From positions 62,001 to 126,000 of the forward strand of contig NZ_QMEK01000008.1 of assembly GCF_003390845.1 (NCBI RefSeq): a DNA stretch of 64,000 bases. The letters run 5' to 3'. This DNA is from Tropicimonas sp. IMCC34043. Its GTDB lineage: Bacteria; Pseudomonadota; Alphaproteobacteria; Rhodobacterales; Rhodobacteraceae. Shown here one piece after another: positions 1-64,000 of this stretch. Within the stretch, counting starts at the first letter, position 1, and each line of letters starts with the position of its first letter. Under the pieces are notes generated by a model. The model was not told the DNA's origin and searched no databases. It saw only the letters and a list, made by a program, of their open reading frames with translations. The position numbers and the translations under genes are program-made.

Positions 1-2
1 CG

Positions 3-830
3 AACGCCCGTGCCGCCTGCCGTGCCGCCGCCGACATCGGCTTCGAGCTGTTCGAGGTCGCCCTGCCGCTCGACCCCGGCGATCTTGACGCCGCGATGAC
101 GCGCAAGACGGTCGTGACCGAGGCGGGGCTTGGCCTGCGGCTCAGCCTCGTGCTGCAACCCGCGACCGACATCGCCAGCGCCACGCCCGAGATTGCGGCG
201 GCAGGCGAGGCGGCGGTGATCCGGTCGCTCGAACTCGCCGCGGATCTCGACGTGCCGAATGTCAGCGGCGTGACCTATTCCGCCTGCACGCTCTATTCCG
301 CGCCGCCGACCGAGGCGCAGATGCAAAATCTCGCCGCGGCGCTGTCGCGGATCGACGCCCGCGCCGGCGACCTTGGCGTCAGGCTCGGGCTCGAGCCGGT
401 GAACCGGTACGAGACCAGCGTCTTCAACACGCTCGATCAGGCAGGCGACATGATCCGCGGCATCGGCGCGAAGAACCTGTTTCTGCACATGGACACCTGC
501 CACATGAACATCGACGAATTCGATATTCCGGCAGCCATCGCGCGCAACGCCGATCTGCTGGGCTACACGCATCTGGGCGAAAGCCACCATGGCGTCTTCG
601 GCACCGGCACCTTCGATTTCCGCGGCTATTTCCGGGCGCTCGCCTCGGCCGGATATACCGGCGACTTCACGGTCGAGACCTTCTCGCCCGCCGTGCTGAC
701 GCCGCAGACCGCCGGTGCGATCCGGCTGTGGCGGCGCACCTGGGAAAGCTCCGAGGCCGCCGCCACTTCCTGCCTCGCCTTCATGCGAACCGAGATCGCG
801 GCAGCCGTGCAAGCCACGCAGGCCATCTGA
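3..830 (+). CDS. Sugar epimerase/isomerase, D-tagatose/D-psicose 3-epimerase-like (5' truncated)
   Basis: The frame is already open at base 3 and reads sensible protein (DIGFELFEVALPLD), so the true start lies before the window; the first ATG at 96 is internal. It belongs to the xylose-isomerase-like TIM-barrel family. Seen motifs are EPVNRYET (Glu at 393-395), LHMDTCHMNIDE, THLGESHHG and a late FTVETF, which supply the metal-binding Glu, Asp, His and Glu of tagatose/psicose 3-epimerases. Family members interconvert ketoses at C3 in the cytoplasm. It is convergent with the AroE-like gene, and the dehydratase and TRAP genes beyond suggest a role in a sugar or sugar-acid pathway. The exact substrate cannot be told. 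Confidence 0.8.
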   Translation, partial: NARAACRAAADIGFELFEVALPLDPGDLDAAMTRKTVVTEAGLGLRLSLVLQPATDIASATPEIAAAGEAAVIRSLELAADLDVPNVSGVTYSACTLYSAPPTEAQMQNLAAALSRIDARAGDLGVRLGLEPVNRYETSVFNTLDQAGDMIRGIGAKNLFLHMDTCHMNIDEFDIPAAIARNADLLGYTHLGESHHGVFGTGTFDFRGYFRALASAGYTGDFTVETFSPAVLTPQTAGAIRLWRRTWESSEAAATSCLAFMRTEIAAAVQATQAI

Positions 831-833
831 GGT

Positions 834-873
834 CCCTGCCCGCCGCAGGCATTGGCCCAGACGGCGGGCAGGG
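834..873. terminator. Bidirectional hairpin terminator between convergent genes
   Basis: A perfect 12-bp inverted repeat (CCCTGCCCGCCG at 834-845, complement at 862-873) with a 16-base loop sits between the stop of the epimerase gene and the stop of the AroE-like gene on the other strand. There is no clear T tract on either side, so strength is uncertain. Confidence 0.6.
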
Positions 874-876
874 TCC

Positions 877-1725
877 CTACAGCCCCAGATCCAGCAGCGC
901 CTGCCGCATCACGCCCGCATCGGCGTCGATCCCGGTCCAGTATTTCAGGCCGATCACCCCCTGACCGACCAGCATGCCAAGCCCGTCGGCGGTCTTGCAG
1001 CCGCGCGCCTGCGCGGCCTTCAGAAACTGCGTCAGCGGCGGGTTATGGATGCCGTCGGCCACGACCATGTCGGGGCTGAGCGTGTCGGTATCGACATCGG
1101 GGGTCTGATCGACATTCGGGTAAAGCCCGAGCGAGGTCGCGTTGACCACGATCCCGGTACCTTTCGGGATGGCATAGGTGCCGTTCCAGGGTGCGTAATC
1201 CGCACTGGCCGGGGTCTTGTCGTCGATCAGCGAAGCGACCGTCTGGCCGCGCCCGGCGCTGCGGTTGACGACGGTGATATGCGCGACACCGGCCAGCGCC
1301 AGTTCCACGGCCACCGCACGCGCCGCGCCACCCGCGCCGAACAGCACGACGCGCTGGCCCGCAGGGTCGATGACCCGCGACAGCGCCCCGACAAAGCCCT
1401 TGCCATCGGTATTCTCGCCGATCAGCTTGTCGCCGCGCCGCACGACCGTGTTCACGGCGCCGATGATCTCGGCCGAGGCGCCAAGCCCGTCGAGATGCGC
1501 AATCACCGCCACCTTGTGCGGGATCGAGCAGTTGAAGCCCCGCCAGCCCATAGCCCGCGCTCCGCGCACCGCGTCGCCCAGATCCTCGGGCGCGACCTCG
1601 CAGTTTATATAGCGCCAGTTGAGCCCGTGATGGCGGAACGCCGCCTCGATCATTACGACGGTCGGGTCTTCGCCCGCGGGCATCGCAAAACAGCCGACCA
1701 GCGGTTGCAGGAAATCGTGGGTCAT
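877..1725 (-). CDS. Shikimate dehydrogenase-like protein (AroE/YdiB family)
   Basis: A 282-residue protein of normal AroE length. The N-terminal domain has the substrate-loop motif NCSIPHK with the catalytic Lys, followed by GAVNTVV and NTDGKGF. The Rossmann domain starts at VVLFGAGGAARA with NRSAGR for dinucleotide binding, and VNATSLG and DGLGMLVGQG near the end are family hallmarks. The ATG at 1725 has GGAGG six bases upstream. AroE reduces 3-dehydroshikimate; YdiB-type paralogues use quinate or other hydroxy acids. Sitting downstream of an IlvD-type dehydratase and TRAP genes rather than aromatic biosynthesis genes suggests a catabolic paralogue. This is an inference. Confidence 0.8.
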   Translation of the reverse strand: MTHDFLQPLVGCFAMPAGEDPTVVMIEAAFRHHGLNWRYINCEVAPEDLGDAVRGARAMGWRGFNCSIPHKVAVIAHLDGLGASAEIIGAVNTVVRRGDKLIGENTDGKGFVGALSRVIDPAGQRVVLFGAGGAARAVAVELALAGVAHITVVNRSAGRGQTVASLIDDKTPASADYAPWNGTYAIPKGTGIVVNATSLGLYPNVDQTPDVDTDTLSPDMVVADGIHNPPLTQFLKAAQARGCKTADGLGMLVGQGVIGLKYWTGIDADAGVMRQALLDLGL

Positions 1726-1851
1726 GTCGGTCCTCCTCTCCGTCCCGCGGCCAGGCTCTGGCGCGGGCGGGCAGCGATCATGCTACGCCCGTTCCGCAGG
1801 GTGGCGAAGCCTCCGCGTCGATCCGGGCTGACCGGTGCCCCCCTCCGCGGC

Positions 1852-3651
1852 TCAGTGACTGTGCCGCGGGGTCTTTGAGTGGGCGATATCGCGGAACTGG
1901 TCGGCGCCATCGACGATCATGCCCTGACTGAACGGCCGCACGGTGTTGCGGAAGATCTGTTGCCAGGGCGTCTGGCTTTCGGGCACCGGGAAGCCGCCGG
2001 CATCGGCCAGCGCCTGCCGCCGCGCCGCGATCTCGGCCTCGGACAGCAGCAGCGTGACCTCGCGCGCCTTCAGATCGACCCGCAGCCGGTCGCCATCCTT
2101 CAGGATCGCAAGATTGCCGCCATCGGCCGCCTCGGGCGAGGCGTTGAGGATCGAGGCAGAGCCCGAGGTGCCCGATTGCCGCCCGTCGCCAATGCAGGGC
2201 AGGGTGTGGACACCCTGCTTGATCAGGTAGGACGGCGGGCGCATGTTCACGACCTCGGCGCCGCCGGGATAGCCCTTTGGACCGGCCCCGCGCATCACCA
2301 TGATGCTTTGAGGCGTGATCCCCAGCGCCGGATCGTCTATGCGGGCGTGAAAATCCTCGGGCCCCTCGAAGACGAATACCGCGCCCTCGAAGGCCTCGGG
2401 ATCCTCGGGGTCGGACAGATAGCGGTCGCGGAATTCCGCACCGATGACCGAGGTCTTCATGATCGCCGATTCGAACAGGTTGCCGGTCATGTTCAGGAAC
2501 CCGGCATGGGCGGTCAGCGGGTCGGAGACCGGGCGGATCACATCGGGGTTCTCGATCTCGCGGTGGGCGTATTGTTCGGTGAAGGGCGCGCCCGTCACCG
2601 TCACCACCTGCGGGTTCGGGATCAGCCCGGCGCGCAGCAGCTCGCCGATCACTGCAGGCAGGCCGCCGGCAAGGTGGAAATCCTCGGACAGGTAGTCACC
2701 CGCCGGCTGCACGTTGCAGAGCAGCGGCACATGATGGCCAAGACGCTCCCAATCCTGGTTCGACAGCTCGACGCCAAGGTGGCGCGCGATAGCGTTCAGG
2801 TGGATCGGGGCGTTGGTCGACCCGCCGATGGCGGAATTGACCACCACGGCATTCTCGAAGGCCGCGCGGGTCATGATGTCGGAGGGTTTCAGATCCTCGT
2901 GCACCATGTCGACGATGCGCTTGCCGGTGGCATAGGCCATCTGCGCGCGCTCGCGATAGGGGGCGGGGATCGAGGCCGAGCCCGGAAGCTGCATCCCCAG
3001 CGCCTCGGCGAGGCTGTTCATGGTCGATGCCGTGCCCATCGTGTTGCAATAGCCGACCGAAGGTGCCGAGGCGGCGGCCATCTGCAGGAACTGCTCGTTG
3101 TCGATCTCGCCCGCGGCCAGCATCTGCCGCGCCTCCCAGATCACCGACCCGGAGCCGGCGCGCTTGCCCTTGTACCAGCCGTTCAGCATCGGGCCGACCG
3201 AAAAGGCGATGGCGGGGATGTTCACCGTCGCCGCCGCCATCAACAGCGCCGGCGTGGTCTTGTCGCAACCGATGGTCAGCACCACGCCGTCGATCGGATA
3301 GCCGAACAGCGCCTCGACGAGGCCGAGGTAGGCGAGGTTGCGGTCGAGCATCGCAGTCGGCCGCTTGCCGGTCTCCTGGATCGGATGCACCGGGATCTCC
3401 ATCGCGATCCCGCCCGCCTCGCGGATCCCCTCGCGCATCCTCTCGGCCAGCACGATGTGATGCCGGTTGCAGGGCGACAGGTCGGACCCGGTCTGCGCGA
3501 TACCGATGATCGGCTTGCCCGAGCGCAGTTCCTGAAGCGTCAGGCCATAGTTCAGATAGCGTTCGATATAGAGCGCCGTCATCTCGGGGTTCTCGAGGTC
3601 GTTGAACCAGCTTTCCGAGCGAAGCGGCTTGCGGGATGTGCGATCGCCCAT
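1852..3651 (-). CDS. IlvD/Edd-family sugar-acid dehydratase (pentonate/arabonate dehydratase-like)
   Basis: A 599-residue protein with the three cysteine contexts of the family's Fe-S cluster: [16 protein letters not shown] and [12 protein letters not shown]. The C-terminal half has [11 protein letters not shown] and the ending block [16 protein letters not shown] seen in the family. The length and the DLSPCNRHH context resemble aldonic-acid dehydratases (arabonate, xylonate) more than dihydroxy-acid dehydratase of valine synthesis. These enzymes dehydrate an aldonate to a 2-keto-3-deoxy acid. The ATG at 3651 has GGAG nearby. It lies between a TRAP transporter and the AroE-like gene on the same strand, which suggests uptake followed by dehydration of a sugar acid. 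Confidence 0.82.
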
Positions 3652-3680
3652 GGCGGTCTCCTCAGGAGGGCCTGCCGCGG

Positions 3681-5003
3681 TCAGCGGCCGGTGATTCCGG
3701 GAAAGGCGATCAGAATCCCGAGTGCCAGGATCTGAAGACCGATGAAGGGAACGAGAGAGCGGAAGATCTCGCCCAGCGAAATGTCGTCGGGGACCACGGA
3801 TTTGAGATAGAACGCGGCGGGTCCGAACGGCGGCGACAGGAAGCTGACCTGCATGTTCATGGCAAAGACCACGCCGAACCAGACCGGGTCCATGCCCATG
3901 TTCTTGATGATCGGCACGAAGATCGGCATGCAGAGCAGCGCGATCCCGACCCAGTCGAGGAACATCCCCAGCACGAAGAGGATCGCCATCATGAACAGCA
4001 CGACCACAATCGGGTTGTCAGAAATCCCCTGGATCAGGCCCGAGACGAACTGGATCCCGCCCATCAGGTTGAACACGCCGACCAGCGCCGAGGCGCCGAT
4101 GCCGATCCAGACGATCATGCCGACGGTGGCAAGGGTCTGGCGTGCCGCCCCCAGCATCAGGCCGACCGAGAATTCGCCACGGATCACCGTTGACAGCATG
4201 ACGCCCAGCACACCGATGGCCGAGGCCTCGGTCACGGACGCGATGCCGCCATAGATCGAGCCGAGCACGAAGATCACCACGAGAACCGGTAGGAACAGCC
4301 CTTTCAGCAGGCGCAGCTTCTCGCGGCGGCTCATCTCCTCAGGCTTCGCAATCGGGGCGGCGTCGTGGTCGGTATAGGCGCGGAACAGGATGTAGGCGCC
4401 GTAAAAGCAGGCCAGCATGAAGCCGGGGATAAAGGCCGCGGTGAACAGCTGCCCGATCGAGACGTTGGCCGTCAGGCCATAGATGATCAGCACGATGGAC
4501 GGCGGCACCATGGTGCCAAGCGCACCGCCCGCACAGCAGACGCCAATGGCAAGCCTGCGGTCATAGCCAAGCCGCAGCATCTGCGGCAGCGCCAGCAGGC
4601 CCAGCAGGATGACCTCGCCGCCGATGATGCCCGACATGGCGGCCAGGATGACGGCGACCAGCAGGGTCTGGATCGCGACGCCGCCGCGGATCCGGCCGGC
4701 CAGCACCTTCATCGCGTCGAACAGGTCGCGGGCAATGCCCGAACGGTCGAGGATCGCCGCCATCAGCACGAACATCGGCACCGAGACGAAGACGAAGGAG
4801 TTGACGAAGCTGAAGATGCGGCTCGCGATCAGCGGCACCGCCATCGGACCGAACCAGCCGAGCGCGAAGATCAGCGCGACCAGCAGCGTGACAAAGGCCA
4901 GCGGCATGCCGGTCAGCAGCAGCAGCAGCAGCGACCCGAACATCGCGACCGTCGCCCATTCGATGCCCATGGACTGAAGGTCGGGCAGGAAGGAAAGGTC
5001 CAT
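3681..5003 (-). CDS. dctM: TRAP transporter large membrane subunit DctM
   Basis: A 440-residue, very hydrophobic protein with about a dozen membrane segments. [19 protein letters not shown]-like and [17 protein letters not shown] stretches are typical of DctM, the Na+-driven translocating subunit. The ATG at 5003 overlaps the stop of the DctQ gene by one base (TGATG); a GTG one codon upstream is a less likely start. It works with the small membrane subunit and the periplasmic binding protein encoded just upstream, importing an organic or sugar acid for the nearby dehydratase. Confidence 0.92.
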
Positions 5004-5569
5004 CACAGGTCTGCCTTTCGTCTTGCGTAGTTGATCGCAAGGATCAGGAACTGGATCGTCAGCAGGATCATGATGACGAACAGGAATATCTTGATGATGC
5101 CGGGATAGGCCGGGTTCCAGGCGCTGCCGCTGGTTTCGATGTGGATCTCGCCCTGCGGCGTCCAGGCGGCGCGTTTCACCGCCTGCCAGGAGGCCCAGGC
5201 AAAGAACCCCGACGAGATCATGCAGGCAATCGAGATCGCGATGTCGAACCCGCGGCGCAGGCGGCCGCCCAGATGGTCATAGATCAGCACGACCCGGATG
5301 TGCCGGTTCAGCGCGGCGACATAGAGCCCGCCGAAGATGAAGGCGCAGGCGTTCAGGAACACCACGGTCTCGTGCACCCAGGTGGTCGGCGAGTTGAAGA
5401 CATAGCGCATGATGACTTCGAAAAAGAGCATGAAGGCCGAGGCAAGAATCGCGATGGCAAAGAAGATGCCGAAGCGGTTGATGGCGCGGCCCAGCGGGCC
5501 GGCCTCGGGCACGGCCGCGAACGCCAACCGTTCGGGGTCCGGCCCGGCCTCGTGTCGGGTTTCGTTCAT
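5003..5569 (-). CDS. dctQ: TRAP transporter small membrane subunit DctQ
   Basis: A 188-residue protein with about four membrane segments. It carries the DctQ-type block FFEVIMRYVFNSPTTWVHE, in which the Arg-Tyr and Trp-x-x-Glu positions are conserved. It anchors the solute receptor to the DctM channel. It is preceded by dctP with a stem-loop between them and overlaps dctM by one base, which gives the common order dctP-dctQ-dctM. A hydrophilic N-terminal tail of about 30 residues precedes the first helix. Confidence 0.9.
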   Translation of the reverse strand: MNETRHEAGPDPERLAFAAVPEAGPLGRAINRFGIFFAIAILASAFMLFFEVIMRYVFNSPTTWVHETVVFLNACAFIFGGLYVAALNRHIRVVLIYDHLGGRLRRGFDIAISIACMISSGFFAWASWQAVKRAAWTPQGEIHIETSGSAWNPAYPGIIKIFLFVIMILLTIQFLILAINYARRKADL

Positions 5570-5604
5570 GGCAGATAGCTCCTCCCTCGGCGGGGAATGT
5601 CCGT

Positions 5605-5623
5605 CCCCCGGCGCCGCCGGGGG
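5605..5623 (-). terminator. Stem-loop between dctP and dctQ
   Basis: CCCCCGGC at 5605-5612 pairs perfectly with GCCGGGGG at 5616-5623 around a 3-base loop. It lies in the 79-base gap after dctP and before dctQ in the transcription direction. No T tract follows. Such hairpins behind a binding-protein gene commonly stabilise the upstream mRNA or attenuate read-through, so that more receptor than membrane subunit is made; that role is inferred. Confidence 0.5.
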
Positions 5624-5648
5624 AGTGTTCAGGCGATGGCGCGGGCGG

Positions 5649-6677
5649 TCACTCCGCCAGCAGGCCGTTCGCCGCCAGATACGCGGTCAGCGTGTCATAG
5701 ACCTTTTGCGAATTGGGCGAGGCCTGGGCCGCGATTTCCCATTCGCCGCGCGCGATGGTGCGGAACCGGGCGCGGTCCTCGTCCGACCAGTTGTGGATGG
5801 TGACGTCGCCCTTTTCCAGCGCCTCGGCGACGGCCGCCTCGTCATTGGCCTTGACGGTCGCGACCTGATACTGGGCAAAGTCCAGAACGCTTTGTTCCAT
5901 CGCCGCCTTCAGGTCGTCGGGCAGCGCATCCCATTCGGCCTTGTTGATGCTGACCTCGATCAGCGGCATCGAATGGAAGCCGGGATAGACCGGGTGCTTG
6001 GCAACCTCGTGCAGACCCTGCGCCTGATTGGTCGAGAAGGTGTTATAGTCGGCCGCGTCGATCACGCCCTTGTCGAGCGAGGTGAAGACCTCGGATCCGG
6101 GCAGGTTCACGGGCGAGGCACCGGCGGCGGCAAAGACCTTTTGCACCATGCCTTCGGGTGCCCGCAGCTTCAGCCCCTTCAGATCGTCGACGCCTTCAAG
6201 CGGCACCTTCGAGACGAAGGCTTCGAGCCCCGGGGTGGTCGCGCCGATGAAATGCAGCCCGTAGGGTTCGAGCATCTCGTTCATCAGCTCCTTGCCGCCG
6301 CCGGTCTGCATGAAGTCGAACATCTGCTGCGGCGAGGACCAGGCGCCGACCGGGTTGGCGATCAGGCCGAAGGCAGGCTCCTTGCCGGCAAAATAGGACG
6401 TGTCGGTGAAATGGCCGTCAATGATGCCCGCCGCCACCGCATCCTGGGTCTCGCTGTGGGCCACGATGGTCTCGACGGGCAGCATCTCGACCACGATACG
6501 GCCATCGGTCTTTTCGCTGACCATCTCGGCCCATTCCTTCTGCAGAAGGAAGTTGGTGTTGCCGGCCGGGTCCGAGGACTGGAACCGGAAGGTATAGTCC
6601 TGGGCCATGGCGCCACCGGCAAGACCGGCGGTCGCGACGGCACCCAGAAGCAGGGCGCGAAGTGTGGAATTTTTCAT
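5649..6677 (-). CDS. dctP: TRAP transporter periplasmic solute-binding protein DctP
   Basis: A 342-residue receptor. The start is the ATG at 6677, with GGGAGG eight bases upstream; an earlier in-frame ATG would add a non-signal extension. The first 24 residues form a clear signal peptide (Lys near the start, hydrophobic core, GAMA-Q cleavage region). The body has LKGLKLRAPEG, the conserved Arg context that binds the substrate carboxylate in DctP proteins, and FTSLDKGVIDAADYNTFS. This implies a carboxylated ligand. It heads the dctPQM-dehydratase-AroE-like operon, opposite a LacI regulator. Confidence 0.9.
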   Translation of the reverse strand: MKNSTLRALLLGAVATAGLAGGAMAQDYTFRFQSSDPAGNTNFLLQKEWAEMVSEKTDGRIVVEMLPVETIVAHSETQDAVAAGIIDGHFTDTSYFAGKEPAFGLIANPVGAWSSPQQMFDFMQTGGGKELMNEMLEPYGLHFIGATTPGLEAFVSKVPLEGVDDLKGLKLRAPEGMVQKVFAAAGASPVNLPGSEVFTSLDKGVIDAADYNTFSTNQAQGLHEVAKHPVYPGFHSMPLIEVSINKAEWDALPDDLKAAMEQSVLDFAQYQVATVKANDEAAVAEALEKGDVTIHNWSDEDRARFRTIARGEWEIAAQASPNSQKVYDTLTAYLAANGLLAE

Positions 6678-6767
6678 GGTGTTCCTCCCAAGAGATCTGG
6701 TTGTGACGGCTGTGTGGTGCGGGTCCAGGGGATTCGCCCGCCGTAAGGTCACGAGTGCGGCCTGAAT

Positions 6768-6785
6768 AATGACAGCGCTGTCATT
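6768..6785. promoter_or_regulatory. Palindromic LacI-type operator
   Basis: AATGACAGCGCTGTCATT is a perfect 18-bp palindrome with a central CG, the form typical of LacI/GalR operators. It lies between the divergent dctP (ATG at 6677) and lacI-family gene (start about 6852), so one bound repressor could control both directions. Confidence 0.7.
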
Positions 6786-6851
6786 TGTCAAAGGAGATTT
6801 CTTCCTCTATAGTCCGCAAGACCGCAAAATGCTGATATGGATATGTAAAAA

Positions 6852-7877
6852 GTGGCAATGAAACCGAAAAGGCGCCCGACGCTCGATGATGTTGCCAGCC
6901 TGTCTGGTGTTAGCGCGATCACTGTGTCACGCACCATCCGCTCGCCCGAGAAGGTGTCGGAACGCTCGCGGCTCAAGGTCCAGGCGGCCATCGAGAAGCT
7001 GGGCTATACGCCCGATCTGGCGGCCTCGGCACTCGCCTCGAAAAGCACCAATGTGATCGGGCTGCTGGTCCCTTCGCTCACCAACAACGTCTTCGCCGAC
7101 GTTCTGCGCGGGGTCTATGACGCGGTCGAGACCACGCGGTATTTCGTCCAGATCGGCAATTCGCGCTATAGCGCGCTGAAGGAAGAGGCGTTGATCCGGG
7201 TCTTTCTGCGGCAAAAGCCTGCCGGGCTGATCGTCGCGGGATTCGATCAGACGGACCCGGCGCTGAACCTGCTTGAAACCGCCGGCTGCCCGGTCGTCCA
7301 GATCATGGATTTCGGCCGCCCGCCGGTCGACATGGCGGTCGGGTTCCGGCACGACGCCGCCGCGCGGCTGGCGGCGCGGCATCTGCTCGAATGTGGCTAC
7401 CGTCGTCCCGGCATCCTTGCCGCGCGCATGGACCCGCGCACCCAGTCCCGTCTGCAGGTATTCCGCGAGGTCTGCGCCGAGGCGGGCGTGCTGGACGAAC
7501 GCCGTGTCGTAACCACGCCGCATGCCTCGTCTGTCGGGGTGGGGCGGCAGTTGCTGGAACTGCTGCTGACCCAGGCGCCCGATACCGATGCGGTGTTCTG
7601 CAACAACGACGACCTTGCCATCGGCGCGCTGATGGAGGCGCACCGGCGCAACCTGCATGTGCCGGAAGACCTGGGGATCTGCGGCTTCAACGATCTCGAG
7701 ATGACGCGCAACATGTTCCCCTCGCTGACCTCGATTGCGACGCCGCGGTTCGAGGTGGGCCGGCGCGCGGTCGAGATGCTGCTGGCCGAGATCGAGGCGC
7801 CCGATTCCGTGGCCGAGCGCAACGTCGATCTGGGGGTCAGCCTGATCGCACGCGACTCGACCCGCCGACCAAGATAG
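6852..7877 (+). CDS. LacI/GalR-family transcriptional regulator
   Basis: A 341-residue repressor. The N-terminal helix-turn-helix reads RPTLDDVASLSGVSAITVSRTI, with hinge helix region DLAASALASKSTN, followed by a periplasmic-binding-like sensor domain (VIGLLVPSLTNNVFADVL). GTG at 6852 or ATG at 6858 could be the start; neither has a strong ribosome site. It is divergent from the dctPQM-dehydratase operon and the palindrome at 6768-6785 is its obvious operator, so it likely represses sugar-acid uptake until the substrate or a metabolite binds. Confidence 0.9.
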   Translation: MAMKPKRRPTLDDVASLSGVSAITVSRTIRSPEKVSERSRLKVQAAIEKLGYTPDLAASALASKSTNVIGLLVPSLTNNVFADVLRGVYDAVETTRYFVQIGNSRYSALKEEALIRVFLRQKPAGLIVAGFDQTDPALNLLETAGCPVVQIMDFGRPPVDMAVGFRHDAAARLAARHLLECGYRRPGILAARMDPRTQSRLQVFREVCAEAGVLDERRVVTTPHASSVGVGRQLLELLLTQAPDTDAVFCNNDDLAIGALMEAHRRNLHVPEDLGICGFNDLEMTRNMFPSLTSIATPRFEVGRRAVEMLLAEIEAPDSVAERNVDLGVSLIARDSTRRPR

Positions 7878-7935
7878 GGTCACGGGTGACGGCGCCTTGG
7901 CCCCCGTCGGCGCCCGATCGTGCAGGGAGGAAGCG

Positions 7936-8964
7936 ATGCGCAAGGATCTCAACCTGAACGGAATGAAGTTCTTCGAATCCGTCGCGCGGCTCGGCCGGGT
8001 CTCGATGGCGGCCGAGGAACTCGGGGTTTCGCCTTCGGCGGTCAGCCAGCAGATCCGCCTGCTGGAACAGCAGTTCGGTGTGCATCTGTTTCGCCGCAAC
8101 AACCGCAGGTTGGCGCTGACCGAGGATGGCGAACGGCTGTACCAGGCGACCGGGCAGGCGTTGCGAATGGTCAACGAGGTCTATTCCGCCATCGTCCGGC
8201 AGCAGGAGCACCGACGCTTCAACCTTCGCGTCAGCCCGTCCTTCGGGGTGCGCTGGCTGGGTCCGCGGATCAAGCAGTTCCTCGATCAGAACCCGAACTG
8301 GGACCTGCGGGTGGACGCAACGCCCGATTTTACCGATTTCGAGACCGAGGTGGTCGATGCCGACGTCCGCTATGGCGCCGGCGGCTGGTCAGGGCTGCAC
8401 GAGCAGAACGTTCTGCACGATTTCGTGCTGCCGCTCTGTTCACCCGAGTATCTAGAAACGCTGAAGGCCCACGGGTCCGACCCGATGGAGCATCTGCGCA
8501 AGGCACGGCTGATCGACAGCGTGAAGACGCATTATCGCTGGGATCTCTGGCTGGCGCGCTATGGCGCGCGGGGCGAGGACATGTCCTATCAGTTGCGCTT
8601 CGACCGGTCCTCGATGGCGATCCAGCTCGCGCGGGACGGCGCGGGGGTGGTTCTGGAAAGCGCCACGCTCGCCTGGAAGGAGATCCTCGCAGGCGAGCTG
8701 GTGCCGCTGTCCAACGAGTTTCAGGTGATCGAGTTTCCGGCCTATTGGGTGGTCTGTCCGCCGCGGCACACCCATCGCCGGATCGTGCGGATCTTCATCG
8801 ACTGGATCGGCACCACGGGGCGCGACCATGACACGGCGGTGCGGGATCGGCTGATCGCCATGGGCTGCACGATTGCCCGTGAAGACGGGCCGACGCTGGG
8901 GGCGCCGGCCCGTCCGGATGGCACGGGAGGTGCCGGTCAGTACAATGTCAGCGCCGGGACATAG
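7936..8964 (+). CDS. LysR-family transcriptional regulator (GcvA-like)
   Basis: A 342-residue LysR regulator. The winged helix spans roughly residues 5-65 with MAAEELGVSPSAVSQQIRLLE, then the effector domain with LRVSPSFGVRWLGPRI, a pattern common in GcvA-like members. ATG at 7936 is preceded by AGGGAGG. Its last 28 bases overlap the 3' end of the convergent dctM at 8937. Its target is not clear; the neighbouring TRAP genes converge on it rather than diverge, so regulation of a nearby operon is only a guess. Confidence 0.85.
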   Translation: MRKDLNLNGMKFFESVARLGRVSMAAEELGVSPSAVSQQIRLLEQQFGVHLFRRNNRRLALTEDGERLYQATGQALRMVNEVYSAIVRQQEHRRFNLRVSPSFGVRWLGPRIKQFLDQNPNWDLRVDATPDFTDFETEVVDADVRYGAGGWSGLHEQNVLHDFVLPLCSPEYLETLKAHGSDPMEHLRKARLIDSVKTHYRWDLWLARYGARGEDMSYQLRFDRSSMAIQLARDGAGVVLESATLAWKEILAGELVPLSNEFQVIEFPAYWVVCPPRHTHRRIVRIFIDWIGTTGRDHDTAVRDRLIAMGCTIAREDGPTLGAPARPDGTGGAGQYNVSAGT

Positions 8965-10193
8965 GAGATCAGCGCCAGCACGATGATCGCGACAAGGTAG
9001 AAGGGTATCAGCGCGCGCACCGTCTCGCCGATCCGACATCGCGCGATGGCTGTCGAGATGAACAGCGTCGTGCCGACGGGCGGCGTGTAAAGCCCGATCG
9101 ACAGGTTCACCACCATGATCAGGCCCAGTTGCACCGGGTCCATGCCGATGGTGTTGCCAATGGTCACGAACAGCGGCCCCAGCAGCAGAACCGCGGCCGG
9201 AAGGTCAAGAAAGGCGCCGACGACCAGCATCACGAGGTTGAGCGCAAGGATCACCATCCAGGGCTCCGAGAACGTGGCCCCAACCCAGAGGCCGAGGCTT
9301 TGCGGCACCCGTTCGGCGGTCAGCACCCACTGGATGGTCGAGGACGCCATGATGATGAACATGACGGCCCCCGTCATCAGCGCCGTCTCGACCGCCGCAT
9401 CCCACAGCCCGCGCAGGTTCAGGTCGCGATAGACCAGGCCGCTGACGACCAGCGCATAGGCAACCGCCATGACACTGACCTCGGTGGGCGTCGCAATGCC
9501 AAAGCGCAGCGTGCCGATGACGAAGACGGGCATCAGCAGCGCCGGGATCGCGCCAAAGATCTGGGTTCGAAAGGCCCTGAACCCGCCGGCCAGCGGCGAG
9601 CGAGGCAGGTTCTTCGCCATGGCCACCAGCCAGACGGCCGTGAACATGCCGATCCCCAGCATCAGGCCGGGCACGATCCCGGCGACGAACAGATCGATGA
9701 TCGAGACGTTCGACACCAGCCCGTAAAGGATCAGCGGGATCGACGGCGGGATCAGCACCGAGACGGTCGAGGAGGCAGAGTTGATCGCCGCCGCAAAGCC
9801 GCCCGGATAGCCTTCGGCCTTCTGCACCGGGATCAGCGCGTTGCCAAGCGCCGAGGCATCGGCCACGGCCGACCCCGAGACGCCGCCGAACATCACCGAG
9901 CCGATGATCGACACCTGGCCGAGCCCGCCCTTGAAATTGCCCACCATCAGCCGGGCGATATTGACAAGGTAGACCCCGAACTTGCCCGACATCATCAGGC
10001 TGCCGGCCATGATGAAGAACGGGATCGCGAGCATCGGAAAGCTCTGCGTCGGCGTATAGAGCCGCTGGACCATCACGGCCATCGGCTTGCCGTCGAGCCA
10101 CAGTGCGGCCGCGACCCCGCCCAGCATCGCGTGGGCAACCGGAACGGCAATGGCCAGCAGAACAAGGAATATCCATATCAGAGGGGCAGTCAT
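8937..10193 (-). CDS. dctM: TRAP transporter large membrane subunit DctM (second system)
   Basis: A 418-residue, highly hydrophobic protein starting at the ATG at 10193 (MTAPLIWIFLVLL). GGVSGSAVADASALG and ASSTVSVLIPPSIPLILYG are DctM signatures. A longer open frame upstream of this ATG is out of character (Arg/Gly/Pro-rich) and overlaps dctQ, so it is rejected. It forms the channel of the second TRAP system, last in the operon after the split transketolase genes, SDR, dctP and dctQ. Its final bases overlap the convergent LysR gene. Confidence 0.92.
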   Translation of the reverse strand: MTAPLIWIFLVLLAIAVPVAHAMLGGVAAALWLDGKPMAVMVQRLYTPTQSFPMLAIPFFIMAGSLMMSGKFGVYLVNIARLMVGNFKGGLGQVSIIGSVMFGGVSGSAVADASALGNALIPVQKAEGYPGGFAAAINSASSTVSVLIPPSIPLILYGLVSNVSIIDLFVAGIVPGLMLGIGMFTAVWLVAMAKNLPRSPLAGGFRAFRTQIFGAIPALLMPVFVIGTLRFGIATPTEVSVMAVAYALVVSGLVYRDLNLRGLWDAAVETALMTGAVMFIIMASSTIQWVLTAERVPQSLGLWVGATFSEPWMVILALNLVMLVVGAFLDLPAAVLLLGPLFVTIGNTIGMDPVQLGLIMVVNLSIGLYTPPVGTTLFISTAIARCRIGETVRALIPFYLVAIIVLALISYVPALTLY

Positions 10194-10204
10194 GGCCTGT
10201 CCTT

Positions 10205-10777
10205 TCAGCTGAGGCTGGCGTGTTCGGGGTTCGACTCGAAGTCGACCTCGCCCCGAAGCACCAGGACGATGTTCACCGTCGCGATGATCGCCATTGCGGC
10301 GAAGGCATAGATCAGGCTCGAATAGCCCCAGACCTGCTTGATCCCGAGGGTCGACAGCGTCTGGAACGTCGAGGCCTTGAGGATCGGCGGGCTCGATTGC
10401 AACACGCTGAGCGCGATCGCGAGGATCACGACATTGACCGCGAGCAGCATGGCGCGACGGCCGGCCGGGGGCAGCAGGTCCGGCAGCAGCGTGATCGAGA
10501 TGTTGCGGCCCTGCGCCGCGGCAATCACGATCCCGCCCGACACCAGCCATGGCAGCAGCACCGAGTGGATCTCATAGGCCCAGGCAATGCCGGAACCAAA
10601 GGCATAGCGCAGGATCACGTTGACCAGCAGGGCCACGAACATGATGGCAAGGCTCGTGGCGGAAATGATCCGTCCGCTCCAGTCAAGAAGCGTCGAGATG
10701 CCGGCAATCCGGGAAAGAAAGGGGCGCGGCGGCCCCTTTCCATCGTTTACCGGAGTGGCGTTGTCCCCCGGTTTCAT
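10205..10777 (-). CDS. dctQ: TRAP transporter small membrane subunit DctQ (second system)
   Basis: A 190-residue protein with four membrane segments after a 30-residue cytoplasmic tail. VNVILRYAFGSGIAWAYE is the DctQ block with conserved Arg-Tyr and late Glu. Its ATG overlaps the stop of dctP (10774-10777), and dctM follows after 11 bases. It is the stator subunit of the second TRAP importer. Confidence 0.88.
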   Translation of the reverse strand: MKPGDNATPVNDGKGPPRPFLSRIAGISTLLDWSGRIISATSLAIMFVALLVNVILRYAFGSGIAWAYEIHSVLLPWLVSGGIVIAAAQGRNISITLLPDLLPPAGRRAMLLAVNVVILAIALSVLQSSPPILKASTFQTLSTLGIKQVWGYSSLIYAFAAMAIIATVNIVLVLRGEVDFESNPEHASLS

Positions 10778-11742
10778 TCCAGACCTGCGGCTTTCTTCAG
10801 CGCATCCACCAGTTCGGGATATTGGGCGGCGTACTTGTCATAGACCGAGGCCGTCGCCTGCTGATAGGCCGCCTTGTCGGCCTCCGCAAAGATCGCGCCT
10901 TCGGCTTCCATCTTCGGGCGCAGCTCCGCGTCGCTGTCGAACACCATCTGGCGCTGCAGCTTTCCGGCCTCGGCGGTGGCTGCAAGCGCGCAGGCCTGCG
11001 TCGCCTCGTCCAGACCCGACCACCAGACCAGCCCGGCCACGACCGGCGTCGCCTCGTACTTGTGGCCGGTCATGGTGACATAGGGCGTGATCTCGTGCAG
11101 CTTGGCGGTATAGATGTTGACCAGCGGGTTTTCCTGACCGTCGAAGACCCCCGATTGCAGGGCCGTCGGCAGCTCGGACCAGGCCAGCGGCGCCGGCGAG
11201 GCGCCAAGCGCCTGGAAGATGTCGACGGTCATCTGGTCGGGCGGCGTGCGGATCTTCATCCCCGCCAGATCGCCGGGTTCCGACACGCTCTTGCTGACAT
11301 GGGTGATGTTGCGGATACCGTTGTCCCAGAACCCGAGGATCTTCAGCCCGGCGTTCTGCGCGCGGCTGTCGAGCATGACGCCGACATCGCCGTCGAGAAC
11401 GTTCCATGCGCTCGGAAGGTCGTTGAACAGGAAGGGCAGGCCCAGAAGCCCGATCTCGGGCACGATCTGGGACATGGCGCCCTGGCTGTTCGCTGTGACC
11501 TGGATGACGCCCGCCGCGGCCGAGGTCAGCATCTCGGCATCGTCGCCGAGCGTCGCCGAGGGCGCGACGTTGACGGTGTCGGCCCCGTCGGTGCAGGCGG
11601 CGAACAGCTCGGCCCACTTTTCGGCCGCGACATAGCGCGGGTTGCCGGGGTTGGCGCCGTGGGCGAAGATCACGTCCTCGGCGGCGGCTGCGCCGGCAAG
11701 CGTCGTGCCGCCCAGCAAAGCCAGGATCAGGGTCTTTTTCAT
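10774..11742 (-). CDS. dctP: TRAP transporter periplasmic solute-binding protein DctP (second system)
   Basis: A 322-residue receptor with an obvious signal peptide (MKKTLILALLGGTTLAGAAA, cleavage just after). Inside it LAGMKIRTPPDQMTVDIFQ holds the conserved Arg that binds a ligand carboxylate, and PTALQSGVFDGQENPLVNI is a family block. The ligand is therefore likely an acid, which would fit a sugar acid such as an apionate-type substrate of the linked genes, though TRAP receptors for neutral sugars exist. It is in one run with the SDR and the split transketolase. Confidence 0.88.
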   Translation of the reverse strand: MKKTLILALLGGTTLAGAAAAEDVIFAHGANPGNPRYVAAEKWAELFAACTDGADTVNVAPSATLGDDAEMLTSAAAGVIQVTANSQGAMSQIVPEIGLLGLPFLFNDLPSAWNVLDGDVGVMLDSRAQNAGLKILGFWDNGIRNITHVSKSVSEPGDLAGMKIRTPPDQMTVDIFQALGASPAPLAWSELPTALQSGVFDGQENPLVNIYTAKLHEITPYVTMTGHKYEATPVVAGLVWWSGLDEATQACALAATAEAGKLQRQMVFDSDAELRPKMEAEGAIFAEADKAAYQQATASVYDKYAAQYPELVDALKKAAGLE

Positions 11743-11845
11743 GGGTCTCTCTCCCTAGGGGTTTGGCGCACAGCCTCCGCACTGCGTCGCCTGGAATGCG
11801 TCGCCCCGATCCTGCGCCGGGGTCGACATTTTCGGTCCGTCCGTA

Positions 11846-12598
11846 TCAGTGGATCAGCGAACCGCCGTTGACGTCCACTTCGGTGCCGGTGCAATAGGCC
11901 GACAGCTCCGAGGCCAGAAACAGCGCGCAGCCCGCGACATCGCTCGCCTCGCCCGCCCGGCCCATCGGAATGCCGTCGAGGATCATTTCCATCATCTCGG
12001 GCGTCAGCTTGCCGCCGGTGATATCGGTCGCGATGAACCCCGGGCAGATCGCATTGACACGGATGTTGTCGGGCGCCAGTTCGCGGGCCATCGCCTTCGT
12101 CAGGCCAAGCACACCGGCCTTGGCGGCGGAATAATGCGGCCCGCCAAAGATGCCGCCGCCGCGCTGTGCCGAGACCGAGGACAGGTTGATCACGCTGCCG
12201 GATTTCTGCGACCGGAACTGCGGGATCAGCGCCTGGGTGCAGTAAAGCGTGCCGCGCAGGCTGACATCCATCACCGCGTCATAGTTTTCCGGCATGATCT
12301 CCATGCTTTTCAGCGGCTGGGTGATGCCGGCGTTGTTGACCAGGATATCGACCCGGCCCCATTTTTCGACCAATGCATCCATCGCCGCCTGCACCGAGGC
12401 CTTGTCCGTCACATCGCAGGCCAGGCCCACATGCTGCACACCGAGATCGGCGGCCGCGGCCTTTGCCTGTGCTTCGTCGAGATCGAGGATCGCAACCGTC
12501 GCACCGTGGTCGGCAAACATCGCCGCCGTGGCCTTGCCAAGGCCGCGTTTCGACGCTGCCCCGGTGATGACAGCGTATTTACCGTCGAGAAGTCCCAT
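11846..12598 (-). CDS. Short-chain dehydrogenase/reductase (sugar/polyol dehydrogenase-like)
   Basis: A 250-residue classical SDR. TGAASKRGLG near residue 12 is the NAD(P)-binding glycine motif, ILDLD suggests NAD preference, NNAG and YSAAK (catalytic Tyr and Lys) are present, and INLSSVSA carries the Ser. It sits between a transketolase half and the TRAP receptor. In such clusters SDRs oxidise a sugar, sugar alcohol or sugar acid to the keto form that the following enzymes use. The substrate cannot be read from sequence. Confidence 0.85.
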   Translation of the reverse strand: MGLLDGKYAVITGAASKRGLGKATAAMFADHGATVAILDLDEAQAKAAAADLGVQHVGLACDVTDKASVQAAMDALVEKWGRVDILVNNAGITQPLKSMEIMPENYDAVMDVSLRGTLYCTQALIPQFRSQKSGSVINLSSVSAQRGGGIFGGPHYSAAKAGVLGLTKAMARELAPDNIRVNAICPGFIATDITGGKLTPEMMEMILDGIPMGRAGEASDVAGCALFLASELSAYCTGTEVDVNGGSLIH

Positions 12599-12630
12599 GT
12601 CTGTCTCCGTTCTGTAAAAGGGAGGGCGGC

Positions 12631-13659
12631 CTAGAGCCAGCCCTTGATCTGCGCGATGACGGCCTTCGTGCTGAGGCCGTACATGTCGTGAAGCGTCGGC
12701 AGGGCGCCGGCCTCGAGGAAGGCGTCGGGCAGGCCGATCTGGCGGAATGTCGGGGTGACGCCGGCGCGCAGCAGGGTCGCGGCCACCGCCTCGCCCAGAC
12801 CGCCGATCACGGTGTGGTTTTCGGCCGTCACCAGCAGCCGGCCCTTGCCCGCCTCGGCAAGGATGGTGTCGCGGTCGAGCGGCTTGATCGTCGGGCTGTG
12901 CAGCACGGCAACCTCGATCCCGTCCCGGGCAAGTTCGGTCGCGGCATCGAGCGCCCGCATCGTCATCAGCCCCGACGACACGACCAGAACGTCCGCGCCC
13001 TCGCGGATCATCTGCGCCTTGCCCAGCCTGAAGCGGTAGTCGGGTTTGTGCCGGCGCAGCACGCTTGGCACGTTGCCGCGCAGAAGCCTTGCATAGACCG
13101 GCCCGTCGTGGGCCGCCATCTCGGGCACCATCTGCGCCACGTCGACCGCATCGCAGGGGTCGACGATGACAAGGTTCGGCATGCCGCGAAAGATCGCCAG
13201 ATCCTCGGTCGCCTGATGGCTCGGGCCATAGCCGGTGGTCAGGCCGGGCAGGGCGCAGACGATCTTGACCGGCAGGTTTTCCTCGGCAATCGCCATGCAG
13301 ATGAAGTCATAGGCGCGGCGCGAGGCGAAGACGGCATAGGTGGTGGCAAAGGGGATGAAGCCCTCGTGGGCCAGCCCCGCGGCGGCCGACATCAGCACCT
13401 GTTCGGCCATGCCCATCTGATAGAACCGGTCCGGGTGTTTCTGGGCAAAGATGTGCAGGTCGGTGTATTTCGACAGATCCGCCGACAGCCCGACGATCCG
13501 CTCGTCGGTGTTGGCGAGATCGGACAGCGCATGGCCGAACGGGGCCGGAGCCGCATCGTATCCTTCGGCGGCAAGCGAGGCGATCATCGCCGAGGTGGCC
13601 TGGCGGGTTTCGGGAACCTTGCGGGCCTCGTATCTTCTGGCGCGGGCGGCGGCGGTCAT
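12631..13659 (-). CDS. Transketolase C-terminal subunit (split transketolase, AptB-like)
   Basis: A 342-residue protein with the pyrimidine-binding and C-terminal domains of transketolase only. FYQMGMAEQ holds the catalytic Glu that activates thiamine diphosphate, GYGPSHQ and GLGEAVA are further family motifs. The ATG at 13659 overlaps the stop of the N-terminal subunit by four bases, so the two should be made together and assemble. Split transketolases of this type include the apulose-4-phosphate transketolase AptAB of D-apiose catabolism (established family knowledge); that assignment here is an inference from the neighbourhood. Confidence 0.85.
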   Translation of the reverse strand: MTAAARARRYEARKVPETRQATSAMIASLAAEGYDAAPAPFGHALSDLANTDERIVGLSADLSKYTDLHIFAQKHPDRFYQMGMAEQVLMSAAAGLAHEGFIPFATTYAVFASRRAYDFICMAIAEENLPVKIVCALPGLTTGYGPSHQATEDLAIFRGMPNLVIVDPCDAVDVAQMVPEMAAHDGPVYARLLRGNVPSVLRRHKPDYRFRLGKAQMIREGADVLVVSSGLMTMRALDAATELARDGIEVAVLHSPTIKPLDRDTILAEAGKGRLLVTAENHTVIGGLGEAVAATLLRAGVTPTFRQIGLPDAFLEAGALPTLHDMYGLSTKAVIAQIKGWL

Positions 13660-14510
13660 GCGGGGATCTCCTCGTCCAGAACGGACAGGGCCTTGGCCCA
13701 TTCATCGGGCTCGACGCGGACAAAATGGGTCGCGTCGCGCTGTTCCAGGAACGGCACGCCCTTGCACATCTTGGTGTCGCAGATGATGACGCGGGGCTGG
13801 CGGCCCGGGTGGTCGCGGGCGGCGTCGAAGGCCGCCACCAGCGCGCCGATGTCGTTGCCATCGACCCGCTGTGCGAACCAGCCAAAGGCCGTCCACTTGT
13901 CGGGAACGGGTTCGGACGACAGCATCTCGGTCGACTTGCCGTCCGCCTGCTGGTCGTTGAAATCGACGATGGCGATCAGGTTGTCGAGCTTGTGGTGGCT
14001 GGCGCTCATCGCCGCCTCCCAGGTCGAGCCTTCGCCCAGTTCGCCGTCCGACATCAGGTTATAGACCAGCGCCGGGTTGTTCTTGCGCTTCAGCCCCAGC
14101 GCCATGCCGACCCCGATGCCAAGGCCGTGGCCCAGCGATCCGCCGGTGATCTCCATGCCGGGGGTATAGCTTGCCATGCCCGACATCGGCATCCGGCTGT
14201 CGTCCATCCCGTAGGTCTCGAGCTCTTCCTCGGGCAGGATGCCGGCCTCCATGAAGGCGGCATAGATCGCGATGGCATAATGGCCGATCGACAGCAGGAA
14301 CCTGTCGCGGCCCTCCCATTCTGGGTCCTCGGCGCGCAGTTCGAGCGCATGAAAGAAGCAGACAGCCAGGACGTCCGAGACCCCGAGGGCCTGTCCGACA
14401 TATCCCTGCCCCTGCACCTCGCCCATCAGGATGGCCTTGCGCCGGATATTATGGGCCCGACGTTGCAGCGAGACATTCGACAGAAGCCCTGTCGAGGCGA
14501 TATGCGTCAT
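13656..14510 (-). CDS. Transketolase N-terminal subunit (split transketolase, AptA-like)
   Basis: A 284-residue protein equal to the thiamine-diphosphate-binding N-terminal domain. LSIGHYAIAIYAA, TGGSLGHGLGIGVG and MSDGELGEGSTWEA with IVDFNDQQ give the GDG-type metal/diphosphate motif (here SDGE) and the family spacing. ATG at 14510 has GGGAGG six bases upstream and is preferred to an ATG 21 bases earlier. It is first in the minus-strand operon and divergent from the TIM-barrel/kinase operon across a 273-base gap that contains a perfect palindrome. Confidence 0.85.
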   Translation of the reverse strand: MTHIASTGLLSNVSLQRRAHNIRRKAILMGEVQGQGYVGQALGVSDVLAVCFFHALELRAEDPEWEGRDRFLLSIGHYAIAIYAAFMEAGILPEEELETYGMDDSRMPMSGMASYTPGMEITGGSLGHGLGIGVGMALGLKRKNNPALVYNLMSDGELGEGSTWEAAMSASHHKLDNLIAIVDFNDQQADGKSTEMLSSEPVPDKWTAFGWFAQRVDGNDIGALVAAFDAARDHPGRQPRVIICDTKMCKGVPFLEQRDATHFVRVEPDEWAKALSVLDEEIPA

Positions 14511-14601
14511 GAATCCTCCCAACCGATGCATTTGGTGGCATCTGCGTGGCCGGAACCTGCGCCAGGAGAGGCAAAAGGGAAAGCAAGTTTTCTTAACGAG
14601 T

Positions 14602-14620
14602 TGTGAAGCACTGCTTCACA
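14602..14620. promoter_or_regulatory. Perfect palindrome in divergent intergenic region (candidate operator)
   Basis: TGTGAAGCACTGCTTCACA has 9-bp arms around one central base. It lies in the 273-base gap between two divergent sugar operons (starts at 14510 minus and 14784 plus), where a shared regulator would be expected to bind. The half-site resembles TGTGA of CRP but the spacing (nine bases, not six, between TGTGA and TCACA) does not fit. The cognate protein is unknown; the local LysR and DeoR are candidates. Confidence 0.6.
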
Positions 14621-14783
14621 GATCATGGGCGGCTTTTCGTTTCCCAAAGCCGCCGCAACCCCTAGAACCGCAAATCAGGCCCCGGGCCGCGCCGCCCGGA
14701 TGCCGTGCCGCCGGTCTCGCCGGTGAACGGCCCCGCCCGGCACTGCGCCGGGGGGTCACACCTCATGGAGGAGGGAAATCGCC

Positions 14784-15599
14784 ATGCATCTCGGATTGGG
14801 AAGCTACGCCTATCGGTGGTCCATCGGGATCAAGGATCAGGTGCCAGAGGTTCCGATGACCGCAATCGAGGTTCTCGAGGCCGCGGAATCGCTCGGGCTC
14901 GATCTTGTCCAATATGCCGACAACATGCCGCTCGACCGGCTGTCGGAGGCAGAGCTCGACCGGCTGGCCGAAACCGCCCGGCACAAGGGCATCACGCTCG
15001 AGGTCGGGACCCAGTGTTTCAACGCCGAGGAAGTCTCGCGCTATCTCGGGATCTGCCGCAAGATCGATTCAAAGATCATGCGCGTGGCGCTCGATGCCGC
15101 CGACAGCCATGTGCCGGTGCCGGAGCTTGCCGCCCAGCTGCACCCGCTGATCGAGGATGCGAAATCCGCAGGCATCCGCATCGCCATCGAAAACCACTTC
15201 AACTATCCCTCGCCGCGGATGGTCGATCTGCTGGAAACCGTCGACGATCCGGCGCTTGGCGTCTGCCTTGACGTGGCAAATTCGATCTGTGCCGGCGAAT
15301 GGCCGGAACAGACGATCGCCCTGCTTGCCCCCTATACGATCAACCTGCACCTGAAGGATTATGTGATCGACCCCGATCCCTATGGCGTCGGCTTCCGCAT
15401 CCGTGGCGTGCCGCTCGGCACCGGGCGCGCGGACATCCCCTGGATCCTCGATCAGCTCAAGCATTGCGAACCGGACATGAGCGTTCTGGTCGAGCATTGG
15501 CTGCCGCTTGGCGCCACGCTGGAGGAAACCATCGCGCTGGAGCAGCCCTGGCTCGAAACGACCGTCGCCGCCGCGCGCGGGTTTCTGGCCGGCCGTTGA
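14784..15599 (+). CDS. TIM-barrel sugar isomerase-like protein, candidate 3-oxo-isoapionate decarboxylase (OiaC-like)
   Basis: A 271-residue member of the AP-endonuclease-2/xylose-isomerase-like family. Visible metal-ligand contexts are IAIENHFNYPS, LGVCLDVANSIC, NLHLKDYV and VLVEHWLP, giving Glu, Asp, His and Glu ligands. ATG at 14784 follows GGAGGAGGG. The next gene is a DhaK-DhaL kinase of the L-erythrulose type. In known D-apionate catabolism a protein of this family (OiaC) decarboxylates 3-oxo-isoapionate to L-erythrulose just before that kinase; the match of family and neighbours supports that role here, but an isomerase or epimerase remains possible. Confidence 0.6.
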   Translation: MHLGLGSYAYRWSIGIKDQVPEVPMTAIEVLEAAESLGLDLVQYADNMPLDRLSEAELDRLAETARHKGITLEVGTQCFNAEEVSRYLGICRKIDSKIMRVALDAADSHVPVPELAAQLHPLIEDAKSAGIRIAIENHFNYPSPRMVDLLETVDDPALGVCLDVANSICAGEWPEQTIALLAPYTINLHLKDYVIDPDPYGVGFRIRGVPLGTGRADIPWILDQLKHCEPDMSVLVEHWLPLGATLEETIALEQPWLETTVAAARGFLAGR

Positions 15600-15625
15600 G
15601 CCCTGTGACTGAAGGAGGAGACACC

Positions 15626-17392
15626 ATGCAGGACATCGAACACCCCCCCACTAAGAAGCTGATGAACGGCCCCGAGGCGATCATCCCCGAGATGATCGAG
15701 GGCATGATCGCAGCCCACCCCGACATCCTGAAGATCGAAGGCCGCACCGGACGCGCGGTGACGGCGGTCAACGGGCCGCGCGATGGCAAGGTCGGCATCG
15801 TCATCGGCGGCGGATCGGGCCACGAACCGGCCTTTGCCGGCTATGTCGGGCGCGGGCTCGCCGATGCGGCGGCGGTCGGCAATGTCTTCGCCTCGCCCTC
15901 GCCCGAGAACATCAAGGAGGCCGCGATTGCCGCCGATGGCGGAGCCGGGCTGGTGTTTCTGTACGGAAACTACACCGGCGACGTGCTGAATTTCGACATG
16001 GCGGCCGAGGAATGTGCGGGCCTTGGCATCGACGTCCGCTCGATTGCTGTGATCGACGATGTGGCCTCGGCCCCGCGCGAGCGGTCGGCCGAACGGCGTG
16101 GCATTGCGGGCGATTTCTTCGTCTTCAAGATCGCGGGGGCCGCGGCCGACATGGGGCGTTCGCTCGACGCGGTCGAGGCGGCGGCGCGGCACGCCAATGC
16201 CTCGGTGCTGTCGATGGGGGTTGCGCTGTCGGCCTGTTCGATGCCCCAGACCCTGAAGCACAACTTCGAGATCGGCGCCGACGAGATGGAAATCGGCATG
16301 GGGATCCATGGCGAACCGGGGATGCGGCGCGGCAGGGTCGAATCCGCCGATGCGGTGACAGACCAGTTGATGGCGCCGATCCTGGCCGAGATGCCGCTGA
16401 GCGCGGGCGAGGAGGTCGCGGTTCTGGTCAACGGGCTTGGCTCGACCTCGATGATGGAGCTTTATCTGCTCAACCGCCGGGTGGCGGCGATCCTGTCGGG
16501 CCGCGGTGTCGGGGTCTATAAATGCTGGGTCGGGGAATATTGCACCTCGCTCGAAATGGCCGGGGCCTCGGTGACGCTGATGCGGCTCGATCCCGATCTG
16601 AAGGCCCTGCTCGACCATCCCTGCCGCACCGTCGCGCTGACCGTCGGCACGGCGCCCGCACCGGTTGCCGGCGCCGCCCGCACCGCGCGCAGCTATGACG
16701 CCGCCGCACGTGCCGAGGCGGTGGACCGCGCCACGCTGAAGGCGGACGGCGCGCTGACGCCCGAGGTGTTTCGCGCCATGATGCTTGCCGCGGGTGCGGA
16801 GATTGCGGTTCAGAAGGATCGCCTGAGCGAGCTCGATGGCGTGATCGGCGACGGCGATCATGGCGTGACGATGGACATCGGCTGGACCGCGGTGCGCGCG
16901 GCGCTGGCCGAGGCACCGGCGGACGACACCATCACCCAGACCTGCACGCGGATGGCCAAGGCCTTCCTCGATGCGGTCGGTGCCTCCTCGGGGCCGCTTT
17001 ATGCGACCGCCTTCACCAGCGCGGGCAGGGCGGTGCAGGACCGGCTGAGCCTCGATCCCGCGGCCACCGCGGCCTGGGTCGATGGCATGTTGCAGGGCAT
17101 CCTCAGCCGCGGCGGGGCGGCGCCGGGCGACAAGACGATGATCGACGCCTGGAAACCCGCGGCCGATGCGGCCCGGGCGGCGGCGGCGGCCGGTGCCGAT
17201 GTGGCCGGCGTGATGCAGGCCGCGACCCAGGGCGCGCTGCAGGGCGCCGAGGCCACGCGGGACATGGAAAGCCGGCGCGGCCGGTCGAAGAAACTCGGCG
17301 CCCGCTCGGTCGGCCATATGGATCCGGGTGCGGCCTCCGCCCAGGTCATGCTGGCGGCAATGACACAGGCGCTGAGGGAGGCGCTTGCCTGA
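15626..17392 (+). CDS. Fused DhaK-DhaL kinase, candidate L-erythrulose kinase (LerK-like)
   Basis: A 588-residue ATP-dependent kinase of the dihydroxyacetone kinase family. The DhaK part (about residues 1-335) has GGGSGHEP and a His in GMGIHGEPG at about residue 228 that binds the ketose carbonyl covalently. A linker leads to DhaL (about 376 on) with GVIGDGDHG, whose Asp residues bind Mg-ATP. ATG at 15626 has AAGGAGGAG upstream. Single-chain DhaK-DhaL enzymes phosphorylate dihydroxyacetone or tetruloses. The neighbouring RpiB-like and TpiA-like genes are exactly the two isomerases that follow L-erythrulose kinase in tetritol and apionate pathways, which favours L-erythrulose over dihydroxyacetone. 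Confidence 0.8.
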   Translation: MQDIEHPPTKKLMNGPEAIIPEMIEGMIAAHPDILKIEGRTGRAVTAVNGPRDGKVGIVIGGGSGHEPAFAGYVGRGLADAAAVGNVFASPSPENIKEAAIAADGGAGLVFLYGNYTGDVLNFDMAAEECAGLGIDVRSIAVIDDVASAPRERSAERRGIAGDFFVFKIAGAAADMGRSLDAVEAAARHANASVLSMGVALSACSMPQTLKHNFEIGADEMEIGMGIHGEPGMRRGRVESADAVTDQLMAPILAEMPLSAGEEVAVLVNGLGSTSMMELYLLNRRVAAILSGRGVGVYKCWVGEYCTSLEMAGASVTLMRLDPDLKALLDHPCRTVALTVGTAPAPVAGAARTARSYDAAARAEAVDRATLKADGALTPEVFRAMMLAAGAEIAVQKDRLSELDGVIGDGDHGVTMDIGWTAVRAALAEAPADDTITQTCTRMAKAFLDAVGASSGPLYATAFTSAGRAVQDRLSLDPAATAAWVDGMLQGILSRGGAAPGDKTMIDAWKPAADAARAAAAAGADVAGVMQAATQGALQGAEATRDMESRRGRSKKLGARSVGHMDPGAASAQVMLAAMTQALREALA

Positions 17393-17414
17393 CGGCTTCC
17401 CCTCGCCTGACGGA

Positions 17415-17448
17415 CGGGGTGGCCGAAAGGCCGCCCCGAGTGTCTTTT
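17415..17448 (+). terminator. Rho-independent terminator after the kinase gene
   Basis: CGGGGTGGCC (17415-17424), a GAAA loop, then GGCCGCCCCG, pairing along ten bases with one T-G wobble, followed by AGTGTCTTTT. It lies 23 bases after the kinase stop. Confidence 0.75.
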
Positions 17449-17462
17449 GCAGGCTGGCGATT

Positions 17463-17481
17463 GCGGGCAGGACCTGCCCGC
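17463..17481 (-). terminator. Hairpin after the RpiB-like gene
   Basis: GCGGGCA and TGCCCGC (17463-17469 and 17475-17481) pair around a 5-base loop, starting eight bases past the stop of the minus-strand RpiB-like gene. No run of T follows on that strand. It could separate the two convergent operons. Confidence 0.45.
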
Positions 17482-17488
17482 CGCGGCC

Positions 17489-17950
17489 TCAGCCCTTGTT
17501 GTATTTCGCGTCGACGGCGCCGATGGCCTCGACATTGCCGGCAGAGCGCCCCTTGGGGTCGTAGTCGAGCGTGTTGGCAAGGAAGGTGTCGGCGATGACC
17601 TTGGCCAGTTCGGTCCCGATCACCCGCGCGCCCATGGTGATGATCTGGGCATTGTTCGACAACGCCGCGCGTTCGGCCGAATAGGTGTCGTGGCACTGTG
17701 CGGCGCGGATCCCCGGCACCTTGTTGGCCGACATGGCGACCCCGATGCCGGTGCCGCAGACAAGGATCGCGCGGTCATACTCGCCCGCGATGACGGCCGA
17801 GGCGACGCGGTCGGCAAGGTTTGCATAGAAGGCGTCGGGGCCTTCGTCGGTGCGCGACATTTCGGTGACGTCATAGGACTTGGCAAGGTGGTCGGCGAGG
17901 ATCTTGGCCAGGCCTTCTCCGGCGCTGTCGCCGGCAACTGCGATCTTCAT
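17489..17950 (-). CDS. RpiB/LacAB-family sugar-phosphate isomerase, candidate D-erythrulose-4-phosphate isomerase (DerI-like)
   Basis: A 153-residue protein of typical RpiB length starting at ATG 17950 ([13 protein letters not shown]). Family motifs are [21 protein letters not shown] with the active-site Cys, the HDTYSAERA segment and [12 protein letters not shown]. The family interconverts ribose-5-phosphate and ribulose-5-phosphate, but members EryI/DerI isomerise D-erythrulose-4-phosphate to D-erythrose-4-phosphate. Its partner upstream is a TpiA-like gene and a DeoR regulator, the same trio as in erythritol and L-erythrulose catabolism, which supports the tetrose role. Confidence 0.8.
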
Positions 17951-17987
17951 GGTGTTTCTCCGTTGTGATGGGTCAAGGGAAGATGGG

Positions 17988-18755
17988 TCAAAGAACGGCG
18001 GCGCATTTGGCGAGAATGTCGAGGTAGCCTTCGGCATTCCAGGCAGAGCGCCCGATGAACAACCCGTCGATATGCGGGCAGGCGATCAGTTCCTCGCAGT
18101 TCTGCGGGTTCACCGAACCGCCATAAAGGCAGGGGATGCGGCGGCCGAGCACGTCTTCGGCCACGGCAATGATCTCGGCCTGGCGGGCATCGGCATAGTC
18201 CGAGCTGGCGGGAATGCCGCCCTCGCCGATCGCCCAGACCGGTTCATAGGCCAGAAGCACCGGCGCCGATTTCTGCGCGCCGGTCAGCTTGCCAAGCGCG
18301 CCGCGCACCTCGGTTTCCAGAACCTCCTGCGCCCGGCCTGCCTGACGCTGTTCCAGCGTCTCGCCGATGCAGATCAGCGGGATCAGCCCATGGCGCACCG
18401 CGGCCTCGGTCTTCAGCCCGACGGTCTCGTCGGTCTCGCCGAAATACGCGCGCCGTTCGGAATGGCCAAGCTCGACGATGTCGAGCCCGCAGTCGGTCAG
18501 CATCGGTGCCGAAACCTCGCCGGTCCAGGCGCCGGCGTCGGCCCAGTGCATGTTCTGCGCGCCGACCTTCAGCGAGGTCCCGGCGAGGATCTTCTTGACC
18601 TCGCGCACCGCGGTGAAGGGCGGGATCACAAAGCGCTGGATCCGCGCGTCGCGGTCCGCATCGGCCGCGGCCATCGCGCGGGCAAAGACCTCGGCCTCGG
18701 CCAGCGTCTTGTTCATCTTCCAGCTGGTGCCGATCCAGACCTGTGGGGCGTTCAT
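17988..18755 (-). CDS. Triose-phosphate isomerase-family protein, candidate L-erythrulose-1-phosphate isomerase (LerI/EryH-like)
   Basis: A 255-residue TIM barrel with complete catalytic set: Lys in TSWKMNKT, His in VELGHSERR and Glu in [10 protein letters not shown], plus the phosphate loop LYGGSVNP. The start TSWKMNKT differs from the usual GNWKMN/GNWKMHG of glycolytic enzymes and is the form seen in EryH/LerI. Its ATG at 18755 overlaps the DeoR stop. In the L-erythrulose route this enzyme converts L-erythrulose-1-phosphate to D-erythrulose-4-phosphate, the substrate of the RpiB-like enzyme encoded next. Housekeeping TpiA is less likely because of the operon. Confidence 0.8.
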
Positions 18756-19531
18756 GTCTCAGTCTCCTTGCCATGTGCCACCGTCAGGACCAGCCCGGCA
18801 TCCGCGACGGCGGTGCGGGCGGCCTCGGAGGGCGGCTTGTCGGTGATGATGCAGTCGAATTCGCCGAGATCGGCGAACTTGTGCAGGGCGGTGCGGTCGA
18901 ACCTCGTATGGTTGACCAGCAGACAGCGGCGCACGCCCGCGGCCATCATGGCCCGCTTGGCCCTGACCACGGCGTCGTCCATGTGAAACACCTCCAGCCC
19001 CGAAACCGCCGGGCTCGAGATGAAGGCGATGTCGGCGCGCAGGCGCGCCAGCGCATCTTCGGTCAGGCTGCCGAAGAAGGCGTTGAACTTGGTCGAATAG
19101 GTGCCGCCAAGCGCGATCAGCGTGATCCCCGGTTCCGGGCGCAGCGCATCCATGACGGCGGCATTGTTGGTGATCACCGTCAACGGCCGCTTTTCGGCCA
19201 GCCGCGCGCCGAGGAATGCCGCCATCGAGCCGTCGTTGATGACGACCGTCATGCCGGGATCGACCAGTTCCAGCGCGGCCTCGGCCATCGCGGCCTTGGC
19301 GCCGGTTTCCTGGCGTTCGCGATAGCGGAAGTCGCTTTCGAACTGGGTGCTCGATTCGATCGTCGCGCCGCCACGGATCTTGCGCAGCAGGCCCTCGCTT
19401 TCCAGCTCGTCGAGATCGCGGTGGATGGTCATGCGCGAGACGCCGAACCGCTGCGCCAGATCGTCCAGATTGACCTCTCCCCGGGTCATCAGAAGGTCCA
19501 TGACCGCCTGCTGTCGATCGTTGCGCTTCAC
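18752..19531 (-). CDS. DeoR-family transcriptional repressor
   Basis: A 259-residue DeoR/GlpR-type regulator. The N-terminal winged helix has RQQAVMDLLMTRGEVNLDDLAQ and FGVSRMTIHRDLDELES; the C-terminal sugar-phosphate-sensing domain follows (VINDGSMAAFLGARL, ITNNAAVMDAL). The chosen start is GTG at 19531, since GGGAGGAGATCTG sits correctly upstream and the frame beyond is a low-complexity GTGCC repeat. It is first in the operon with the two isomerases. Such regulators respond to phosphorylated sugars, here plausibly a tetrulose phosphate. Candidate AT-rich boxes lie at 19601-19627. Confidence 0.88.
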   Translation of the reverse strand: MKRNDRQQAVMDLLMTRGEVNLDDLAQRFGVSRMTIHRDLDELESEGLLRKIRGGATIESSTQFESDFRYRERQETGAKAAMAEAALELVDPGMTVVINDGSMAAFLGARLAEKRPLTVITNNAAVMDALRPEPGITLIALGGTYSTKFNAFFGSLTEDALARLRADIAFISSPAVSGLEVFHMDDAVVRAKRAMMAAGVRRCLLVNHTRFDRTALHKFADLGEFDCIITDKPPSEAARTAVADAGLVLTVAHGKETET

Positions 19532-19548
19532 CAGATCTCCTCCCGCTC

Positions 19549-19573
19549 GTGCCGTGCCGTGCCGTGCCGTGCC
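19549..19573. repeat. Tandem repeat of GTGCC (5 copies)
   Basis: Five exact copies of the pentamer GTGCC run from 19549 to 19573, followed by GCC. They lie in the 5' leader of the DeoR gene on the minus strand, just upstream of its ribosome-binding site. Copy-number change would alter the leader length but not the protein. Confidence 0.7.
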
Positions 19574-19600
19574 GCCACGCGCCGCACAGCACGCTTTCGC

Positions 19601-19627
19601 AACATATCTCATAACATATCTAACATA
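19601..19627. promoter_or_regulatory. AT-rich direct repeats, candidate DeoR boxes
   Basis: AACATATCT occurs at 19601-19609 and 19613-19621, and AACATA again at 19622-19627, in an otherwise GC-rich gap between the divergent DeoR and transketolase genes. DeoR regulators bind repeated AT-rich hexa- to nonamers, so this is the natural place for autoregulation and for control of the transketolase-transaldolase pair. Confidence 0.5.
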
Positions 19628-19706
19628 ACAAGTGGGATTTTGTGATTTTGTATTGTGATCTTTCGCCCGCAGGTGTATTCGCATCCTCAACCAAGGAGGA
19701 CAGCAG

Positions 19707-21728
19707 ATGCCAAAAGATTCGCCCGAAACGGTCGACCCGCAGGACAAGGCGCGCCTGCATCCCGAGAACTTCGCACTTGCCAACTGCATTCGCGCGCTGT
19801 CGATCGACGCGGTCGAGGCGGCGAATTCGGGCCACCCCGGCGCGCCGATGGGCATGGCCGATGCCGCCACGGTGCTGTTTCGCAACCACCTGAAGTTCGA
19901 CGCCGCCGACCCCGACTGGCCCGACCGCGACCGGCTGGTGCTGTCGAACGGCCATGCCTCGATGATGCTGTATGCGCTGCTGCATCTGACCGGCTACGAG
20001 GACATGACGATCGAGCAGATCCGCAATTTCCGCCAGCTTGGCGCGATCACTGCGGGACATCCCGAATACGGTCATGCCAAGGGGATCGAGACCACAACCG
20101 GCCCGCTGGGCCAGGGCCTTGCCGGCGCCGTCGGCATGGCGATTGCCGAACGCCGGCTGGCCGCCGAATTCGGCCGCGATCTGGTCGATCACCACACCTA
20201 TGTCTTCCTCGGCGACGGCTGCCTGCAGGAAGGCATCGGGCAAGAGGCAATCTCGCTCGCCGGTCATCTGGGGCTTGGCAAGCTGATCGTGCTCTATGAC
20301 GACAACCAGATCACCATCGACGGGCCAACCTCGGTCTCGTTCTCGGACGACGTGCCGGCGCGGCTGACCGCCTGCGGCTGGCATGTGCAAAGCTGCGATG
20401 GCCACGACGCCAATGCGCTCGACGCTGCGATCACGGCCGCGCGGGAGGCGACCGACAAGCCCTCGCTGATCGCCATGAAGACGGTGATCGGCTTTGGCGC
20501 GCCGCTGAAGGGCGGCACCGCAGGCTGCCACGGATCGCCGCTTGGCGCGGACGAGGCGCGGGCGGCAAAGCAGGCGCTTGGCTGGACCTCGCCTCCCTTC
20601 GTGATCCCGCGCGATCTGGCGCAGCAATGGCGCGAGATCGGCGCCCGCGGCCGTCAGGCCCGGCTCGACTGGGAGGGCCGGCTTGGCCACGCCGTCGCCG
20701 GCCGCCGCGCCGAGTTTGTCCGCCGGATCGCCGGGGATCTGCCCGCCGCCTTTGAAACCGCGGTCAAGGACGCCCGCGCGGCGCTGTTTGCCGAACCGCA
20801 AAAGATCGCGACCCGCAAGGCCAGCCAGAACGCGCTGGCAGCCCTTGCGCCAGCGCTGCCCGAACTCATCGGCGGCTCGGCCGACCTGACCGGATCGAAC
20901 CTGACCCGGGTGCCCGCGGTCGACAGCCAGTTCACGCGCGACGCCGCCGGTCGATACGTCGGCTATGGCGTGCGCGAGTTCGCGATGGCTGCGGCAATGA
21001 ATGGCATGGCGACTCATGGCGGACTTATCCCCTATGGCGGCACATTCCTGGTGTTCTCGGACTATGCCCGCAACGCCATCCGTTTGTCGGCGCTGATGGG
21101 GGTTGGCACGATCTATGTCATGACCCACGATTCCATCGGCCTTGGCGAAGACGGGCCGACCCACCAGCCGGTCGAACATCTCGCCTCGCTGCGTGCGATC
21201 CCGAACCTTCTGGTGTTCCGTCCCGCCGACGCGGTCGAGACGCTGGAATGCTGGGACATCGCGATCCGGTCGCGGCACCGGCCCTCGCTTCTGGCGCTGT
21301 CGCGTCAGGGCGTGCCGCAATTGCGACGCGAGGCGGGGGACGAGAACCTGTCGGCGCGCGGCGGTTACGTCATCCGGCAGTTCGGCACGTCCCGGGATCT
21401 GACCATCCTGGCCACCGGCACCGAGGTCAGCCTTGCCGTCGAGGCCGCCGAGGAGCTGGCGGCCGGCGGGATGGGCGTCGCCGTGGTCTCGATGCCAAGC
21501 TGGGAGCTGTTCGAAGAGCAGGACCCCGCCTGGCGCGCCGAGGTCCTGGGCGATGCCCCGCGCCTTGCCGTCGAGGCGGCTGGCAAATTCGGCTGGACCC
21601 GCTATGTCGCAAGCGAGGCCGATGTGATCGGCATGGATGGCTTCGGCGCCTCGGGTCCGGCAGAAGAGCTGTATCAGAAATTCGGCATCACCCGCGATGC
21701 GATCGTCGCCCGGGCGAAGGCCCTCTAG
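19707..21728 (+). CDS. tkt: Transketolase
   Basis: A full-length 673-residue transketolase. Thiamine-diphosphate motif [10 protein letters not shown] with DDNQITIDG, the substrate His in [15 protein letters not shown] and TGPLGQGLA, and in the C-terminal half [16 protein letters not shown] and the Glu of [13 protein letters not shown] are all present. It moves two-carbon units between ketose and aldose phosphates; with erythrose-4-phosphate as acceptor it would finish the tetrose route of the adjacent genes. The start is the ATG at 19707, after AAGGAGG. Transaldolase follows directly. Confidence 0.95.
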
Positions 21729-21750
21729 GGAAAAGAGAAGGAGACAGAAC

Positions 21751-22404
21751 ATGAAATTCTTCGTCGACACCGCGATCATCGAAGAGATCAAGGAACTGAA
21801 CGACTATGGCCTGCTCGACGGGGTGACAACCAACCCGTCGCTGATCGCCAAGTCCGGGCGCGACTTCAAGGAGGTGATCGCCGAGATCTGCGGCGTCGTC
21901 ACCGGCCCCGTGTCGGCCGAGGTCGCCTCGATGGAATATGACGGCATGGTTGCCGAGGGCGACCACCTGTCGAAGATCGCCGACAACGTGGTGATCAAGC
22001 TGCCGCTGACGCTCGACGGGCTGAAGGCGTGCCGCTATTTCACCGCCAAGGGCATCAAGACCAACGTCACGCTCTGCTTCTCGCCCAACCAGGCGCTGCT
22101 GGCCGCGAAGGCCGGCGCCACGTTCATCTCGCCCTTCGTCGGGCGGCTGGACGACCTGAGCCTCGACGGCATGGAGCTGATCCGCGAGATCCGCATGATC
22201 TATGACAACTACGACTTCCAGACCGAGATCCTTGCCGCCTCGGTGCGCTCGGCCAACCACGTCAAGGAAGCAGCCCTCGCCGGCGCCGATGTCGCCACCG
22301 TCCCGGCGGGCGTCATCAAGGGGCTGGTCAAGCACGCTCTGACCGACAAGGGTCTGGAACAGTTCGCCAAGGATTGGGCGGCAACCGGACAGTCGATCCT
22401 GTAA
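21751..22404 (+). CDS. tal: Transaldolase (short, Tal/FSA-type)
   Basis: A 217-residue protein of the compact transaldolase/fructose-6-phosphate aldolase class. [14 protein letters not shown] and the Schiff-base Lys in VVIKLPLT are present, as are [19 protein letters not shown] and [12 protein letters not shown] at 21751 has AGAAGGAG upstream; 22 bases separate it from tkt, so they are cotranscribed. It would use erythrose-4-phosphate with fructose-6-phosphate, connecting tetrose catabolism to the pentose phosphate pathway. Confidence 0.93.
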
Positions 22405-22436
22405 GAAGGTCCGCTATCGCGGATCCGACATCGGAT

Positions 22437-22461
22437 GGGGGCGCCTGCGGGCGCCCCTTTT
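22437..22461 (+). terminator. Strong rho-independent terminator after transaldolase
   Basis: GGGGCGCC and GGCGCCCC form an 8-bp GC stem with a TGCG loop, followed directly by TTTT, 33 bases past the tal stop. Confidence 0.88.
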
Positions 22462-22472
22462 CACTGTGCCGC

Positions 22473-22862
22473 TCAGCCCAGTCGCACACCGTCCTCGCGG
22501 GCGAGTTTTGCGTCGAAGGTCACCAGATCGCCCCCTGCGGCCGCGGCCGCCAGCCGGATCATCTGGTCGGAAAACCCCGCGCCGCCCCGCGCATAGCGCG
22601 ACAGCGCCAGGCCGACCCGATCGGCGGCCTCGACCGAGATTTCGGGAGCCTCGAGAAAGCCCATGAGGGCGCGCGCAATCTCCTCGCGGCCAAGCCCATA
22701 GGCGCGTTCCAGCACCCAGACCAGTTCGACAATCACCTCGCGACAGATAAACCCCGGCGCCTCGGCGCTGAGCCCGCGCAGCAGCGCGTCGGCCGTGGCC
22801 CATTGACCGGGATCGTCGCGGGTCAGGAAGCGGACCAGAACATTGGTATCGAGGCCGATCAC
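22473..22862 (-). CDS. vapC: VapC-like PIN-domain toxin ribonuclease
   Basis: A 129-residue PIN domain. IGLDTNVLVRF carries the first acidic residue, EVIVELVWVLER the conserved Glu, and FSDQMIRLAAA and VTFDAKLA the C-terminal acidic residues of the Mg-dependent nuclease centre. Translation starts at GTG 22862, immediately after the TAG stop of the antitoxin gene. VapC toxins cleave RNA when freed from the antitoxin. Confidence 0.82.
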   Translation of the reverse strand: MIGLDTNVLVRFLTRDDPGQWATADALLRGLSAEAPGFICREVIVELVWVLERAYGLGREEIARALMGFLEAPEISVEAADRVGLALSRYARGGAGFSDQMIRLAAAAAGGDLVTFDAKLAREDGVRLG

Positions 22863-23105
22863 CTAGCGATCGTCCCCGGCACCCTGCGCAATCGCCGCCT
22901 CCATGTCCTCGAGGCTGACGGCCGGCTGACCGTCCCGGTGCAGCGCGCCGCTGAGGCTGCTGACCGCCCGCGGCTTCAGGATCCGCACCTCGCCATCGTC
23001 GAGCAGAAGATAGCGGATGCGATCCCCGGCCTTCAGCCCCAGCGCCTCGCGGACCTGCCGTGGCAGCGTGGTCTGTCCCTTGATGGTAACAGTCGATTCC
23101 TGCAT
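22863..23105 (-). CDS. vapB: AbrB/VapB-type antitoxin
   Basis: An 80-residue protein with an AbrB/SpoVT swapped-hairpin DNA-binding domain (STVTIKGQTTLPRQVREALGL, DRIRYLLLDDGEVRI) and a C-terminal tail (SLEDMEAAIAQGA) suited to wrapping VapC. ATG at 23105 is preferred over an ATG 33 bases earlier because GGAG lies eight bases upstream. Its stop abuts the toxin start. Antitoxin-toxin complexes of this class usually repress their own promoter. Confidence 0.82.
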   Translation of the reverse strand: MQESTVTIKGQTTLPRQVREALGLKAGDRIRYLLLDDGEVRILKPRAVSSLSGALHRDGQPAVSLEDMEAAIAQGAGDDR

Positions 23106-23133
23106 GGACGGGTCTCCAAGGAATATTTTCGGA

Positions 23134-23161
23134 TGCATTACATATGAACGTTTTGCATTAC
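23134..23161. promoter_or_regulatory. TGCATTAC direct repeats upstream of the vapBC-like operon
   Basis: TGCATTAC occurs at 23134-23141 and 23154-23161, exactly 20 bases apart (about two helical turns), in the short AT-rich gap between vapB and chrR. This is a plausible autoregulatory operator, overlapping the expected promoter. Confidence 0.4.
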
Positions 23162-23176
23162 CGATACAAGACCCGG

Positions 23177-23824
23177 TCAGATCCGGAAGACGGGCTGCAG
23201 CAGCCGCGGCAGAAAGCGGCGGAACCGCAGCGGCGCGTCGGTTGCGGCAAGGCAGATGCAGGGCGCCCCGGTCCCCGCGACCGGGCTGTGTTCCAGCGTC
23301 CCATCGGCCACCTCGACATCGCCGACGTTGAACGCGCCGGTTTCGTCGTGAAAGCTGCCCTGCAGCACCATGGTCAGTTCCAGACCGTTGTGGGAGTGAT
23401 CGGGCACCGCCTCGCCCGGCGGGATGAAAAGCAGGCGCACCGAGCCCTCGCGGTCGCTGTTCAGGATCGTCTGGCGAATGCCGGCGCCAAGCGGGCGCCA
23501 GCGCGGCGGACGGCCGTCGAGCGCCTGCATCACCGGCGCAGGAAAGATCCCCGAGCGCACAAACACCGGCTCGGCCGGGGCCGGATCGTCAAGCTCGGCC
23601 ATGACCGCGGCCAGCAGCGCAGTGTCGCGGCCGTCTGTGGCCGTATCGGGGGCGAGGGCCTCGAGAATTGCGCCCCCCGCCATCTCTTCGGTTTCGAGCC
23701 GCGCGCGGCATTCGTCACAGACCGAGATATGCGCGGCAACGACAAGCGAAAATCCCTGCGGCAGGCCGCCGACGGCATAGGCCCGGATCAGATGCTCGGG
23801 AATATGATGGATCATGGGGCTCAT
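23177..23824 (-). CDS. chrR: ChrR-type zinc anti-sigma factor with cupin domain
   Basis: A 215-residue anti-sigma factor. The N-terminal part has the zinc motif of the ZAS family (His early, then AAHISVCDECRARLE giving His-x3-Cys-x2-Cys). The C-terminal cupin holds HSHNGLELTMVLQG with two His and a Glu. Its ATG at 23824 overlaps the rpoE stop, so the pair is translationally coupled. In Rhodobacter, ChrR holds RpoE inactive until singlet oxygen or organic peroxides release it; the cupin domain is needed for sensing. A GNAT/other alternative is excluded by the motifs. Confidence 0.93.
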   Translation of the reverse strand: MSPMIHHIPEHLIRAYAVGGLPQGFSLVVAAHISVCDECRARLETEEMAGGAILEALAPDTATDGRDTALLAAVMAELDDPAPAEPVFVRSGIFPAPVMQALDGRPPRWRPLGAGIRQTILNSDREGSVRLLFIPPGEAVPDHSHNGLELTMVLQGSFHDETGAFNVGDVEVADGTLEHSPVAGTGAPCICLAATDAPLRFRRFLPRLLQPVFRI

Positions 23825-24387
23825 TCGGTTCGCAGGTCTTTCAGTTCGTGTCTCAGCTTGTCGAGTCCAAGGCGGATCCGGGACTTGATGGTGCCAAGCG
23901 GCAGACCCGAAATCTCGCTGATCTCGGTATGGCTCAGCTCGCCCATGTAGGCCTGTTCGATCACGGCGCGCTGGTCGGGCCGAAGCCTGCCTATCGCCTC
24001 TCGCAGGCGGCGCGATTCCTGATCGAGTGCAAGCCCGCCCGCAGCATCGGGTTCGGCAGTGTTTTCGATGTAAAGCTCTTCTGGTACGGGCCGGGCGTCC
24101 TTTCGGATCACATCGATGTGCCGATTTCGCGCGATCCGGTAGATCCAGGCCGAGGCCGAGGCGCGCGCCGGATCGAACTGCGCCGACTTGCGCCAGACCC
24201 GCAGCATCACGTCCTGGATGATGTCGTCGGCCGCCGTCCCGAACCGGCCGGAGCGGGCCAGCATCGTGCGGATCCGCGGGGCATAGAATTCGAACAGCCG
24301 GGCAAAGGCGTCGCGGTCGCGATTGTCCCGCACGGCAATCAGCCACGCTGTCTGCTCGCACAACCGGCTTTCGGCGTCGTTGTCCAT
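23821..24387 (-). CDS. rpoE: RNA polymerase sigma factor RpoE (ECF11, singlet-oxygen response)
   Basis: A 188-residue ECF sigma factor. Region 2 (FARLFEFYAPRIRTML, DIIQDVMLRVWRK, WIYRIARNRHID) and region 4 (LSHTEISEISGLPLGTIKSRIR) are intact. The ATG at 24387 (MDNDAESRL) gives the usual length; longer starts run into the promoter. It is cotranscribed with the ChrR anti-sigma and probably controls itself and the divergent lipid operon through the two TGATCC-N18 promoters between them. The family drives the response to singlet oxygen in photosynthetic and related alphaproteobacteria. Confidence 0.93.
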   Translation of the reverse strand: MDNDAESRLCEQTAWLIAVRDNRDRDAFARLFEFYAPRIRTMLARSGRFGTAADDIIQDVMLRVWRKSAQFDPARASASAWIYRIARNRHIDVIRKDARPVPEELYIENTAEPDAAGGLALDQESRRLREAIGRLRPDQRAVIEQAYMGELSHTEISEISGLPLGTIKSRIRLGLDKLRHELKDLRTE

Positions 24388-24482
24388 TCTGTGCTCGCTC
24401 GGCCCGTCCCGCCCCTTCGACGCCCCGGTGGAACCTCGTGGCGGCATTGCGCTCAGGATATCGTCGGCCAACAGCATAGAAT

Positions 24483-24512
24483 TTCGTACGCCGCCGGAAC
24501 AGTCACGGATCA
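24483..24512 (-). promoter_or_regulatory. Sigma-E-type promoter of rpoE-chrR
   Basis: Reading the minus strand, TGATCC (24512-24507), an 18-base spacer and TACGAA (24488-24483) match the Rhodobacter RpoE promoter form (TGATCC, 18-base spacing, TAAGAA-like -10) with one mismatch in the -10. Implies autoregulation. Confidence 0.65.
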
Positions 24513-24534
24513 CTCGCGGCGTCAGATTTATTTC

Positions 24535-24564
24535 TGATCCGGCCGCGGCGGGCGCACGTAAACC
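24535..24564 (+). promoter_or_regulatory. Sigma-E-type promoter of the lipid-modification operon
   Basis: TGATCC (24535-24540), an 18-base spacer and TAAACC (24559-24564). The -35 is exact and the spacing identical to the divergent rpoE promoter; the -10 matches TAAGAA at four of six positions. It lies 24 bases before the GTG start at 24588. Confidence 0.7.
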
Positions 24565-24587
24565 ATTTATAATTCGGAGGGTTGGCA

Positions 24588-25889
24588 GTGCCATTCGACC
24601 AGAACATCAGGTTTCGTCCCCGTATCGCCGTTGTTGGCGGCGGCATCAGCGGCCTTTCCACCGCGTTCGATCTTTCGGCCGATGCCGATGTGACGCTTTT
24701 CGAGGCGGAGGCGCGCCTTGGCGGGCATGCGCGCACGGTGATGGCCGGGCGCGATGGCGCGCAGCCCGTGGACACCGGCTTCATCGTGTTCAATTTCGCC
24801 AATTATCCGCATCTCACGCAGCTGTTTCGCGACCTCGACGTCCCGATCGAGAAAAGCTGCATGAGCTTTGGCGCCACCATCGACGGCGGGCGGCTGGAAT
24901 ACGGGCTGCAGTCGCTGAAGGCGCTGTTCGCCCAGCAGCGCAACCTCGGCGATCCGCGGTTCTGGGCCATGCTGCGCGACATCGCGCGGTTCAACGCGCG
25001 CGCCGAGCAGGCGGTTCTGATCGAGGATATCTCGGTCGGAGAGCTGGTTGACCGGCTCAAGCTTGGTGCGTGGTTCCGCAACTATTACCTGCTGCCGATC
25101 TGCGGCGCGATCTGGTCCACCCCCGCGGACGAGATCCACGCCTTTCCGGCACGGCCGCTGGTGCGGTTCTTCCGCAACCATGCGCTGATGAGCGCGACCG
25201 GACAGCACCAGTGGTGGACGGTCACGGGCGGCAGCCGCGAATATGTGCGCCGTCTGGAAACGGTGCTGCGCGAACGCGGCGCCGCCCTGCGCACCGGCAC
25301 CCCGGTTCAGGCGATCGAGCGCCGCGACGGGCAAGTCATCGTCAAAACCGCCAACGGGCCCGAACCTGCCTTCGATCACATCGTCTTCGCCACCCATCCC
25401 GACCAGACGCTGCGGATGCTCGACATGCCGTCGCGGGGCGAGCAGGCGGCGTTGTCGGCGATCCGCTATCAGGACAACCACACCTTCCTGCACCGCGATG
25501 CCCGGCAGATGCCGCGGCGGCGCGATTGCTGGTCGGCCTGGGTCTATCAGGCCGATACCCGTCAGGGCCGCAAGGGCGTTGGCGTGACCTACTGGATGAA
25601 CCGGCTGCAGAACATCCCCGAACAGGACCCGCTGTTCGTGACGCTGAACCCCGCGCGGCCGATTGCCGAGGATCTGATCTATGACGAGGTGGTGTTCCGC
25701 CATCCGGTGTTCGACCGCGCCGCGATGGCCGCGCAGGATGACATCGCGGCCCTGCAGGGACAGCGCAACACATGGTTTGCCGGGGCCTGGGCGCGGCACG
25801 GGTTCCACGAGGACGGCATCGCCTCGGCCCGGCGGGTCACCCGCGCGCTGACACGGCTTTATGCGCCGCGCCGCCAGGTGGCGGCATGA
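24588..25889 (+). CDS. FAD-dependent amine oxidase-like protein of the RpoE lipid operon
   Basis: A 433-residue flavoprotein with the dinucleotide motif VVGGGISGLSTA near residue 14 and ARLGGHARTV, as in flavin amine oxidase/desaturase proteins. GTG at 24588 is chosen because CGGAGG ends seven bases before it; a TTG at 24582 is too close. It is first of six genes joined by overlaps. The order amine oxidase-DUF1365-cyclopropane synthase-like-MFS-DUF3833-SDR matches the RpoE-controlled operon known from Rhodobacter sphaeroides, where members are needed to convert unsaturated fatty acids to furan fatty acids under singlet oxygen stress. The individual reaction is not certain. Confidence 0.85.
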   Translation: MPFDQNIRFRPRIAVVGGGISGLSTAFDLSADADVTLFEAEARLGGHARTVMAGRDGAQPVDTGFIVFNFANYPHLTQLFRDLDVPIEKSCMSFGATIDGGRLEYGLQSLKALFAQQRNLGDPRFWAMLRDIARFNARAEQAVLIEDISVGELVDRLKLGAWFRNYYLLPICGAIWSTPADEIHAFPARPLVRFFRNHALMSATGQHQWWTVTGGSREYVRRLETVLRERGAALRTGTPVQAIERRDGQVIVKTANGPEPAFDHIVFATHPDQTLRMLDMPSRGEQAALSAIRYQDNHTFLHRDARQMPRRRDCWSAWVYQADTRQGRKGVGVTYWMNRLQNIPEQDPLFVTLNPARPIAEDLIYDEVVFRHPVFDRAAMAAQDDIAALQGQRNTWFAGAWARHGFHEDGIASARRVTRALTRLYAPRRQVAA

Positions 25890-26641
25890 GCGCCCCGGGC
25901 CACCTGATCGGCAACACGACCCATGTCCGCCAGGGCGCGCAGCGCCACAGCTTTTCCCATGCGGTCGATTATGTGCTGATCGACCCCGAGGAACGCCAGG
26001 GCCCGCGGCTGTTCTCGCGCAACCGGCGCAACCTGCTGGCGGTGTTCGACCGCGACCACGGCGGGCCGCCCAGGGGCGGGCGCGGGGCAGACTGGGCCTG
26101 GGAGGTGCTGTCGGCCGCGGGGCTGCAGCGCGGAGCCGACAGCCGCCTGATGCTGCTGACCCAGCCGCGGTTTCTGGGATACGTGTTCAACCCGGTCAGC
26201 TTCTGGCTGCGGTTCGAGGGGGACGCGCTGATCGCCGTCATTGCCGAGGTCAACAACACCTTCGGCGACAGGCATTGCTACCTGTGTGCGCTGCCCGAAT
26301 TCGCCGCGATCACGCCGGGCGACCGGATCGTTGCGCACAAGGTCTTTCACGTCTCGCCGTTTCAGGAAATCGCCGGGGATTATACCTTCAGCTTTGCCTT
26401 TCCCGACAACCGCGTCGCGATCCGCATCGATCTGACGAACGGACCGGAAACCCTGATCGCGACGCTGAGCGGGCGCATCGTGCCGCTGACCGAACGCTCG
26501 GTCCTTGGCGCGCTGGTTCGCCGGCCCTTCGGCGCGGCCCGCACCATTGCGCTGATCTACTGGCAGGCGCTGCGCCTGAAACTGAAGGGCGCCCGATACC
26601 GCACCCGGCCCGAACCGCCAATCGAAGAGATCACCCGATGA
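25886..26641 (+). CDS. DUF1365 family protein
   Basis: A 251-residue DUF1365 protein: HVRQGAQRHSFSHAVDYVLID at the start, FLGYVFNPVSFW and HKVFHVSPFQEI are family blocks. It starts at ATG 25886 inside the stop of the preceding gene (ATGA) and ends with the same type of overlap. DUF1365 genes nearly always sit between the flavin amine oxidase and the cyclopropane synthase-like gene, so a shared role in fatty-acyl modification is inferred; the biochemical function is not established from sequence. Confidence 0.85.
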   Translation: MSAPGHLIGNTTHVRQGAQRHSFSHAVDYVLIDPEERQGPRLFSRNRRNLLAVFDRDHGGPPRGGRGADWAWEVLSAAGLQRGADSRLMLLTQPRFLGYVFNPVSFWLRFEGDALIAVIAEVNNTFGDRHCYLCALPEFAAITPGDRIVAHKVFHVSPFQEIAGDYTFSFAFPDNRVAIRIDLTNGPETLIATLSGRIVPLTERSVLGALVRRPFGAARTIALIYWQALRLKLKGARYRTRPEPPIEEITR

Positions 26642-27795
26642 CCTATCTGACATCCCGCGTCCGCCGCGACTTTCTGCAAAGCTGCGAGGGCATCCGGCAC
26701 GGCCAGCTTTTTCTGACCACGCCCGAGGGGACGCACCACAGGTTCGGCCAGGGCGGGCCCGAGGCCGACATGGTGCTGCACGACTGGGCGGCGATCACTG
26801 CGACCGCGGCGCGGGGCGATATCGGCTTTGGCGAGGCCTATGTCGCCGGTCTGTGGGAAACCACCTCGGTCGAGGCGGTGACGACGGTCGCGCTGCTGAA
26901 CCTCGAGGCGCTGCAGGGCTATGCCTATCCCTCGCTCTGGTCGAACCTGAAATTCCGGCTGGTCGACCGGCTGGTCCGGGCCAATTCCCGCAACGGGGCC
27001 GCGCGCAACATCCGCGCGCATTACGATGTCGGCAACGAGTTCTATCAGCTCTGGCTCGACCCCTCGATGACCTATTCCTCGGCGCTGTTCACCGAGGACG
27101 ACGACGATCTGGAGCGGGCGCAGGCGCGCAAGAACAACCGCATCCTGTCGCGCCTCGGCTCTGGCGAAAGCGTTCTCGAGATCGGCTGCGGCTGGGGCGG
27201 GTTTTCCGAACTGGCGGCCGAGGCCGGGCGGCGGGTTACCGGCATCACGGTCTCGCCCCTGCAAAAGGCCTGGGCCGAAGCGCGGCTCGACGGGCGGGCA
27301 CGGATCGAGCTGCAGGATTATCGCGCGACACGCGGAACCTATGACAACATCGTGTCGATCGAGATGATCGAGGCGGTGGGCGAACGCTATTGGCCGGCCT
27401 ATTTCGCGACGCTGAAATCCCGGCTGGCCGAGGGCGGGCAGGCGGTCATCCAGGCGATCACGGTGCAGGACCAGTATTTCGACACCTATCGCCGCGGATC
27501 GGATTTCGTGCGCCACCATACCTTTCCGGGCGGCATGCTGCTGTCGGACGCGGTGATCGCGGCAGAGGCACGGCGCGCGGGCCTGACGGTGCGCCACAGC
27601 TTTGACTTCGGCACGGATTACGCCCGCACCTGCCGGACCTGGGCGGATCGTCTGCGCCAGGAAAGCGCGCGCATCCTCGGGCTCGGTCACGACCGGGCGT
27701 TCCTGCGCAGCTGGCTTTACTATCTCGAGATCTGCGCCGCCTCGTTCGCGACCGGGCAGACCAGCGTCGCGCAGGTGGAGCTGGTCCATGCCTGA
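26638..27795 (+). CDS. Cyclopropane-fatty-acyl-phospholipid synthase-like methyltransferase
   Basis: A 385-residue SAM-dependent methyltransferase of the CfaS class. NIRAHYDVGNEFYQLWLD, SVLEIGCGWGGFSELAA (SAM motif I), GITVSPLQKAWAE, SIEMIEAVGERYWPAYF and YIFPGG-like HHTFPGGMLLS blocks are all present. An N-terminal lipid-binding part precedes the catalytic domain. It would methylate acyl chains of membrane phospholipids. The ATG at 26638 overlaps the preceding stop. In the related Rhodobacter operon the homologue contributes to furan fatty acid formation or singlet-oxygen survival. Confidence 0.88.
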   Translation: MTYLTSRVRRDFLQSCEGIRHGQLFLTTPEGTHHRFGQGGPEADMVLHDWAAITATAARGDIGFGEAYVAGLWETTSVEAVTTVALLNLEALQGYAYPSLWSNLKFRLVDRLVRANSRNGAARNIRAHYDVGNEFYQLWLDPSMTYSSALFTEDDDDLERAQARKNNRILSRLGSGESVLEIGCGWGGFSELAAEAGRRVTGITVSPLQKAWAEARLDGRARIELQDYRATRGTYDNIVSIEMIEAVGERYWPAYFATLKSRLAEGGQAVIQAITVQDQYFDTYRRGSDFVRHHTFPGGMLLSDAVIAAEARRAGLTVRHSFDFGTDYARTCRTWADRLRQESARILGLGHDRAFLRSWLYYLEICAASFATGQTSVAQVELVHA

Positions 27796-29035
27796 AGCGG
27801 TGCTTCTGGCGGCGCCGCCGGACCGGGACCGGCTGGGCCTGCGCACCGCCGTGGTGGCAATGTTTCTGGCCAGCGCGGGGATACCGCTTTACATCCACCT
27901 GCCGATGTTCGCGGCCGAGATCGGCCTGCCGCTGGCGACCGTCGGGATCGTGCTGCTTGGCATCCGGGTGATGGATTTCGTGCAGGACCCGTTTCTGGGC
28001 TGGCTCGCACAGCGGCTGCCGGATCGGCGCGGGCAACTGGCCGCGCTGTCGCTGCTGGCACTTGGCGGCGGGCTCATGTGGGTTTTCGCGCTGCAGCCGG
28101 GGCTTTTTGGCTTCGTGCTGGGGCTGATCCTGGTCTTCACGGCCTACAGCCTTGGCATGATCCTGTTCTACAGCCAGTGCGTCGCAAATGCCGCCGCGGG
28201 GGGCGATACGGAACATTATCGCCTGGCCGGCTGGCGCGAGACCGGGATGCTGATCGGGATCGTCGTTGCCGCGATCCTGCCGCAGGTCGGTGGCGATCTG
28301 CTGGGCGCGCGGGGCGGGTATGTCCTGCTGGGCGCCGTGGCGTTGCTGGCCGCACCGCTGGTGATCCGGGCCGGGGCGCCGCTGTGGCAGGGCCCGGTCC
28401 CGGTGCAGACGGAGGTTTCCTATCGCCAATTGCTGTCCGGGCGGGCGCGGCATCTGCTGGTGCTGAGCCTTGTCAACGCGCTGCCGGTTGCGGTGACGGC
28501 GACGCTGTTTCTGTTCTTTGTCGATGACAAGCTCGGCCTGCCCGATCTGGCCGGCGTGTTTCTGGTGATGTTCTTCGTGGCGGCCGGGGCCACGGCGCCG
28601 CTCTGGTCCCGGCTGGCCGCGCATTTCGGCCCGCGCCGGGTCCTACTGGTCGCGATGGTGCTGGCGATTGCGGCCTTTGGCGGGACCGCGATGCTGCCGC
28701 CCGGCGCGGCGGTGGCCTTCGGCCTCATCACCATTGCCTCGGGGGCAGCGCTTGGGGCCGAGATGGTGATCCTGCCGGCGTTCTTTTCGGCCACGCTTGC
28801 ATCGGCCGACCTGCCAGCGGCGCTTGGCTTTGGCGCCTGGAATTTTGCGAACAAGTTCGCCCTTGCGCTCGCGGCCGGCATCCTGCTGCCGACGCTTCAC
28901 CTTGCGGGCTACACGCCCGGCGGCGCGAATTCCGCCGCGGTCCTCGCCCTTCTGACGGCGGCCTATGCCTTGCTGCCGCTCTTCCTGAAACTGCCGGCGA
29001 TATGGCTTGTCCTTCGCCTAACTGACGAGGTCTGA
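27788..29035 (+). CDS. MFS transporter, GPH/sugar:cation symporter-like
   Basis: A 415-residue membrane protein with about twelve hydrophobic segments. RVMDFVQDPFLGWLAQR matches the loop 2-3 region of glycoside-pentoside-hexuronide type MFS carriers. It starts at ATG 27788, eight bases before the stop of the methyltransferase gene. Its position in the sigma-E lipid operon suggests transport of a lipid-related compound or export under oxidative stress, rather than sugar uptake; this is inferred only from context. Confidence 0.82.
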   Translation: MPEAVLLAAPPDRDRLGLRTAVVAMFLASAGIPLYIHLPMFAAEIGLPLATVGIVLLGIRVMDFVQDPFLGWLAQRLPDRRGQLAALSLLALGGGLMWVFALQPGLFGFVLGLILVFTAYSLGMILFYSQCVANAAAGGDTEHYRLAGWRETGMLIGIVVAAILPQVGGDLLGARGGYVLLGAVALLAAPLVIRAGAPLWQGPVPVQTEVSYRQLLSGRARHLLVLSLVNALPVAVTATLFLFFVDDKLGLPDLAGVFLVMFFVAAGATAPLWSRLAAHFGPRRVLLVAMVLAIAAFGGTAMLPPGAAVAFGLITIASGAALGAEMVILPAFFSATLASADLPAALGFGAWNFANKFALALAAGILLPTLHLAGYTPGGANSAAVLALLTAAYALLPLFLKLPAIWLVLRLTDEV

Positions 29036-29037
29036 CC

Positions 29038-29592
29038 ATGACACTCAAGATCCTTCTTGCCATCGCGGTGCTGGTGCTGCTCGCGCTCAGCCTGCAGCGC
29101 TTCGCCTTCAGCTTTTCCGCCCAGTCGCCCAAGGATTATGCCGGGACCACGCCCGCCTTCGATCCGCGCACGACTCTGGGCGGCGAGATGATGTCCGAGG
29201 GCATCATCTATGGCCCCGACGGGCGCGTCGCGTCGCGGTTTACCGCCAGGATGGTGGGGACCTGGACCGAGACCGGCGGGACGCTCGCCGAGGAATTCAC
29301 CTATGCCGACGGCGAGACCCAGAACCGCGAGTGGCACATCGTCGACACCGGGCCGAACAGCTTTACCGCGACCGCCTCGGACATCGTGGGCGAGGCGAGG
29401 GGCGAGGTCTCGGGCGCGACGCTGCAGATGCGCTATCGCCTGAAACTGGCCGAGAGCGCGGGCGGCCACACGCTCGACGTGACCGACTGGCTCTATCTCG
29501 CACCCGACGGCACGATCCTGAACAAGTCCGAGATGCGCAAGTTCGGGATCAAGGTGGCCGAGCTTGTCGCCACGATCCGTCCGGCCGGCTGA
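29038..29592 (+). CDS. DUF3833 family lipoprotein-like protein
   Basis: A 184-residue protein. A hydrophobic N-terminal segment (about residues 4-18) is followed by a soluble domain with FDPRTTLGGEMMSEGIIYG, RMVGTWTETGGTLAEEF and DWLYLAPDGTILNKSEMRKFG, which is the DUF3833 pattern. It begins two bases after the MFS stop. It probably faces the periplasm, anchored by its N terminus, and takes part in envelope lipid handling with the other products; no reaction can be assigned. Confidence 0.8.
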   Translation: MTLKILLAIAVLVLLALSLQRFAFSFSAQSPKDYAGTTPAFDPRTTLGGEMMSEGIIYGPDGRVASRFTARMVGTWTETGGTLAEEFTYADGETQNREWHIVDTGPNSFTATASDIVGEARGEVSGATLQMRYRLKLAESAGGHTLDVTDWLYLAPDGTILNKSEMRKFGIKVAELVATIRPAG

Positions 29593-29593
29593 G

Positions 29594-30346
29594 ATGTTCG
29601 CGGGCAAGACATGGTGGATCGTCGGCGCGAGCGACGGTCTGGGCGAGGCGATCGCCGAGGCGCTCGACGCCGAAAAGGCAACCCTGCTGCTGTCGGCGCG
29701 CAGCGGCGACAAGCTTGGCCGGCTTGCCGGGCGTCTTGGCGATGCCCGCGCGCTGCCGATGGACGTGACGGATGCCGGGTCGGTGGCGCAGGCGGTCGCG
29801 GCGGCGGGCAAGGTGGACGGTCTGATCTATTCGGCGGGATACTACGCGCCGATGACGGCCGCCGCGTGGGAGCCGGAGGGCGCAGCCCGCATGGCCGAGG
29901 TGAATTTCACCGGGGCGCTGCGGCTGCTGGGCCATGTGGTGCCGCAAATGGTGCGGGACGGGCAGGGCAGGCTGATGCTGATCGGCTCGCTGTCGGGCTT
30001 TGCCGGTCTGCCGGGCGCCATCGGCTATGCCGCCAGCAAGGCCGCGATCATGCACCTTGCCGAAGACATGCTGGCCGATCTGCGCGGCACCGGCGTGATC
30101 GTGCAGCGCGCCAACCCCGGCTATATCCGCACCCGTCTGACCGCGAAGAACGATTTCTCGATGCCCCAGATCATGGAGCCCGCAGAGGCCGCCCGGCAGG
30201 TGGTTGCCGCCCTGCGCTCCGGCCGGTTCTCGACCAGCTATCCGGTGCCGTTCGCCTGGGTCTTCCGGTTGGGCGCGCTGTTGCCGCCGCGCCTGTTCCA
30301 GCGCCTGATCCTGGGCAAGGCCAGGCGGTCCGGCACCGCGAAATGA
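29594..30346 (+). CDS. Short-chain dehydrogenase/reductase of the RpoE lipid operon
   Basis: A 250-residue SDR starting at ATG 29594, one base after the preceding stop. VGASDGLGEAIAEAL is a variant glycine motif, LIYSAGYYAP replaces the usual NNAG, LIGSLSGFAG carries the Ser and YAASKAA the catalytic Tyr and Lys. The basic C terminus (KARRSGTAK) and a hydrophobic stretch before it suggest membrane association. It is the last gene of the six-gene sigma-E operon. Confidence 0.82.
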   Translation: MFAGKTWWIVGASDGLGEAIAEALDAEKATLLLSARSGDKLGRLAGRLGDARALPMDVTDAGSVAQAVAAAGKVDGLIYSAGYYAPMTAAAWEPEGAARMAEVNFTGALRLLGHVVPQMVRDGQGRLMLIGSLSGFAGLPGAIGYAASKAAIMHLAEDMLADLRGTGVIVQRANPGYIRTRLTAKNDFSMPQIMEPAEAARQVVAALRSGRFSTSYPVPFAWVFRLGALLPPRLFQRLILGKARRSGTAK

Positions 30347-30720
30347 CCGGGACCGGGCCGGAACCAGACCAATTGCCAAGCTCTTGCGACTGCGTTACCC
30401 CCTCGAACCGATGACCGGACAGATCAAACCCGACGGCCGCCTGACGCCATGCCCGCCACAGGGACGCCAGCGCAATGGGCGTTTCGCGGCGGTCCCCGGC
30501 GTCGTGCACAACGTCCGAAGGCGTCCGGGGGACCTGTGTCCCGACACGGCTGCCTGATGGAAACATGCGGGACGGGCTATAAAACCTTCATGGTCTGCAG
30601 CGATGTTGCCTTGCCCGGGTCGCCGGACCTTTTCGATTCGGGAACGCCACCGAAGGCGGCAGGCCGGGCAGACCGAAGGTCACGTGTCCCTTGCCGCCCA
30701 CTATCCGGAGAATTTGAGAC
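30347..30720. other. Non-coding stretch between lipid operon and antiporter gene
   Basis: No convincing gene. Short open frames here have no recognisable domain. CTATAAAA at about 30577-30584 is an AT-rich spot that could be the -10 region for the antiporter gene. Confidence 0.4.
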
Positions 30721-31830
30721 ATGAGCATTGTCAGGTCGGGTCTGGTGCTGGCCGGCGGGGTCGCAACCGCAGCAGCCTTCACGGTTTATGGCGAAAGCTG
30801 GCTTGACCATTCGGCGGGGTTACTCACCGGTCTGCTGCTGTTTCTCTGGCTGCTGGTCACGATGGGCACCTGCGCGTTCACCGCCATCGAACATGCGGAC
30901 GAACTGGCGGAACGGATGGGAGAGCCGTTTGGAACGCTTCTTCTGACGCTTTCGGTCGTCACGATCGAAGTCGTGCTGATCGCCATGATCATGTCCACCG
31001 GCGAAACCAACCCGACACTGGCGCGCGACACCATGTTCTCGGTCCTGATGATCGTGCTGAATGCGATGGTCGGCACCTCGCTGCTGGTCGGCGGCCTTGC
31101 GCATGGCCGGCAGGAATACAACCTCGAGGGTGCGCGGTCCTACCTGTCGGTCATCCTGCCGCTTGCCGTCATTCCGCTGATCCTGCCGCGTTTCACCGTG
31201 TCCACAGCCGATGCGTCGCTCAGTGCGCCGCAATCCATTGCCTTTGCGCTGTTCACGGTGCTGCTCTATGGCGTGTTTCTTGCCCTGCAGACGATGCGCC
31301 ACCGGTCCTTCTTCGAGGATCCGGTTCATCCAGACGCGCATCAGCCGGAGCCCGATCACCCCGCGCCACATGGCAAAGGCAGCACCCTGACGCACCTTGC
31401 CTTTCTGGTCATGCTTCTGGTTCCCTTCGTGGTGATGGCCGAAGAACTGGCGAATTATGTGGATTACGGCATCGCGGTCCTCGGGGCGCCGGCGACCATC
31501 GGCGGGATCCTGATCGCCTCGCTCGTGCTGCTGCCCGAAGCTGTCAGCGCCTTCAAATCGGCCCGCGCCAACCGGCTGCAACGGTCGGTCAACATCTGTC
31601 TCGGCTCGGCGCTGTCGACCATCGGCCTGACCATTCCGACGGTGCTGCTGATCGGTCTGCTCACGGGGCACCCGATCATCCTCGGGCTCGACGACAGTGA
31701 CATTGTGCTGCTGGCGACCACGCTGTTTCTGAGCGTGCTGACGTTTTCGGGGGGGCGCACCAATGTGCTGCTCGGCCTCGTGCATATCGTCATGTTCGCG
31801 GTATTTCTGGTGCTGGCGGTCAATCCCTAG
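30721..31830 (+). CDS. Ca2+/H+ (or Na+/H+) antiporter, ChaA/CaCA family
   Basis: A 369-residue inner-membrane protein with about eleven helices in two inverted halves. The two alpha-repeat motifs are visible: FGTLLLTLSVVTIEVVLI in the first half and LIASLVLLPEAVSAFKSARAN in the second, each with the conserved acidic residue. The acidic/His-rich central loop (HPDAHQPEPDHPAPHGKG) is typical of the cytosolic loop of CaCA exchangers. It would export Ca2+ or Na+ in exchange for protons. Flanked by unrelated genes. Confidence 0.88.
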   Translation: MSIVRSGLVLAGGVATAAAFTVYGESWLDHSAGLLTGLLLFLWLLVTMGTCAFTAIEHADELAERMGEPFGTLLLTLSVVTIEVVLIAMIMSTGETNPTLARDTMFSVLMIVLNAMVGTSLLVGGLAHGRQEYNLEGARSYLSVILPLAVIPLILPRFTVSTADASLSAPQSIAFALFTVLLYGVFLALQTMRHRSFFEDPVHPDAHQPEPDHPAPHGKGSTLTHLAFLVMLLVPFVVMAEELANYVDYGIAVLGAPATIGGILIASLVLLPEAVSAFKSARANRLQRSVNICLGSALSTIGLTIPTVLLIGLLTGHPIILGLDDSDIVLLATTLFLSVLTFSGGRTNVLLGLVHIVMFAVFLVLAVNP

Positions 31831-31919
31831 ACCGGCCCCGGCACCGAGGCGCGCCGCATCGTCGGATTTTACATAACTATCATTACACGCCGCGGCTGTG
31901 CGTCCCGCCGCGGCGCCGC

Positions 31920-32801
31920 CTACCCCGCGGTGCGCGAGCTTTCGCGAAGCACCTGGATCAGTTCCTGCGCCGCCCCGCGCAGCGGCCGGTCGCGGCCCGA
32001 GAACAGTACCAGCGGCACCGACGGCAGATGCCGCACCTGCCGCACGACCAGATCGGGCGAGCGAATGGCCTGCGCGGTCAGACGGTCGATCACGCCGACG
32101 CCGCCGCAGGTCTCGACCAGCTGGCAGACGGTCGAACAGAACGGCACCTCGCAGGCCGTCACATAGGCGAGCCGGTGTTTCAGGAAGGCCGAGCGGATGG
32201 CATCCCCCATCGGCGACCATGCCGGATCATAGGCGATCAGCTCCGACCCCGCGAGATCGGCAAGCGACAGCGTCTCTTCCCGCGCAAGCGGATGGCCGGC
32301 CTGCATCACCGCAACCAGCGGCACCGTCATCAGCGTCTCGGCGTGGAAATCCGCCTTGGCCGGAAACGCCATCTGCATGCCGAAATCGGCGCGGCCGCTG
32401 CGCACATCGGTTTCGGGCTCGGTCACCCACAGCCGCAGCCGCCGCTTCCAGCCAAGAAACCCGGCCTGCGCCAGCCTGACCGACAGGAACCCCTCGACAA
32501 TCGCCGGTGTGGCCGAGATCGTGACCGTCTTCGTGTCCTGCTGCTGCAGCGACCGCACGCTGGCATTCACCCGCGCCTGGGTCGCAAAGATCGGCACCGC
32601 ATCGGCAAACAATGCCTGCGCCTCGGCCGTGGGCACCAGCCGGTTGCCCTCGCGCTGAAACAGCCGCAGTCCCAGATTGGCCTCCAGCCGCTTGATCTGC
32701 GCGCTGACCGCGGGCTGCGACAGGCCAAGCACGCGCGCCGTCTCGATGGTCGTGCCGACCCGCATCAGGGTGCCGAAAAGCTCCAGCTCGCGCAGATTCA
32801 T
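31920..32801 (-). CDS. LysR-family transcriptional regulator
   Basis: A 293-residue LysR regulator. Helix-turn-helix at residues 3-60 (TTIETARVLGLSQPAVSAQIKRLE), then an effector-binding domain with LPSVPLVLFSGRDRPL near the end. It is convergent with the antiporter gene and divergent from the DUF983 gene across a 520-base gap. The target is unknown. Confidence 0.88.
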   Translation of the reverse strand: MNLRELELFGTLMRVGTTIETARVLGLSQPAVSAQIKRLEANLGLRLFQREGNRLVPTAEAQALFADAVPIFATQARVNASVRSLQQQDTKTVTISATPAIVEGFLSVRLAQAGFLGWKRRLRLWVTEPETDVRSGRADFGMQMAFPAKADFHAETLMTVPLVAVMQAGHPLAREETLSLADLAGSELIAYDPAWSPMGDAIRSAFLKHRLAYVTACEVPFCSTVCQLVETCGGVGVIDRLTAQAIRSPDLVVRQVRHLPSVPLVLFSGRDRPLRGAAQELIQVLRESSRTAG

Positions 32802-33321
32802 TATTCGTCCCGTGATGGTAAATGACGTTTTAAAAACCTAGCGATTGTTCATGCCTGCACCAGCGCAAACTGCCGGCAACAGATGGCCCGGGCGTTTCCC
32901 ATGGCCTGCCTGCGTCAACCGTCGAGCGCGGCCTCGACCCGGCAGGTCGCGCGGATCCGGTGCCGAGGACATCGCCGGGCGGCGGCCGCCGCGGCGCCGA
33001 TTGTCGTTTGAGAACAGGCGGTTGCGCAGTTTCAGGGCGGGCTCTCGCGGTGTCGCGCGGCTGCGACGCCACAGATGTATTGATCATTGACTTGTTTTTT
33101 GATAGTAAATTGAATCCAGTCAATGTGAGTATTGACTGAAACCCTCGCAACCAGACTCAGCGCCCCGATGTCCGCCGCCATGCCATTCCTCCCCCAGTTT
33201 GTCCGCGCCGCCCCCGCGCAGGGGTGGCGGTATGCGGCGCCGACCGCTTGTCACCCCGCGCCCGCCCCTGCCCTTGCGCTGCGCGCGTCGAATGGACCGC
33301 GCGATTGAAAAGGAAAACGCA
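32802..33321. other. 520-base intergenic region with inverted repeat
   Basis: No gene seen. The AT-rich core around 33080-33140 stands out from the GC-rich flanks and holds a perfect inverted repeat, AGTCAAT (33118-33124) and ATTGACT (33131-33137) with a 6-base spacer. A related ATTGAC occurs at 33086-33091. This is the likely promoter/operator zone for the DUF983 gene. Confidence 0.5.
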
Positions 33322-33696
33322 ATGACCACCGGCCTCGCCATCGAAGACCGCGACCTCAATTCCGCCTTGCGGCGTGGCGCACGGCTGCGCTGCCCGCGCT
33401 GCGGCGAGGGCAGGCTGTTTCGCGGCTATATCAGGGTTGCGGGCGGCTGCGACTGCTGCGGGCTCGATTTCTCGCCCCAGCGGGCCGACGACGGTCCGGC
33501 CTATCTCGTGATCCTGATCGTCTGCCACATCGTCGGTTTCACCCTGCCGGTGATGTTCGGCTACATGCGGGACAACCCGCTGTTGCTGGCGCTGACGATG
33601 TCGACCATGGCGACGGTTCTGGCGCTGGCACTGCTGCCGCCGATCAAGGGCGCGTTCATCGCGCTTCAGTGGAGCAAGGGCATGCACGGCTTCTGA
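33322..33696 (+). CDS. DUF983 family membrane protein
   Basis: A 124-residue protein. An N-terminal zinc ribbon (CPRCGEGRLF ... CDCCGLDF, four Cys pairs) is followed by two or three membrane helices (YLVILIVCHIVGFTLPVMF, LALTMSTMATVLALALL). This is the DUF983 architecture, sometimes near cytochrome oxidase genes. ATG at 33322 follows AAAAGGAAA; an ATG 30 bases upstream is possible. It converges with the MocR gene. Its function is unknown. Confidence 0.82.
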   Translation: MTTGLAIEDRDLNSALRRGARLRCPRCGEGRLFRGYIRVAGGCDCCGLDFSPQRADDGPAYLVILIVCHIVGFTLPVMFGYMRDNPLLLALTMSTMATVLALALLPPIKGAFIALQWSKGMHGF

Positions 33697-33707
33697 AGGC
33701 CGGGGCG

Positions 33708-35075
33708 TCAGCCCATGAACGTGTTGGGCGAGAGCGCGTTGCCGAGGAAATAAAGGTTCTCGCGCAATGTCTCGCGCGAGACCGAGCCGCCGAGGCACAC
33801 CCGCAGCTTCTCGCCGGGCGCGCCCTCGACGGTGAAGGCGTCCGACGGCATCAGTCCCAGCTGCCGCCCGGCCATGCGGGCGATGACATCGGCGCGGCCG
33901 ATCCCCTCGGGCAAGGTCAGCCAGATGTTGAAGGCGTTTTCGGCGGCGGCGAACTGGATCCCGTCCAGCGCCTCGCGCGCAATGGCCTGTCGGGCGGCGG
34001 TTTCGGCGCGGATGAAGCGCCGGATCCCGTCGGCGGTTCCGTCCTCGATCCACTGGGTCGTCAGCGCCATCGACAGGGGCGAGGGCATGACCGAAAGCGC
34101 CCGGATCGCCTGCACAAGCCGGAAGGCGCAGCGGGCCGAGGGCGCGACGGTATAGGCCAGGCGCAGCCCGGCGCCGATGCATTTGGCGAGCCCGCCGATA
34201 TGCCATGTCAGGTCGGGCGCCGACAACGCGATGGGGGCGGGCGCGCGCATCGGGATGAAACCATAGGCATCGTCCTCGATCAGCGTGAGCCTTTCGGCGC
34301 GCAGCACCGCGGCCAGTTCGAGACGGCGGTCTTCCGGGATGGTCAGGGTGGTCGGATTCTGCAGCGTGGGGTTCAGATAGAGCGCCTTCGGCGCGTGACG
34401 CCCGATCGCGTCGCGCAGGGCCTCGGGCGTCACCCCTTTCTCATCCATCTCGAGCCCGACGAGTTGAACGCCGAAACGGGCCGCCAGGTTTCGAATGCCG
34501 GGATAGGTGATGCGCTCGCACAGAACCGTGTCGCCCGGTCTGGCGATGATCGACAGCACCGCCGCCATGGTGGCATGGGCCCCGGGTGTGACCGACACGC
34601 GCTCCAGCGCGGGAACCATGCCGCGCAGGCTGAGCCAGATCGAGGCGGCGGTGCGGTCGCGCTCGGTTCCGGTGGGGGACTGATAGCGCAGCAGATCGAC
34701 CAGGTTGGCCGAGACATAGCCGAGCCCTTCCTTCATCCGGCCCACAAGCTCGGGGTCGGTGGGTTCGGGCGGCATGTTCATCGACAGGTCTTCGGCGCGC
34801 CGTCGCTCGGGATCCGAGGCGGACGCCGTCGCCTTTTGCGCAACGAAGGTCCCCCGCCCGACATGGCTGTCGACCAGTCCGCGGGAGTGCGCCTCGGCAT
34901 AGGCGCGGGAGACCGTGGTGAAGTCGATGCCCAGCGTCGCGGCGAGCCGCCGCTGCGGCGGCAGACGCTCACCGCCCGAAAGCTTTCCCTCGCTGATGTC
35001 GCGCGCGAGTGCGTCGGCGATGGCAAGATAGTGCGGCTTGCCGCTTTCGGTCAGCTCGGGAACCCAGGTCTTCAT
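33708..35075 (-). CDS. MocR-family regulator (GntR HTH fused to aminotransferase), Nit1C-linked
   Basis: A 455-residue two-domain protein. Residues 10-75 are a GntR winged helix (GERLPPQRRLAATLGIDFTT, VSRAYAEAHSRGLVDS, GRGTFVAQK). The rest is a fold-type I aminotransferase with YLNPTLQNPTT, LIEDDAYGF and a PLP-binding region HIGGLAKCIGAGLRLAY, where the Lys follows GLA. It is divergent from the Nit1C operon and is the obvious regulator, sensing an amino compound or PLP-reactive metabolite. A similar MocR lies beside the second nitrilase. Confidence 0.92.
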   Translation of the reverse strand: MKTWVPELTESGKPHYLAIADALARDISEGKLSGGERLPPQRRLAATLGIDFTTVSRAYAEAHSRGLVDSHVGRGTFVAQKATASASDPERRRAEDLSMNMPPEPTDPELVGRMKEGLGYVSANLVDLLRYQSPTGTERDRTAASIWLSLRGMVPALERVSVTPGAHATMAAVLSIIARPGDTVLCERITYPGIRNLAARFGVQLVGLEMDEKGVTPEALRDAIGRHAPKALYLNPTLQNPTTLTIPEDRRLELAAVLRAERLTLIEDDAYGFIPMRAPAPIALSAPDLTWHIGGLAKCIGAGLRLAYTVAPSARCAFRLVQAIRALSVMPSPLSMALTTQWIEDGTADGIRRFIRAETAARQAIAREALDGIQFAAAENAFNIWLTLPEGIGRADVIARMAGRQLGLMPSDAFTVEGAPGEKLRVCLGGSVSRETLRENLYFLGNALSPNTFMG

Positions 35076-35129
35076 CGTCTCTCTCCTGCGCTGCCTGCCT
35101 AGCGGATTGATTCTGTCAATTGAAGGCAG

Positions 35130-35267
35130 ATTGTATGTATCGCGTCAAAACGCCCGCGACTGGTGCCGTTCCACCGCACATAAAGCGCTAACATTCCGAG
35201 CGGTTCCCTAGGGTCATGCTGAATTTTGCACCAAATGTCTGCAGTATTGATGCTAATATTGTATGTA
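35130..35267. promoter_or_regulatory. Repeated ATTGTATGTA boxes between MocR and Nit1C operon
   Basis: ATTGTATGTA occurs at 35130-35139 and 35258-35267, both on the plus strand, within the AT-rich part of the 265-base divergent gap. MocR proteins characteristically bind direct repeats, so these are candidate operators. An -35-like ATTGAT at 35282-35287 follows the second copy. Confidence 0.5.
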
Positions 35268-35340
35268 GATTAAACTGGATATTGATTCGATCAATGCGCC
35301 GTCCGCATCGTCGCCCCACACTGTGACAAGGAGCGCAAGG

Positions 35341-35823
35341 ATGCCGGCTGTAACCAAGGAAATGCACAAGGACGGAGATTTCTTCGTCAACTACGAGGAA
35401 AAGGTCTTTGAGGACGTCAAGGCCGAGGCGGGCGAAAAGGCGCTCGTCACCTTCCATACCGTCGCCTTCGAGGGTTCGATCGGGCTGGTCAATATCCTCA
35501 ATGCGATCCGCCTCAACCGCAAGGGCTACGAGACCTCGATCCTGCTCTATGGCCCGGGTGTCACCCTTGGCATTCAGCGCGGTTTCCCGACGCTCGGGGA
35601 CGAGGCCTTTCCGGGCCACCAGAACTTTGCGGTGAACCTCAAGAAGTTCATGGGCGAGGGCGGCAAGGTCTATGCCTGCCGGTTTGCGCTCCAGGCGCTC
35701 TACGGCCATGGCGAGCCCTCGCTGCTGCCCGGCATCACGCCGATCGCGCCGCAGGACGTGCTCGACTGCATCCTCCTGCACAAGAAGGCCAACGCGGTCA
35801 TTCTCGATACCTGGACGGTCTGA
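35341..35823 (+). CDS. Nit1C protein, MSMEG_0572/Sll0783 family
   Basis: A 160-residue protein of the MSMEG_0572/Sll0783 family (nitrogen-starvation response type). Recognisable stretches are [33 protein letters not shown] and [19 protein letters not shown], with a DsrE-like fold expected. ATG at 35341 follows AAGGAGCG. It is first of the Nit1C cluster, a conserved seven-gene set that in Pseudomonas is needed for growth on cyanide as nitrogen source. Its own reaction is not known. A hairpin separates it from the nitrilase gene. Confidence 0.88.
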
Positions 35824-35829
35824 CCCCTC

Positions 35830-35858
35830 GCCGGACCGGCCGCGCTGTCCGGTCCGGC
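35830..35858 (+). terminator. Intra-operon hairpin between the first Nit1C gene and nitrilase
   Basis: GCCGGACCGG (35830-35839) pairs perfectly with CCGGTCCGGC (35849-35858) around a 9-base loop, six bases after the first gene's stop. The following CGCTTTC is only weakly T-rich, so partial termination or mRNA stabilisation of the first cistron is likely. Confidence 0.6.
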
Positions 35859-35890
35859 CGCTTTCAGAAACGCGAGCCAATGGTGGTTTC

Positions 35891-36871
35891 ATGCGAACAG
35901 ACATCATCCGAGCAGCCGCGGTGCAGATTGCGCCGGATCTGACCGGGCGGGCCGGCACCATGGAACGGGTGCTGAATGCCATCGCCGAAGCCGCCGACAA
36001 GGGCGCGCAGTTCATCGTGTTCCCCGAGACCTTCGTGCCCTACTACCCCTATTTTTCTTTTGTGCTGCCGCCGATGCAGCAGGGCGCGCCGCATCTCGAA
36101 CTGATGAAGGAGGCGGTTGTCGTGCCCTCGCCCGAGACGCAGGCCGTGGCCGATGCCGCCCGCAGGCGCGGCATCGTCGTGGTGCTGGGCGTCAACGAGC
36201 GCGATCACGGATCGCTCTATAACACGCAGCTTGTCTTTGACGCCGACGGCACGCTGGCGCTCAAGCGCCGCAAGATCACCCCCACCTATCACGAGCGCAT
36301 GGTCTGGGGGCAGGGCGATGGCGCCGGGCTCAAGGTTGTCGAGACCCGGGTGGGCCGCGTCGGCGCGCTGGCCTGCTGGGAGCATTACAACCCGCTTGCC
36401 CGCTACGCGCTGATGACCCAGCACGAGGAGATCCACGCGGGCCACTATCCGGGCTCGCTGGTGGGCGACATCTTCCGCGATCAGATCGAGGTGACGATGC
36501 GCCATCACGCGCTGGAATCGGGTTGCTTTGTCGTCAATGCGACGGGCTGGCTGACCGAGGATCAGATCGCGCAGATCCACCCCGACGCCACGCTGCAAAA
36601 GGGCCTGCGCAGCGGCTGCATGACCTGCATCATCTCGCCCGAGGGGCGGCATCTGGCCGAACCGCTGACCGACCGCGAAGGCATCCTGATCGCCGATCTG
36701 GACATGAAGCTGGTCGCCAAGCGCAAACGCATGATGGACAGCGTCGGCCATTACGCCCGGCCGGAGCTTCTGAGTCTGGTTCACGATTCGCGGCCCGCCG
36801 CCACGCGCCATGTGATCGAGGCCGCGCCGCTGCCCGACCTCGAAGCGGCGGAGGATGCGCAGGATGCCTGA
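35891..36871 (+). CDS. Nit1C nitrilase (carbon-nitrogen hydrolase; cyanide/nitrile)
   Basis: A 326-residue nitrilase-superfamily enzyme with the full catalytic set: Glu in [11 protein letters not shown], Lys in [12 protein letters not shown] and Cys in [13 protein letters not shown]. The C-terminal [12 protein letters not shown] is typical of the nitrilase branch. Homologues (NitC) in Pseudomonas are required for cyanide assimilation. Start ATG 35891; the gene ends inside the radical SAM start. It would hydrolyse a nitrile, possibly a cyanohydrin-type adduct of cyanide, to acid and ammonia. Confidence 0.92.
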
Positions 36872-37976
36872 GATGTCGCATTCCGATCTGATCAATGCGC
36901 TGCAGACCCACGGCATGCGGATGATCGATCCGCGGGTGGGGCAGGAAAGCCGCCGCGGCGGTGCGGGCCCGTCGGACCACAAGGCCGTGACCCTCGGCGA
37001 AACCACGGTGATGGTGCCGGTTCACACGGCGCCGAGTTTCGACAGCCCGTTTCTGGCCGAGGCGCCCGATGCCACCGGCCTGGCCCGGCTGACCCGCGAT
37101 GGCGTCGAGGTCGGCGAGATCCGCTTTCCGACCCGGGCGAAGTTCTATCGGCTGAAGACGGCCGACGGCATTCCCTACAGCCATATCGCCACGCTCCACT
37201 CGCGGGACGTGCTGGCGACGACGGTGCTTCAGACCTGCATCCGCTATGAAAGCCGCAAGAAGACCTGCCAGTTCTGCTCGATCGGGCAGAGCCTCGCGGC
37301 GGGGCGCACCATTGCCCACAAGACGCCGGAGCAACTGGCCGAGGTCGCGAAAGCCGCCGTGGAGCTCGATGGGGTGACCCATATGATCCTGACCACCGGC
37401 ACGCCCGCCGGCAAGGATCGCGGCGCCAGGGTGCTGGCCGAGAGCGCCCGTGCCATCAAGGCCGCGGTCGACCTGCCGCTGCAGGGACAGTGCGAACCGC
37501 CCGAGGACGACGTCTGGCACCAGACCATGTTCGATGCCGGGATCGACACGTTGGGGATGCATCTGGAGGCGGTGACGCCCGAGGTGCGCGAACGGATCAT
37601 GCCGGGCAAGGCATCGGTGCCGCTGGAGAAGTATTTCTCCAGCTTCGAGGCGGCGGTGAAGGTCTTCGGGCGCGGGCAGGTCTCCACCTATATCCTCGCC
37701 GGGCTGGGGGACACGCGCGAGGCCATCCTCGAGATGGGGCAGCGGCTTTGCGACATCGGGGTCTATCCCTTCGTTGTTCCCTTCGTGCCGATCTCGGGCA
37801 CGCCGCTGGAAAGCCACCCGGCGCCCTCGACCGCGTTCATGGCCTCGATCCTGCGGCCGCTGGGACAGATGATCGTCGCGGCGGGCATCCGGTCGGCCGA
37901 GATGAAGGCGGGCTGCGGAAAATGCGGGGCCTGTTCGGCGTTGTCCACCTATGAAAAGCTGCGGGTGCCGGCATGA
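36864..37976 (+). CDS. Nit1C radical SAM protein, MSMEG_0568 family
   Basis: A 370-residue radical SAM-like protein. The cluster cysteines are spaced unusually: [19 protein letters not shown] gives C-x9-C-x2-C instead of CxxxCxxC. A second set, [11 protein letters not shown] (CxxCxxC), lies near the C terminus and could hold an auxiliary cluster. [14 protein letters not shown] resembles the GGE region. ATG 36864 is chosen (GGAGG at 36850-36854); ATG 36855 is possible. It overlaps both neighbours, so it is tightly coupled to nitrilase and GNAT. Its reaction is unknown. Confidence 0.88.
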
Positions 37977-38524
37977 TCGAGTGCGAGCCGCGCCAGTTCG
38001 CCTGCCCGGGCTACTACATCCGCGCCGCCTCGAAGCGGTTCGAGGCCGAGGGGGCCGCCATCCTGCGCCGCCGCGTCTTTGTCGAGGAGCAGCGGATCTT
38101 CCCGACCCACGACCGGGACGAGATCGACCTGATCGCCACCCATCTGGTGGCGCTGTCGACCTATGCGCACGAAGCCGATCAGGTCGTAGGCACCGTGCGC
38201 GTCCACGAGGAAGCGCCGGGCGTCTGGTGGGGCTCGCGCCTTGCGGTCGACAGCGAGTTTCGCGCCGTGGGCCGGCTCGGGGCAGAGCTGATCCGTCTGG
38301 CGGTTTCGACCGCAAACGCGCGGGGCTGCACGCGGTTTCTGGCCCATGTGCAGATGCAGAACGTGGTGCTGTTCCGCCGCCTGCACTGGCATCCGCTGGA
38401 GCCGGTGACCATCCATGGCGCGCCCCACATGCGGATGCAGGCGGATCTGGCCCACTACCCGCCCTGCGCCGATCCGGTGGCCGGATGGTATCACCGCCCG
38501 CGGGCCAGAGGGACGGGCCGATGA
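37973..38524 (+). CDS. Nit1C GNAT-type N-acyltransferase, MSMEG_0567/Sll0786 family
   Basis: A 183-residue GNAT protein. GTVRVHEEAPGVWWGSRLAV and AVGRLGAELIRLAVSTANARG supply the acetyl-CoA-binding region (R-x-x-G-x-L form). FLAHVQMQNVVLFRRLHWHP is the family's C-terminal beta-bulge block. It overlaps both neighbours by ATGA. It presumably acylates a Nit1C intermediate; the substrate is unknown. Confidence 0.88.
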   Translation: MIECEPRQFACPGYYIRAASKRFEAEGAAILRRRVFVEEQRIFPTHDRDEIDLIATHLVALSTYAHEADQVVGTVRVHEEAPGVWWGSRLAVDSEFRAVGRLGAELIRLAVSTANARGCTRFLAHVQMQNVVLFRRLHWHPLEPVTIHGAPHMRMQADLAHYPPCADPVAGWYHRPRARGTGR

Positions 38525-39501
38525 ACCTTGCCGGGACGCCTTCTGCCGTCGCGGCGCTTGCCGCGGCCCTGCGGGATCATCCCTCGATCCGCTCGAAACT
38601 CGGCATCGCGCGGGCGACCCGGGCGCTTGGACTGACGGCGTCCAGCGACGGCCGCCCCGGCGACGACGCCGCGGTCCTGCCCGGGCCTGCGGGATACGAT
38701 CTGCTGGCGGGCGAGGGGTTCATCCCCGCCTTTGTCCGGGACGACCCCTGGTTCGCCGGCTGGTGTGCGGTGATGGTCAATCTGTCGGACATCGCGGCCA
38801 TGGGCGGACGGGCCACCGCCATCGTCGATCAGATCTGGGCGCCCGATGCCGAAACCGCCGCGCCGATGATGGCGGGGCTGCGCGATGCCTCGGCCGCCTA
38901 TGGCGTGCCGCTTGTCGGCGGGCACACGAATTTCGCCGCAGGCGAGCTTGGACTTGCCGCCACGGTGCTGGGCCGCGCCAAGGCGGTGATCTCGAGCTTC
39001 GATGCCCGGCCGGGCGATCTGCTGCTGGCGGCGATCGACCACCGGGGCGCGTACCGCAATTTCGACAACTTCTTCGCCGCAGCCGAGGCGCCGCACGACC
39101 GGTTGCGCGGTGATCTCGCCCTGCTGCCAGACCTGGCCGAGGCCGGGCTGGTGCGCGCGGGAAAGGACATCAGCCAGGGCGGCATCGCCGGCACCGCGCT
39201 GATGCTGGCGGAGTGTTCCGGCGTCGGGATCGACATCGACCTCTCCAGCATTTCGCTTCCAAGGGGCGTTGCGATGGACCGTTGGCTGCGCAGCTTCCCG
39301 AGCTTCGGGTTTCTGCTGTCGGTCGACCCGGAAAAGGCGAATGCGGTCTGTGCCCGGTTCTGCGCGCGCGGGATCGAGGCCTGCGCAATCGGGCAGGTCG
39401 CCCGGGGGTCCGCAGTGTCGCTCGCCGACAGGACCGGCCGCGCCCTGTTCTGGGACCATGCCAAAACCCCCTATCTCGACCTTGGAGACCGCCGTGCCTG
39501 A
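38521..39501 (+). CDS. Nit1C AIR synthase-like protein, Sll0787 family
   Basis: A 326-residue protein of the PurM/SelD/HypE-like ATP-binding fold. GRPGDDAAVLPG is the N-terminal Gly-Asp-Asp-Ala motif, MVNLSDIAAMGGRA the second dimer-interface motif, and GGHTNFAAGELGLAATVLG the core. GKDISQGGIAGTALML is also typical. Family members activate a carbonyl or carboxyl group with ATP. ATG 38521 lies in the GNAT stop. Its partner substrate in Nit1C is unknown. Confidence 0.88.
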   Translation: MNLAGTPSAVAALAAALRDHPSIRSKLGIARATRALGLTASSDGRPGDDAAVLPGPAGYDLLAGEGFIPAFVRDDPWFAGWCAVMVNLSDIAAMGGRATAIVDQIWAPDAETAAPMMAGLRDASAAYGVPLVGGHTNFAAGELGLAATVLGRAKAVISSFDARPGDLLLAAIDHRGAYRNFDNFFAAAEAPHDRLRGDLALLPDLAEAGLVRAGKDISQGGIAGTALMLAECSGVGIDIDLSSISLPRGVAMDRWLRSFPSFGFLLSVDPEKANAVCARFCARGIEACAIGQVARGSAVSLADRTGRALFWDHAKTPYLDLGDRRA

Positions 39502-39781
39502 AACATTCTGGACCGTCCGCTGGCCCGATGGCGCCGAAGAAAAGCTTTATTCGCCCTCGAGCGTCGTCGCCGAAATGTTCCAGCCCGGCCGCCGCTACCC
39601 GGTGCCCGAGTTCCTGTGGCGGGCGCGGGTCGCGATGGAGCGCGCCTCGAACCGGGTCCAACGCAAATATGGCTTCGCCTGCACATCGGCGATGGAGCAA
39701 CTCGACCGAATCGAGACGCGCATCGCGGGCATCGAGGATCCGGAGGGCGCCGAAATCGCCTGCCTGGACATCTCACAATGA
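39494..39781 (+). CDS. Nit1C small protein, MSMEG_0570 family
   Basis: A 95-residue protein beginning at GTG 39494, eight bases before the end of the AIR synthase-like gene. TFWTVRWPDGAEEKLYSPSS and RYPVPEFLWRARVAMERASNR are the family blocks (nitrogen-starvation response MSMEG_0570). It is soluble, with no known motif. Its presence with the other six genes makes the Nit1C set complete. Confidence 0.85.
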   Translation: MPETFWTVRWPDGAEEKLYSPSSVVAEMFQPGRRYPVPEFLWRARVAMERASNRVQRKYGFACTSAMEQLDRIETRIAGIEDPEGAEIACLDISQ

Positions 39782-39792
39782 GGACAGAGACG

Positions 39793-41064
39793 ATGAAAGA
39801 CACCCAGACACCGTATATCCCCGTCGTGATCGTCGGCGGCGGGCAGGCCGGTCTCTCCACCGCCTATTGCCTGGAGCAGAAGGGGATCGCCTCGGTCATC
39901 TTCGAGCGGCACGAGAAATTCCATTCCTGGCGGGTGAACCGCTGGGACAGCTTCTGTCTTGTGACGCCGAACTGGCAGTGCCGTCTGCCGGACTTCCACT
40001 ATGACCGCGACTATGGCGGCACCAATCCCGACGGCTTCATGCTGAAAGACGAGATCACCGAGTACCTCGACGCCTTCGCCGCGCGCTTCGAGCCCGACAT
40101 TCACGAGCATGTCGAGGTCACCCGCGTGGCGCCCCGCGCGCAGGGCGGCTTTGCCGTCGAAACCTCGATCGGTGACTGGGTCTGCGATCAGGTCGTCATC
40201 GCCACGGGCGGCTACGACGCGCCCATCGAACCCGATTACGCCCGCAACCTCTCGCCCGAGATCTTCCAGATGCATTCGGTCGACTACCGCAATGTCGGCC
40301 AGTTTCCGGACGGCGGCGTGCTGATCGTCGGCACCGGGCAGTCCGGTGTCCAGCTGATGGAGGATTTCATTCGTGCCGGCCGCGACGTGCATCTGGCGGT
40401 CGGCCCCGCGCCGCGCAGCCCGCGCAAGTATCGCGGGCGCGATGCCACGGACTGGCTGTACGATGCCGGACACTATGCCATCACCATCGACAGCCATCCC
40501 GACCCGGTGAAGGCGATGACCCAGACCAACCACTTCATGTCCGGGCGCGACGGCGGCAAAGAGATCGACCTGCGCCGGTATCACGTCGATCATGGCGTCG
40601 AGCTCTATGGCTCGCTCGCGGGGATGCAAGGGAGCGAGGTCGCCTTCCTGCCCGATCTGACACGGAACCTCGACGACGCCGACCGCTCCTATGTCGGGAT
40701 CCGCGAGCAGATCGATGCCTATATCGCCCGGGAGGGGATCGACGCCCCGGAGGAGCCGCCCTTTGCCAAGCTCTGGTCCCCGGAGGTCGAACGCACGACC
40801 CTCGACCTTGCCGCTTCGGGCATCACCTCGGTTCTCTGGGCCATCGGGTTCCGGCCGGACTATTCCTGGATCGAGGCCGACGTCTTCGACGCCCGCGGCA
40901 AGCCGGTCTTCAACCGCGGCGTGACCGGGCATCCGGGGCTGCATTTCATCGGCCTCGGCTGGCTGAACACCTGGGGGTCCGGCCGCTTTCTCGGGATCGA
41001 GGAAGACAGCCGATACCTCGCCGATCAGATTGCGGCCCAGCTCGTCGCAGCGGTGTCCGCCTGA
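39793..41064 (+). CDS. Nit1C flavin-dependent oxidoreductase, MSMEG_0569 family
   Basis: A 423-residue flavoprotein like flavin monooxygenases. VVIVGGGQAGLSTAYCLEQ is the FAD motif, VLIVGTGQSGVQLMEDF the NADPH motif, and VVIATGGYDAP and GHPGLHFIGLGWLNTWGSGR are further family features. ATG 39793 has GAGGA at good spacing, while ATG 39778 would give the ATGA overlap used at other junctions; both are possible. It likely oxygenates an organic nitrogen compound in the Nit1C pathway. Confidence 0.9.
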   Translation: MKDTQTPYIPVVIVGGGQAGLSTAYCLEQKGIASVIFERHEKFHSWRVNRWDSFCLVTPNWQCRLPDFHYDRDYGGTNPDGFMLKDEITEYLDAFAARFEPDIHEHVEVTRVAPRAQGGFAVETSIGDWVCDQVVIATGGYDAPIEPDYARNLSPEIFQMHSVDYRNVGQFPDGGVLIVGTGQSGVQLMEDFIRAGRDVHLAVGPAPRSPRKYRGRDATDWLYDAGHYAITIDSHPDPVKAMTQTNHFMSGRDGGKEIDLRRYHVDHGVELYGSLAGMQGSEVAFLPDLTRNLDDADRSYVGIREQIDAYIAREGIDAPEEPPFAKLWSPEVERTTLDLAASGITSVLWAIGFRPDYSWIEADVFDARGKPVFNRGVTGHPGLHFIGLGWLNTWGSGRFLGIEEDSRYLADQIAAQLVAAVSA

Positions 41065-41843
41065 TGCTGGCGCTGCGGCCGCACCCCTGCCCCGTGCCCG
41101 AACGCCGCGAAGCGCTGCGCCTGGGCATGATGCAGCTCTCTCCGTTCGGGTTGTCGGAGCCATGGCTGCTGCGCCATCTGGGCGATCGTCACTGGGAGCT
41201 GATCGCCGAGGCCAGCGGCCTGAGCGGGACCGCCTTTCGCGATGACACCGGGCGCCCGGTCTATGCCGCCTTCTGTGCGACCTCGCTGCATCTCGAACGG
41301 CATCGCGACGCGCGCCTCGGTGCAAGCCTCGAGATCGTCTCGACGCTCCACCAGGTTGCGCCGCACCGGATCGGGTCGGTGCATCACCTCTTCGGGCCGG
41401 AGGGATGCCTTGGCCGGCTGTCGATGATCAGCTGCTTTCTCAGCCACGACGAAAGCGGCTCCAACCGGCGCCTGCTGCGCAACCGGCTGCCCGGGTTGCG
41501 GGCGCTGCCGCCGGCACCCGCCGGTCTTGCGGGGTTTCACGAAAGCGCAAGGGTCTGCGCCCGGCGCATGCGCCCTGCCCCGGCGACGGCGCCCGAACTG
41601 GCGCGCTACACGCCGGTGCCGGCGCACGATTTCAACGCCGCCGGTCTGCTCTATTTTCCCACCTTCTCGCGGGCTGCCGAAATGGCGCAACCGGCGCAGG
41701 CGCCATTGCTTTCGCGCGAGGTCGTCTATCTGGGAAATCTCGACACCGGCGAGACCATTTCCGCGCGGGCCGCGTCGGACTGTGTTCTGCTGGTCGCGGG
41801 AGAGCATCTGCTTGGATCTGTGCGAACCCGTGTCGCTTCCTAG
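41064..41843 (+). CDS. LnmK-like / Pnap_2097 family hot-dog-fold protein
   Basis: A 259-residue protein resembling the LnmK/Pnap_2097 family, in which LnmK is an acyltransferase/decarboxylase with two hot-dog domains. Seen blocks are LRLGMMQLSPFGLSEPWLLRHLGDRHW, here cited as MQLSPFGLSEPWL, DDTGRPVYAAFC and YHPTFSR-like LLYFPTFSRAAE. Its ATG overlaps the flavoprotein stop by one base, so it is cotranscribed as an eighth gene. No acyl carrier protein is nearby. It may use an acyl-CoA; role unknown. Confidence 0.68.
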   Translation: MLALRPHPCPVPERREALRLGMMQLSPFGLSEPWLLRHLGDRHWELIAEASGLSGTAFRDDTGRPVYAAFCATSLHLERHRDARLGASLEIVSTLHQVAPHRIGSVHHLFGPEGCLGRLSMISCFLSHDESGSNRRLLRNRLPGLRALPPAPAGLAGFHESARVCARRMRPAPATAPELARYTPVPAHDFNAAGLLYFPTFSRAAEMAQPAQAPLLSREVVYLGNLDTGETISARAASDCVLLVAGEHLLGSVRTRVAS

Positions 41844-42021
41844 ACGGTGCGCTTATTTCGACGCGGTTGGGTCGTCCGCGTCAGAGGCGCTGGTCAGTGT
41901 CCGAGGATGCGGATCCCGGCGGTCTGACGGTGGGGGTCGGGTGACAGGATCCGCTCCCCGAAGAGCCTGAGGCGCTTGGGTTCTCGGGGGGCAGAGCATG
42001 GTTTCCGGACAATTCGGACGG

Positions 42022-42162
42022 TCAGACAGTCATTCCGGCCATGTTCATCAACAGGCGAAACAGAACCGCGACAATCGCCAGCGCCGCCACACTGCCGATC
42101 CAAATCAGGACCATCCAGCCGACCCGCCGCAGCCACAGATTTTGGCGACCGGCACCAGACAT
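42022..42162 (-). CDS. DUF2474 small subunit of bd-type oxidase
   Basis: A 46-residue protein with one membrane helix (WMVLIWIGSVAALAIVAVLF) after a basic tail (RQNLWLRRVGW). DUF2474 proteins are encoded behind cydAB/cioAB and act like CydX. Its ATG overlaps the cioB stop by one base (TGATG). It likely stabilises the oxidase in the membrane. Confidence 0.85.
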   Translation of the reverse strand: MSGAGRQNLWLRRVGWMVLIWIGSVAALAIVAVLFRLLMNMAGMTV

Positions 42163-43169
42163 CAGTGATACCCCTCCCCGACCTTCACCTTGCCTCGGAA
42201 TACGTAATAGGACCACGCGGTGTAGGCGAGGATGAACGGTATGATGAACAGCGCGCCGACCAGGGTGAAACCGAGGCTCTGAGGTGGAGACGCCGCATCC
42301 CAGATCGAGATACCCGGCGGGACAATGTTCGGCCACAAGCTGATCGCCAGGCCCGAATACCCAAGGAACAACAGCGCCAGCGACAAGATGAACGGGGCGG
42401 CATGACGATCGCCCGACAGCGTCCTGAGAAGGATCCATGTCGCCAATGCGACCAGAATCGGCACCGGTGCGAAGAAGAACAGGTTTGGCAGTGCAAACCA
42501 GCGTGCCGCGATGTCGGAATTTGCGTAAGGCGTCCAAAGGCTGACGATCGCGATAGTCGCCAACACCGCCAAGGTGATTGGTCGACCGAGCTGGCGCATA
42601 CGCCGCTGAAGATCGCCCTCGGTCTTCATCACCAGCCAGGTCGCGCCGAGCAAGGCGTATGCGAGCAGCATGCCGACGCCGGTAAACAGGCTGAACGGTG
42701 AAAGCCAGTCGAACATGCCACCGGCATATGAGCCGTCCCGAACTTCGAAGCCGTTGATGAACGCGCCAATGGCAAGCCCTTGAGAAAAGGTCGCGATGTA
42801 CGAACCCCACATGAAGGCCTTGTCCCAGAAAGCCTTGTGCCCTTCGTCTGCCTTGAAGCGAAATTCGAACGCCACGCCGCGCCAGATCAAACCCGCCAGC
42901 ATCAACATCAGCGGGAAATACAATGCGCTGAGAATGACCGAGTAGGCGAGTGGAAATGCGGCAAGCAACGCGGCACCCCCCAACACGAGCCACGTCTCGT
43001 TTCCATCCCAGACCGGCGCAACACTATTGACCATGGTGTCGCGGAAATCGCGGTCTCGGACAAAGGGGAAGAGGATGCCGATCCCGAGGTCGAAACCGTC
43101 CATGATGACATACATCATGAGGCCGAACCCGATGATGATTGCCCAGACAAGGGGAAGATCGATGCCCAT
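42162..43169 (-). CDS. cioB: Cytochrome bd-type (cyanide-insensitive type) oxidase subunit II
   Basis: A 335-residue membrane protein with about eight or nine helices. DGFDLGIGILFPF, VAPVWDGNETWLVLGG and GLIWRGVAFEFR are CydB/CioB hallmarks (DGNETW is near-invariant). It pairs with subunit I encoded 14 bases upstream, transferring electrons from quinol to oxygen. Base composition is visibly lower in GC than the genes on either side. Confidence 0.93.
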   Translation of the reverse strand: MGIDLPLVWAIIIGFGLMMYVIMDGFDLGIGILFPFVRDRDFRDTMVNSVAPVWDGNETWLVLGGAALLAAFPLAYSVILSALYFPLMLMLAGLIWRGVAFEFRFKADEGHKAFWDKAFMWGSYIATFSQGLAIGAFINGFEVRDGSYAGGMFDWLSPFSLFTGVGMLLAYALLGATWLVMKTEGDLQRRMRQLGRPITLAVLATIAIVSLWTPYANSDIAARWFALPNLFFFAPVPILVALATWILLRTLSGDRHAAPFILSLALLFLGYSGLAISLWPNIVPPGISIWDAASPPQSLGFTLVGALFIIPFILAYTAWSYYVFRGKVKVGEGYH

Positions 43170-43183
43170 GGTCTTTCTCCTCG

Positions 43184-44599
43184 CTACCGGATCGCCGGAT
43201 CGATGTTGTCGGGCGCGGCCGACAACGGCCGTGCGGGCCGTTGCGACTTGTCCGGATCATGCGGCGGCGTCTCGCCCTCGCTGCTGGCAGGTCCCTTCGC
43301 GACCAGTTTCAGCATGTAGCTGACCCCGGTACCGAACACCGCGAAATACATGACCATGAAGACGACAAGGGTTGTCGAGAGCGCCAGCGCGGAATGGTTC
43401 GAGACGCCGTCAGCGGTGCGCATCACGCCATAGACAAGCCACGGCTGGCGACCGATTTCGGTTGTATACCACCCCGCCAGGATCGCGATCAGACCGGATG
43501 GCCCCATCCATATTGCGAGGCGGAGGAACCACTTTCGCTCGTACAATCCCTTGCGCCACCGCAACCAGAGGCTCCAGGCTCCGAGCAGAAGCATGAGCAT
43601 GCCCAGACCGACCATGACCCGGAACGACCAGAAGGCGACTGTCGAGTTCGGGCGATCCTCGGGTGCGAATTCACTCAGACCCTTGTACTGGCCATCGAGG
43701 CTATGCGTCAGAATGAGCCCCCCGAGCCTTGGAATCTCGACCTTGTAGAGCGTCTCTTCAGCTTCCATGTCGGGCCAACCGAACAAGATGAGCGGCACGC
43801 CGGCACCCGGTTCGTTGCGCCAGTGGCCTTCCATGGCCGCTATCTTGGCCGGTTGATGCTCAAGCGTGTTCAGCCCGTGCAAATCGCCGACGAAGATCTG
43901 CACGGGTGTCACGATCAACACCATCCACATGGCCATGGAAAACATCGTCCGGACATGAGCATCCTTGCGACCCCGCAAGAGATGCCAGGCACCCGAAGCG
44001 CCAACAAAAAGAGCCGTCGCAAGGAATGCCGCCACGGTCATATGGGCGAGCCGGTATGGGAAGGACGGATTGAAAACGACCTTGAACCAGTCGACGGGCA
44101 CGACGACGTCGTTGACGATTTCGAACCCTTGTGGCGTCTGCATCCAGCTGTTCGATGCCAGTATCCATGTAGCCGAAATAAGGGTGCCGACCGCCACCAT
44201 GATGGTCGCAAAGAAATGAAGGCCCGGCCCGACCTTATTCCAGCCAAACAGCATCACACCGAGAAAGCCTGCTTCGAGGAAGAAGGCCGTCAACACTTCA
44301 TAGGCGAGGAGCGGCCCCGTAATCGATCCGGCAAACGCCGAAAAGTAACTCCAGTTGGTGCCAAACTGGTAGGCCATGACCAGCCCCGACACGACGCCCA
44401 TGGCAAAGTTGACCGCGAATATCTGCGACCAGAAATGATAGAGATCGCGATAAACCCTGTCCTTTTTCCAAAGCCACAGCCCCTCGAGCACGGCAAGATA
44501 ACTTGCCAGGCCGATCGTGATCGCAGGGAAGATGATGTGAAAGGAGATGGTGAACCCGAACTGGATGCGTGCCAGCTCCAGAGCCGTCAGTCCGAACAT
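43184..44599 (-). CDS. cioA: Cytochrome bd-type (cyanide-insensitive type) oxidase subunit I
   Basis: A 471-residue subunit. SFHIIFPAITIGLASY carries an early heme-ligand His, GRQPW is the conserved motif after the quinol loop, and FWSFRVMVGLGM holds other conserved residues. At 471 residues it lacks the long quinol-loop insertion of E. coli CydA (about 520 residues), as in CIO-type oxidases that resist cyanide. ATG 44599 has AGGAGG seven bases upstream. Downstream of a nitrilase, it would let the cell respire while degrading cyanide. Confidence 0.92.
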   Translation of the reverse strand: MFGLTALELARIQFGFTISFHIIFPAITIGLASYLAVLEGLWLWKKDRVYRDLYHFWSQIFAVNFAMGVVSGLVMAYQFGTNWSYFSAFAGSITGPLLAYEVLTAFFLEAGFLGVMLFGWNKVGPGLHFFATIMVAVGTLISATWILASNSWMQTPQGFEIVNDVVVPVDWFKVVFNPSFPYRLAHMTVAAFLATALFVGASGAWHLLRGRKDAHVRTMFSMAMWMVLIVTPVQIFVGDLHGLNTLEHQPAKIAAMEGHWRNEPGAGVPLILFGWPDMEAEETLYKVEIPRLGGLILTHSLDGQYKGLSEFAPEDRPNSTVAFWSFRVMVGLGMLMLLLGAWSLWLRWRKGLYERKWFLRLAIWMGPSGLIAILAGWYTTEIGRQPWLVYGVMRTADGVSNHSALALSTTLVVFMVMYFAVFGTGVSYMLKLVAKGPASSEGETPPHDPDKSQRPARPLSAAPDNIDPAIR

Positions 44600-44638
44600 T
44601 TTTCAGCCTCCTGTGGCCGCGAGGCTTCCGTGTCATCC

Positions 44639-45587
44639 TCAGCCGGGAGGCAACGTGTTCCCCCCCAAACGTGACGGCAGATTTCGCGCGTGTGTCGACG
44701 GAAAGCTGGAAGATATCCGGTCGCGCATAGTGGCCAACGACATCAAGATCGTACTTTCCGCGCGGGATCGCCCGACGGTCGATTTCCGCGACCTTGATCG
44801 TCTCGCCGGTGAAATCGGGTTCGACGAGCACATTGCCAAACGGATCGACAATGCACGACCCGCCCCGGATCAGGACGGTAGCCGGATCATCCCCCTGAAT
44901 GGGTGCGACGTCGACCGGACCATCGCCGCGCGTGAGATACTGACAGGCCGAGACGACAAAGCAGCGCCCTTCGAGCGCGATGGTTCGCATTGTCGGAAGC
45001 CAGGCGTCGCGGTCGTCAACGGTGGGCGCACAATAGAGTTCGATGCCTTGCGCGTACATGGCCGCCCGGAGAAGCGGCATATAGTTCTCCCAGCAGATCA
45101 CGCTGCCGATCCGCCCGATCGGTGTATCAACCACGCCGATGGTAGAGCCGTCGCCAAAGCCCCAGACGAGCCGCTCCAAAGCGGTCGGCATCAGCTTGCG
45201 ATGTTTGTAGAGCAACTTGCCGGAAGGGGCGTAAGTGAGGGTGGCGCAGTACAGCGTCCCGCCATCGCGTTCGATGACACCGACGACCATGTGGACGCCG
45301 TTGTCCCGCGCGATCTCGCCAATCCGCGACGCTTCCGCTCCGGGCACATCAATGGCGCTTTCGAAATAGCGTCGAAAGTCCTCGCGGCCTTCGGCACTGC
45401 GCAACCCGAGCCGGGCGCCAAAGTCCAAACCCTTCGGATAGCCGCCGACAAAAGCCTCTGGAAAGACGACGAGATCGGCGCCATTCGCTGCGGCGTCGCG
45501 GGTCAGCTCACCGAGCTTGGTCAGAGTCTTGGGGGTATCGAAAAGAACCGGAGCGGCCTGAACGACCGCGGCCTTGATGAGGGACAT
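44639..45587 (-). CDS. Second nitrilase, with apparent frameshift in a G7 tract near the 3' end
   Basis: The N-terminal 310 residues are a clear nitrilase: Glu in VFPEAFVGGYPKG, Lys in KHRKLMPTALER and Cys in ICWENYMPLLR, with VGHYARPDIFQLSVDTR. Read literally the frame runs to 44298, 302 bases into cioA, with a nonsense-like tail. In a run of seven G (plus-strand C at 44660-44666) removing one base gives an ending GGNTLPPG and a TGA at 44639, 315 residues, just before the cioA ribosome site. The frameshift is either a sequencing error or real. It follows MocR2 by 16 bases. Confidence 0.88.
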
Positions 45588-45603
45588 GACGACCTCTCTG
45601 ACG

Positions 45604-46980
45604 TTAAACCACCGCGCGCGTGCCCAGTGAGGGCTGCGTGATAAGGCTGGCAAGTTGAGTGAGGCCGTCTTCCAGATCTCCTCGATCCGGCGCGACACCA
45701 AGAGAGATCCTGACGGCTTCGACAGGATGCGCGACGGTGGCGAAGGCCGACGCAGGCACAATCGAAACGCCGGCGCGATCTGCATTTTCGGCAAACTCCG
45801 AGGCGCGCCAGTGGTCGGGCAGACGCAGCCATAGATGATGTCCCTGCGGATCCGCAGCAAAGCCCTGCGCACCGAGTATCAGGGCTGCAAGCTTTTGACG
45901 TTCGGTATTCTCGGCACGAATCGCGCTGGTGATCTCGTCCAGAGTTCCGTCCATGATCCAACGGCTCGCCAATGCTGACATCAGCGGCGGCGCCATAAGG
46001 ATCGTGGCACGCAATACGCTCGCAAGGCGCATTGCTTTGGGGCTGCTCGGGGCAACGACATAGGCGACGCGAAGCGCCGGACTCGCGCATTTGGACAGAG
46101 TCGCAATGTGCCAGGTAATGTCGGGGGCCAGTTCCGCCATCGAAACAGTTCGTTCAAGCCTCAGTGGCGCGTAAGGATCGTCTTCGATGATTGCGACGCC
46201 GTGCTTGCGGGCGATTGCCGTCAAAGCCCGTCTGCGATCCTCCGGAAGGGTCGCCGTCGTCGGATTGTCGATGCTGGGAATAACGTAGAGTGCCTTCGGC
46301 ATACGCTCGCGGCAGGCCTTCTCGAATTCGTCCGGGATGATACCTTTCTCGTCCATCCCCAACGGCTGGATCACGATCCCCTTTTGAGTGGCGACAGCCT
46401 TGAGACCGGGATAGGTCATCGCTCCGGCCGCAACCGCATCACCGCGATCAAGCAGCAGCTCGCAAACCGCGAATAGTGCGCTTTGCGCCCCCCCCGCGAT
46501 CACGATGCGGTCGGCTGCAACAGCCTCCATCCGAGGACCGAGCCAGCGCGCCGCAGCCTGTCTGTCAGGCTCGGATCCCGTGCTTTCCTGATAGTGGAGG
46601 CTGAGCAGGCCACGAGGACTGCCGAGAAGCCCCGCAATGCCGTGGGGAAAGATCTTGCTGAAATCGACATCCGACGGCTGCGAGGGGATGTTCATACTGA
46701 GGTCTATCAACGGGTGCGACTGGCCACGAGACTGACCCTCCAGCGCCTCGCTGACGAAAGTGCCCCGCCCTGCCTGAGCCTCGACAAGTCCGCGACGGCG
46801 CGCTTCGTTGAAAGCCCGCGTCACCGTCGTCAGATCGACGCCAAGCGCCTCGGCAATGGCCCGTTGCGCCGGCAGACGTTCCCCTTTTGCGACCCTCCCG
46901 GACCGGATATCGGCTTCCAGAGCCTCGACGATACCGAGGTATTTCATCCTCGCGTTTTCGACCAGCCGCGGCTTCCACAT
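45604..46980 (-). CDS. MocR-family regulator of the nitrilase-cio operon
   Basis: A 458-residue GntR-aminotransferase fusion. The winged helix has [20 protein letters not shown] and [19 protein letters not shown]. The aminotransferase domain has [21 protein letters not shown] and [17 protein letters not shown], with the PLP Lys after LS. It resembles the MocR next to the Nit1C operon. It is cotranscribed with the nitrilase downstream on the same strand and has a promoter region of its own with repeated TGTATGG. Confidence 0.92.
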
Positions 46981-47417
46981 GTGGCCCTCTCAAACTGTAT
47001 GGCTTATTAGCGTACGGTTCGTATAGTTTGTATGGTACACAAACGGAAGAGGGAATGGGGTGAAGCCCGACGTTCACGGAAACACGGCACCGGACAATCC
47101 GGCTTCTCCGCCAGTCGCCACCCTATCCGACGACCCATTCGCGGAGAGGTATGAAATGCGTCGTCACGGCTCAAATGCACAAATCGGCCGATGGCCGGGG
47201 TCCCCCGCGACAAACCGTTGTCGCCATCCCCTCCAGGCGATGGCGTCGAGGGTTGGGGTGGCGGGATTGTATGCTGCGTCTGAGAGATTTGTCTGCGGGA
47301 TCCGTCGCAGGATCGGGGCGCGATGCGGCGAATGAATACCGCTCGGGCATGGACCCGAGCTGCAAGACCCGCCCATGTCGGGACGCTCCGCGGTCGCGGA
47401 GCGCCCCGTCTGACGGA
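46981..47417. other. Intergenic region: MocR promoter boxes and RTX-gene hairpins
   Basis: No convincing gene. At the left, TGTATGG occurs at 46996-47002 and 47029-47035, 33 bases apart, in an AT-rich promoter zone for MocR. At the right two perfect stems lie past the RTX stop: GCTCGGG/CCCGAGC at 47341-47360 and CGCTCCGC/GCGGAGCG at 47384-47403, likely transcription end structures. A short plus-strand frame between (about 47060-47335) shows no known domain. Confidence 0.5.
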
Positions 47418-49220
47418 TCAGAAAATGAAGTTGTCGTCGGAAAGGACGGTGACATCCACTCCCACCAGAAGGATGCTCATCTCCGCCGGGTGCATGCCGG
47501 TCAGATCGCCGTCGGTATCGACATAAAGGATGCCATCCTGACCGCTTTGCTCGGCCCAGGCGTGGAAAGCCTCTGCGTCCTCAGAATACCCGTCGAGGTC
47601 CATCGCGCTGAAATCGAACATGTCGGACGCGGGGTCGAAGTCGGTAATAGTCTCCCGGTGCCCGCCCTCGCCATGGCCATGGCCGGGCACATCCTGCGCG
47701 GCAGTGTAGACGAAAGTGTCCGGTCCGTTGCCGCCGGTCAGCGTGTCCATTCCGCGGCCTCCCACAAGGATATCGGGACCGTTACCCCCCACGAGCGTGT
47801 CGGGACCGCCCTCGCCGAAGAGATGATCGGGCCCGTTGCCGCCATAGACCACGTCGGGTCCGCCCCCCGCGTGGATCACGTCGCCGCCGTTCAGGCCATA
47901 GATCTCCTGCGGGCCACCGCCCGCGTCGATCGTGTCGGGCTGGTTGGTTCCCAGGACGATTTCGGGCGCGTCGTCGTGACCGTCGTCGTCATGTCCACCG
48001 TCGTGATCGTCGCCGTGATCGTCGCCGTGATCGTCGGGGCTGTCCGCAGGGGCCACTGCGAACGCGGCAAGCGAAAGCGTCGAGGCCTCATCGGGCAGGA
48101 ATTCCGGCGGCACCTCGCTTTTATCGACTTCCACGGCCTGTGTATTGTGGATGAACTCGATCACAGCCCGGCTGTCGTCGGCCGCCGCTGCGAAGTCGTT
48201 CACGCCGGAATCGGGCGCCCCGACATAGACGAATTCGTCGTCGGAGGTGTCGCCGGGCGTCCCGTTGTCGTCGAGTTGCAGATACAGGTCTTGCCACGGG
48301 GTTTCGCCAAAGACGGCGTCATAGACCGTGCCGTACTTGAAAACGGGAGCCCCGTCCTCGATCGCGATCCAGCGCAGCCAGGTGTCGCTGTATGTGGCCG
48401 CCCGGTCGTAGTCGTAGAGTTCGCCTTGGGGATCGCTGAAGTCGAAATAGGTGATGTTCAGCGTCTCACCGGAGCCTGTGACCTTGTTCACGTCGAGCGT
48501 GGTGTTCTCGTAGATCATCGCGTCGAGCGTGATCTTGCCTTCCTTGCTCCACGCCGCGCCGAGCAGCGCCGAGGGGTCCCAGTCGGGGTCTGTATGCCCG
48601 TCTGCCGGATCGCCGAGGAGGGCCAGAAAGACCGGATCCCAGTGCTGGGTCACGTCGGGCCAGGCGCCGGGTGAACCATCGGCATTGGTCATCAGGTACT
48701 GATAGAGCGCGAGGTTCTCGAGCGGCGCGTCGATGGTTGAGAAGGTGACGCCGCCATCGTCGCTGTACATGATCCGGCCGGCCGGATCGGTGTCGATTGC
48801 GTCGGCATTCAGGACCTTGTCCAGCGCCTCCGTCAACGCCTTTTCCTGTACCTTGGCCGGGGCGCGGGCCACGTTGGCACGTTCGAGTTCCACCTCCTGC
48901 ACAAAGGGAAGCAGGGCGGGCGGGATCTCGTAATCGCCTTCGGCGTCGGCTTCGAAGTAGATCGGGAAGAGACCGTCGGCACCGCCAAGCGTCATCGTCG
49001 GATCGTAACCGACCGGAATGAGCTGGCCGTTCCCGTCGAGCATCGGCTCGCCATTGCCGCCGCCATCGTCCGGATCGAGATCGCGGTAAAGGACGAGTTG
49101 ATCGCCGAAAAGGTCGCCCTTCTTGCTTCCTGCGCCGTCCGGCTTGCCGCCGCCGCCCTTGCCAGGATTCAGCCCGGGGTTTCCACCTGTCCAGTCGGGT
49201 TTTCCACTCTGATGGGGCAT
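47418..49220 (-). CDS. RTX-type calcium-binding secreted protein
   Basis: A 600-residue acidic protein with no signal peptide. Residues 1-390 form an unrecognised Asp-rich domain beginning with a Gly/Lys/Pro-rich tail. A linker of HD repeats (about 408-430) looks metal-binding. Then about eight glycine-rich nonapeptides (VLGTNQPDT, GGNGPDHLF, GGNGPDILV) follow the GGxGxDxLx RTX rule, but with Pro in place of the usual Asn. The C-terminal part (DFDPASDMFDFS) is typical of type I secretion substrates. RTX repeats fold with Ca2+ outside the cell. No secretion genes lie nearby. ATG 49220 has AAGGAG upstream. Confidence 0.85.
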   Translation of the reverse strand: MPHQSGKPDWTGGNPGLNPGKGGGGKPDGAGSKKGDLFGDQLVLYRDLDPDDGGGNGEPMLDGNGQLIPVGYDPTMTLGGADGLFPIYFEADAEGDYEIPPALLPFVQEVELERANVARAPAKVQEKALTEALDKVLNADAIDTDPAGRIMYSDDGGVTFSTIDAPLENLALYQYLMTNADGSPGAWPDVTQHWDPVFLALLGDPADGHTDPDWDPSALLGAAWSKEGKITLDAMIYENTTLDVNKVTGSGETLNITYFDFSDPQGELYDYDRAATYSDTWLRWIAIEDGAPVFKYGTVYDAVFGETPWQDLYLQLDDNGTPGDTSDDEFVYVGAPDSGVNDFAAAADDSRAVIEFIHNTQAVEVDKSEVPPEFLPDEASTLSLAAFAVAPADSPDDHGDDHGDDHDGGHDDDGHDDAPEIVLGTNQPDTIDAGGGPQEIYGLNGGDVIHAGGGPDVVYGGNGPDHLFGEGGPDTLVGGNGPDILVGGRGMDTLTGGNGPDTFVYTAAQDVPGHGHGEGGHRETITDFDPASDMFDFSAMDLDGYSEDAEAFHAWAEQSGQDGILYVDTDGDLTGMHPAEMSILLVGVDVTVLSDDNFIF

Positions 49221-49400
49221 CTTCGTTGACTCCTTGATTCTCGGCGTAGGTGCCGTCTCACGAGCCTATTTTGATGCCGCCCGTCATCATTGACGGCTGT
49301 CAACGGGGTCGTCGGGGGAACGCCGCGTCTTGGTTGTCCGGTCCCGTGCAGCAGCCAGCCGGGCTCTGTCAGACCAAGCGGACTTCTGGACTGCCGATTC

Positions 49401-51020
49401 CTATTCGCCTTCGAGGGAACGGCGTAGACGCCGGATCAGGGCGCTCCGGGCCCGTTCGTCCGCGAGTCCGGCCACCGCATCGTTGATATCGAGGATCAGG
49501 GCCGTCAAATCGTTGTGCCAATCCAGTCGTCCGACTTTCTCGGGAGGCAACCGCGGTTCTGCCGGCACAGCAAGGGGAGACGCCCCGCTGTCGGTGAGGA
49601 TGAATCCTTCATCAAGGACGGGACGACAGATCCTTTCGGGTCTGACGTCGCCATGCACCCTGTTGGCCAGCCCATCGATTGCTGCGGGTTCGCCATGTAC
49701 GAGGAAGAGGTCGTGCGTCAGGGGCAAACGTTCCCGGATCCACTGCGCCAGTTCTGGCCCATCGGCATGTCCGGAATACAGGTCGATCGACCTGATCCGT
49801 GCGCGGACGCGGAACTCCTCGCCCTGGATGCGCACGCGCGGCACACCTTGCTGCAGGATGCGACCCAGGGTCCCCTCGGCCTGGAAACCAGTGAGCAGAA
49901 CGGTTGCCTCGTCGCGCCAGATCCAGTTTTTGAGCCGGTGCCGGATCCTGCCTGCCTCGCACATGCCGGACGCCGCGATGACAATGTGAAAGCCGCGCAC
50001 ATGGTCGAGAGCGATGCTTTGTTCGCGAGTCTGGGTAAAATGGATCTGGTGTGATCGGAGTCCCCGCATGAACGCGGCACCGACTTCGAGTTCGTTTGCG
50101 TGTTTTTTGAAAACCTCCGTTGCCCGGCTCGCGAGCGGACTGTCGACATAGATCGGAATGACCGGCAGCGTTCCCTCGGCCATCATCTGACCGAGGTCGC
50201 TGATCAGTTCCTGCGCGCGTTCGACCGCGAAAGACGGGATCAGGAGGGCACCGTTCGGCTGAATTGCCGCGCGCACCTCTTCGGCCAGAAGCTTCCGCCG
50301 ATGGTCTTCCGAGGAATCCTCGCGGTCGGTATCTCCATAGGTCGACTCGCAAATGAGGTAGTCGATACCGGACGGGCCCTCGGGGTCTGGCTGCAGCAAT
50401 TTGAAGTCTGGTCCGATGTCTCCGGAGAACAGGATCCGCACAGGGGTGTTTCCCGCATCCCGCGCGATCTCGACCTCGATCGAGGCGGACCCGAGCAGAT
50501 GACCGGCGTTCCAGAAGCGCGCCCTGACGCCAGCGATCACGTCGAACCAGTCGCCGGTGCGGTGCTCCGAGAAGCATTTCAGGCAGGCTTTTACATCGGC
50601 AGACGTGTAGATAGGGACGATCCGGTCCCGGTGCCGCCGCGCGGCACGCGCGTTGTACTGCTCGACCTCTATCTCCTGAATATGGGCCGAGTCTGGCAGC
50701 ATCACGGCGCAAAGGTCCGTGGTTGCCGGGGTCGCGTGGATTGCGCCATCGAAGCCGTGGTGAACGAGCTTCGGCAGCAGTCCGGAATGGTCAATATGTG
50801 CATGGGTCAGGATGACCGCGGCGATCTTTCGCGGGTCAAAGGGGAAGGGGCGGTAGTTGAGGCTTTTCTCGGTCTTCGACCCCTGGAACAGACCGCAATC
50901 AATCAGGATCTGCCCCCTGGATGTCTGCAAGCGAAAGCATGACCCGGTGACGGCACGCGCCGCGCCGTGAAACATCAGGATCGGGTCCGAATTCGGTGAA
51001 GCAATCGTCTGGGAAGGCAT
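49401..51020 (-). CDS. Beta-CASP metallo-beta-lactamase-fold ribonuclease (CPSF/YSH1-like)
   Basis: A 539-residue protein. The lactamase core has TGSCFRL, LTHAHIDHSG (HxHxDH), FWNAGHLLGSASIE and ILFSGDIG metal contexts. The beta-CASP insert and DLYSGHADGPEL (motif C His) lead to the C-terminal RMMBL. ATG 51020 (MPSQTIAS) is chosen. Such bacterial proteins cut RNA and occur in alphaproteobacterial islands with BON, Crp and host-attachment genes. It is not the housekeeping RNase J, which has a different C terminus. Confidence 0.9.
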   Translation of the reverse strand: MPSQTIASPNSDPILMFHGAARAVTGSCFRLQTSRGQILIDCGLFQGSKTEKSLNYRPFPFDPRKIAAVILTHAHIDHSGLLPKLVHHGFDGAIHATPATTDLCAVMLPDSAHIQEIEVEQYNARAARRHRDRIVPIYTSADVKACLKCFSEHRTGDWFDVIAGVRARFWNAGHLLGSASIEVEIARDAGNTPVRILFSGDIGPDFKLLQPDPEGPSGIDYLICESTYGDTDREDSSEDHRRKLLAEEVRAAIQPNGALLIPSFAVERAQELISDLGQMMAEGTLPVIPIYVDSPLASRATEVFKKHANELEVGAAFMRGLRSHQIHFTQTREQSIALDHVRGFHIVIAASGMCEAGRIRHRLKNWIWRDEATVLLTGFQAEGTLGRILQQGVPRVRIQGEEFRVRARIRSIDLYSGHADGPELAQWIRERLPLTHDLFLVHGEPAAIDGLANRVHGDVRPERICRPVLDEGFILTDSGASPLAVPAEPRLPPEKVGRLDWHNDLTALILDINDAVAGLADERARSALIRRLRRSLEGE

Positions 51021-51030
51021 GAATGTCTCG

Positions 51031-51333
51031 CTATGAATGATGAATGCAGCGGCCGGCTGCGTCTGAGAGGGTCGGCAGGCCGCGCCCTTTGGCGCCCGGA
51101 TCCGGCGGCCAGGCAGGGGGGCTGTTCGGCGAAGCGGGCCAGGCGGGACGATGCGAAACACCACGCAGGGATTCGGCGATCTCGATCGCCATTGTCTTGT
51201 CGGAAGGAAATGGAACCTGTCCGGTGATGGCTGCGACCCCGCCATCGACCACGATACCGACGTCGGTCGAATGCAGGCTGGGGTCGAAATCCAGCTCCTT
51301 CGGGATGACCTGTGTTATTTCCCTGTCGCCCAT
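51031..51333 (-). pseudogene. BON-domain protein remnant
   Basis: Residues 1-59 from ATG 51333 read as a BON domain (PKELDFDPSLHSTDVGIVVD, then VAAITGQVPFPSDKTMAIEI). After GV at about 51157 the frame turns into Pro/Ala-rich noise and stops at 51031. BON proteins of this type normally carry two or three domains, so this is a broken copy. No rejoining frame was seen. The stretch 51334-51556 holds nothing recognisable. Confidence 0.6.
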
Positions 51334-51556
51334 GTCCTGGTTTCCCGGAAACTCCCGTTCCTTGACTGCAGCCTAACATGCGGCCTCGTTTCGTGAGGCA
51401 GGTTGTTTTTTCCACCGCGCCGAGCATCACGGCCACTGCCGCGCAGATCTGCGCGCCGGCTCTGTCCAAAGGGGTGAAGCGGAGGATCGAGATCGATGCG
51501 TGGAAATGGCGCTCGGACAAGGACGGAACAGGAGGTCGGCAGAACCTTTTTTGTCC

Positions 51557-52459
51557 CTAGGACGGAGCGCATCGGCGCGTCTGGATGTCGGTCGATCCTT
51601 GCCGAAATGAGGGATGCCCGTTTGCAGAACGACCCTGCGTATGGGGACCGACCGTTTTATCGAGCGGGGACGGAGACTGGCCGACGCCCGGTCTTTGCGG
51701 CAGTCCCTCTGCAACCATCGCATTTCTGTCACGCAGCGAGTCCAGTCCGGCAAGCTGTGTCAGGACACCGAGGTCGCGAATGCGGTAGCGCGACGGGGCG
51801 ACCCTTGAGACCATGTCCGTCTCGGCCAGATAGCCCAGGATCCGGCAGATCGTCTCGACGGTCGTGTTGGAAAAATCTGCCCAGTCCTTGCGGGATAACG
51901 TGATTGTCACGATGACGCTCCCATCGGGCTGCGGTTCAGTCGGCATGAACTCTGCGGCCATCACCAGGAATGCGACGATCCGTTCGCGGCTGTTGAGCGC
52001 GCCACGGCGCCAGACCATTTCCAGTTGTCTGGTGTTCTGCCTGATGGCCTCGGCAAGGAACTTCGCCTTGAGCGAGGTGTCGACCTGCAATGTCCGACGC
52101 AGGGTCGCAGGATCGAAGGCGCAGTATTCCACGTCGGTGGCGGCCACGAGGGCAGGACCGCGGACCGATCCAAATACGCAGCCTATCAGATCGCCCGGAG
52201 CCTGGATGTTCAGGACACTGCGCCGACCATCGCTCAGGATGCGCTCGGTTCTCAGATACCCGCGTCGCAGGATCCCGGCAAACCGTGGTCGTTCGTTCTC
52301 TTCCTGCAGCCGCGTCTCTGCCGCGATGGTGCGAAGTCGCGGGACCAACTGGGCGGCGAATTGATCCGATAGTCCAAGCGGGAATCGACAGAGTTGCCGG
52401 GAATTCAGCGGGCAATCGTCACACAATGCCGATTGTGGTTTCGATTTGGTGAGGATCAT
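51557..52459 (-). CDS. Crp/Fnr-family regulator with N-terminal cysteines
   Basis: A 300-residue Crp/Fnr regulator. CDDCPLNSRQLCRF at the start gives an FNR-like cysteine set (Cys-x2-Cys-x7-Cys), then the cyclic-nucleotide-like beta roll (IQAPGDLIGCVFG) and a C-terminal helix-turn-helix (LSRKDWADFSNTTVETICRIL). About 60 extra residues follow the usual end, of low complexity. ATG 52459 has AGAGAGG upstream; ATG 52486 is possible. It may sense oxygen or redox state; its cluster ligands are only partly FNR-like. Confidence 0.85.
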   Translation of the reverse strand: MILTKSKPQSALCDDCPLNSRQLCRFPLGLSDQFAAQLVPRLRTIAAETRLQEENERPRFAGILRRGYLRTERILSDGRRSVLNIQAPGDLIGCVFGSVRGPALVAATDVEYCAFDPATLRRTLQVDTSLKAKFLAEAIRQNTRQLEMVWRRGALNSRERIVAFLVMAAEFMPTEPQPDGSVIVTITLSRKDWADFSNTTVETICRILGYLAETDMVSRVAPSRYRIRDLGVLTQLAGLDSLRDRNAMVAEGLPQRPGVGQSPSPLDKTVGPHTQGRSANGHPSFRQGSTDIQTRRCAPS

Positions 52460-52501
52460 GGCCGCCTCTCTTTCTGTATCTGACATTCCCTGCCGGAAAG
52501 G

Positions 52502-52957
52502 TCATTTATGATTTCGGATTTCTTCGAGCACCCGTGCGCGAAGGTCACGCTCCGAAAGCGCGATCAGGTTCAATGGCAGGTCCAGAAAGACGGTGGCCCA
52601 GAGCGTAGCGGGAAATTCCTTCCTCAGGATGCCCAGCATCTTCGGCTCGGCGAAGAGGGCCAGCCGGGCAAAGTCGCCCGCCCGGCGGTGTTTCTCCAGC
52701 AATTCGGCGGTTTCGCTTGCGAAGTCCTGCATGTCGCGAAGGATGGGATCGCTACCCATCTCGATTGCCGACCGCCGACCCGTCGCGCCCGACGAGAAAC
52801 TTCGGCCCGGCTTGTCGGTCATGATGTCGCGAAGGTGGGTTGAGCGTGCCCGGCTCACCAGTTCAACGGCGCCTTCTCCGTCACCGTCCCCTACACCCTG
52901 CAAGATGCGCGCCCGCACAGCGTTCATGACGAGCGCCCAAGTCCTTGAACCGCGCAT
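52502..52957 (-). CDS. Host-attachment-family protein (PF10116/baeRF type)
   Basis: A 151-residue soluble protein. TWALVMNAVRARILQG at the N terminus and RLALFAEPKMLGILR and LPLNLIALSERDLRARVLEEI at the C terminus match the host-attachment family. Such proteins are found beside Crp, BON and lactamase-fold genes; the name comes from Agrobacterium work and its molecular role is not established. It is divergent from the Crp-type gene at 53158. Confidence 0.8.
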   Translation of the reverse strand: MRGSRTWALVMNAVRARILQGVGDGDGEGAVELVSRARSTHLRDIMTDKPGRSFSSGATGRRSAIEMGSDPILRDMQDFASETAELLEKHRRAGDFARLALFAEPKMLGILRKEFPATLWATVFLDLPLNLIALSERDLRARVLEEIRNHK

Positions 52958-53157
52958 GAACCCCCCAAGGAACCGGCAATCCTCAATTCAGATCAGCACG
53001 GGCGGCGCCCAGGGTCATTGATAATTCGCAATCTTCGTTCCCATTTGTGCTTTAATTTAGGCTGCGGGCAATATGCGCGCTTCTGGGAGGATGAACGTCC
53101 CAGAGGCGGGGTGTCCATTATTGCTCCTGGAGTGGGGGCCCGGGGAGAGTTGAGAAT

Positions 53158-53940
53158 ATGCGAAACTCGGAAGACACAACCCAGAACGCAAAGTGTGATT
53201 TGAGTGAGTTGCCCGATTTCCGTGACCTTCCCGAGTCCGTACGAAAGGCTCTGCAGGCGATTTGCCGACGGCGGTCCTACGGGGCGGGGCAAACGATCGC
53301 CGAGACAGGAACGCACCTGGAGACGATTGGTATTGTCCGTAATGGAATCCTGAAGATGCAGAAATCCTTGCCCGACGGGCGGCAGCATGTGGTCGGACTG
53401 CTGGTCGCGGGGGACATGTTCGGGCGCGTGTTCGATGGTAGAATGCACTTCTCGGTCGAAGCCGCAACGAATGCGGGTGTCTGCGCGTTCGAACGCACTG
53501 GCTTCGAGGCTCTGTTGCTCCGAACGCCCAAACTTGACCGGTTGCTTGTTCTCAACCTCATGACCGAACTTGACCGGGCGCGAGACTGGATGATCATCCT
53601 TGCCAATCCGAAGATTCGCGGTCGCTTGGCGGGTTTTCTGCTTCTGTTGTGCACGCGGTACCAGACGATCGACCGTCTTATCACGGTAAAGGATCGCGCC
53701 ATCCGCATCCGCATCCCCTTGAGTCGACCGGATATGGCACATTTGCTGGGAACACGGGTCGAGTCCATCAGCCGCGCCCTTCATGCCTTGGCCGATGACG
53801 GGCTGGTCAAGATCCTGCGGCCCGATCTCGTCGAGGTCGCTGAGATAGCGGCTCTTGTCGGAGAAATCGGCGAACCCGACCTGGGCGATACGGCCTCGCT
53901 CGAGCGGTTGGTCGACCTCGTCCAAAAGACATCGGAATGA
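53158..53940 (+). CDS. Crp/Fnr-family transcriptional regulator
   Basis: A 260-residue regulator without the FNR cysteine set (one Cys near residue 13). The sensor beta roll has TIAETGTHLETIGIVRNGIL and LPDGRQHVVGLLVAGDMFG; the helix-turn-helix is IPLSRPDMAHLLGTRVESIS, with RALHALADDGLVKI. ATG 53158 follows GGGGAGAG. It may respond to redox state or a small ligand. The intergenic sequence on its left carries TTGATAATTCGCAA (53019-53032), a half-matching FNR-type box. Confidence 0.86.
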   Translation: MRNSEDTTQNAKCDLSELPDFRDLPESVRKALQAICRRRSYGAGQTIAETGTHLETIGIVRNGILKMQKSLPDGRQHVVGLLVAGDMFGRVFDGRMHFSVEAATNAGVCAFERTGFEALLLRTPKLDRLLVLNLMTELDRARDWMIILANPKIRGRLAGFLLLLCTRYQTIDRLITVKDRAIRIRIPLSRPDMAHLLGTRVESISRALHALADDGLVKILRPDLVEVAEIAALVGEIGEPDLGDTASLERLVDLVQKTSE

Positions 53941-54151
53941 TCGTGGCCGGCATCGACCGGATCACCGGTGCCACACCCGTGGAGAAGGGTTCCTTGCCCC
54001 CTGGCATCTCGCGAAACCGAAGCCGCGTGCCGACGGACAGATAAGACCCGTCGCCAACGGTCAGCGTGTCCTTCTGCAAACAGACCTTGCGCCCGTCATC
54101 CGCGCGCATGTAGCCATCGTTCAGATCGTGTTCGATCCAAGATCTCTCCAT
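53807..54151 (-). CDS. Possible cold-shock-like protein (degenerate)
   Basis: The minus strand reads ERSWIEHDLNDGYMRADDGR then VCLQKDTLTV, YLSVGTRLRF and GGKEPFSTGV. The order G-Y/F, DDG-x-K, LxxG-x-x-V/LxF and GxK-P is that of cold-shock domains. No ribosome site lies before ATG 54151, the region overlaps the 3' end of the Crp gene by 134 bases, and the tail is unlike the family. It could be a decayed gene or chance. Confidence 0.28.
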   Translation of the reverse strand: MERSWIEHDLNDGYMRADDGRKVCLQKDTLTVGDGSYLSVGTRLRFREMPGGKEPFSTGVAPVIRSMPATIIPMSFGRGRPTARARPYRPGRVRRFLRQEPLSQRPRRDRAAGS

Positions 54152-54184
54152 GCAGCACGGGCGGATGGGGCAACCCGTCTCGTT

Positions 54185-54230
54185 CCGGGATGCCGGGATG
54201 CCGGGATGCCGGGATGCCGGGATGCCGGGA
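54185..54230. repeat. 8-bp tandem repeat CCGGGATG upstream of acyltransferase
   Basis: Five exact copies of CCGGGATG (54185-54224) plus CCGGGA. It ends 58 bases before the acyltransferase ATG. A non-multiple-of-three unit in such a place can alter promoter spacing or fuse an upstream frame as copy number changes. Confidence 0.85.
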
Positions 54231-54288
54231 ACATGGGTCTGTGAAAGAACCGGCGCAAACAATGTGTCAAGTCAGGAACCCGTCCTCG

Positions 54289-56265
54289 ATGAAGTACCGA
54301 GCGGATATCGACGGTCTACGCGCCGTCGCGGTGATGGTCGTGGTGCTGTTCCACATGGGCCTGCAGACGCTCTCGGGGGGCTTCGTGGGCGTCGATGTGT
54401 TCTTTGTCATCAGCGGCTACCTGATCACGACGCTGGTGCTGCGGGACATCGAGGCGGGGCGGTTTTCCTTTGGCGGCTTCTATATGCGGCGGCTGCGGCG
54501 GCTCGGGCCGGCATTGCTGGCCACGGTTATCGGCACATTGGCAATTGGTCTTTTCGTGCTTGCGCCGGTTCATTTCGAAATGCTGGGCCGGGCGAGCATG
54601 GCCGCCGTGGCCTCGATCTCGAACATCCAGTTCTGGCGCGAGGCTGGATATTTCGACGAAGCGGGGCTCTACAAGCCGCTTCTGCACACATGGTCGCTTG
54701 GGGTCGAGGAGCAGTTCTATCTGGTCTGGCCGACGCTGCTTCTGCTGTCGGCGCGGTTCGGTCGACGTGGCGTCGCGATTTGCCTCATCCTGGTTTCGAT
54801 GCTCAGCCTCGCGGCGGCGGAAGCCATGATGGCGCGCCATCCGACGGCGGTGTTTTACCTTACGCCATACCGCATCTATGAATTTGGCTTTGGGGCGGGA
54901 CTGGCGCTGCTGCCTGCGCGCAGGACCGGAGCGCGGAACCTGGCCTCGATTGCCGGCGTGACGATGATCCTGGCTGCGTCCTTTCTTTATGACGAAACGA
55001 CGCGTTTTCCCGGCATGGCGGCGTTATTGCCCTGCCTGGGTGCAACGCTGGTGATCTGGGCAGGTCCGGAAGGCTGGCTGAACCGCATACTGGGACAGGA
55101 GCCATTTCGCTATATCGGCCGGATCAGTTATTCGCTCTATCTCGTGCACTGGCCGCTGGTCGTCTTCTATTCCTATGGTCGCGGCGCGCCCACCGGCATG
55201 GGCGAGGTGGCGGGCTTGACGCTCGTCGCCATCGCCTTGGGGGCAGCGATGTATCACTGGGTGGAGATGCCGTTCCGGCGCCGTGCCGATGTCGGTGGGG
55301 TGGCTGGAGGAACGACAGGCTTCGCCGTGACGGACCGGGTGCTGGGGCGCAGGATGGCGAGCGCGGCAGCGGTCGCGCTGCTGTTCGGCTGGGGGATTGC
55401 GGCGGCGGACGGTTTGCCTTGGCGCATGCCGGCGGAACTGGCGAAACTGGACCGTTCGGTCCGGGACGGCAGGTTGGAGCGCAGAGAGATCACGGGCAGG
55501 TATACCTGCGGGTATTCCACACAGGCCGGGAACGCGGCGGACGAGGATTTCGAGAACTGCGTTCCCGAGGCCGCGGAACATACCGTGCTGGTGTTGGGTG
55601 ACAGCCATGCCACGGATATGTGGATTGCCCTGAAACGTCAGGCAGAGGCCAGGAGTGTCGTAAAGCTGAAATGGCGGGGGTGTTCGAGTGGTCATACTGA
55701 CCGGTCCAGAAGCGGTCCCTGCCTGCGGCAACTCGAAGATGCCCTGAAATGGGTTGGATCCAACAAGGCGGATATCGACCTCGTTCTTTACACGCAGCGG
55801 TCGGCGGATTTTCTGCTTGGCGAGAAAAGCAATGACGGCATCATCGAAGGTATCGATCAGGCTGCGATCGAGCGGGTCCGGGTGGGCCTGCAAGAGATCG
55901 CGACGCAGGGGGTGGATGTGGTTTTCTGGGGGCCGCGGCCAGAATTCCACCCACAGATCAATGTCACGACCACCGTCAGCCGGACGATGGAGGAGTTTCA
56001 CGCGCGCATGAAAACGGGTAACATGGCCCCCTATGCAGCGCTCGACGCACGGCTGGCCGAAGTGTTTGCCGATAGCGACGTCCTGTATCTCTCCAGCTAT
56101 GCCGCGTTCTGCGATCCCGACTGCCTCTACCTGACACCTGACGGCAACCCGATCATCATTGATTATGGTCATTGGGCGCCGGATGGAGGCGATTTTGTTT
56201 TGCAGACCATGTTGGCCCGCTATCCGGCGTTGGCGCAACTGTTGGACAAAGATCCAGGTGATTGA
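54289..56265 (+). CDS. OafA/YrhL-type acyltransferase with SGNH domain
   Basis: A 658-residue membrane protein. Residues 1-375 are an acyltransferase-3 domain (RADIDGLRAVAVMVVVLFHM, FVGVDVFFVISGYLIT, WSLGVEEQFYLVWP), about ten helices. Residues 430-658 form a periplasmic SGNH domain: VLVLGDSHATDMW has the nucleophile Ser and DYGHWAPDG supplies the catalytic Asp-x-x-His. Such proteins O-acylate cell-surface polysaccharide or peptidoglycan. ATG 54289 is preferred; ATG 54262 is possible. An 8-bp repeat lies just upstream. Confidence 0.88.
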   Translation: MKYRADIDGLRAVAVMVVVLFHMGLQTLSGGFVGVDVFFVISGYLITTLVLRDIEAGRFSFGGFYMRRLRRLGPALLATVIGTLAIGLFVLAPVHFEMLGRASMAAVASISNIQFWREAGYFDEAGLYKPLLHTWSLGVEEQFYLVWPTLLLLSARFGRRGVAICLILVSMLSLAAAEAMMARHPTAVFYLTPYRIYEFGFGAGLALLPARRTGARNLASIAGVTMILAASFLYDETTRFPGMAALLPCLGATLVIWAGPEGWLNRILGQEPFRYIGRISYSLYLVHWPLVVFYSYGRGAPTGMGEVAGLTLVAIALGAAMYHWVEMPFRRRADVGGVAGGTTGFAVTDRVLGRRMASAAAVALLFGWGIAAADGLPWRMPAELAKLDRSVRDGRLERREITGRYTCGYSTQAGNAADEDFENCVPEAAEHTVLVLGDSHATDMWIALKRQAEARSVVKLKWRGCSSGHTDRSRSGPCLRQLEDALKWVGSNKADIDLVLYTQRSADFLLGEKSNDGIIEGIDQAAIERVRVGLQEIATQGVDVVFWGPRPEFHPQINVTTTVSRTMEEFHARMKTGNMAPYAALDARLAEVFADSDVLYLSSYAAFCDPDCLYLTPDGNPIIIDYGHWAPDGGDFVLQTMLARYPALAQLLDKDPGD

Positions 56266-56373
56266 CTGACCTGGCGCGGCCGCCACCCGGACGCTGCCCT
56301 CATCGTGAAAGGCTCATCGACGAGCAGCGACCACGATCTGCCAAAGCCGTGTGCGTCGGCTGATTTCTTTCGA

Positions 56374-56673
56374 TCAGGTCAAGCTCAGCGCCGCCATGAG
56401 CACCACTGTCGCGCCGCGGGCGAGATCGGCGTGAATGGCTGGGCCATGGTACCGGGCCGCCGCGCGCCATACGCCCACGATCGCAACGAAATTGTAGGGT
56501 AGCGACACCCCGTAGCCGATCAGCAGCGCCGCCCAGGGCTGATCTTGTGTGATCAGGATCAGGAAAAGCAGGCTCGTCGCAACGTTGACCAGAAGGCCGA
56601 CGGTGACCGCCCACGTCCAGAAGGCGTCGGCGAGGGCGTAATCGCCCCGCCAGAGAGTGCGCAGCTGCGACAT
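56374..56673 (-). CDS. Small hydrophobic membrane protein
   Basis: A 99-residue protein with two to three membrane helices (FWTWAVTVGLLVNVATSLLF, NFVAIVGVWRAAARY). The pattern LWRGDYALADAFWTWAV and C-terminal LARGATVVLMAALSLT is widespread in alphaproteobacteria as an uncharacterised family. The start ATG 56673 (MSQLRTLWRGDY) is preferred over an upstream ATG inside transposon-derived sequence. Function unknown. Confidence 0.7.
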   Translation of the reverse strand: MSQLRTLWRGDYALADAFWTWAVTVGLLVNVATSLLFLILITQDQPWAALLIGYGVSLPYNFVAIVGVWRAAARYHGPAIHADLARGATVVLMAALSLT

Positions 56674-56746
56674 GCCTGGGACATATCGCTTTCGCCGGAA
56701 GACTGCGAGCATGGAGGCGGCAGTTTTCAGGTTCGGGTCTTGAGTA

Positions 56747-57061
56747 TCATAGGCCTCTGCCGGGGCCAGCAGGCCATGCGACAAGTGCAGGTGCCGTCAT
56801 TCGAAACGTCCGGCGCCGATAAAGTACGGCGGCGACCGTTCTTTCTGGGAGCCGGTTTGGCCTGCGCAGAGGAGCGCCTGCGCGATTTGACAGCGCCGCG
56901 CTCCCGCCTGCCCGAAACCGGGCGAGCCACTTGCGCACGGTCCGGACCGAACCCGCGACGTCTTCGGTCCCCTTCTCCACGGGCTGGCCTTCAAGGACGA
57001 GGGCGACGATCTGCTCTCGACTATGGAAGGTGAGACGGGCGCCTTGGGGTGGGTTGTTCAT
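56747..57061 (-). mobile_element. IS481-type transposase remnant
   Basis: ATG 57061 begins ARLTFHSREQIVALV, then RTVRKWLARFRAGG and LPERTVAAVL, the N-terminal helix-turn-helix of IS481-family transposases. The frame ends after about 100 residues without the DDE catalytic domain, so only the 5' part of the element remains. No intact inverted repeats were found. It sits next to the small membrane gene and upstream of the GlcG operon. Confidence 0.65.
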
Positions 57062-57122
57062 CCTGCGGGGTCCTCGGTCGTGGTTTGGCGATTGCAGCCT
57101 GGCCCCGAACCGGGTGCACAAC

Positions 57123-57560
57123 CTACCGAGACTTCACAGCCAGTTCAAGCGCGGCAAGTGCCGCAGCGGCAACCTCGATGTCCTGATCTTCCGTTCCGCC
57201 CGAGATACCGATACCCCCGATGGTTTCACCGCCGTACTCAACCGGTAATCCGCCACCCCAAACGAGGAACCTGGGCCGACCGGTCATTCCCATCTGGAGC
57301 GAGGGGGACGAGGCCATGTGCGCGTGGAAATCCCGCGTCGCGGCGCCGGTCACGGCAGAAGTATAGGCCTTTTCCGAGCAGAATTCGACGATCGGCGCAC
57401 CGACCCCGTCCATCCGCAACAGCGCGACCGGCGCGCCTTCGGCATCCGTAATGCAGACCCCGATGGCCAGACCGCGTTCAGTCGCCGCGGCAATCGCGGC
57501 CTCCGCCAGCGCCTTGGCGGCGGCTTGCGTGATGGTGCTTTTCTTACGTGAAACCTGCAT
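57123..57560 (-). CDS. GlcG/HbpS-family heme-degrading-like protein
   Basis: A 145-residue protein of the GlcG/HbpS family. ALAEAAIAAATERGLAIGVCI, the DAEGAPVALLRMDG block, EKAYTSAVTG and GGLPVEYGGETIGGIGISGG are all family stretches. The family binds heme or cobalamin or is of unknown role and is often encoded with alcohol and glycolate oxidising enzymes. It is 3 bases from the GMC gene and cotranscribed with it, being the last gene of the operon. Confidence 0.85.
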   Translation of the reverse strand: MQVSRKKSTITQAAAKALAEAAIAAATERGLAIGVCITDAEGAPVALLRMDGVGAPIVEFCSEKAYTSAVTGAATRDFHAHMASSPSLQMGMTGRPRFLVWGGGLPVEYGGETIGGIGISGGTEDQDIEVAAAALAALELAVKSR

Positions 57561-57563
57561 CGT

Positions 57564-59147
57564 TCAAGTCCTCGCTGTCAGGGAGGCGCGGCCGCGGATC
57601 ATGTCCGCCGCCTTTTCCGCGATCATGATGGTCGGCGCATTCGTGTTGCCCGACGTGATCGCGGGCATGACAGACGCATCGACAACGTGAAGCCCCTCGA
57701 TCCCATGGACCTTGAGCCCGGCATCCACCACGGCCTCGGGGCCCTCGCCCATTCGGCAGGTGCCGACCGGGTGGTAGACCGTCTTGACGTAGTTGCGGGC
57801 ATAGTCGCCAAGCTCTGCATCCGGCACACCGCCCGAGAGGATCAACTCGCGATCGATAAGACCCGCTATCGCGGGCATCTTGGCAATCTGGCGCACGATC
57901 TTAAGACCGCGCACCAGCGTCGCCACGTCACGCTCGTCCGACAGGGCGTTGCCCCTGATCCGGACCTGCGCCCGCGAATCCTTGGACCGCAACAGCACCT
58001 CGCCGCGCGAATAGGGACGAATGTCGCAGGGCGCGAGCGAAAAGCCGTGCCCCTCGGGCGGGGCGCGTTCGTGATCGGGGACGAAAACCGGAAAACAGTG
58101 GATCTGCACATCCGCCCGGCCTTGGCCCAGCGTATCGGCAAAGGCCGCCACCTCGCCCACGTTCGAGGTCAAAAGCCCCGTGCGCGTCAACAGCCATTGC
58201 AGCCCGTGGCGCACGGCGGCAAATCCCTTGTCCTGCCCGAGCAGGCTGATCGGTTCCTTTGTGGCATAGTAGTTTGGTGCTTGCAGATGGTCGTGATAAT
58301 TCCGGCCCACCGGCAGATCGCGCAGCACGTCGATGCCGTGCTCAGCCAGATGCGCGGCGGATCCGATGCCCGAGAGCATAAGGACCTTGGGCGACCCCAT
58401 GGTTCCGGCGCTGACGATCACGGATTTGGTCGCGCGGGCCTCTTGCAGCCCCCCTCTGGTCCAGACGACGCCGGTCGCTCGCCCGTCTTCGACAACGACT
58501 CGCTCGACCGTTGCCTCCAGTTCCAGCCGGATGTTGCCGCGCGCCATCGCGGGCCGAAGGAATTCCCGTGCGGTTGAGGCGCGTTCGCCGCCGCGTTGGG
58601 TGACCTGAAACCAGCCGACGCCCAGCTGGCTCGCCCCGTTGAAATCGTGGGTATAGGGGATGCCCGCCTGCTGCGCGGCGAGGACGAAGGCCGCGTTTAC
58701 CGGGTGGCGGTGCGGGATGTCCATGACCGACAGCGGCCCGTCGGTGCCGTGAAAGCCGTCCGACAGACGTTCATTCGCTTCCGAGCGGATGAAATAGGGC
58801 AGCACCTCGTCATAGGACCAGCCGGGCAGCGCCCAGTCGTCGAAATCCTGCCGGTCCCCCCGGATATAGATCATCCCGTTGATCGACGACCCGCCCCCGG
58901 GCATCCGGCCCTGCGGCACATGAATGCGCCGCCCGTTGGCCCCCGGTTCGGGGTCGGAGACATAGGGAAACGTCCGCGCGGTGTCGAAAAGCCTGACAAA
59001 GGCCCCCGGCGCGCGGGTCGAAAACACCCGCTCGTCCGGCCCGGCCTCGAGCACGAGGATCCGGACCCCCGGGTCCTCGGACAGGCGGTTGGCCAGCACC
59101 GATCCCGCCGATCCGGCCCCGATGATGATGTAGTCGTACTGCTCCAT
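57564..59147 (-). CDS. GMC-family FAD-dependent alcohol oxidoreductase 1
   Basis: A 527-residue GMC enzyme. DYIIIGAGSAGSVLANRLSE is the FAD motif, GRMPGGGSSINGMIYIRG is GMC signature 1, SAGTMGSPKVLMLSG signature 2, and the C-terminal YHPVGTCRMG carries the catalytic His, with NTNAPTIMIAEKAADM following. Members oxidise primary alcohols (choline, alkanols, polyethylene glycol, polyols). Its ATG overlaps the stop of the second GMC gene by one base. The exact substrate cannot be told. Confidence 0.93.
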   Translation of the reverse strand: MEQYDYIIIGAGSAGSVLANRLSEDPGVRILVLEAGPDERVFSTRAPGAFVRLFDTARTFPYVSDPEPGANGRRIHVPQGRMPGGGSSINGMIYIRGDRQDFDDWALPGWSYDEVLPYFIRSEANERLSDGFHGTDGPLSVMDIPHRHPVNAAFVLAAQQAGIPYTHDFNGASQLGVGWFQVTQRGGERASTAREFLRPAMARGNIRLELEATVERVVVEDGRATGVVWTRGGLQEARATKSVIVSAGTMGSPKVLMLSGIGSAAHLAEHGIDVLRDLPVGRNYHDHLQAPNYYATKEPISLLGQDKGFAAVRHGLQWLLTRTGLLTSNVGEVAAFADTLGQGRADVQIHCFPVFVPDHERAPPEGHGFSLAPCDIRPYSRGEVLLRSKDSRAQVRIRGNALSDERDVATLVRGLKIVRQIAKMPAIAGLIDRELILSGGVPDAELGDYARNYVKTVYHPVGTCRMGEGPEAVVDAGLKVHGIEGLHVVDASVMPAITSGNTNAPTIMIAEKAADMIRGRASLTART

Positions 59148-60757
59148 CAGCGCGCGTCCTCCCGCACGAAGTCCGCCGCGCGTTCGCCGATCATGATGGA
59201 GGGCGCATTGGTGTTGCCGGTGACGATGCGCGGCATGACGCTCGCGTCGGCCACGCGCAGGCCCCTGATGCCGCGCACCCGCAGCCGTTCGTCGAGCACC
59301 GCCATCGGCCCCTGCCCCATCGCGCAGGTCCCTGACTGGTGGAACGTGGTCGCCCCGGTTTCCCGGAGCCAGGCGGTGATTTCGGCATCGCTGTCGACCG
59401 TTTCGCCCGGATTGACCTCGCGCCCCCGGTAGCGGTCAAATGCCGGCTGGCCCACCACCCGGCGCAGCGCGCGCACGCCCGCGATCGTCGTGTCGATGTC
59501 GGACTGCGCGGCGAGGTAGTTGCCGATCATCGACGGCGCCTCCTCGGGGTTCTTCGACCGGAGCTTCAGCCAGCCCCGGCTTTCGGGCCGTGTCTGCGAA
59601 ATCCGCACGGTGAAACCGTGGCTCTCCTCGGTCTTGCCGGGGAACAGGTGCAGCTTCGACGTCGCCTCTCGACCATGCATGAAATGGACCTGGATGTCGG
59701 CGTCCTCGGACCCGGGGTTGACCTTGAGAAAGGCCCCGCCCTCGTAGGGAAACACCGTCGCCGGGCCGACACCGACCAGCGCGCCGCGAAGCAGGTTGAC
59801 CGCGACCTTGTCGATCCGCAGCTCGGCGGTGAGCGACACGGGCCGCGTCGCCTCCCACTCGAGGCCGCAGTCGAAATGGTCCTGCAGGTTCCGCCCAACG
59901 CCCGGCAGGTCGAGCACCGGGTCGATCCCCATCTCGCGCAGATGCCCGGCCGGGCCGATGCCCGAGAGCATGAGGATCTGCGGCGAGTTGATCGCCCCGC
60001 CCGACACGATGACCTCGCCGGTCACCCGTGCCTGCTTCAGCGTGCCGCCCTGCTTGTATTCGACGCCCACGCAGCGCCCGTCCTCGATCAGCAGCCGGGT
60101 GGTCAGCGCGCGGGTGCGCAGCTCCATGTTGGGCCGGGACATCGCGGGCCGGACATAGGCACGCGCCGTGCCGCAGCGTTTGCCGTCGCGAATGGTGAAA
60201 TCGAAGCGGCCAAAGCCCTCCTGGCTCGTGCCGTTGAAATCGTCGTTGACCGGGTAGCCGGCCTCGCCCCCCGCCTTGATGAAGGCATCGGTCAGCTTGT
60301 TCTTGCCGCGCGCGCGGCGCACGGTCATCGCGCCGTCGGTCGCATGATGCGCCCCGTCGCGGTCCTCATGCGCCTCGGCCCGGCGGAAATAGGGCAGGAC
60401 CTCGTCCCATCCCCAACCGGGCAGGCCCATCTGCGCCCAGCCGTCGTAATCGCCCGGCACGCCCCGGATGTAGACCATGCCATTCAGCGTCGACGACCCG
60501 CCGATCACCTTGCCGCGCGGCCAGGGGATGTGGCGGTTGTTCAGATGCGGTTCGGGGTCGGTCTGGTAGGACCAGTTGTAGACGCCCGAGCGGACAAAGG
60601 CCCCCATGAGCAGCGGCAGGCGAAAGCCCGGATGGGCGTCCATTCCGCCAGCCTCGAGCAGGAGCACGCGGGTCTTGGGGTCCTCGGACAGCCGGGCCCC
60701 GACCACCGCGCCCGCTGACCCGGCCCCGATCACGATATGGTCGAAGGTCTCGGTCAA
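59147..60757 (-). CDS. GMC-family FAD-dependent alcohol oxidoreductase 2
   Basis: A 536-residue GMC enzyme starting at TTG 60757 (TTGA overlap with the SDR stop; a much longer frame upstream is not protein-like). DHIVIGAGSAGAVVGARLSE, GKVIGGSSTLNGMVYIRG, SGGAINSPQILMLSG and FHQSGTCAMG give FAD motif, signatures 1 and 2 and the catalytic His. It resembles the partner gene but is clearly a separate paralogue, so two alcohols or two steps may be oxidised. Confidence 0.9.
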   Translation of the reverse strand: MTETFDHIVIGAGSAGAVVGARLSEDPKTRVLLLEAGGMDAHPGFRLPLLMGAFVRSGVYNWSYQTDPEPHLNNRHIPWPRGKVIGGSSTLNGMVYIRGVPGDYDGWAQMGLPGWGWDEVLPYFRRAEAHEDRDGAHHATDGAMTVRRARGKNKLTDAFIKAGGEAGYPVNDDFNGTSQEGFGRFDFTIRDGKRCGTARAYVRPAMSRPNMELRTRALTTRLLIEDGRCVGVEYKQGGTLKQARVTGEVIVSGGAINSPQILMLSGIGPAGHLREMGIDPVLDLPGVGRNLQDHFDCGLEWEATRPVSLTAELRIDKVAVNLLRGALVGVGPATVFPYEGGAFLKVNPGSEDADIQVHFMHGREATSKLHLFPGKTEESHGFTVRISQTRPESRGWLKLRSKNPEEAPSMIGNYLAAQSDIDTTIAGVRALRRVVGQPAFDRYRGREVNPGETVDSDAEITAWLRETGATTFHQSGTCAMGQGPMAVLDERLRVRGIRGLRVADASVMPRIVTGNTNAPSIMIGERAADFVREDAR

Positions 60758-61500
60758 TTGTAGACGCCCCCGTCGACCGACAGCGCCTGGGCGGTCACGT
60801 AGCTTGCTTCGTCCGACAGCAGGTAGACATACATCGGCGCGACCTCCTCGGGCGTGGCCTGACGGCCCATCGGGACCATGATTTCCACCGCCCGCGCCTG
60901 CGCCTCGCGTCCGCCCATGAAACCGATGGCCGGATCGTTGAAGGGCGTGTCGATGAAGCCGGGGCAGACCGAGTTCGCGCGGATGCCGTCGCGCGCGAGT
61001 TCGAGCGCGGTCGACGTGGTAAAGGCCATCACGCCACCCTTCGACGCCGCATAGGCTCCGATGCCCGGCCCCCCGCGCTTGCCCGCGAGCGAAGCGGTAT
61101 TCACGATCGATCCGCCGCCCGCGGCCTTGAGATGCGGGATCGCGTCCCGGGTGGCCAGGAACACGCCGCGGATGTTCACGGCCATGAGCGCATCCCAATC
61201 GGCAAGGGACGTCGTCTCGATCGGCCCGGCTTTTTGCAGGCCGGCGTTGTTGACCAGGCCGTCAAGCCCGCCCAGCCGTTCGACGGCGGCAGCGATCATC
61301 GCCTTCACGCTCGCCTCGTCTGACACGTCGCAGGCGACGAAACCCGCGCCGATGGCGTCGGCCGTGGCCTGTCCGACCGCGGCGTTCAGATCGGCGATCA
61401 CCACCTGCGCGCCCTGGGCGACACAGGCCTCTGCCACCGCCTTGCCGATGCCCGTCGCGGCCCCTGTGACGATGATGCGCTTGTCCTTCAGTCGGTTCAT
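60754..61500 (-). CDS. Short-chain dehydrogenase/reductase
   Basis: A 248-residue classical SDR: TGAATGIG glycine motif, NNAG, the Ser region SIVNTASLAG and YAASKGG with catalytic Tyr and Lys. IADLNA suggests NAD. It lies between the livM transporter gene and the GMC genes. It may take the aldehyde/ketone or a second hydroxyl to the next level. Substrate unknown. Confidence 0.9.
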   Translation of the reverse strand: MNRLKDKRIIVTGAATGIGKAVAEACVAQGAQVVIADLNAAVGQATADAIGAGFVACDVSDEASVKAMIAAAVERLGGLDGLVNNAGLQKAGPIETTSLADWDALMAVNIRGVFLATRDAIPHLKAAGGGSIVNTASLAGKRGGPGIGAYAASKGGVMAFTTSTALELARDGIRANSVCPGFIDTPFNDPAIGFMGGREAQARAVEIMVPMGRQATPEEVAPMYVYLLSDEASYVTAQALSVDGGVYN

Positions 61501-61503
61501 GAC

Positions 61504-62487
61504 CTAGCCCTTATGTTCCGTGTCCATTCCGCTTGCCCGCCGGACCCCGAAGAGGTCGATGCCGGTGCGGTCGTGAAAGACGCCCCAGATCCCCCTCGAG
61601 GACACCATCATCACGGCGATCGCCGCGGCTCCGAGCAGCATGAGATAGAGATTGCCGGTCCCCGAAAAGAAGGCCCGCAGGAGAAAGTAGATCGCGGTGC
61701 CGAGGATCGGCCCCTCGACGGTGCCCACGCCGCCGATGATCACGATGAACAGCATGATCACCATCCAGTTCGGGTCGAAGGCCCCGCCCGGCTGCACCTG
61801 GAACACGGACATGTAGTAGACCGCGCCCGCAGCACCGGTGAAGCCGCAGCCGATCACGAAGCCCGCGAAGCGCGTCCACCAGACGTTGATCCCGATGGAC
61901 GCCGCGGTGTCCTCGTTGTCGCGTACGGCGGCCAGCGCCAGCCCGAACCGCGACCGCGCGAGATAGTAGAGCCCGAAGACCGCCAGGAAGGCCAGCAACG
62001 CGGCGAGGTAGAACGTCCACATCGACACGAGGCCCCGGTCCATGCCCCGCGTGGCGATCAGCGGCAGCCCCGAAACCGAGCCGAAGATGTCCCGCTGCGC
62101 GATGAACAGGCGCACGATCTCGGCGATGACCCAGATGGAGATCGCGAAATAGGCGTCGCGCAGCCGGAAGACCAGCGGCGAGATCAGCGCCGCGAAGGCG
62201 CCTGAGAAAACGAAGGCCAGCGGCACCATCAAGAACGGGTTGACCCCCAGCGTGTTGGAGATGGTGAAGACGAAATAGGCCCCCAGCCCGATGAAAAGTT
62301 GCTGCCCGAAGGACATCAGCCCGACATATCCCGCCAGGAAGTTCCAGCTTTGTGCGAAGGCGAAGACGCAGAAGATCTCCACCACGTAGCGCAGGTTGCC
62401 CTCGCCCGCGACATGGGGCGCCGCGATCAGGGCGGCGGCGGCGAGCGCGGCCGCCAGGGCCACAAGCTTGGGACGCAGGTCGGTCAT
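61504..62487 (-). CDS. livM: Branched-chain-type ABC transporter permease LivM
   Basis: A 327-residue permease with about ten helices. SWNFLAGYVGLMSFGQQLFIGLGAY is the family's early block and VRDNEDTAASIGINVWWTRF the EAA-type cytosolic loop contacting the ATPases. ATG 62487 overlaps the livH stop. Together with LivH and LivF it imports an amino acid, amide or polyol-like ligand; the GMC operon suggests the latter. Confidence 0.92.
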   Translation of the reverse strand: MTDLRPKLVALAAALAAAALIAAPHVAGEGNLRYVVEIFCVFAFAQSWNFLAGYVGLMSFGQQLFIGLGAYFVFTISNTLGVNPFLMVPLAFVFSGAFAALISPLVFRLRDAYFAISIWVIAEIVRLFIAQRDIFGSVSGLPLIATRGMDRGLVSMWTFYLAALLAFLAVFGLYYLARSRFGLALAAVRDNEDTAASIGINVWWTRFAGFVIGCGFTGAAGAVYYMSVFQVQPGGAFDPNWMVIMLFIVIIGGVGTVEGPILGTAIYFLLRAFFSGTGNLYLMLLGAAAIAVMMVSSRGIWGVFHDRTGIDLFGVRRASGMDTEHKG

Positions 62488-63347
62488 CGGCGCACCAGCC
62501 CGGCGATGCCGTTGGGCGACAGGAAGAGGATCACCAAAAACATCAAGTGCCCCCACATCAGCCCCGACGACGGGTCGAGCTTGAGCGCGACAAGCTGCGT
62601 GACCCCCAGGATCAAGCCGCCCGCGAACATGCCCCAGAAGCTGCCCAGACCGCCGATCACCACGACCTCGAAGGCGATCAGCAGCCGGTCCGCGCCCGAA
62701 TAGGGCGTGAAGCTGCCGCGCATCGCCAGAAGCACGCCCGCCACCGCCGACAGCGCCAGCGCGATGCCCATGGCGATGCCGTAGACCCGGCGATAGTTCA
62801 CCCCGCTCAGCTGCACGACCTGGTGGTCGTCCGCCGTGGCCCGGATGATCCGGCCCATGCGGCTGTGCCGCATCCACAGGTGCAGCGCGGCAAAGAGCGC
62901 CACGGCGATCCCCAGGATCACCACCGGCAGCACGCCCAGCCGCAGCCCGAGGACGTCGAACCCCATGAAGCGCAGGTTGCCCACGTCGATCGACTGGCTG
63001 TTGGCCCCGTAAATCTCGACCATGGCGTTGCGCAGCACGATGGCCATGCCGAAGGTCAGCAGGATCTGCGGGATCTGGTCCTGCCCCAGCACGCGGTTGA
63101 TCATCGTGCGCTGCAGGATGATGCCGAAGACGAAGGACACGATCGCCACCGGCACGATGACCAGCAAGGGATGCACCGGCGTCCAGGGCACGAGGAACAC
63201 GCCCAGGAAGGCCGCTGCCACGATGAAGTCGCCCTGCGCCACGTTCACGATCTTCATGACGCCGAAGGCGTACCCCAGCCCGAGGCCCACTAGCGCGTAG
63301 AGCCCTCCCAGCAGCATGCCGTTGACGACGGTTTCCACCCAGATCAT
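62484..63347 (-). CDS. livH: Branched-chain-type ABC transporter permease LivH
   Basis: A 287-residue permease starting at ATG 63347, overlapping the livF stop. NGMLLGGLYALVGLGLGYAF and GVMKIVNVAQGDFIVAAAFLG are LivH blocks, and RATADDHQVVQLSGVNYRRVY is the cytosolic coupling loop. Nine or so helices. It forms the transmembrane channel with LivM. Confidence 0.92.
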   Translation of the reverse strand: MIWVETVVNGMLLGGLYALVGLGLGYAFGVMKIVNVAQGDFIVAAAFLGVFLVPWTPVHPLLVIVPVAIVSFVFGIILQRTMINRVLGQDQIPQILLTFGMAIVLRNAMVEIYGANSQSIDVGNLRFMGFDVLGLRLGVLPVVILGIAVALFAALHLWMRHSRMGRIIRATADDHQVVQLSGVNYRRVYGIAMGIALALSAVAGVLLAMRGSFTPYSGADRLLIAFEVVVIGGLGSFWGMFAGGLILGVTQLVALKLDPSSGLMWGHLMFLVILFLSPNGIAGLVRR

Positions 63348-64000
63348 GCGGTCTTCTCCGTTCCGAAATAGGCGGCCGTGATCTCCGCCATGGTGAGCGT
63401 GTCGGTCCGCCCCTCGAGGCTGACCCGACCCTCCAGCAGGCAATAGGCATAGCCCGCCGCCGCCGCCGCCTGCGCCACGTTCTGCTCGATCACCACGATG
63501 GAGACGCCGGTCTCGCGGATGCGGTCGAAGCAGCGGTAGATGTCGTTGATGATCGTGGGCGCGAGGCCGAGCGACAGCTCGTCGCACAGCAGCACACGCG
63601 GGTTGGTCATCAGCGCGCGGCCGATCGCCACCATCTGCTGCTGCCCGCCCGACAGGCTGCCCGCGGCGACCTGGCGCAGCTCTCCCAGGCGGGGAAAGAG
63701 GGCGTAGATCTCGCCCACCGTCCAGGGGCCCTTGCGGCCCGCGCTCTCGCCCATCCGGAGGTTGTCCTCCACCGACAGCGAGGTGAACAGCCGCCGTCCC
63801 TCGGGCACCATCGTCATGCCTTCTCGCGCGATGCGGTCGGCGCGGTGGCGGGTGATGTCGGTGCCGCCAAAGCGGACCGTGCCGTTCTTCTGCCCGTTGA
63901 TCCCCGAAATGGCGTTGAGCAGCGTGGACTTGCCCGCGCCGTTCGCGCCGATGATGGCCACGGTCTGGCCTTCGTCGAGCGACAGGTTCACCCCGTGCAC
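63344..64000 (-). CDS. livF: Branched-chain-type ABC transporter ATPase LivF (5' truncated)
   Basis: The N terminus lies beyond the window. The visible 218 residues contain Walker A (GANGAGKST), the Q-loop region VPEGRRLFTSLSVEDNL, the signature SLSGGQQQMVAIGRAL, Walker B (RVLLCDELSLGLAP) and a His-loop-like VIEQN. It powers the LivHM permeases. LivG, the second ATPase, and the binding protein presumably lie upstream, outside the window. Confidence 0.9.
   Translation of the reverse strand: MHGVNLSLDEGQTVAIIGANGAGKSTLLNAISGINGQKNGTVRFGGTDITRHRADRIAREGMTMVPEGRRLFTSLSVEDNLRMGESAGRKGPWTVGEIYALFPRLGELRQVAAGSLSGGQQQMVAIGRALMTNPRVLLCDELSLGLAPTIINDIYRCFDRIRETGVSIVVIEQNVAQAAAAAGYAYCLLEGRVSLEGRTDTLTMAEITAAYFGTEKTA

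Follow-up and report, generated by a model that had tools for sequence, protein, structure and literature searches.

Do the Nit1C cluster and the nitrilase-oxidase operon that face each other at positions 33708-46980 of the window, the whole 64,000-nucleotide stretch analysed here, form one cyanide system, or are they accidental neighbours? The favoured reading, to which we give a probability of about 0.6, is an accessory cyanide island in which two separately inherited mobile modules, with separate predicted PLP-dependent cyanide sensors, were brought together. The parts are known; the compact pairing of Nit1C with a cyanide-insensitive oxidase (CIO), and its wiring, are unusual. Literature accessions below refer to the portions of those papers that were available.

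Gene content of the two convergent modules

The Nit1C operon, its genes ordered B-C-D-E-F-G-H, occupies the + strand and converges with mocR2-nit4-cioA-cioB-DUF2474 on the - strand. The spacing of the genes suggests co-transcription within each operon. The nit gene calls follow curated NCBIfam cut-offs, all of which are passed.

33199-33696, + strand: DUF983 membrane protein ORF (PF06170, 81 bits), convergent with mocR1; real start probably near 33292-33322
33708-35075, - strand: mocR1, MocR/GntR regulator, Nit1C module (PF00392 and PF00155)
35118-35139: predicted distal MocR1 operator-like site, TTGAAG..ATTGTATG; footprint in family-type loci
35258-35295: predicted proximal MocR1 operator-like site, ATTGTATG-N-A-N-ATTG-type repeats about 11 bp apart
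35341-35823, + strand: nitB, MSMEG_0572/Sll0783 family (TIGR04044, 282.6 bits, cut-off 109.85)
35891-36871, + strand: nitC, Nit6803 family nitrilase (TIGR04048, 547.5 bits, cut-off 502.6)
36873-37976, + strand: nitD, MSMEG_0568 radical SAM protein (TIGR04043, 590.1 bits, cut-off 303.7)
37973-38524, + strand: nitE, GNAT N-acetyltransferase (TIGR04045, 217.5 bits, cut-off 68.45)
38521-39501, + strand: nitF, AIR synthase-like (TIGR04049, 420.5 bits, cut-off 321.3)
39494-39781, + strand: nitG, MSMEG_0570 family, GTG start (TIGR04042, 113.3 bits, cut-off 79.85)
39793-41064, + strand: nitH, MSMEG_0569 flavin-dependent oxidoreductase (TIGR04046, 569.5 bits, cut-off 498.35)
41064-41843, + strand: Pnap_2097 family/LnmK-like, eighth operon gene, overlapping nitH (TIGR04099, 185.1 bits, cut-off 125)
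42022-42162, - strand: DUF2474 small CIO subunit (PF10617, 62.2 bits)
42162-43169, - strand: cioB (PF02322)
43184-44599, - strand: cioA, CIO-type (short Q-loop) subunit I (PF01654)
44604-45587, - strand: nit4, NIT4-type nitrilase, CN_hydrolase (the stretch used; the ORF continues into cioA)
45604-46980, - strand: mocR2, MocR/GntR regulator leading the nit4-cio operon (PF00392 and PF00155)
46996-47035: predicted MocR2 operator-like site, TGTATGG-N26-TGTATGG

The earlier note's account of the gene content stands: seven Nit1C genes in order (nitB to nitH all exceed their cut-offs), an opposing set of nitrilase, cioA, cioB and DUF2474 (family matches in the convergent operon), and a MocR for each module (GntR and Aminotran_1_2 domains in both). 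Its identification of both modules as known cyanide systems agrees with the family matches and with the precedent of Pseudomonas CECT5344. The interval 33708-46980 leaves out the DUF983 gene, which ends 11 bp from mocR1; a DUF983 gene also lies beside mocR1 on Alloyangia and Sagittula plasmids.

The first module keeps all seven genes of the Nit1C cluster (nitBCDEFGH) in order, but the sigma-54 regulator NitA of the Pseudomonas cluster is replaced by a divergent MocR1, and a Pnap_2097 gene is added. Comparison was made with 41 other Nit1C loci from 40 genomes (G951 has two), some on contigs shorter than 20 kb. A mocR1-type gene adjoins 40 of these 41 loci, and a Pnap_2097 gene lies near Nit1C in 12/19 loci of the host family versus 3/22 others. 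A sigma-54-like site precedes nitB in 18/23 loci outside the family versus 0/22 family-type loci; here, the site TGGCAY-N5/6-TTGC is absent from the last 200 bases before nitB. The available portions of the literature covered name NitA as the Nit1C regulator and tie no MocR to Nit1C.

Module A, in which mocR1 diverges from nitBCDEFGH-Pnap_2097, would make the Nit1C pathway, in which NitC may hydrolyse a nitrile formed from cyanide and so yield ammonia. Nit1C together with the Pnap_2097/LnmK-like protein could also be a biosynthetic cluster and not a degradative one, in which cyanide figures only incidentally, as a by-product or side route. Of the seven Nit1C proteins, six are non-nitrilases for which simple nitrile hydrolysis would seem to offer no obvious role; the set includes a radical SAM protein, a GNAT, an AIR-synthase-like protein and a flavin enzyme, the match of the eighth gene is to an acyltransferase/decarboxylase family, and the 2005 description of Nit1C assigned no pathway (PMC1199592, in its available part). 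Nevertheless, genetic evidence shows that two Pseudomonas strains need NitC to grow on cyanide (PMC11049912), and we consider a biosynthetic role very improbable.

In the second module, the nit4 product scores 365.8 bits against A. thaliana NIT4 (6i00), versus 186.8 bits against 3wuy, which we take to be Nit6803, and at most 152.7 bits against cyanide dihydratases, making NIT4 its nearest solved relative. Membership of the Nit6803 family was considered and rejected for this second nitrilase (217.6 bits against a cut-off of 502.6), which is NIT4-like instead. Its ORF continues about 300 nt into cioA in a different frame, while nit4 and cioA overlap by 13 nt in the relatives L156, L064 and L066, and nit4 ends before cioA in L067 and L068. 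The frame offset comes after the conserved core, close to a G-run; it could be either genuine or a sequencing error, and it makes the C-terminus of Nit4 uncertain. The cioA product has no long Q-loop: when phmmer aligns it to E. coli bd-II, the alignment breaks at chain residues 317/381 without any intervening query stretch, leaving nothing of cioA aligned to residues 318-380. It matches a P. aeruginosa plasmid gene annotated cioA at 73%. The short Q-loop CioA, CioB and a DUF2474 gene behind cioB are shared with CIO subtype C as described in the available part of PMC5322542; here, in contrast, nit4 and mocR2 precede cioAB. The bd oxidase, predicted to be cyanide-insensitive, would sustain respiration, and Nit4 would convert 3-cyanoalanine to aspartate and ammonia.

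Comparable clusters and inducers in Pseudomonas

By gene content, the closest described counterpart of the second module is the CECT5344 cioA3B3-nit4 cluster (BN5_1899-BN5_1912), which likewise combines a CIO, a NIT4-type nitrilase and a MocR. That cluster has a divergent mocR and 14 genes, many of them amino-acid genes, whereas here mocR2 leads a compact five-gene unit. In CECT5344, cioA3B3 confers cyanide resistance (PMC11049912), and Nit1C lies away from the cio cluster under the sigma-54-type regulator NitA (PMC11049912, PMC8567248). The earlier note had described Nit1C and cio as separate loci in Pseudomonas; this is true of Nit1C in CECT5344, but a cluster of nitrilase, cioAB and mocR was already published there, so the nitrilase-CIO linkage is not new. 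The authors of PMC11049912 stated, in its available part, that no cluster homologous to cioA3B3-nit4 was present in databases; compact units of like make-up are found here in several orders. In particular, mocR2-nit4-cioAB-DUF2474 recurs in Neoroseomonas, in Sphingomonas and on an Agrobacterium plasmid; cioAB, nit4 and mocR occur together in the window, L064, L066 and L156. Counting against the cyanide-island reading, a cioA neighbours nit4 in 4 of the 80 relatives fetched.

The inducer and substrate could alternatively be natural nitriles (3-cyanoalanine, cyanohydrins, plant or algal nitriles), with the CIO guarding against cyanide released in their breakdown. The presence of two nitrilases of different classes suits this explanation, as does the induction of CECT5344 Nit1C proteins by 3-cyanoalanine without CIO (PMC8567248). 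We regard it as unlikely, given that Nit4 and CIO of CECT5344 were raised by a cyanide-containing residue and not by 3-cyanoalanine (PMC8567248) and that NitC is essential for cyanide assimilation in that strain (PMC11049912).

Distribution and linkage of the modules

The earlier note had proposed searching genomes for co-occurrence of Nit1C and cioAB within 15 kb; cioAB lies within this distance at 1 of the 41 other Nit1C loci, some of them on short contigs, and a general linkage was rejected. Co-occurrence was likewise discarded as proof of a Nit1C-CIO partnership, as there is no enrichment: a CIO-type cioA, by the analyst's criterion of at least 40% identity and an alignment extending past query residue 420, is present in 12/19 Nit1C-positive genomes of the host family (including G951, 62% complete) versus 22/37 Nit1C-negative ones, the latter hand-picked with the fragmented or less complete G753, G757 and G768 omitted. 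Further, Nit1C is present in 0/6 genomes carrying the nearest nit4 loci.

All three observations favour the explanation that the modules are chance neighbours, unrelated accessory modules on one plasmid that respond to separate signals, Nit1C to nitrogen limitation or natural nitriles and CIO to low oxygen or other respiratory stress. The GC content of module B, lower than that of most module A genes, and the different spacing of the two predicted operators (see below) point the same way. On the other hand, Nit1C-cioAB linkage recurs with other gene orders in Alloyangia, Methylocystis and G513, the CIO module itself contains a NIT4-type nitrilase, and the operators share a core while both patterns are unique to the island. 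We hold chance proximity to be a doubtful explanation, albeit the strongest competitor of the cyanide island.

One of the closest known counterparts of the island is on the Alloyangia pacifica plasmid NZ_CP022191, where mocR1-Nit1C-Pnap_2097 and DUF983 lie next to mocR-cioAB-DUF2474, as in the window. There, however, the cio module flanks Nit1C on the opposite side and is directed away from it, a 5-aminolevulinate synthase is present together with a related PLP enzyme, and no nit4 was found. The contig to which the window belongs carries repABC genes and may be a plasmid or chromid bearing the island; the single congener examined (G756) is without Nit1C and without a CIO-type cioA. When the DNA at 33-57 kb was compared with plasmids in a near-mode search, no record matched it over 80% of its length. 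The two modules have different relatives. The GC break was set aside as weak proof of separate import, because the DNA at 47-57 kb is equally low (0.621).

MocR regulators and predicted operators

MocR1 and MocR2 are 40% identical and fall into separate clades, MocR1 in a Nit1C-linked clade and mocR2 in a 10-row clade of CIO/nit4-linked MocRs; as labelled, the CIO/nit4-linked MocRs are not one clade (2 changes in the tree). The 14 tree rows labelled cio comprise 13 CIO/nit4-linked MocRs and the second MocR of G475, for which there is no cioA within the stretch fetched. L250_1301m duplicates L246_8831p and was dropped from tree and alignment; the alignment is also without the distant G424_C1_24218p. 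The recognition helices of MocR1 and MocR2 are alike in the alignment, and the Schiff-base lysine and PLP-site tyrosine (K298 and Y271 in MocR1) are kept in all 58 aligned MocRs (44/44 Nit1C-linked, 14/14 others).

A precedent exists in the MpaR-ccoN4 cluster of P. aeruginosa, where a MocR-type PLP regulator stands beside a cyanide-linked terminal oxidase subunit. MpaR controls ccoN4, which responds to cyanide, and its function suffers when the predicted PLP lysine and tyrosine are altered, although the altered proteins were present at lower levels (PMC10790758); the system differs from the island in its cbb3 subunit and in its motif, an ATCTGAT palindrome (PMC10790758). For the MocR of CECT5344, the authors assigned a repressor role. 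They cite unpublished proteomics for constitutive expression of the cio cluster, Nit4 included, when MocR is absent, and the growth of mutants supports this (PMC8567248). CIO oxidases can answer to other regulators, as in Chromobacterium, where the source, in its available part, describes a MarR type regulator. In the favoured reading, each module of the island would be switched by its own PLP-binding MocR at TGTATG-based operators, and cyanide, probably by reacting with the MocR-held PLP, would relieve repression or activate.

The upstream footprints of the presumed MocR1 and MocR2 targets share TGTATG. ATTGTATG occurs within 450 bases upstream of nitB in 22/22 family-type loci, window included, and the pattern used for the distal MocR1 site matches 18/22; TGTATGG occurs within 110 bases upstream of mocR2 in 6/6 relatives. 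With the window left out of both sets and the near-identical G1041 out of the first, TGTATG is present in all 20 family-type stretches of 250 bases before nitB (shuffled sequences give an expectation of 2.33), taking second place 0.1 below the overlapping ATTGTA, and in all 6 stretches of 110 bases before mocR2 (expectation 0.43), where it ranks first. L161, with 7 bases upstream, was excluded from all 6-mer and operator-pattern sets. For 23 nitB upstream regions from outside the family, the 12 highest-ranking 6-mers do not include TGTATG, though TTGTATG occurs in 7 of these 23 (0.37 expected).

The word, chosen after inspecting the sequences and searched for in stretches of varying length, lies upstream of 11/13 MocR-linked CIO or nit4 loci versus 0/5 CIO loci without a neighbouring MocR. 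The 13 are the window, G513, L063-L067, L156, L157, L159, L242, L244 and L246/L250, of which L063, L065 and L157 have nit4 without cioA (two of these, L063 and L157, come from Sinorhizobium). Left out of the count are L068, whose flank is too short, L158, where nit4 is split in two and cioA is partial, and G475. No TGTATG was found in the stretches examined at L067 and L246, which cover part of the intergenic DNA. A 5-aminolevulinate synthase gene is near 7 of the 13 loci, which suggests that such islands replace enzymes disabled by cyanide.

In its own genome, the proximal MocR1 pattern has a single match, allowing up to 1 mismatch, and TGTATGG-N26-TGTATGG also has one. That both are single-copy and on the island fits a joint response. 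The earlier note's interpretation is partly borne out, but its single regulon is overstated, each MocR having its own, differently spaced operator; that spacing makes cross-binding of MocR1 and MocR2 uncertain, and the half-site may be common to one regulator subfamily by ancestry.

We can suggest only tentatively that MocR1 and MocR2 are paired PLP-based cyanide sensors reading TGTATG, and that this word marks an alphaproteobacterial regulon of CioAB (respiration), Nit1C and Nit4 (nitrogen recovery), a spare 5-aminolevulinate synthase (cofactor resupply) and DUF983. If so, cyanide control of whole modules would be readable from sequence. Two dedicated MocR lineages with conserved operators, each present once in this genome, offer small systems for testing PLP as a cyanide-sensing group.

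In promoter scans, neither the two regulator promoters nor the DNA between the modules yielded a sigma-70-like site, Rfam gave no matches in 33000-48000, and there is no tRNA in the window. One terminator-like match falls inside DUF2474 on the - strand (0.5 expected), and two on the + strand, at 35089-35130, coincide with the distal MocR1 site (against 0.2 expected).

Organisation of the island

Two gene sets occupy 33.2-47.0 kb of the window and converge; the stop codons that close the plus-strand set and the minus-strand set are separated by 178 bp.

Features of the island (window coordinates, strand, description)
33199-33696, +, DUF983 open reading frame, its end 11 bp from the mocR1 end
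33708-35075, -, mocR1, divergent from nitB
nitB-nitC-nitD-nitE-nitF-nitG-nitH, +, Nit1C genes, each above its NCBIfam cut-off
41064-41843, +, Pnap_2097/LnmK-family gene, directly after nitH, overlapping the end of the nit genes
42022-42162, -, DUF2474
42162-43169, -, cioB
43184-44599, -, cioA
44604-45587, -, nit4
45604-46980, -, mocR2

The earlier note was overall right in describing a Nit1C set facing a nitrilase and cyanide-insensitive oxidase (CIO) set: the gene families are confirmed, all seven Nit1C genes stand in order on the plus strand, and each set has its own MocR gene, mocR1 beside nitB and mocR2 heading nit4-cio. Its claim that the second nitrilase is cotranscribed with cioAB-DUF2474 holds as far as nit4, cioA, cioB and DUF2474 are same-strand neighbours; from gene spacing, we infer co-transcription within each set. 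The parts of the island are all known, and the nitrilase-CIO-MocR linkage is already published; what sets the island apart and makes it worth testing is how compactly this unit is paired with Nit1C, together with a MocR as the apparent Nit1C regulator and a shared operator core. Beyond mocR2 lie an RTX-type calcium-binding repeat protein, which adjoins it (47418-49220), and a beta-CASP metallo-hydrolase (49401-51245), whose top NCBIfam match, a type VII CRISPR Cas14 model, falls short at 332 bits against a cut-off of 800 and which is probably an ordinary MBL-fold RNase.

The second nitrilase classifies as NIT4-type. In particular, its product reaches 365.8 bits with Arabidopsis NIT4 (PDB 6i00), 186.8 bits with Nit6803 (PDB 3wuy) and at most 152.7 bits with cyanide dihydratases; with the island's own nitC it shares 38% identity. 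The nit4 open reading frame extends about 300 nt inside cioA in a different frame; the overlap is 13 nt in three other stretches (L156, Neoroseomonas and Sphingomonas), and nit4 ends ahead of cioA in Azospirillum and Microvirga. The frame is offset from the relatives' stop position beyond the conserved core and close to a G run (44298-44680); it may be real or may stem from a sequencing error. Another NIT4-like nitrilase, 55% identical to nit4, is encoded elsewhere in the genome (G000:C6:536492-537454, L061).

By sequence, the oxidase is CIO-type: the alignment with E. coli bd-II leaves residues 318-380, which form the long Q-loop part, without a CioA counterpart, and cioA shares 73% identity with a gene on a P. 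aeruginosa plasmid that carries the annotation cioA. DUF2474 is described as accompanying CIO subtype C (PMC5322542). The second bd oxidase of the genome, on contig C11, shows 38% identity over query residues 6-313.

Distribution and origin of the two modules

Nit1C, called by TIGR04043 above its cut-off, is present in 10/385 genomes drawn from the class, 16/398 from the phylum and 19/394 from the family, the window's genome being included in all counts. Its neighbourhoods were compared at 41 other loci in 40 genomes (19 family and 22 other loci, some on short contigs). MocR1 adjoins Nit1C in 40 of the 41; Pnap_2097 is found at 12/19 family and 3/22 other loci, and DUF983 within 3 kb at 4/19 and 1/22.

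The earlier note proposed a check for co-occurrence of Nit1C and cioAB within 15 kb, and its outcome speaks against a general linkage: cioA is found at 1/41 other loci (0/19 family and 1/22 other, some contigs being short). The modules are not partners in general. CIO-type cioA occurs in 12/19 Nit1C-positive versus 22/37 Nit1C-negative family genomes, and Nit1C in none of the six genomes holding the nearest nit4 loci. Besides the window, linkage is found on an Alloyangia pacifica plasmid, on a Methylocystis iwaonis plasmid with rearranged Nit1C, and in genome G513; because the arrangements differ, these look like separate joinings.

Among the best 80 of 504 nit4 relatives confirmed in the genome scan, the six closest (74-85% identity) are from Sinorhizobium, Neoroseomonas, Hyphomicrobium, Sphingomonas, Azospirillum and Microvirga, and cioA adjoins nit4 in 4/80, many stretches being short. 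These four are Neoroseomonas (L064) and Sphingomonas (L066), both with mocR2 and DUF2474, Azospirillum (L067), with a MocR 43% identical to MocR1, and Microvirga (L068), whose stretch has almost no upstream flank; Sinorhizobium and Hyphomicrobium have mocR2-nit4 without cioA. Further, an Agrobacterium sp. T29 plasmid carries the entire module B unit (mocR2 to DUF2474), with Nit1C about 57 kb off, and Rhizobium jaguaris retains a decayed nit4-like remnant directly ahead of cioA (L245 5786-6000). Compared by gene make-up, the mocR-nit4-cio units among these match the cioA3B3-nit4 cluster of Pseudomonas CECT5344, for which a 2024 pan-genome paper states that no homologous database cluster exists (PMC11049912). 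On a Rhizobium rhizogenes K84 plasmid, two further annotated nitrilase genes lie about 2.6 kb from cioA (L243 1282-3423).

The window (G000:C15:62001-126000) comes from a 4.6 Mb genome, on a contig of 137,964 bases that is not closed. Because this contig carries RepC, RepB and ParA-type genes in tandem (open reading frames and Pfam; repABC at L253 9095-12585), it is likely a plasmid or chromid. The named Nit1C relatives nearest to the window's (Alloyangia, Sagittula and Tabrizicola) sit on plasmids and suggest that the family belongs to Rhodobacterales; in the one congener drawn (G756), Nit1C is absent and the bd oxidase match is only 38%. Module B looks imported, because the top nit4 match among 294 other family genomes is 64%, whereas matches reach 82-88% in Sinorhizobium, Neoroseomonas, Hyphomicrobium, Sphingomonas and two plasmids.

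A DUF983 membrane protein, called COX4-like in PMC4013037, recurs next to Nit1C and CIO modules.

DUF983 genes (stretch, coordinates)
window, 33199-33696
L159, 11378-11752
L160, 11545-11844
L161, 6571-6933
L244, 5197-5649
L250, 14530-14937

MocR regulators and candidate operators

When 59 MocR rows are placed in a maximum-likelihood tree, all 44 Nit1C-linked MocRs fall on one side of a branch (support 94/74), and together with the Methylocystis cio-linked MocR they have support 97/98. MocR2 lies within a 10-row clade of CIO/nit4-linked MocRs (100/99); the cio label needs two changes on the tree, because all other cio-labelled rows fall outside this clade. MocR1 and MocR2 have similar helices, FTTVSRAYAEA and an 11-residue counterpart, presumably their recognition helices.

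Family-type nitB upstream regions have common ATTGTATG-N-A-N-ATTG-type repeats about 11 bp apart, and mocR2 upstream regions have, with small changes, a common TGTATGG-N-CATACA-N-TGTATGG, its middle element degenerate in the window. With the window left out, TGTATG occurs in 20/20 family-type nitB regions (2.33 expected from dinucleotide shuffles) and 6/6 mocR2 regions (0.43 expected), ranking by excess second in the former, 0.1 behind the overlapping ATTGTA, and first in the latter. The MocR1 pattern (at most one mismatch) and the MocR2 pattern each have a single occurrence in the whole genome, on the island, and their reversed controls have none. TGTATG also lies 5′ of 11/13 MocR-linked CIO or nit4 loci and of 0/5 CIO loci without a neighbouring MocR. 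The alike helices and common TGTATG fit one putative half-site for both MocRs, read with the limits that spacing differs between the operators and that the motif was chosen after looking at the sequences. The shared core would fit a joint response as in the earlier suggestion of one regulon, though each MocR has an operator of its own with its own spacing.

At the 23 nitB loci from outside the family, TGTATG does not rank within the 12 top six-mers of the upstream DNA, and TTGTATG occurs there in 7/23 (0.37 expected). A sigma-54-like TGGCAY-N5/6-TTGC site lies 5′ of nitB at 18/23 of these loci (e.g. L163/L164 and L220/L221) and at 0/22 family-type loci (window, Alloyangia and Sagittula included); these counts suggest that the promoter class changed while the MocR neighbour stayed of the same kind.

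Cyanide as putative inducer and spare PLP enzymes

Cyanide is the most likely candidate for the inducer. The PLP-binding lysine and tyrosine positions are K and Y in 58/58 aligned MocRs. For MpaR of P. aeruginosa, PMC10790758 reports that mutants altered at these positions lose ccoN4 expression or show less of it and that they contain less MpaR, and its authors propose PLP-cyanohydrin as the signal. In CECT5344, loss of MocR makes the cio cluster, Nit4 included, constitutive, according to the authors' unpublished proteomics (PMC8567248).

An ALAS (5-aminolevulinate synthase) gene is absent from the window and present in the fetched stretch at 7/13 MocR-linked CIO or nit4 loci, with TIGR01821 above cut-off in both proteins tested (G513 and Alloyangia); in these two, TGTATG sites lie 5′ of the ALAS gene or its operon.

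ALAS genes (stretch, coordinates)
L063 (Sinorhizobium), 6012-7208
L066 (Sphingomonas), 7261-8478
L067 (Azospirillum), 5359-6552
L157 (Sinorhizobium), 8156-9376
L159, 8965-10146
L168, 3568-4812
L242, 3106-4287

Because PLP reacts readily with cyanide (PMC10790758), such extra PLP-enzyme copies may stand in for poisoned ones. Strain T29 has aminotransferases near cio in place of ALAS, and aminotransferases are also described near cio in CECT5344 (PMC11049912).
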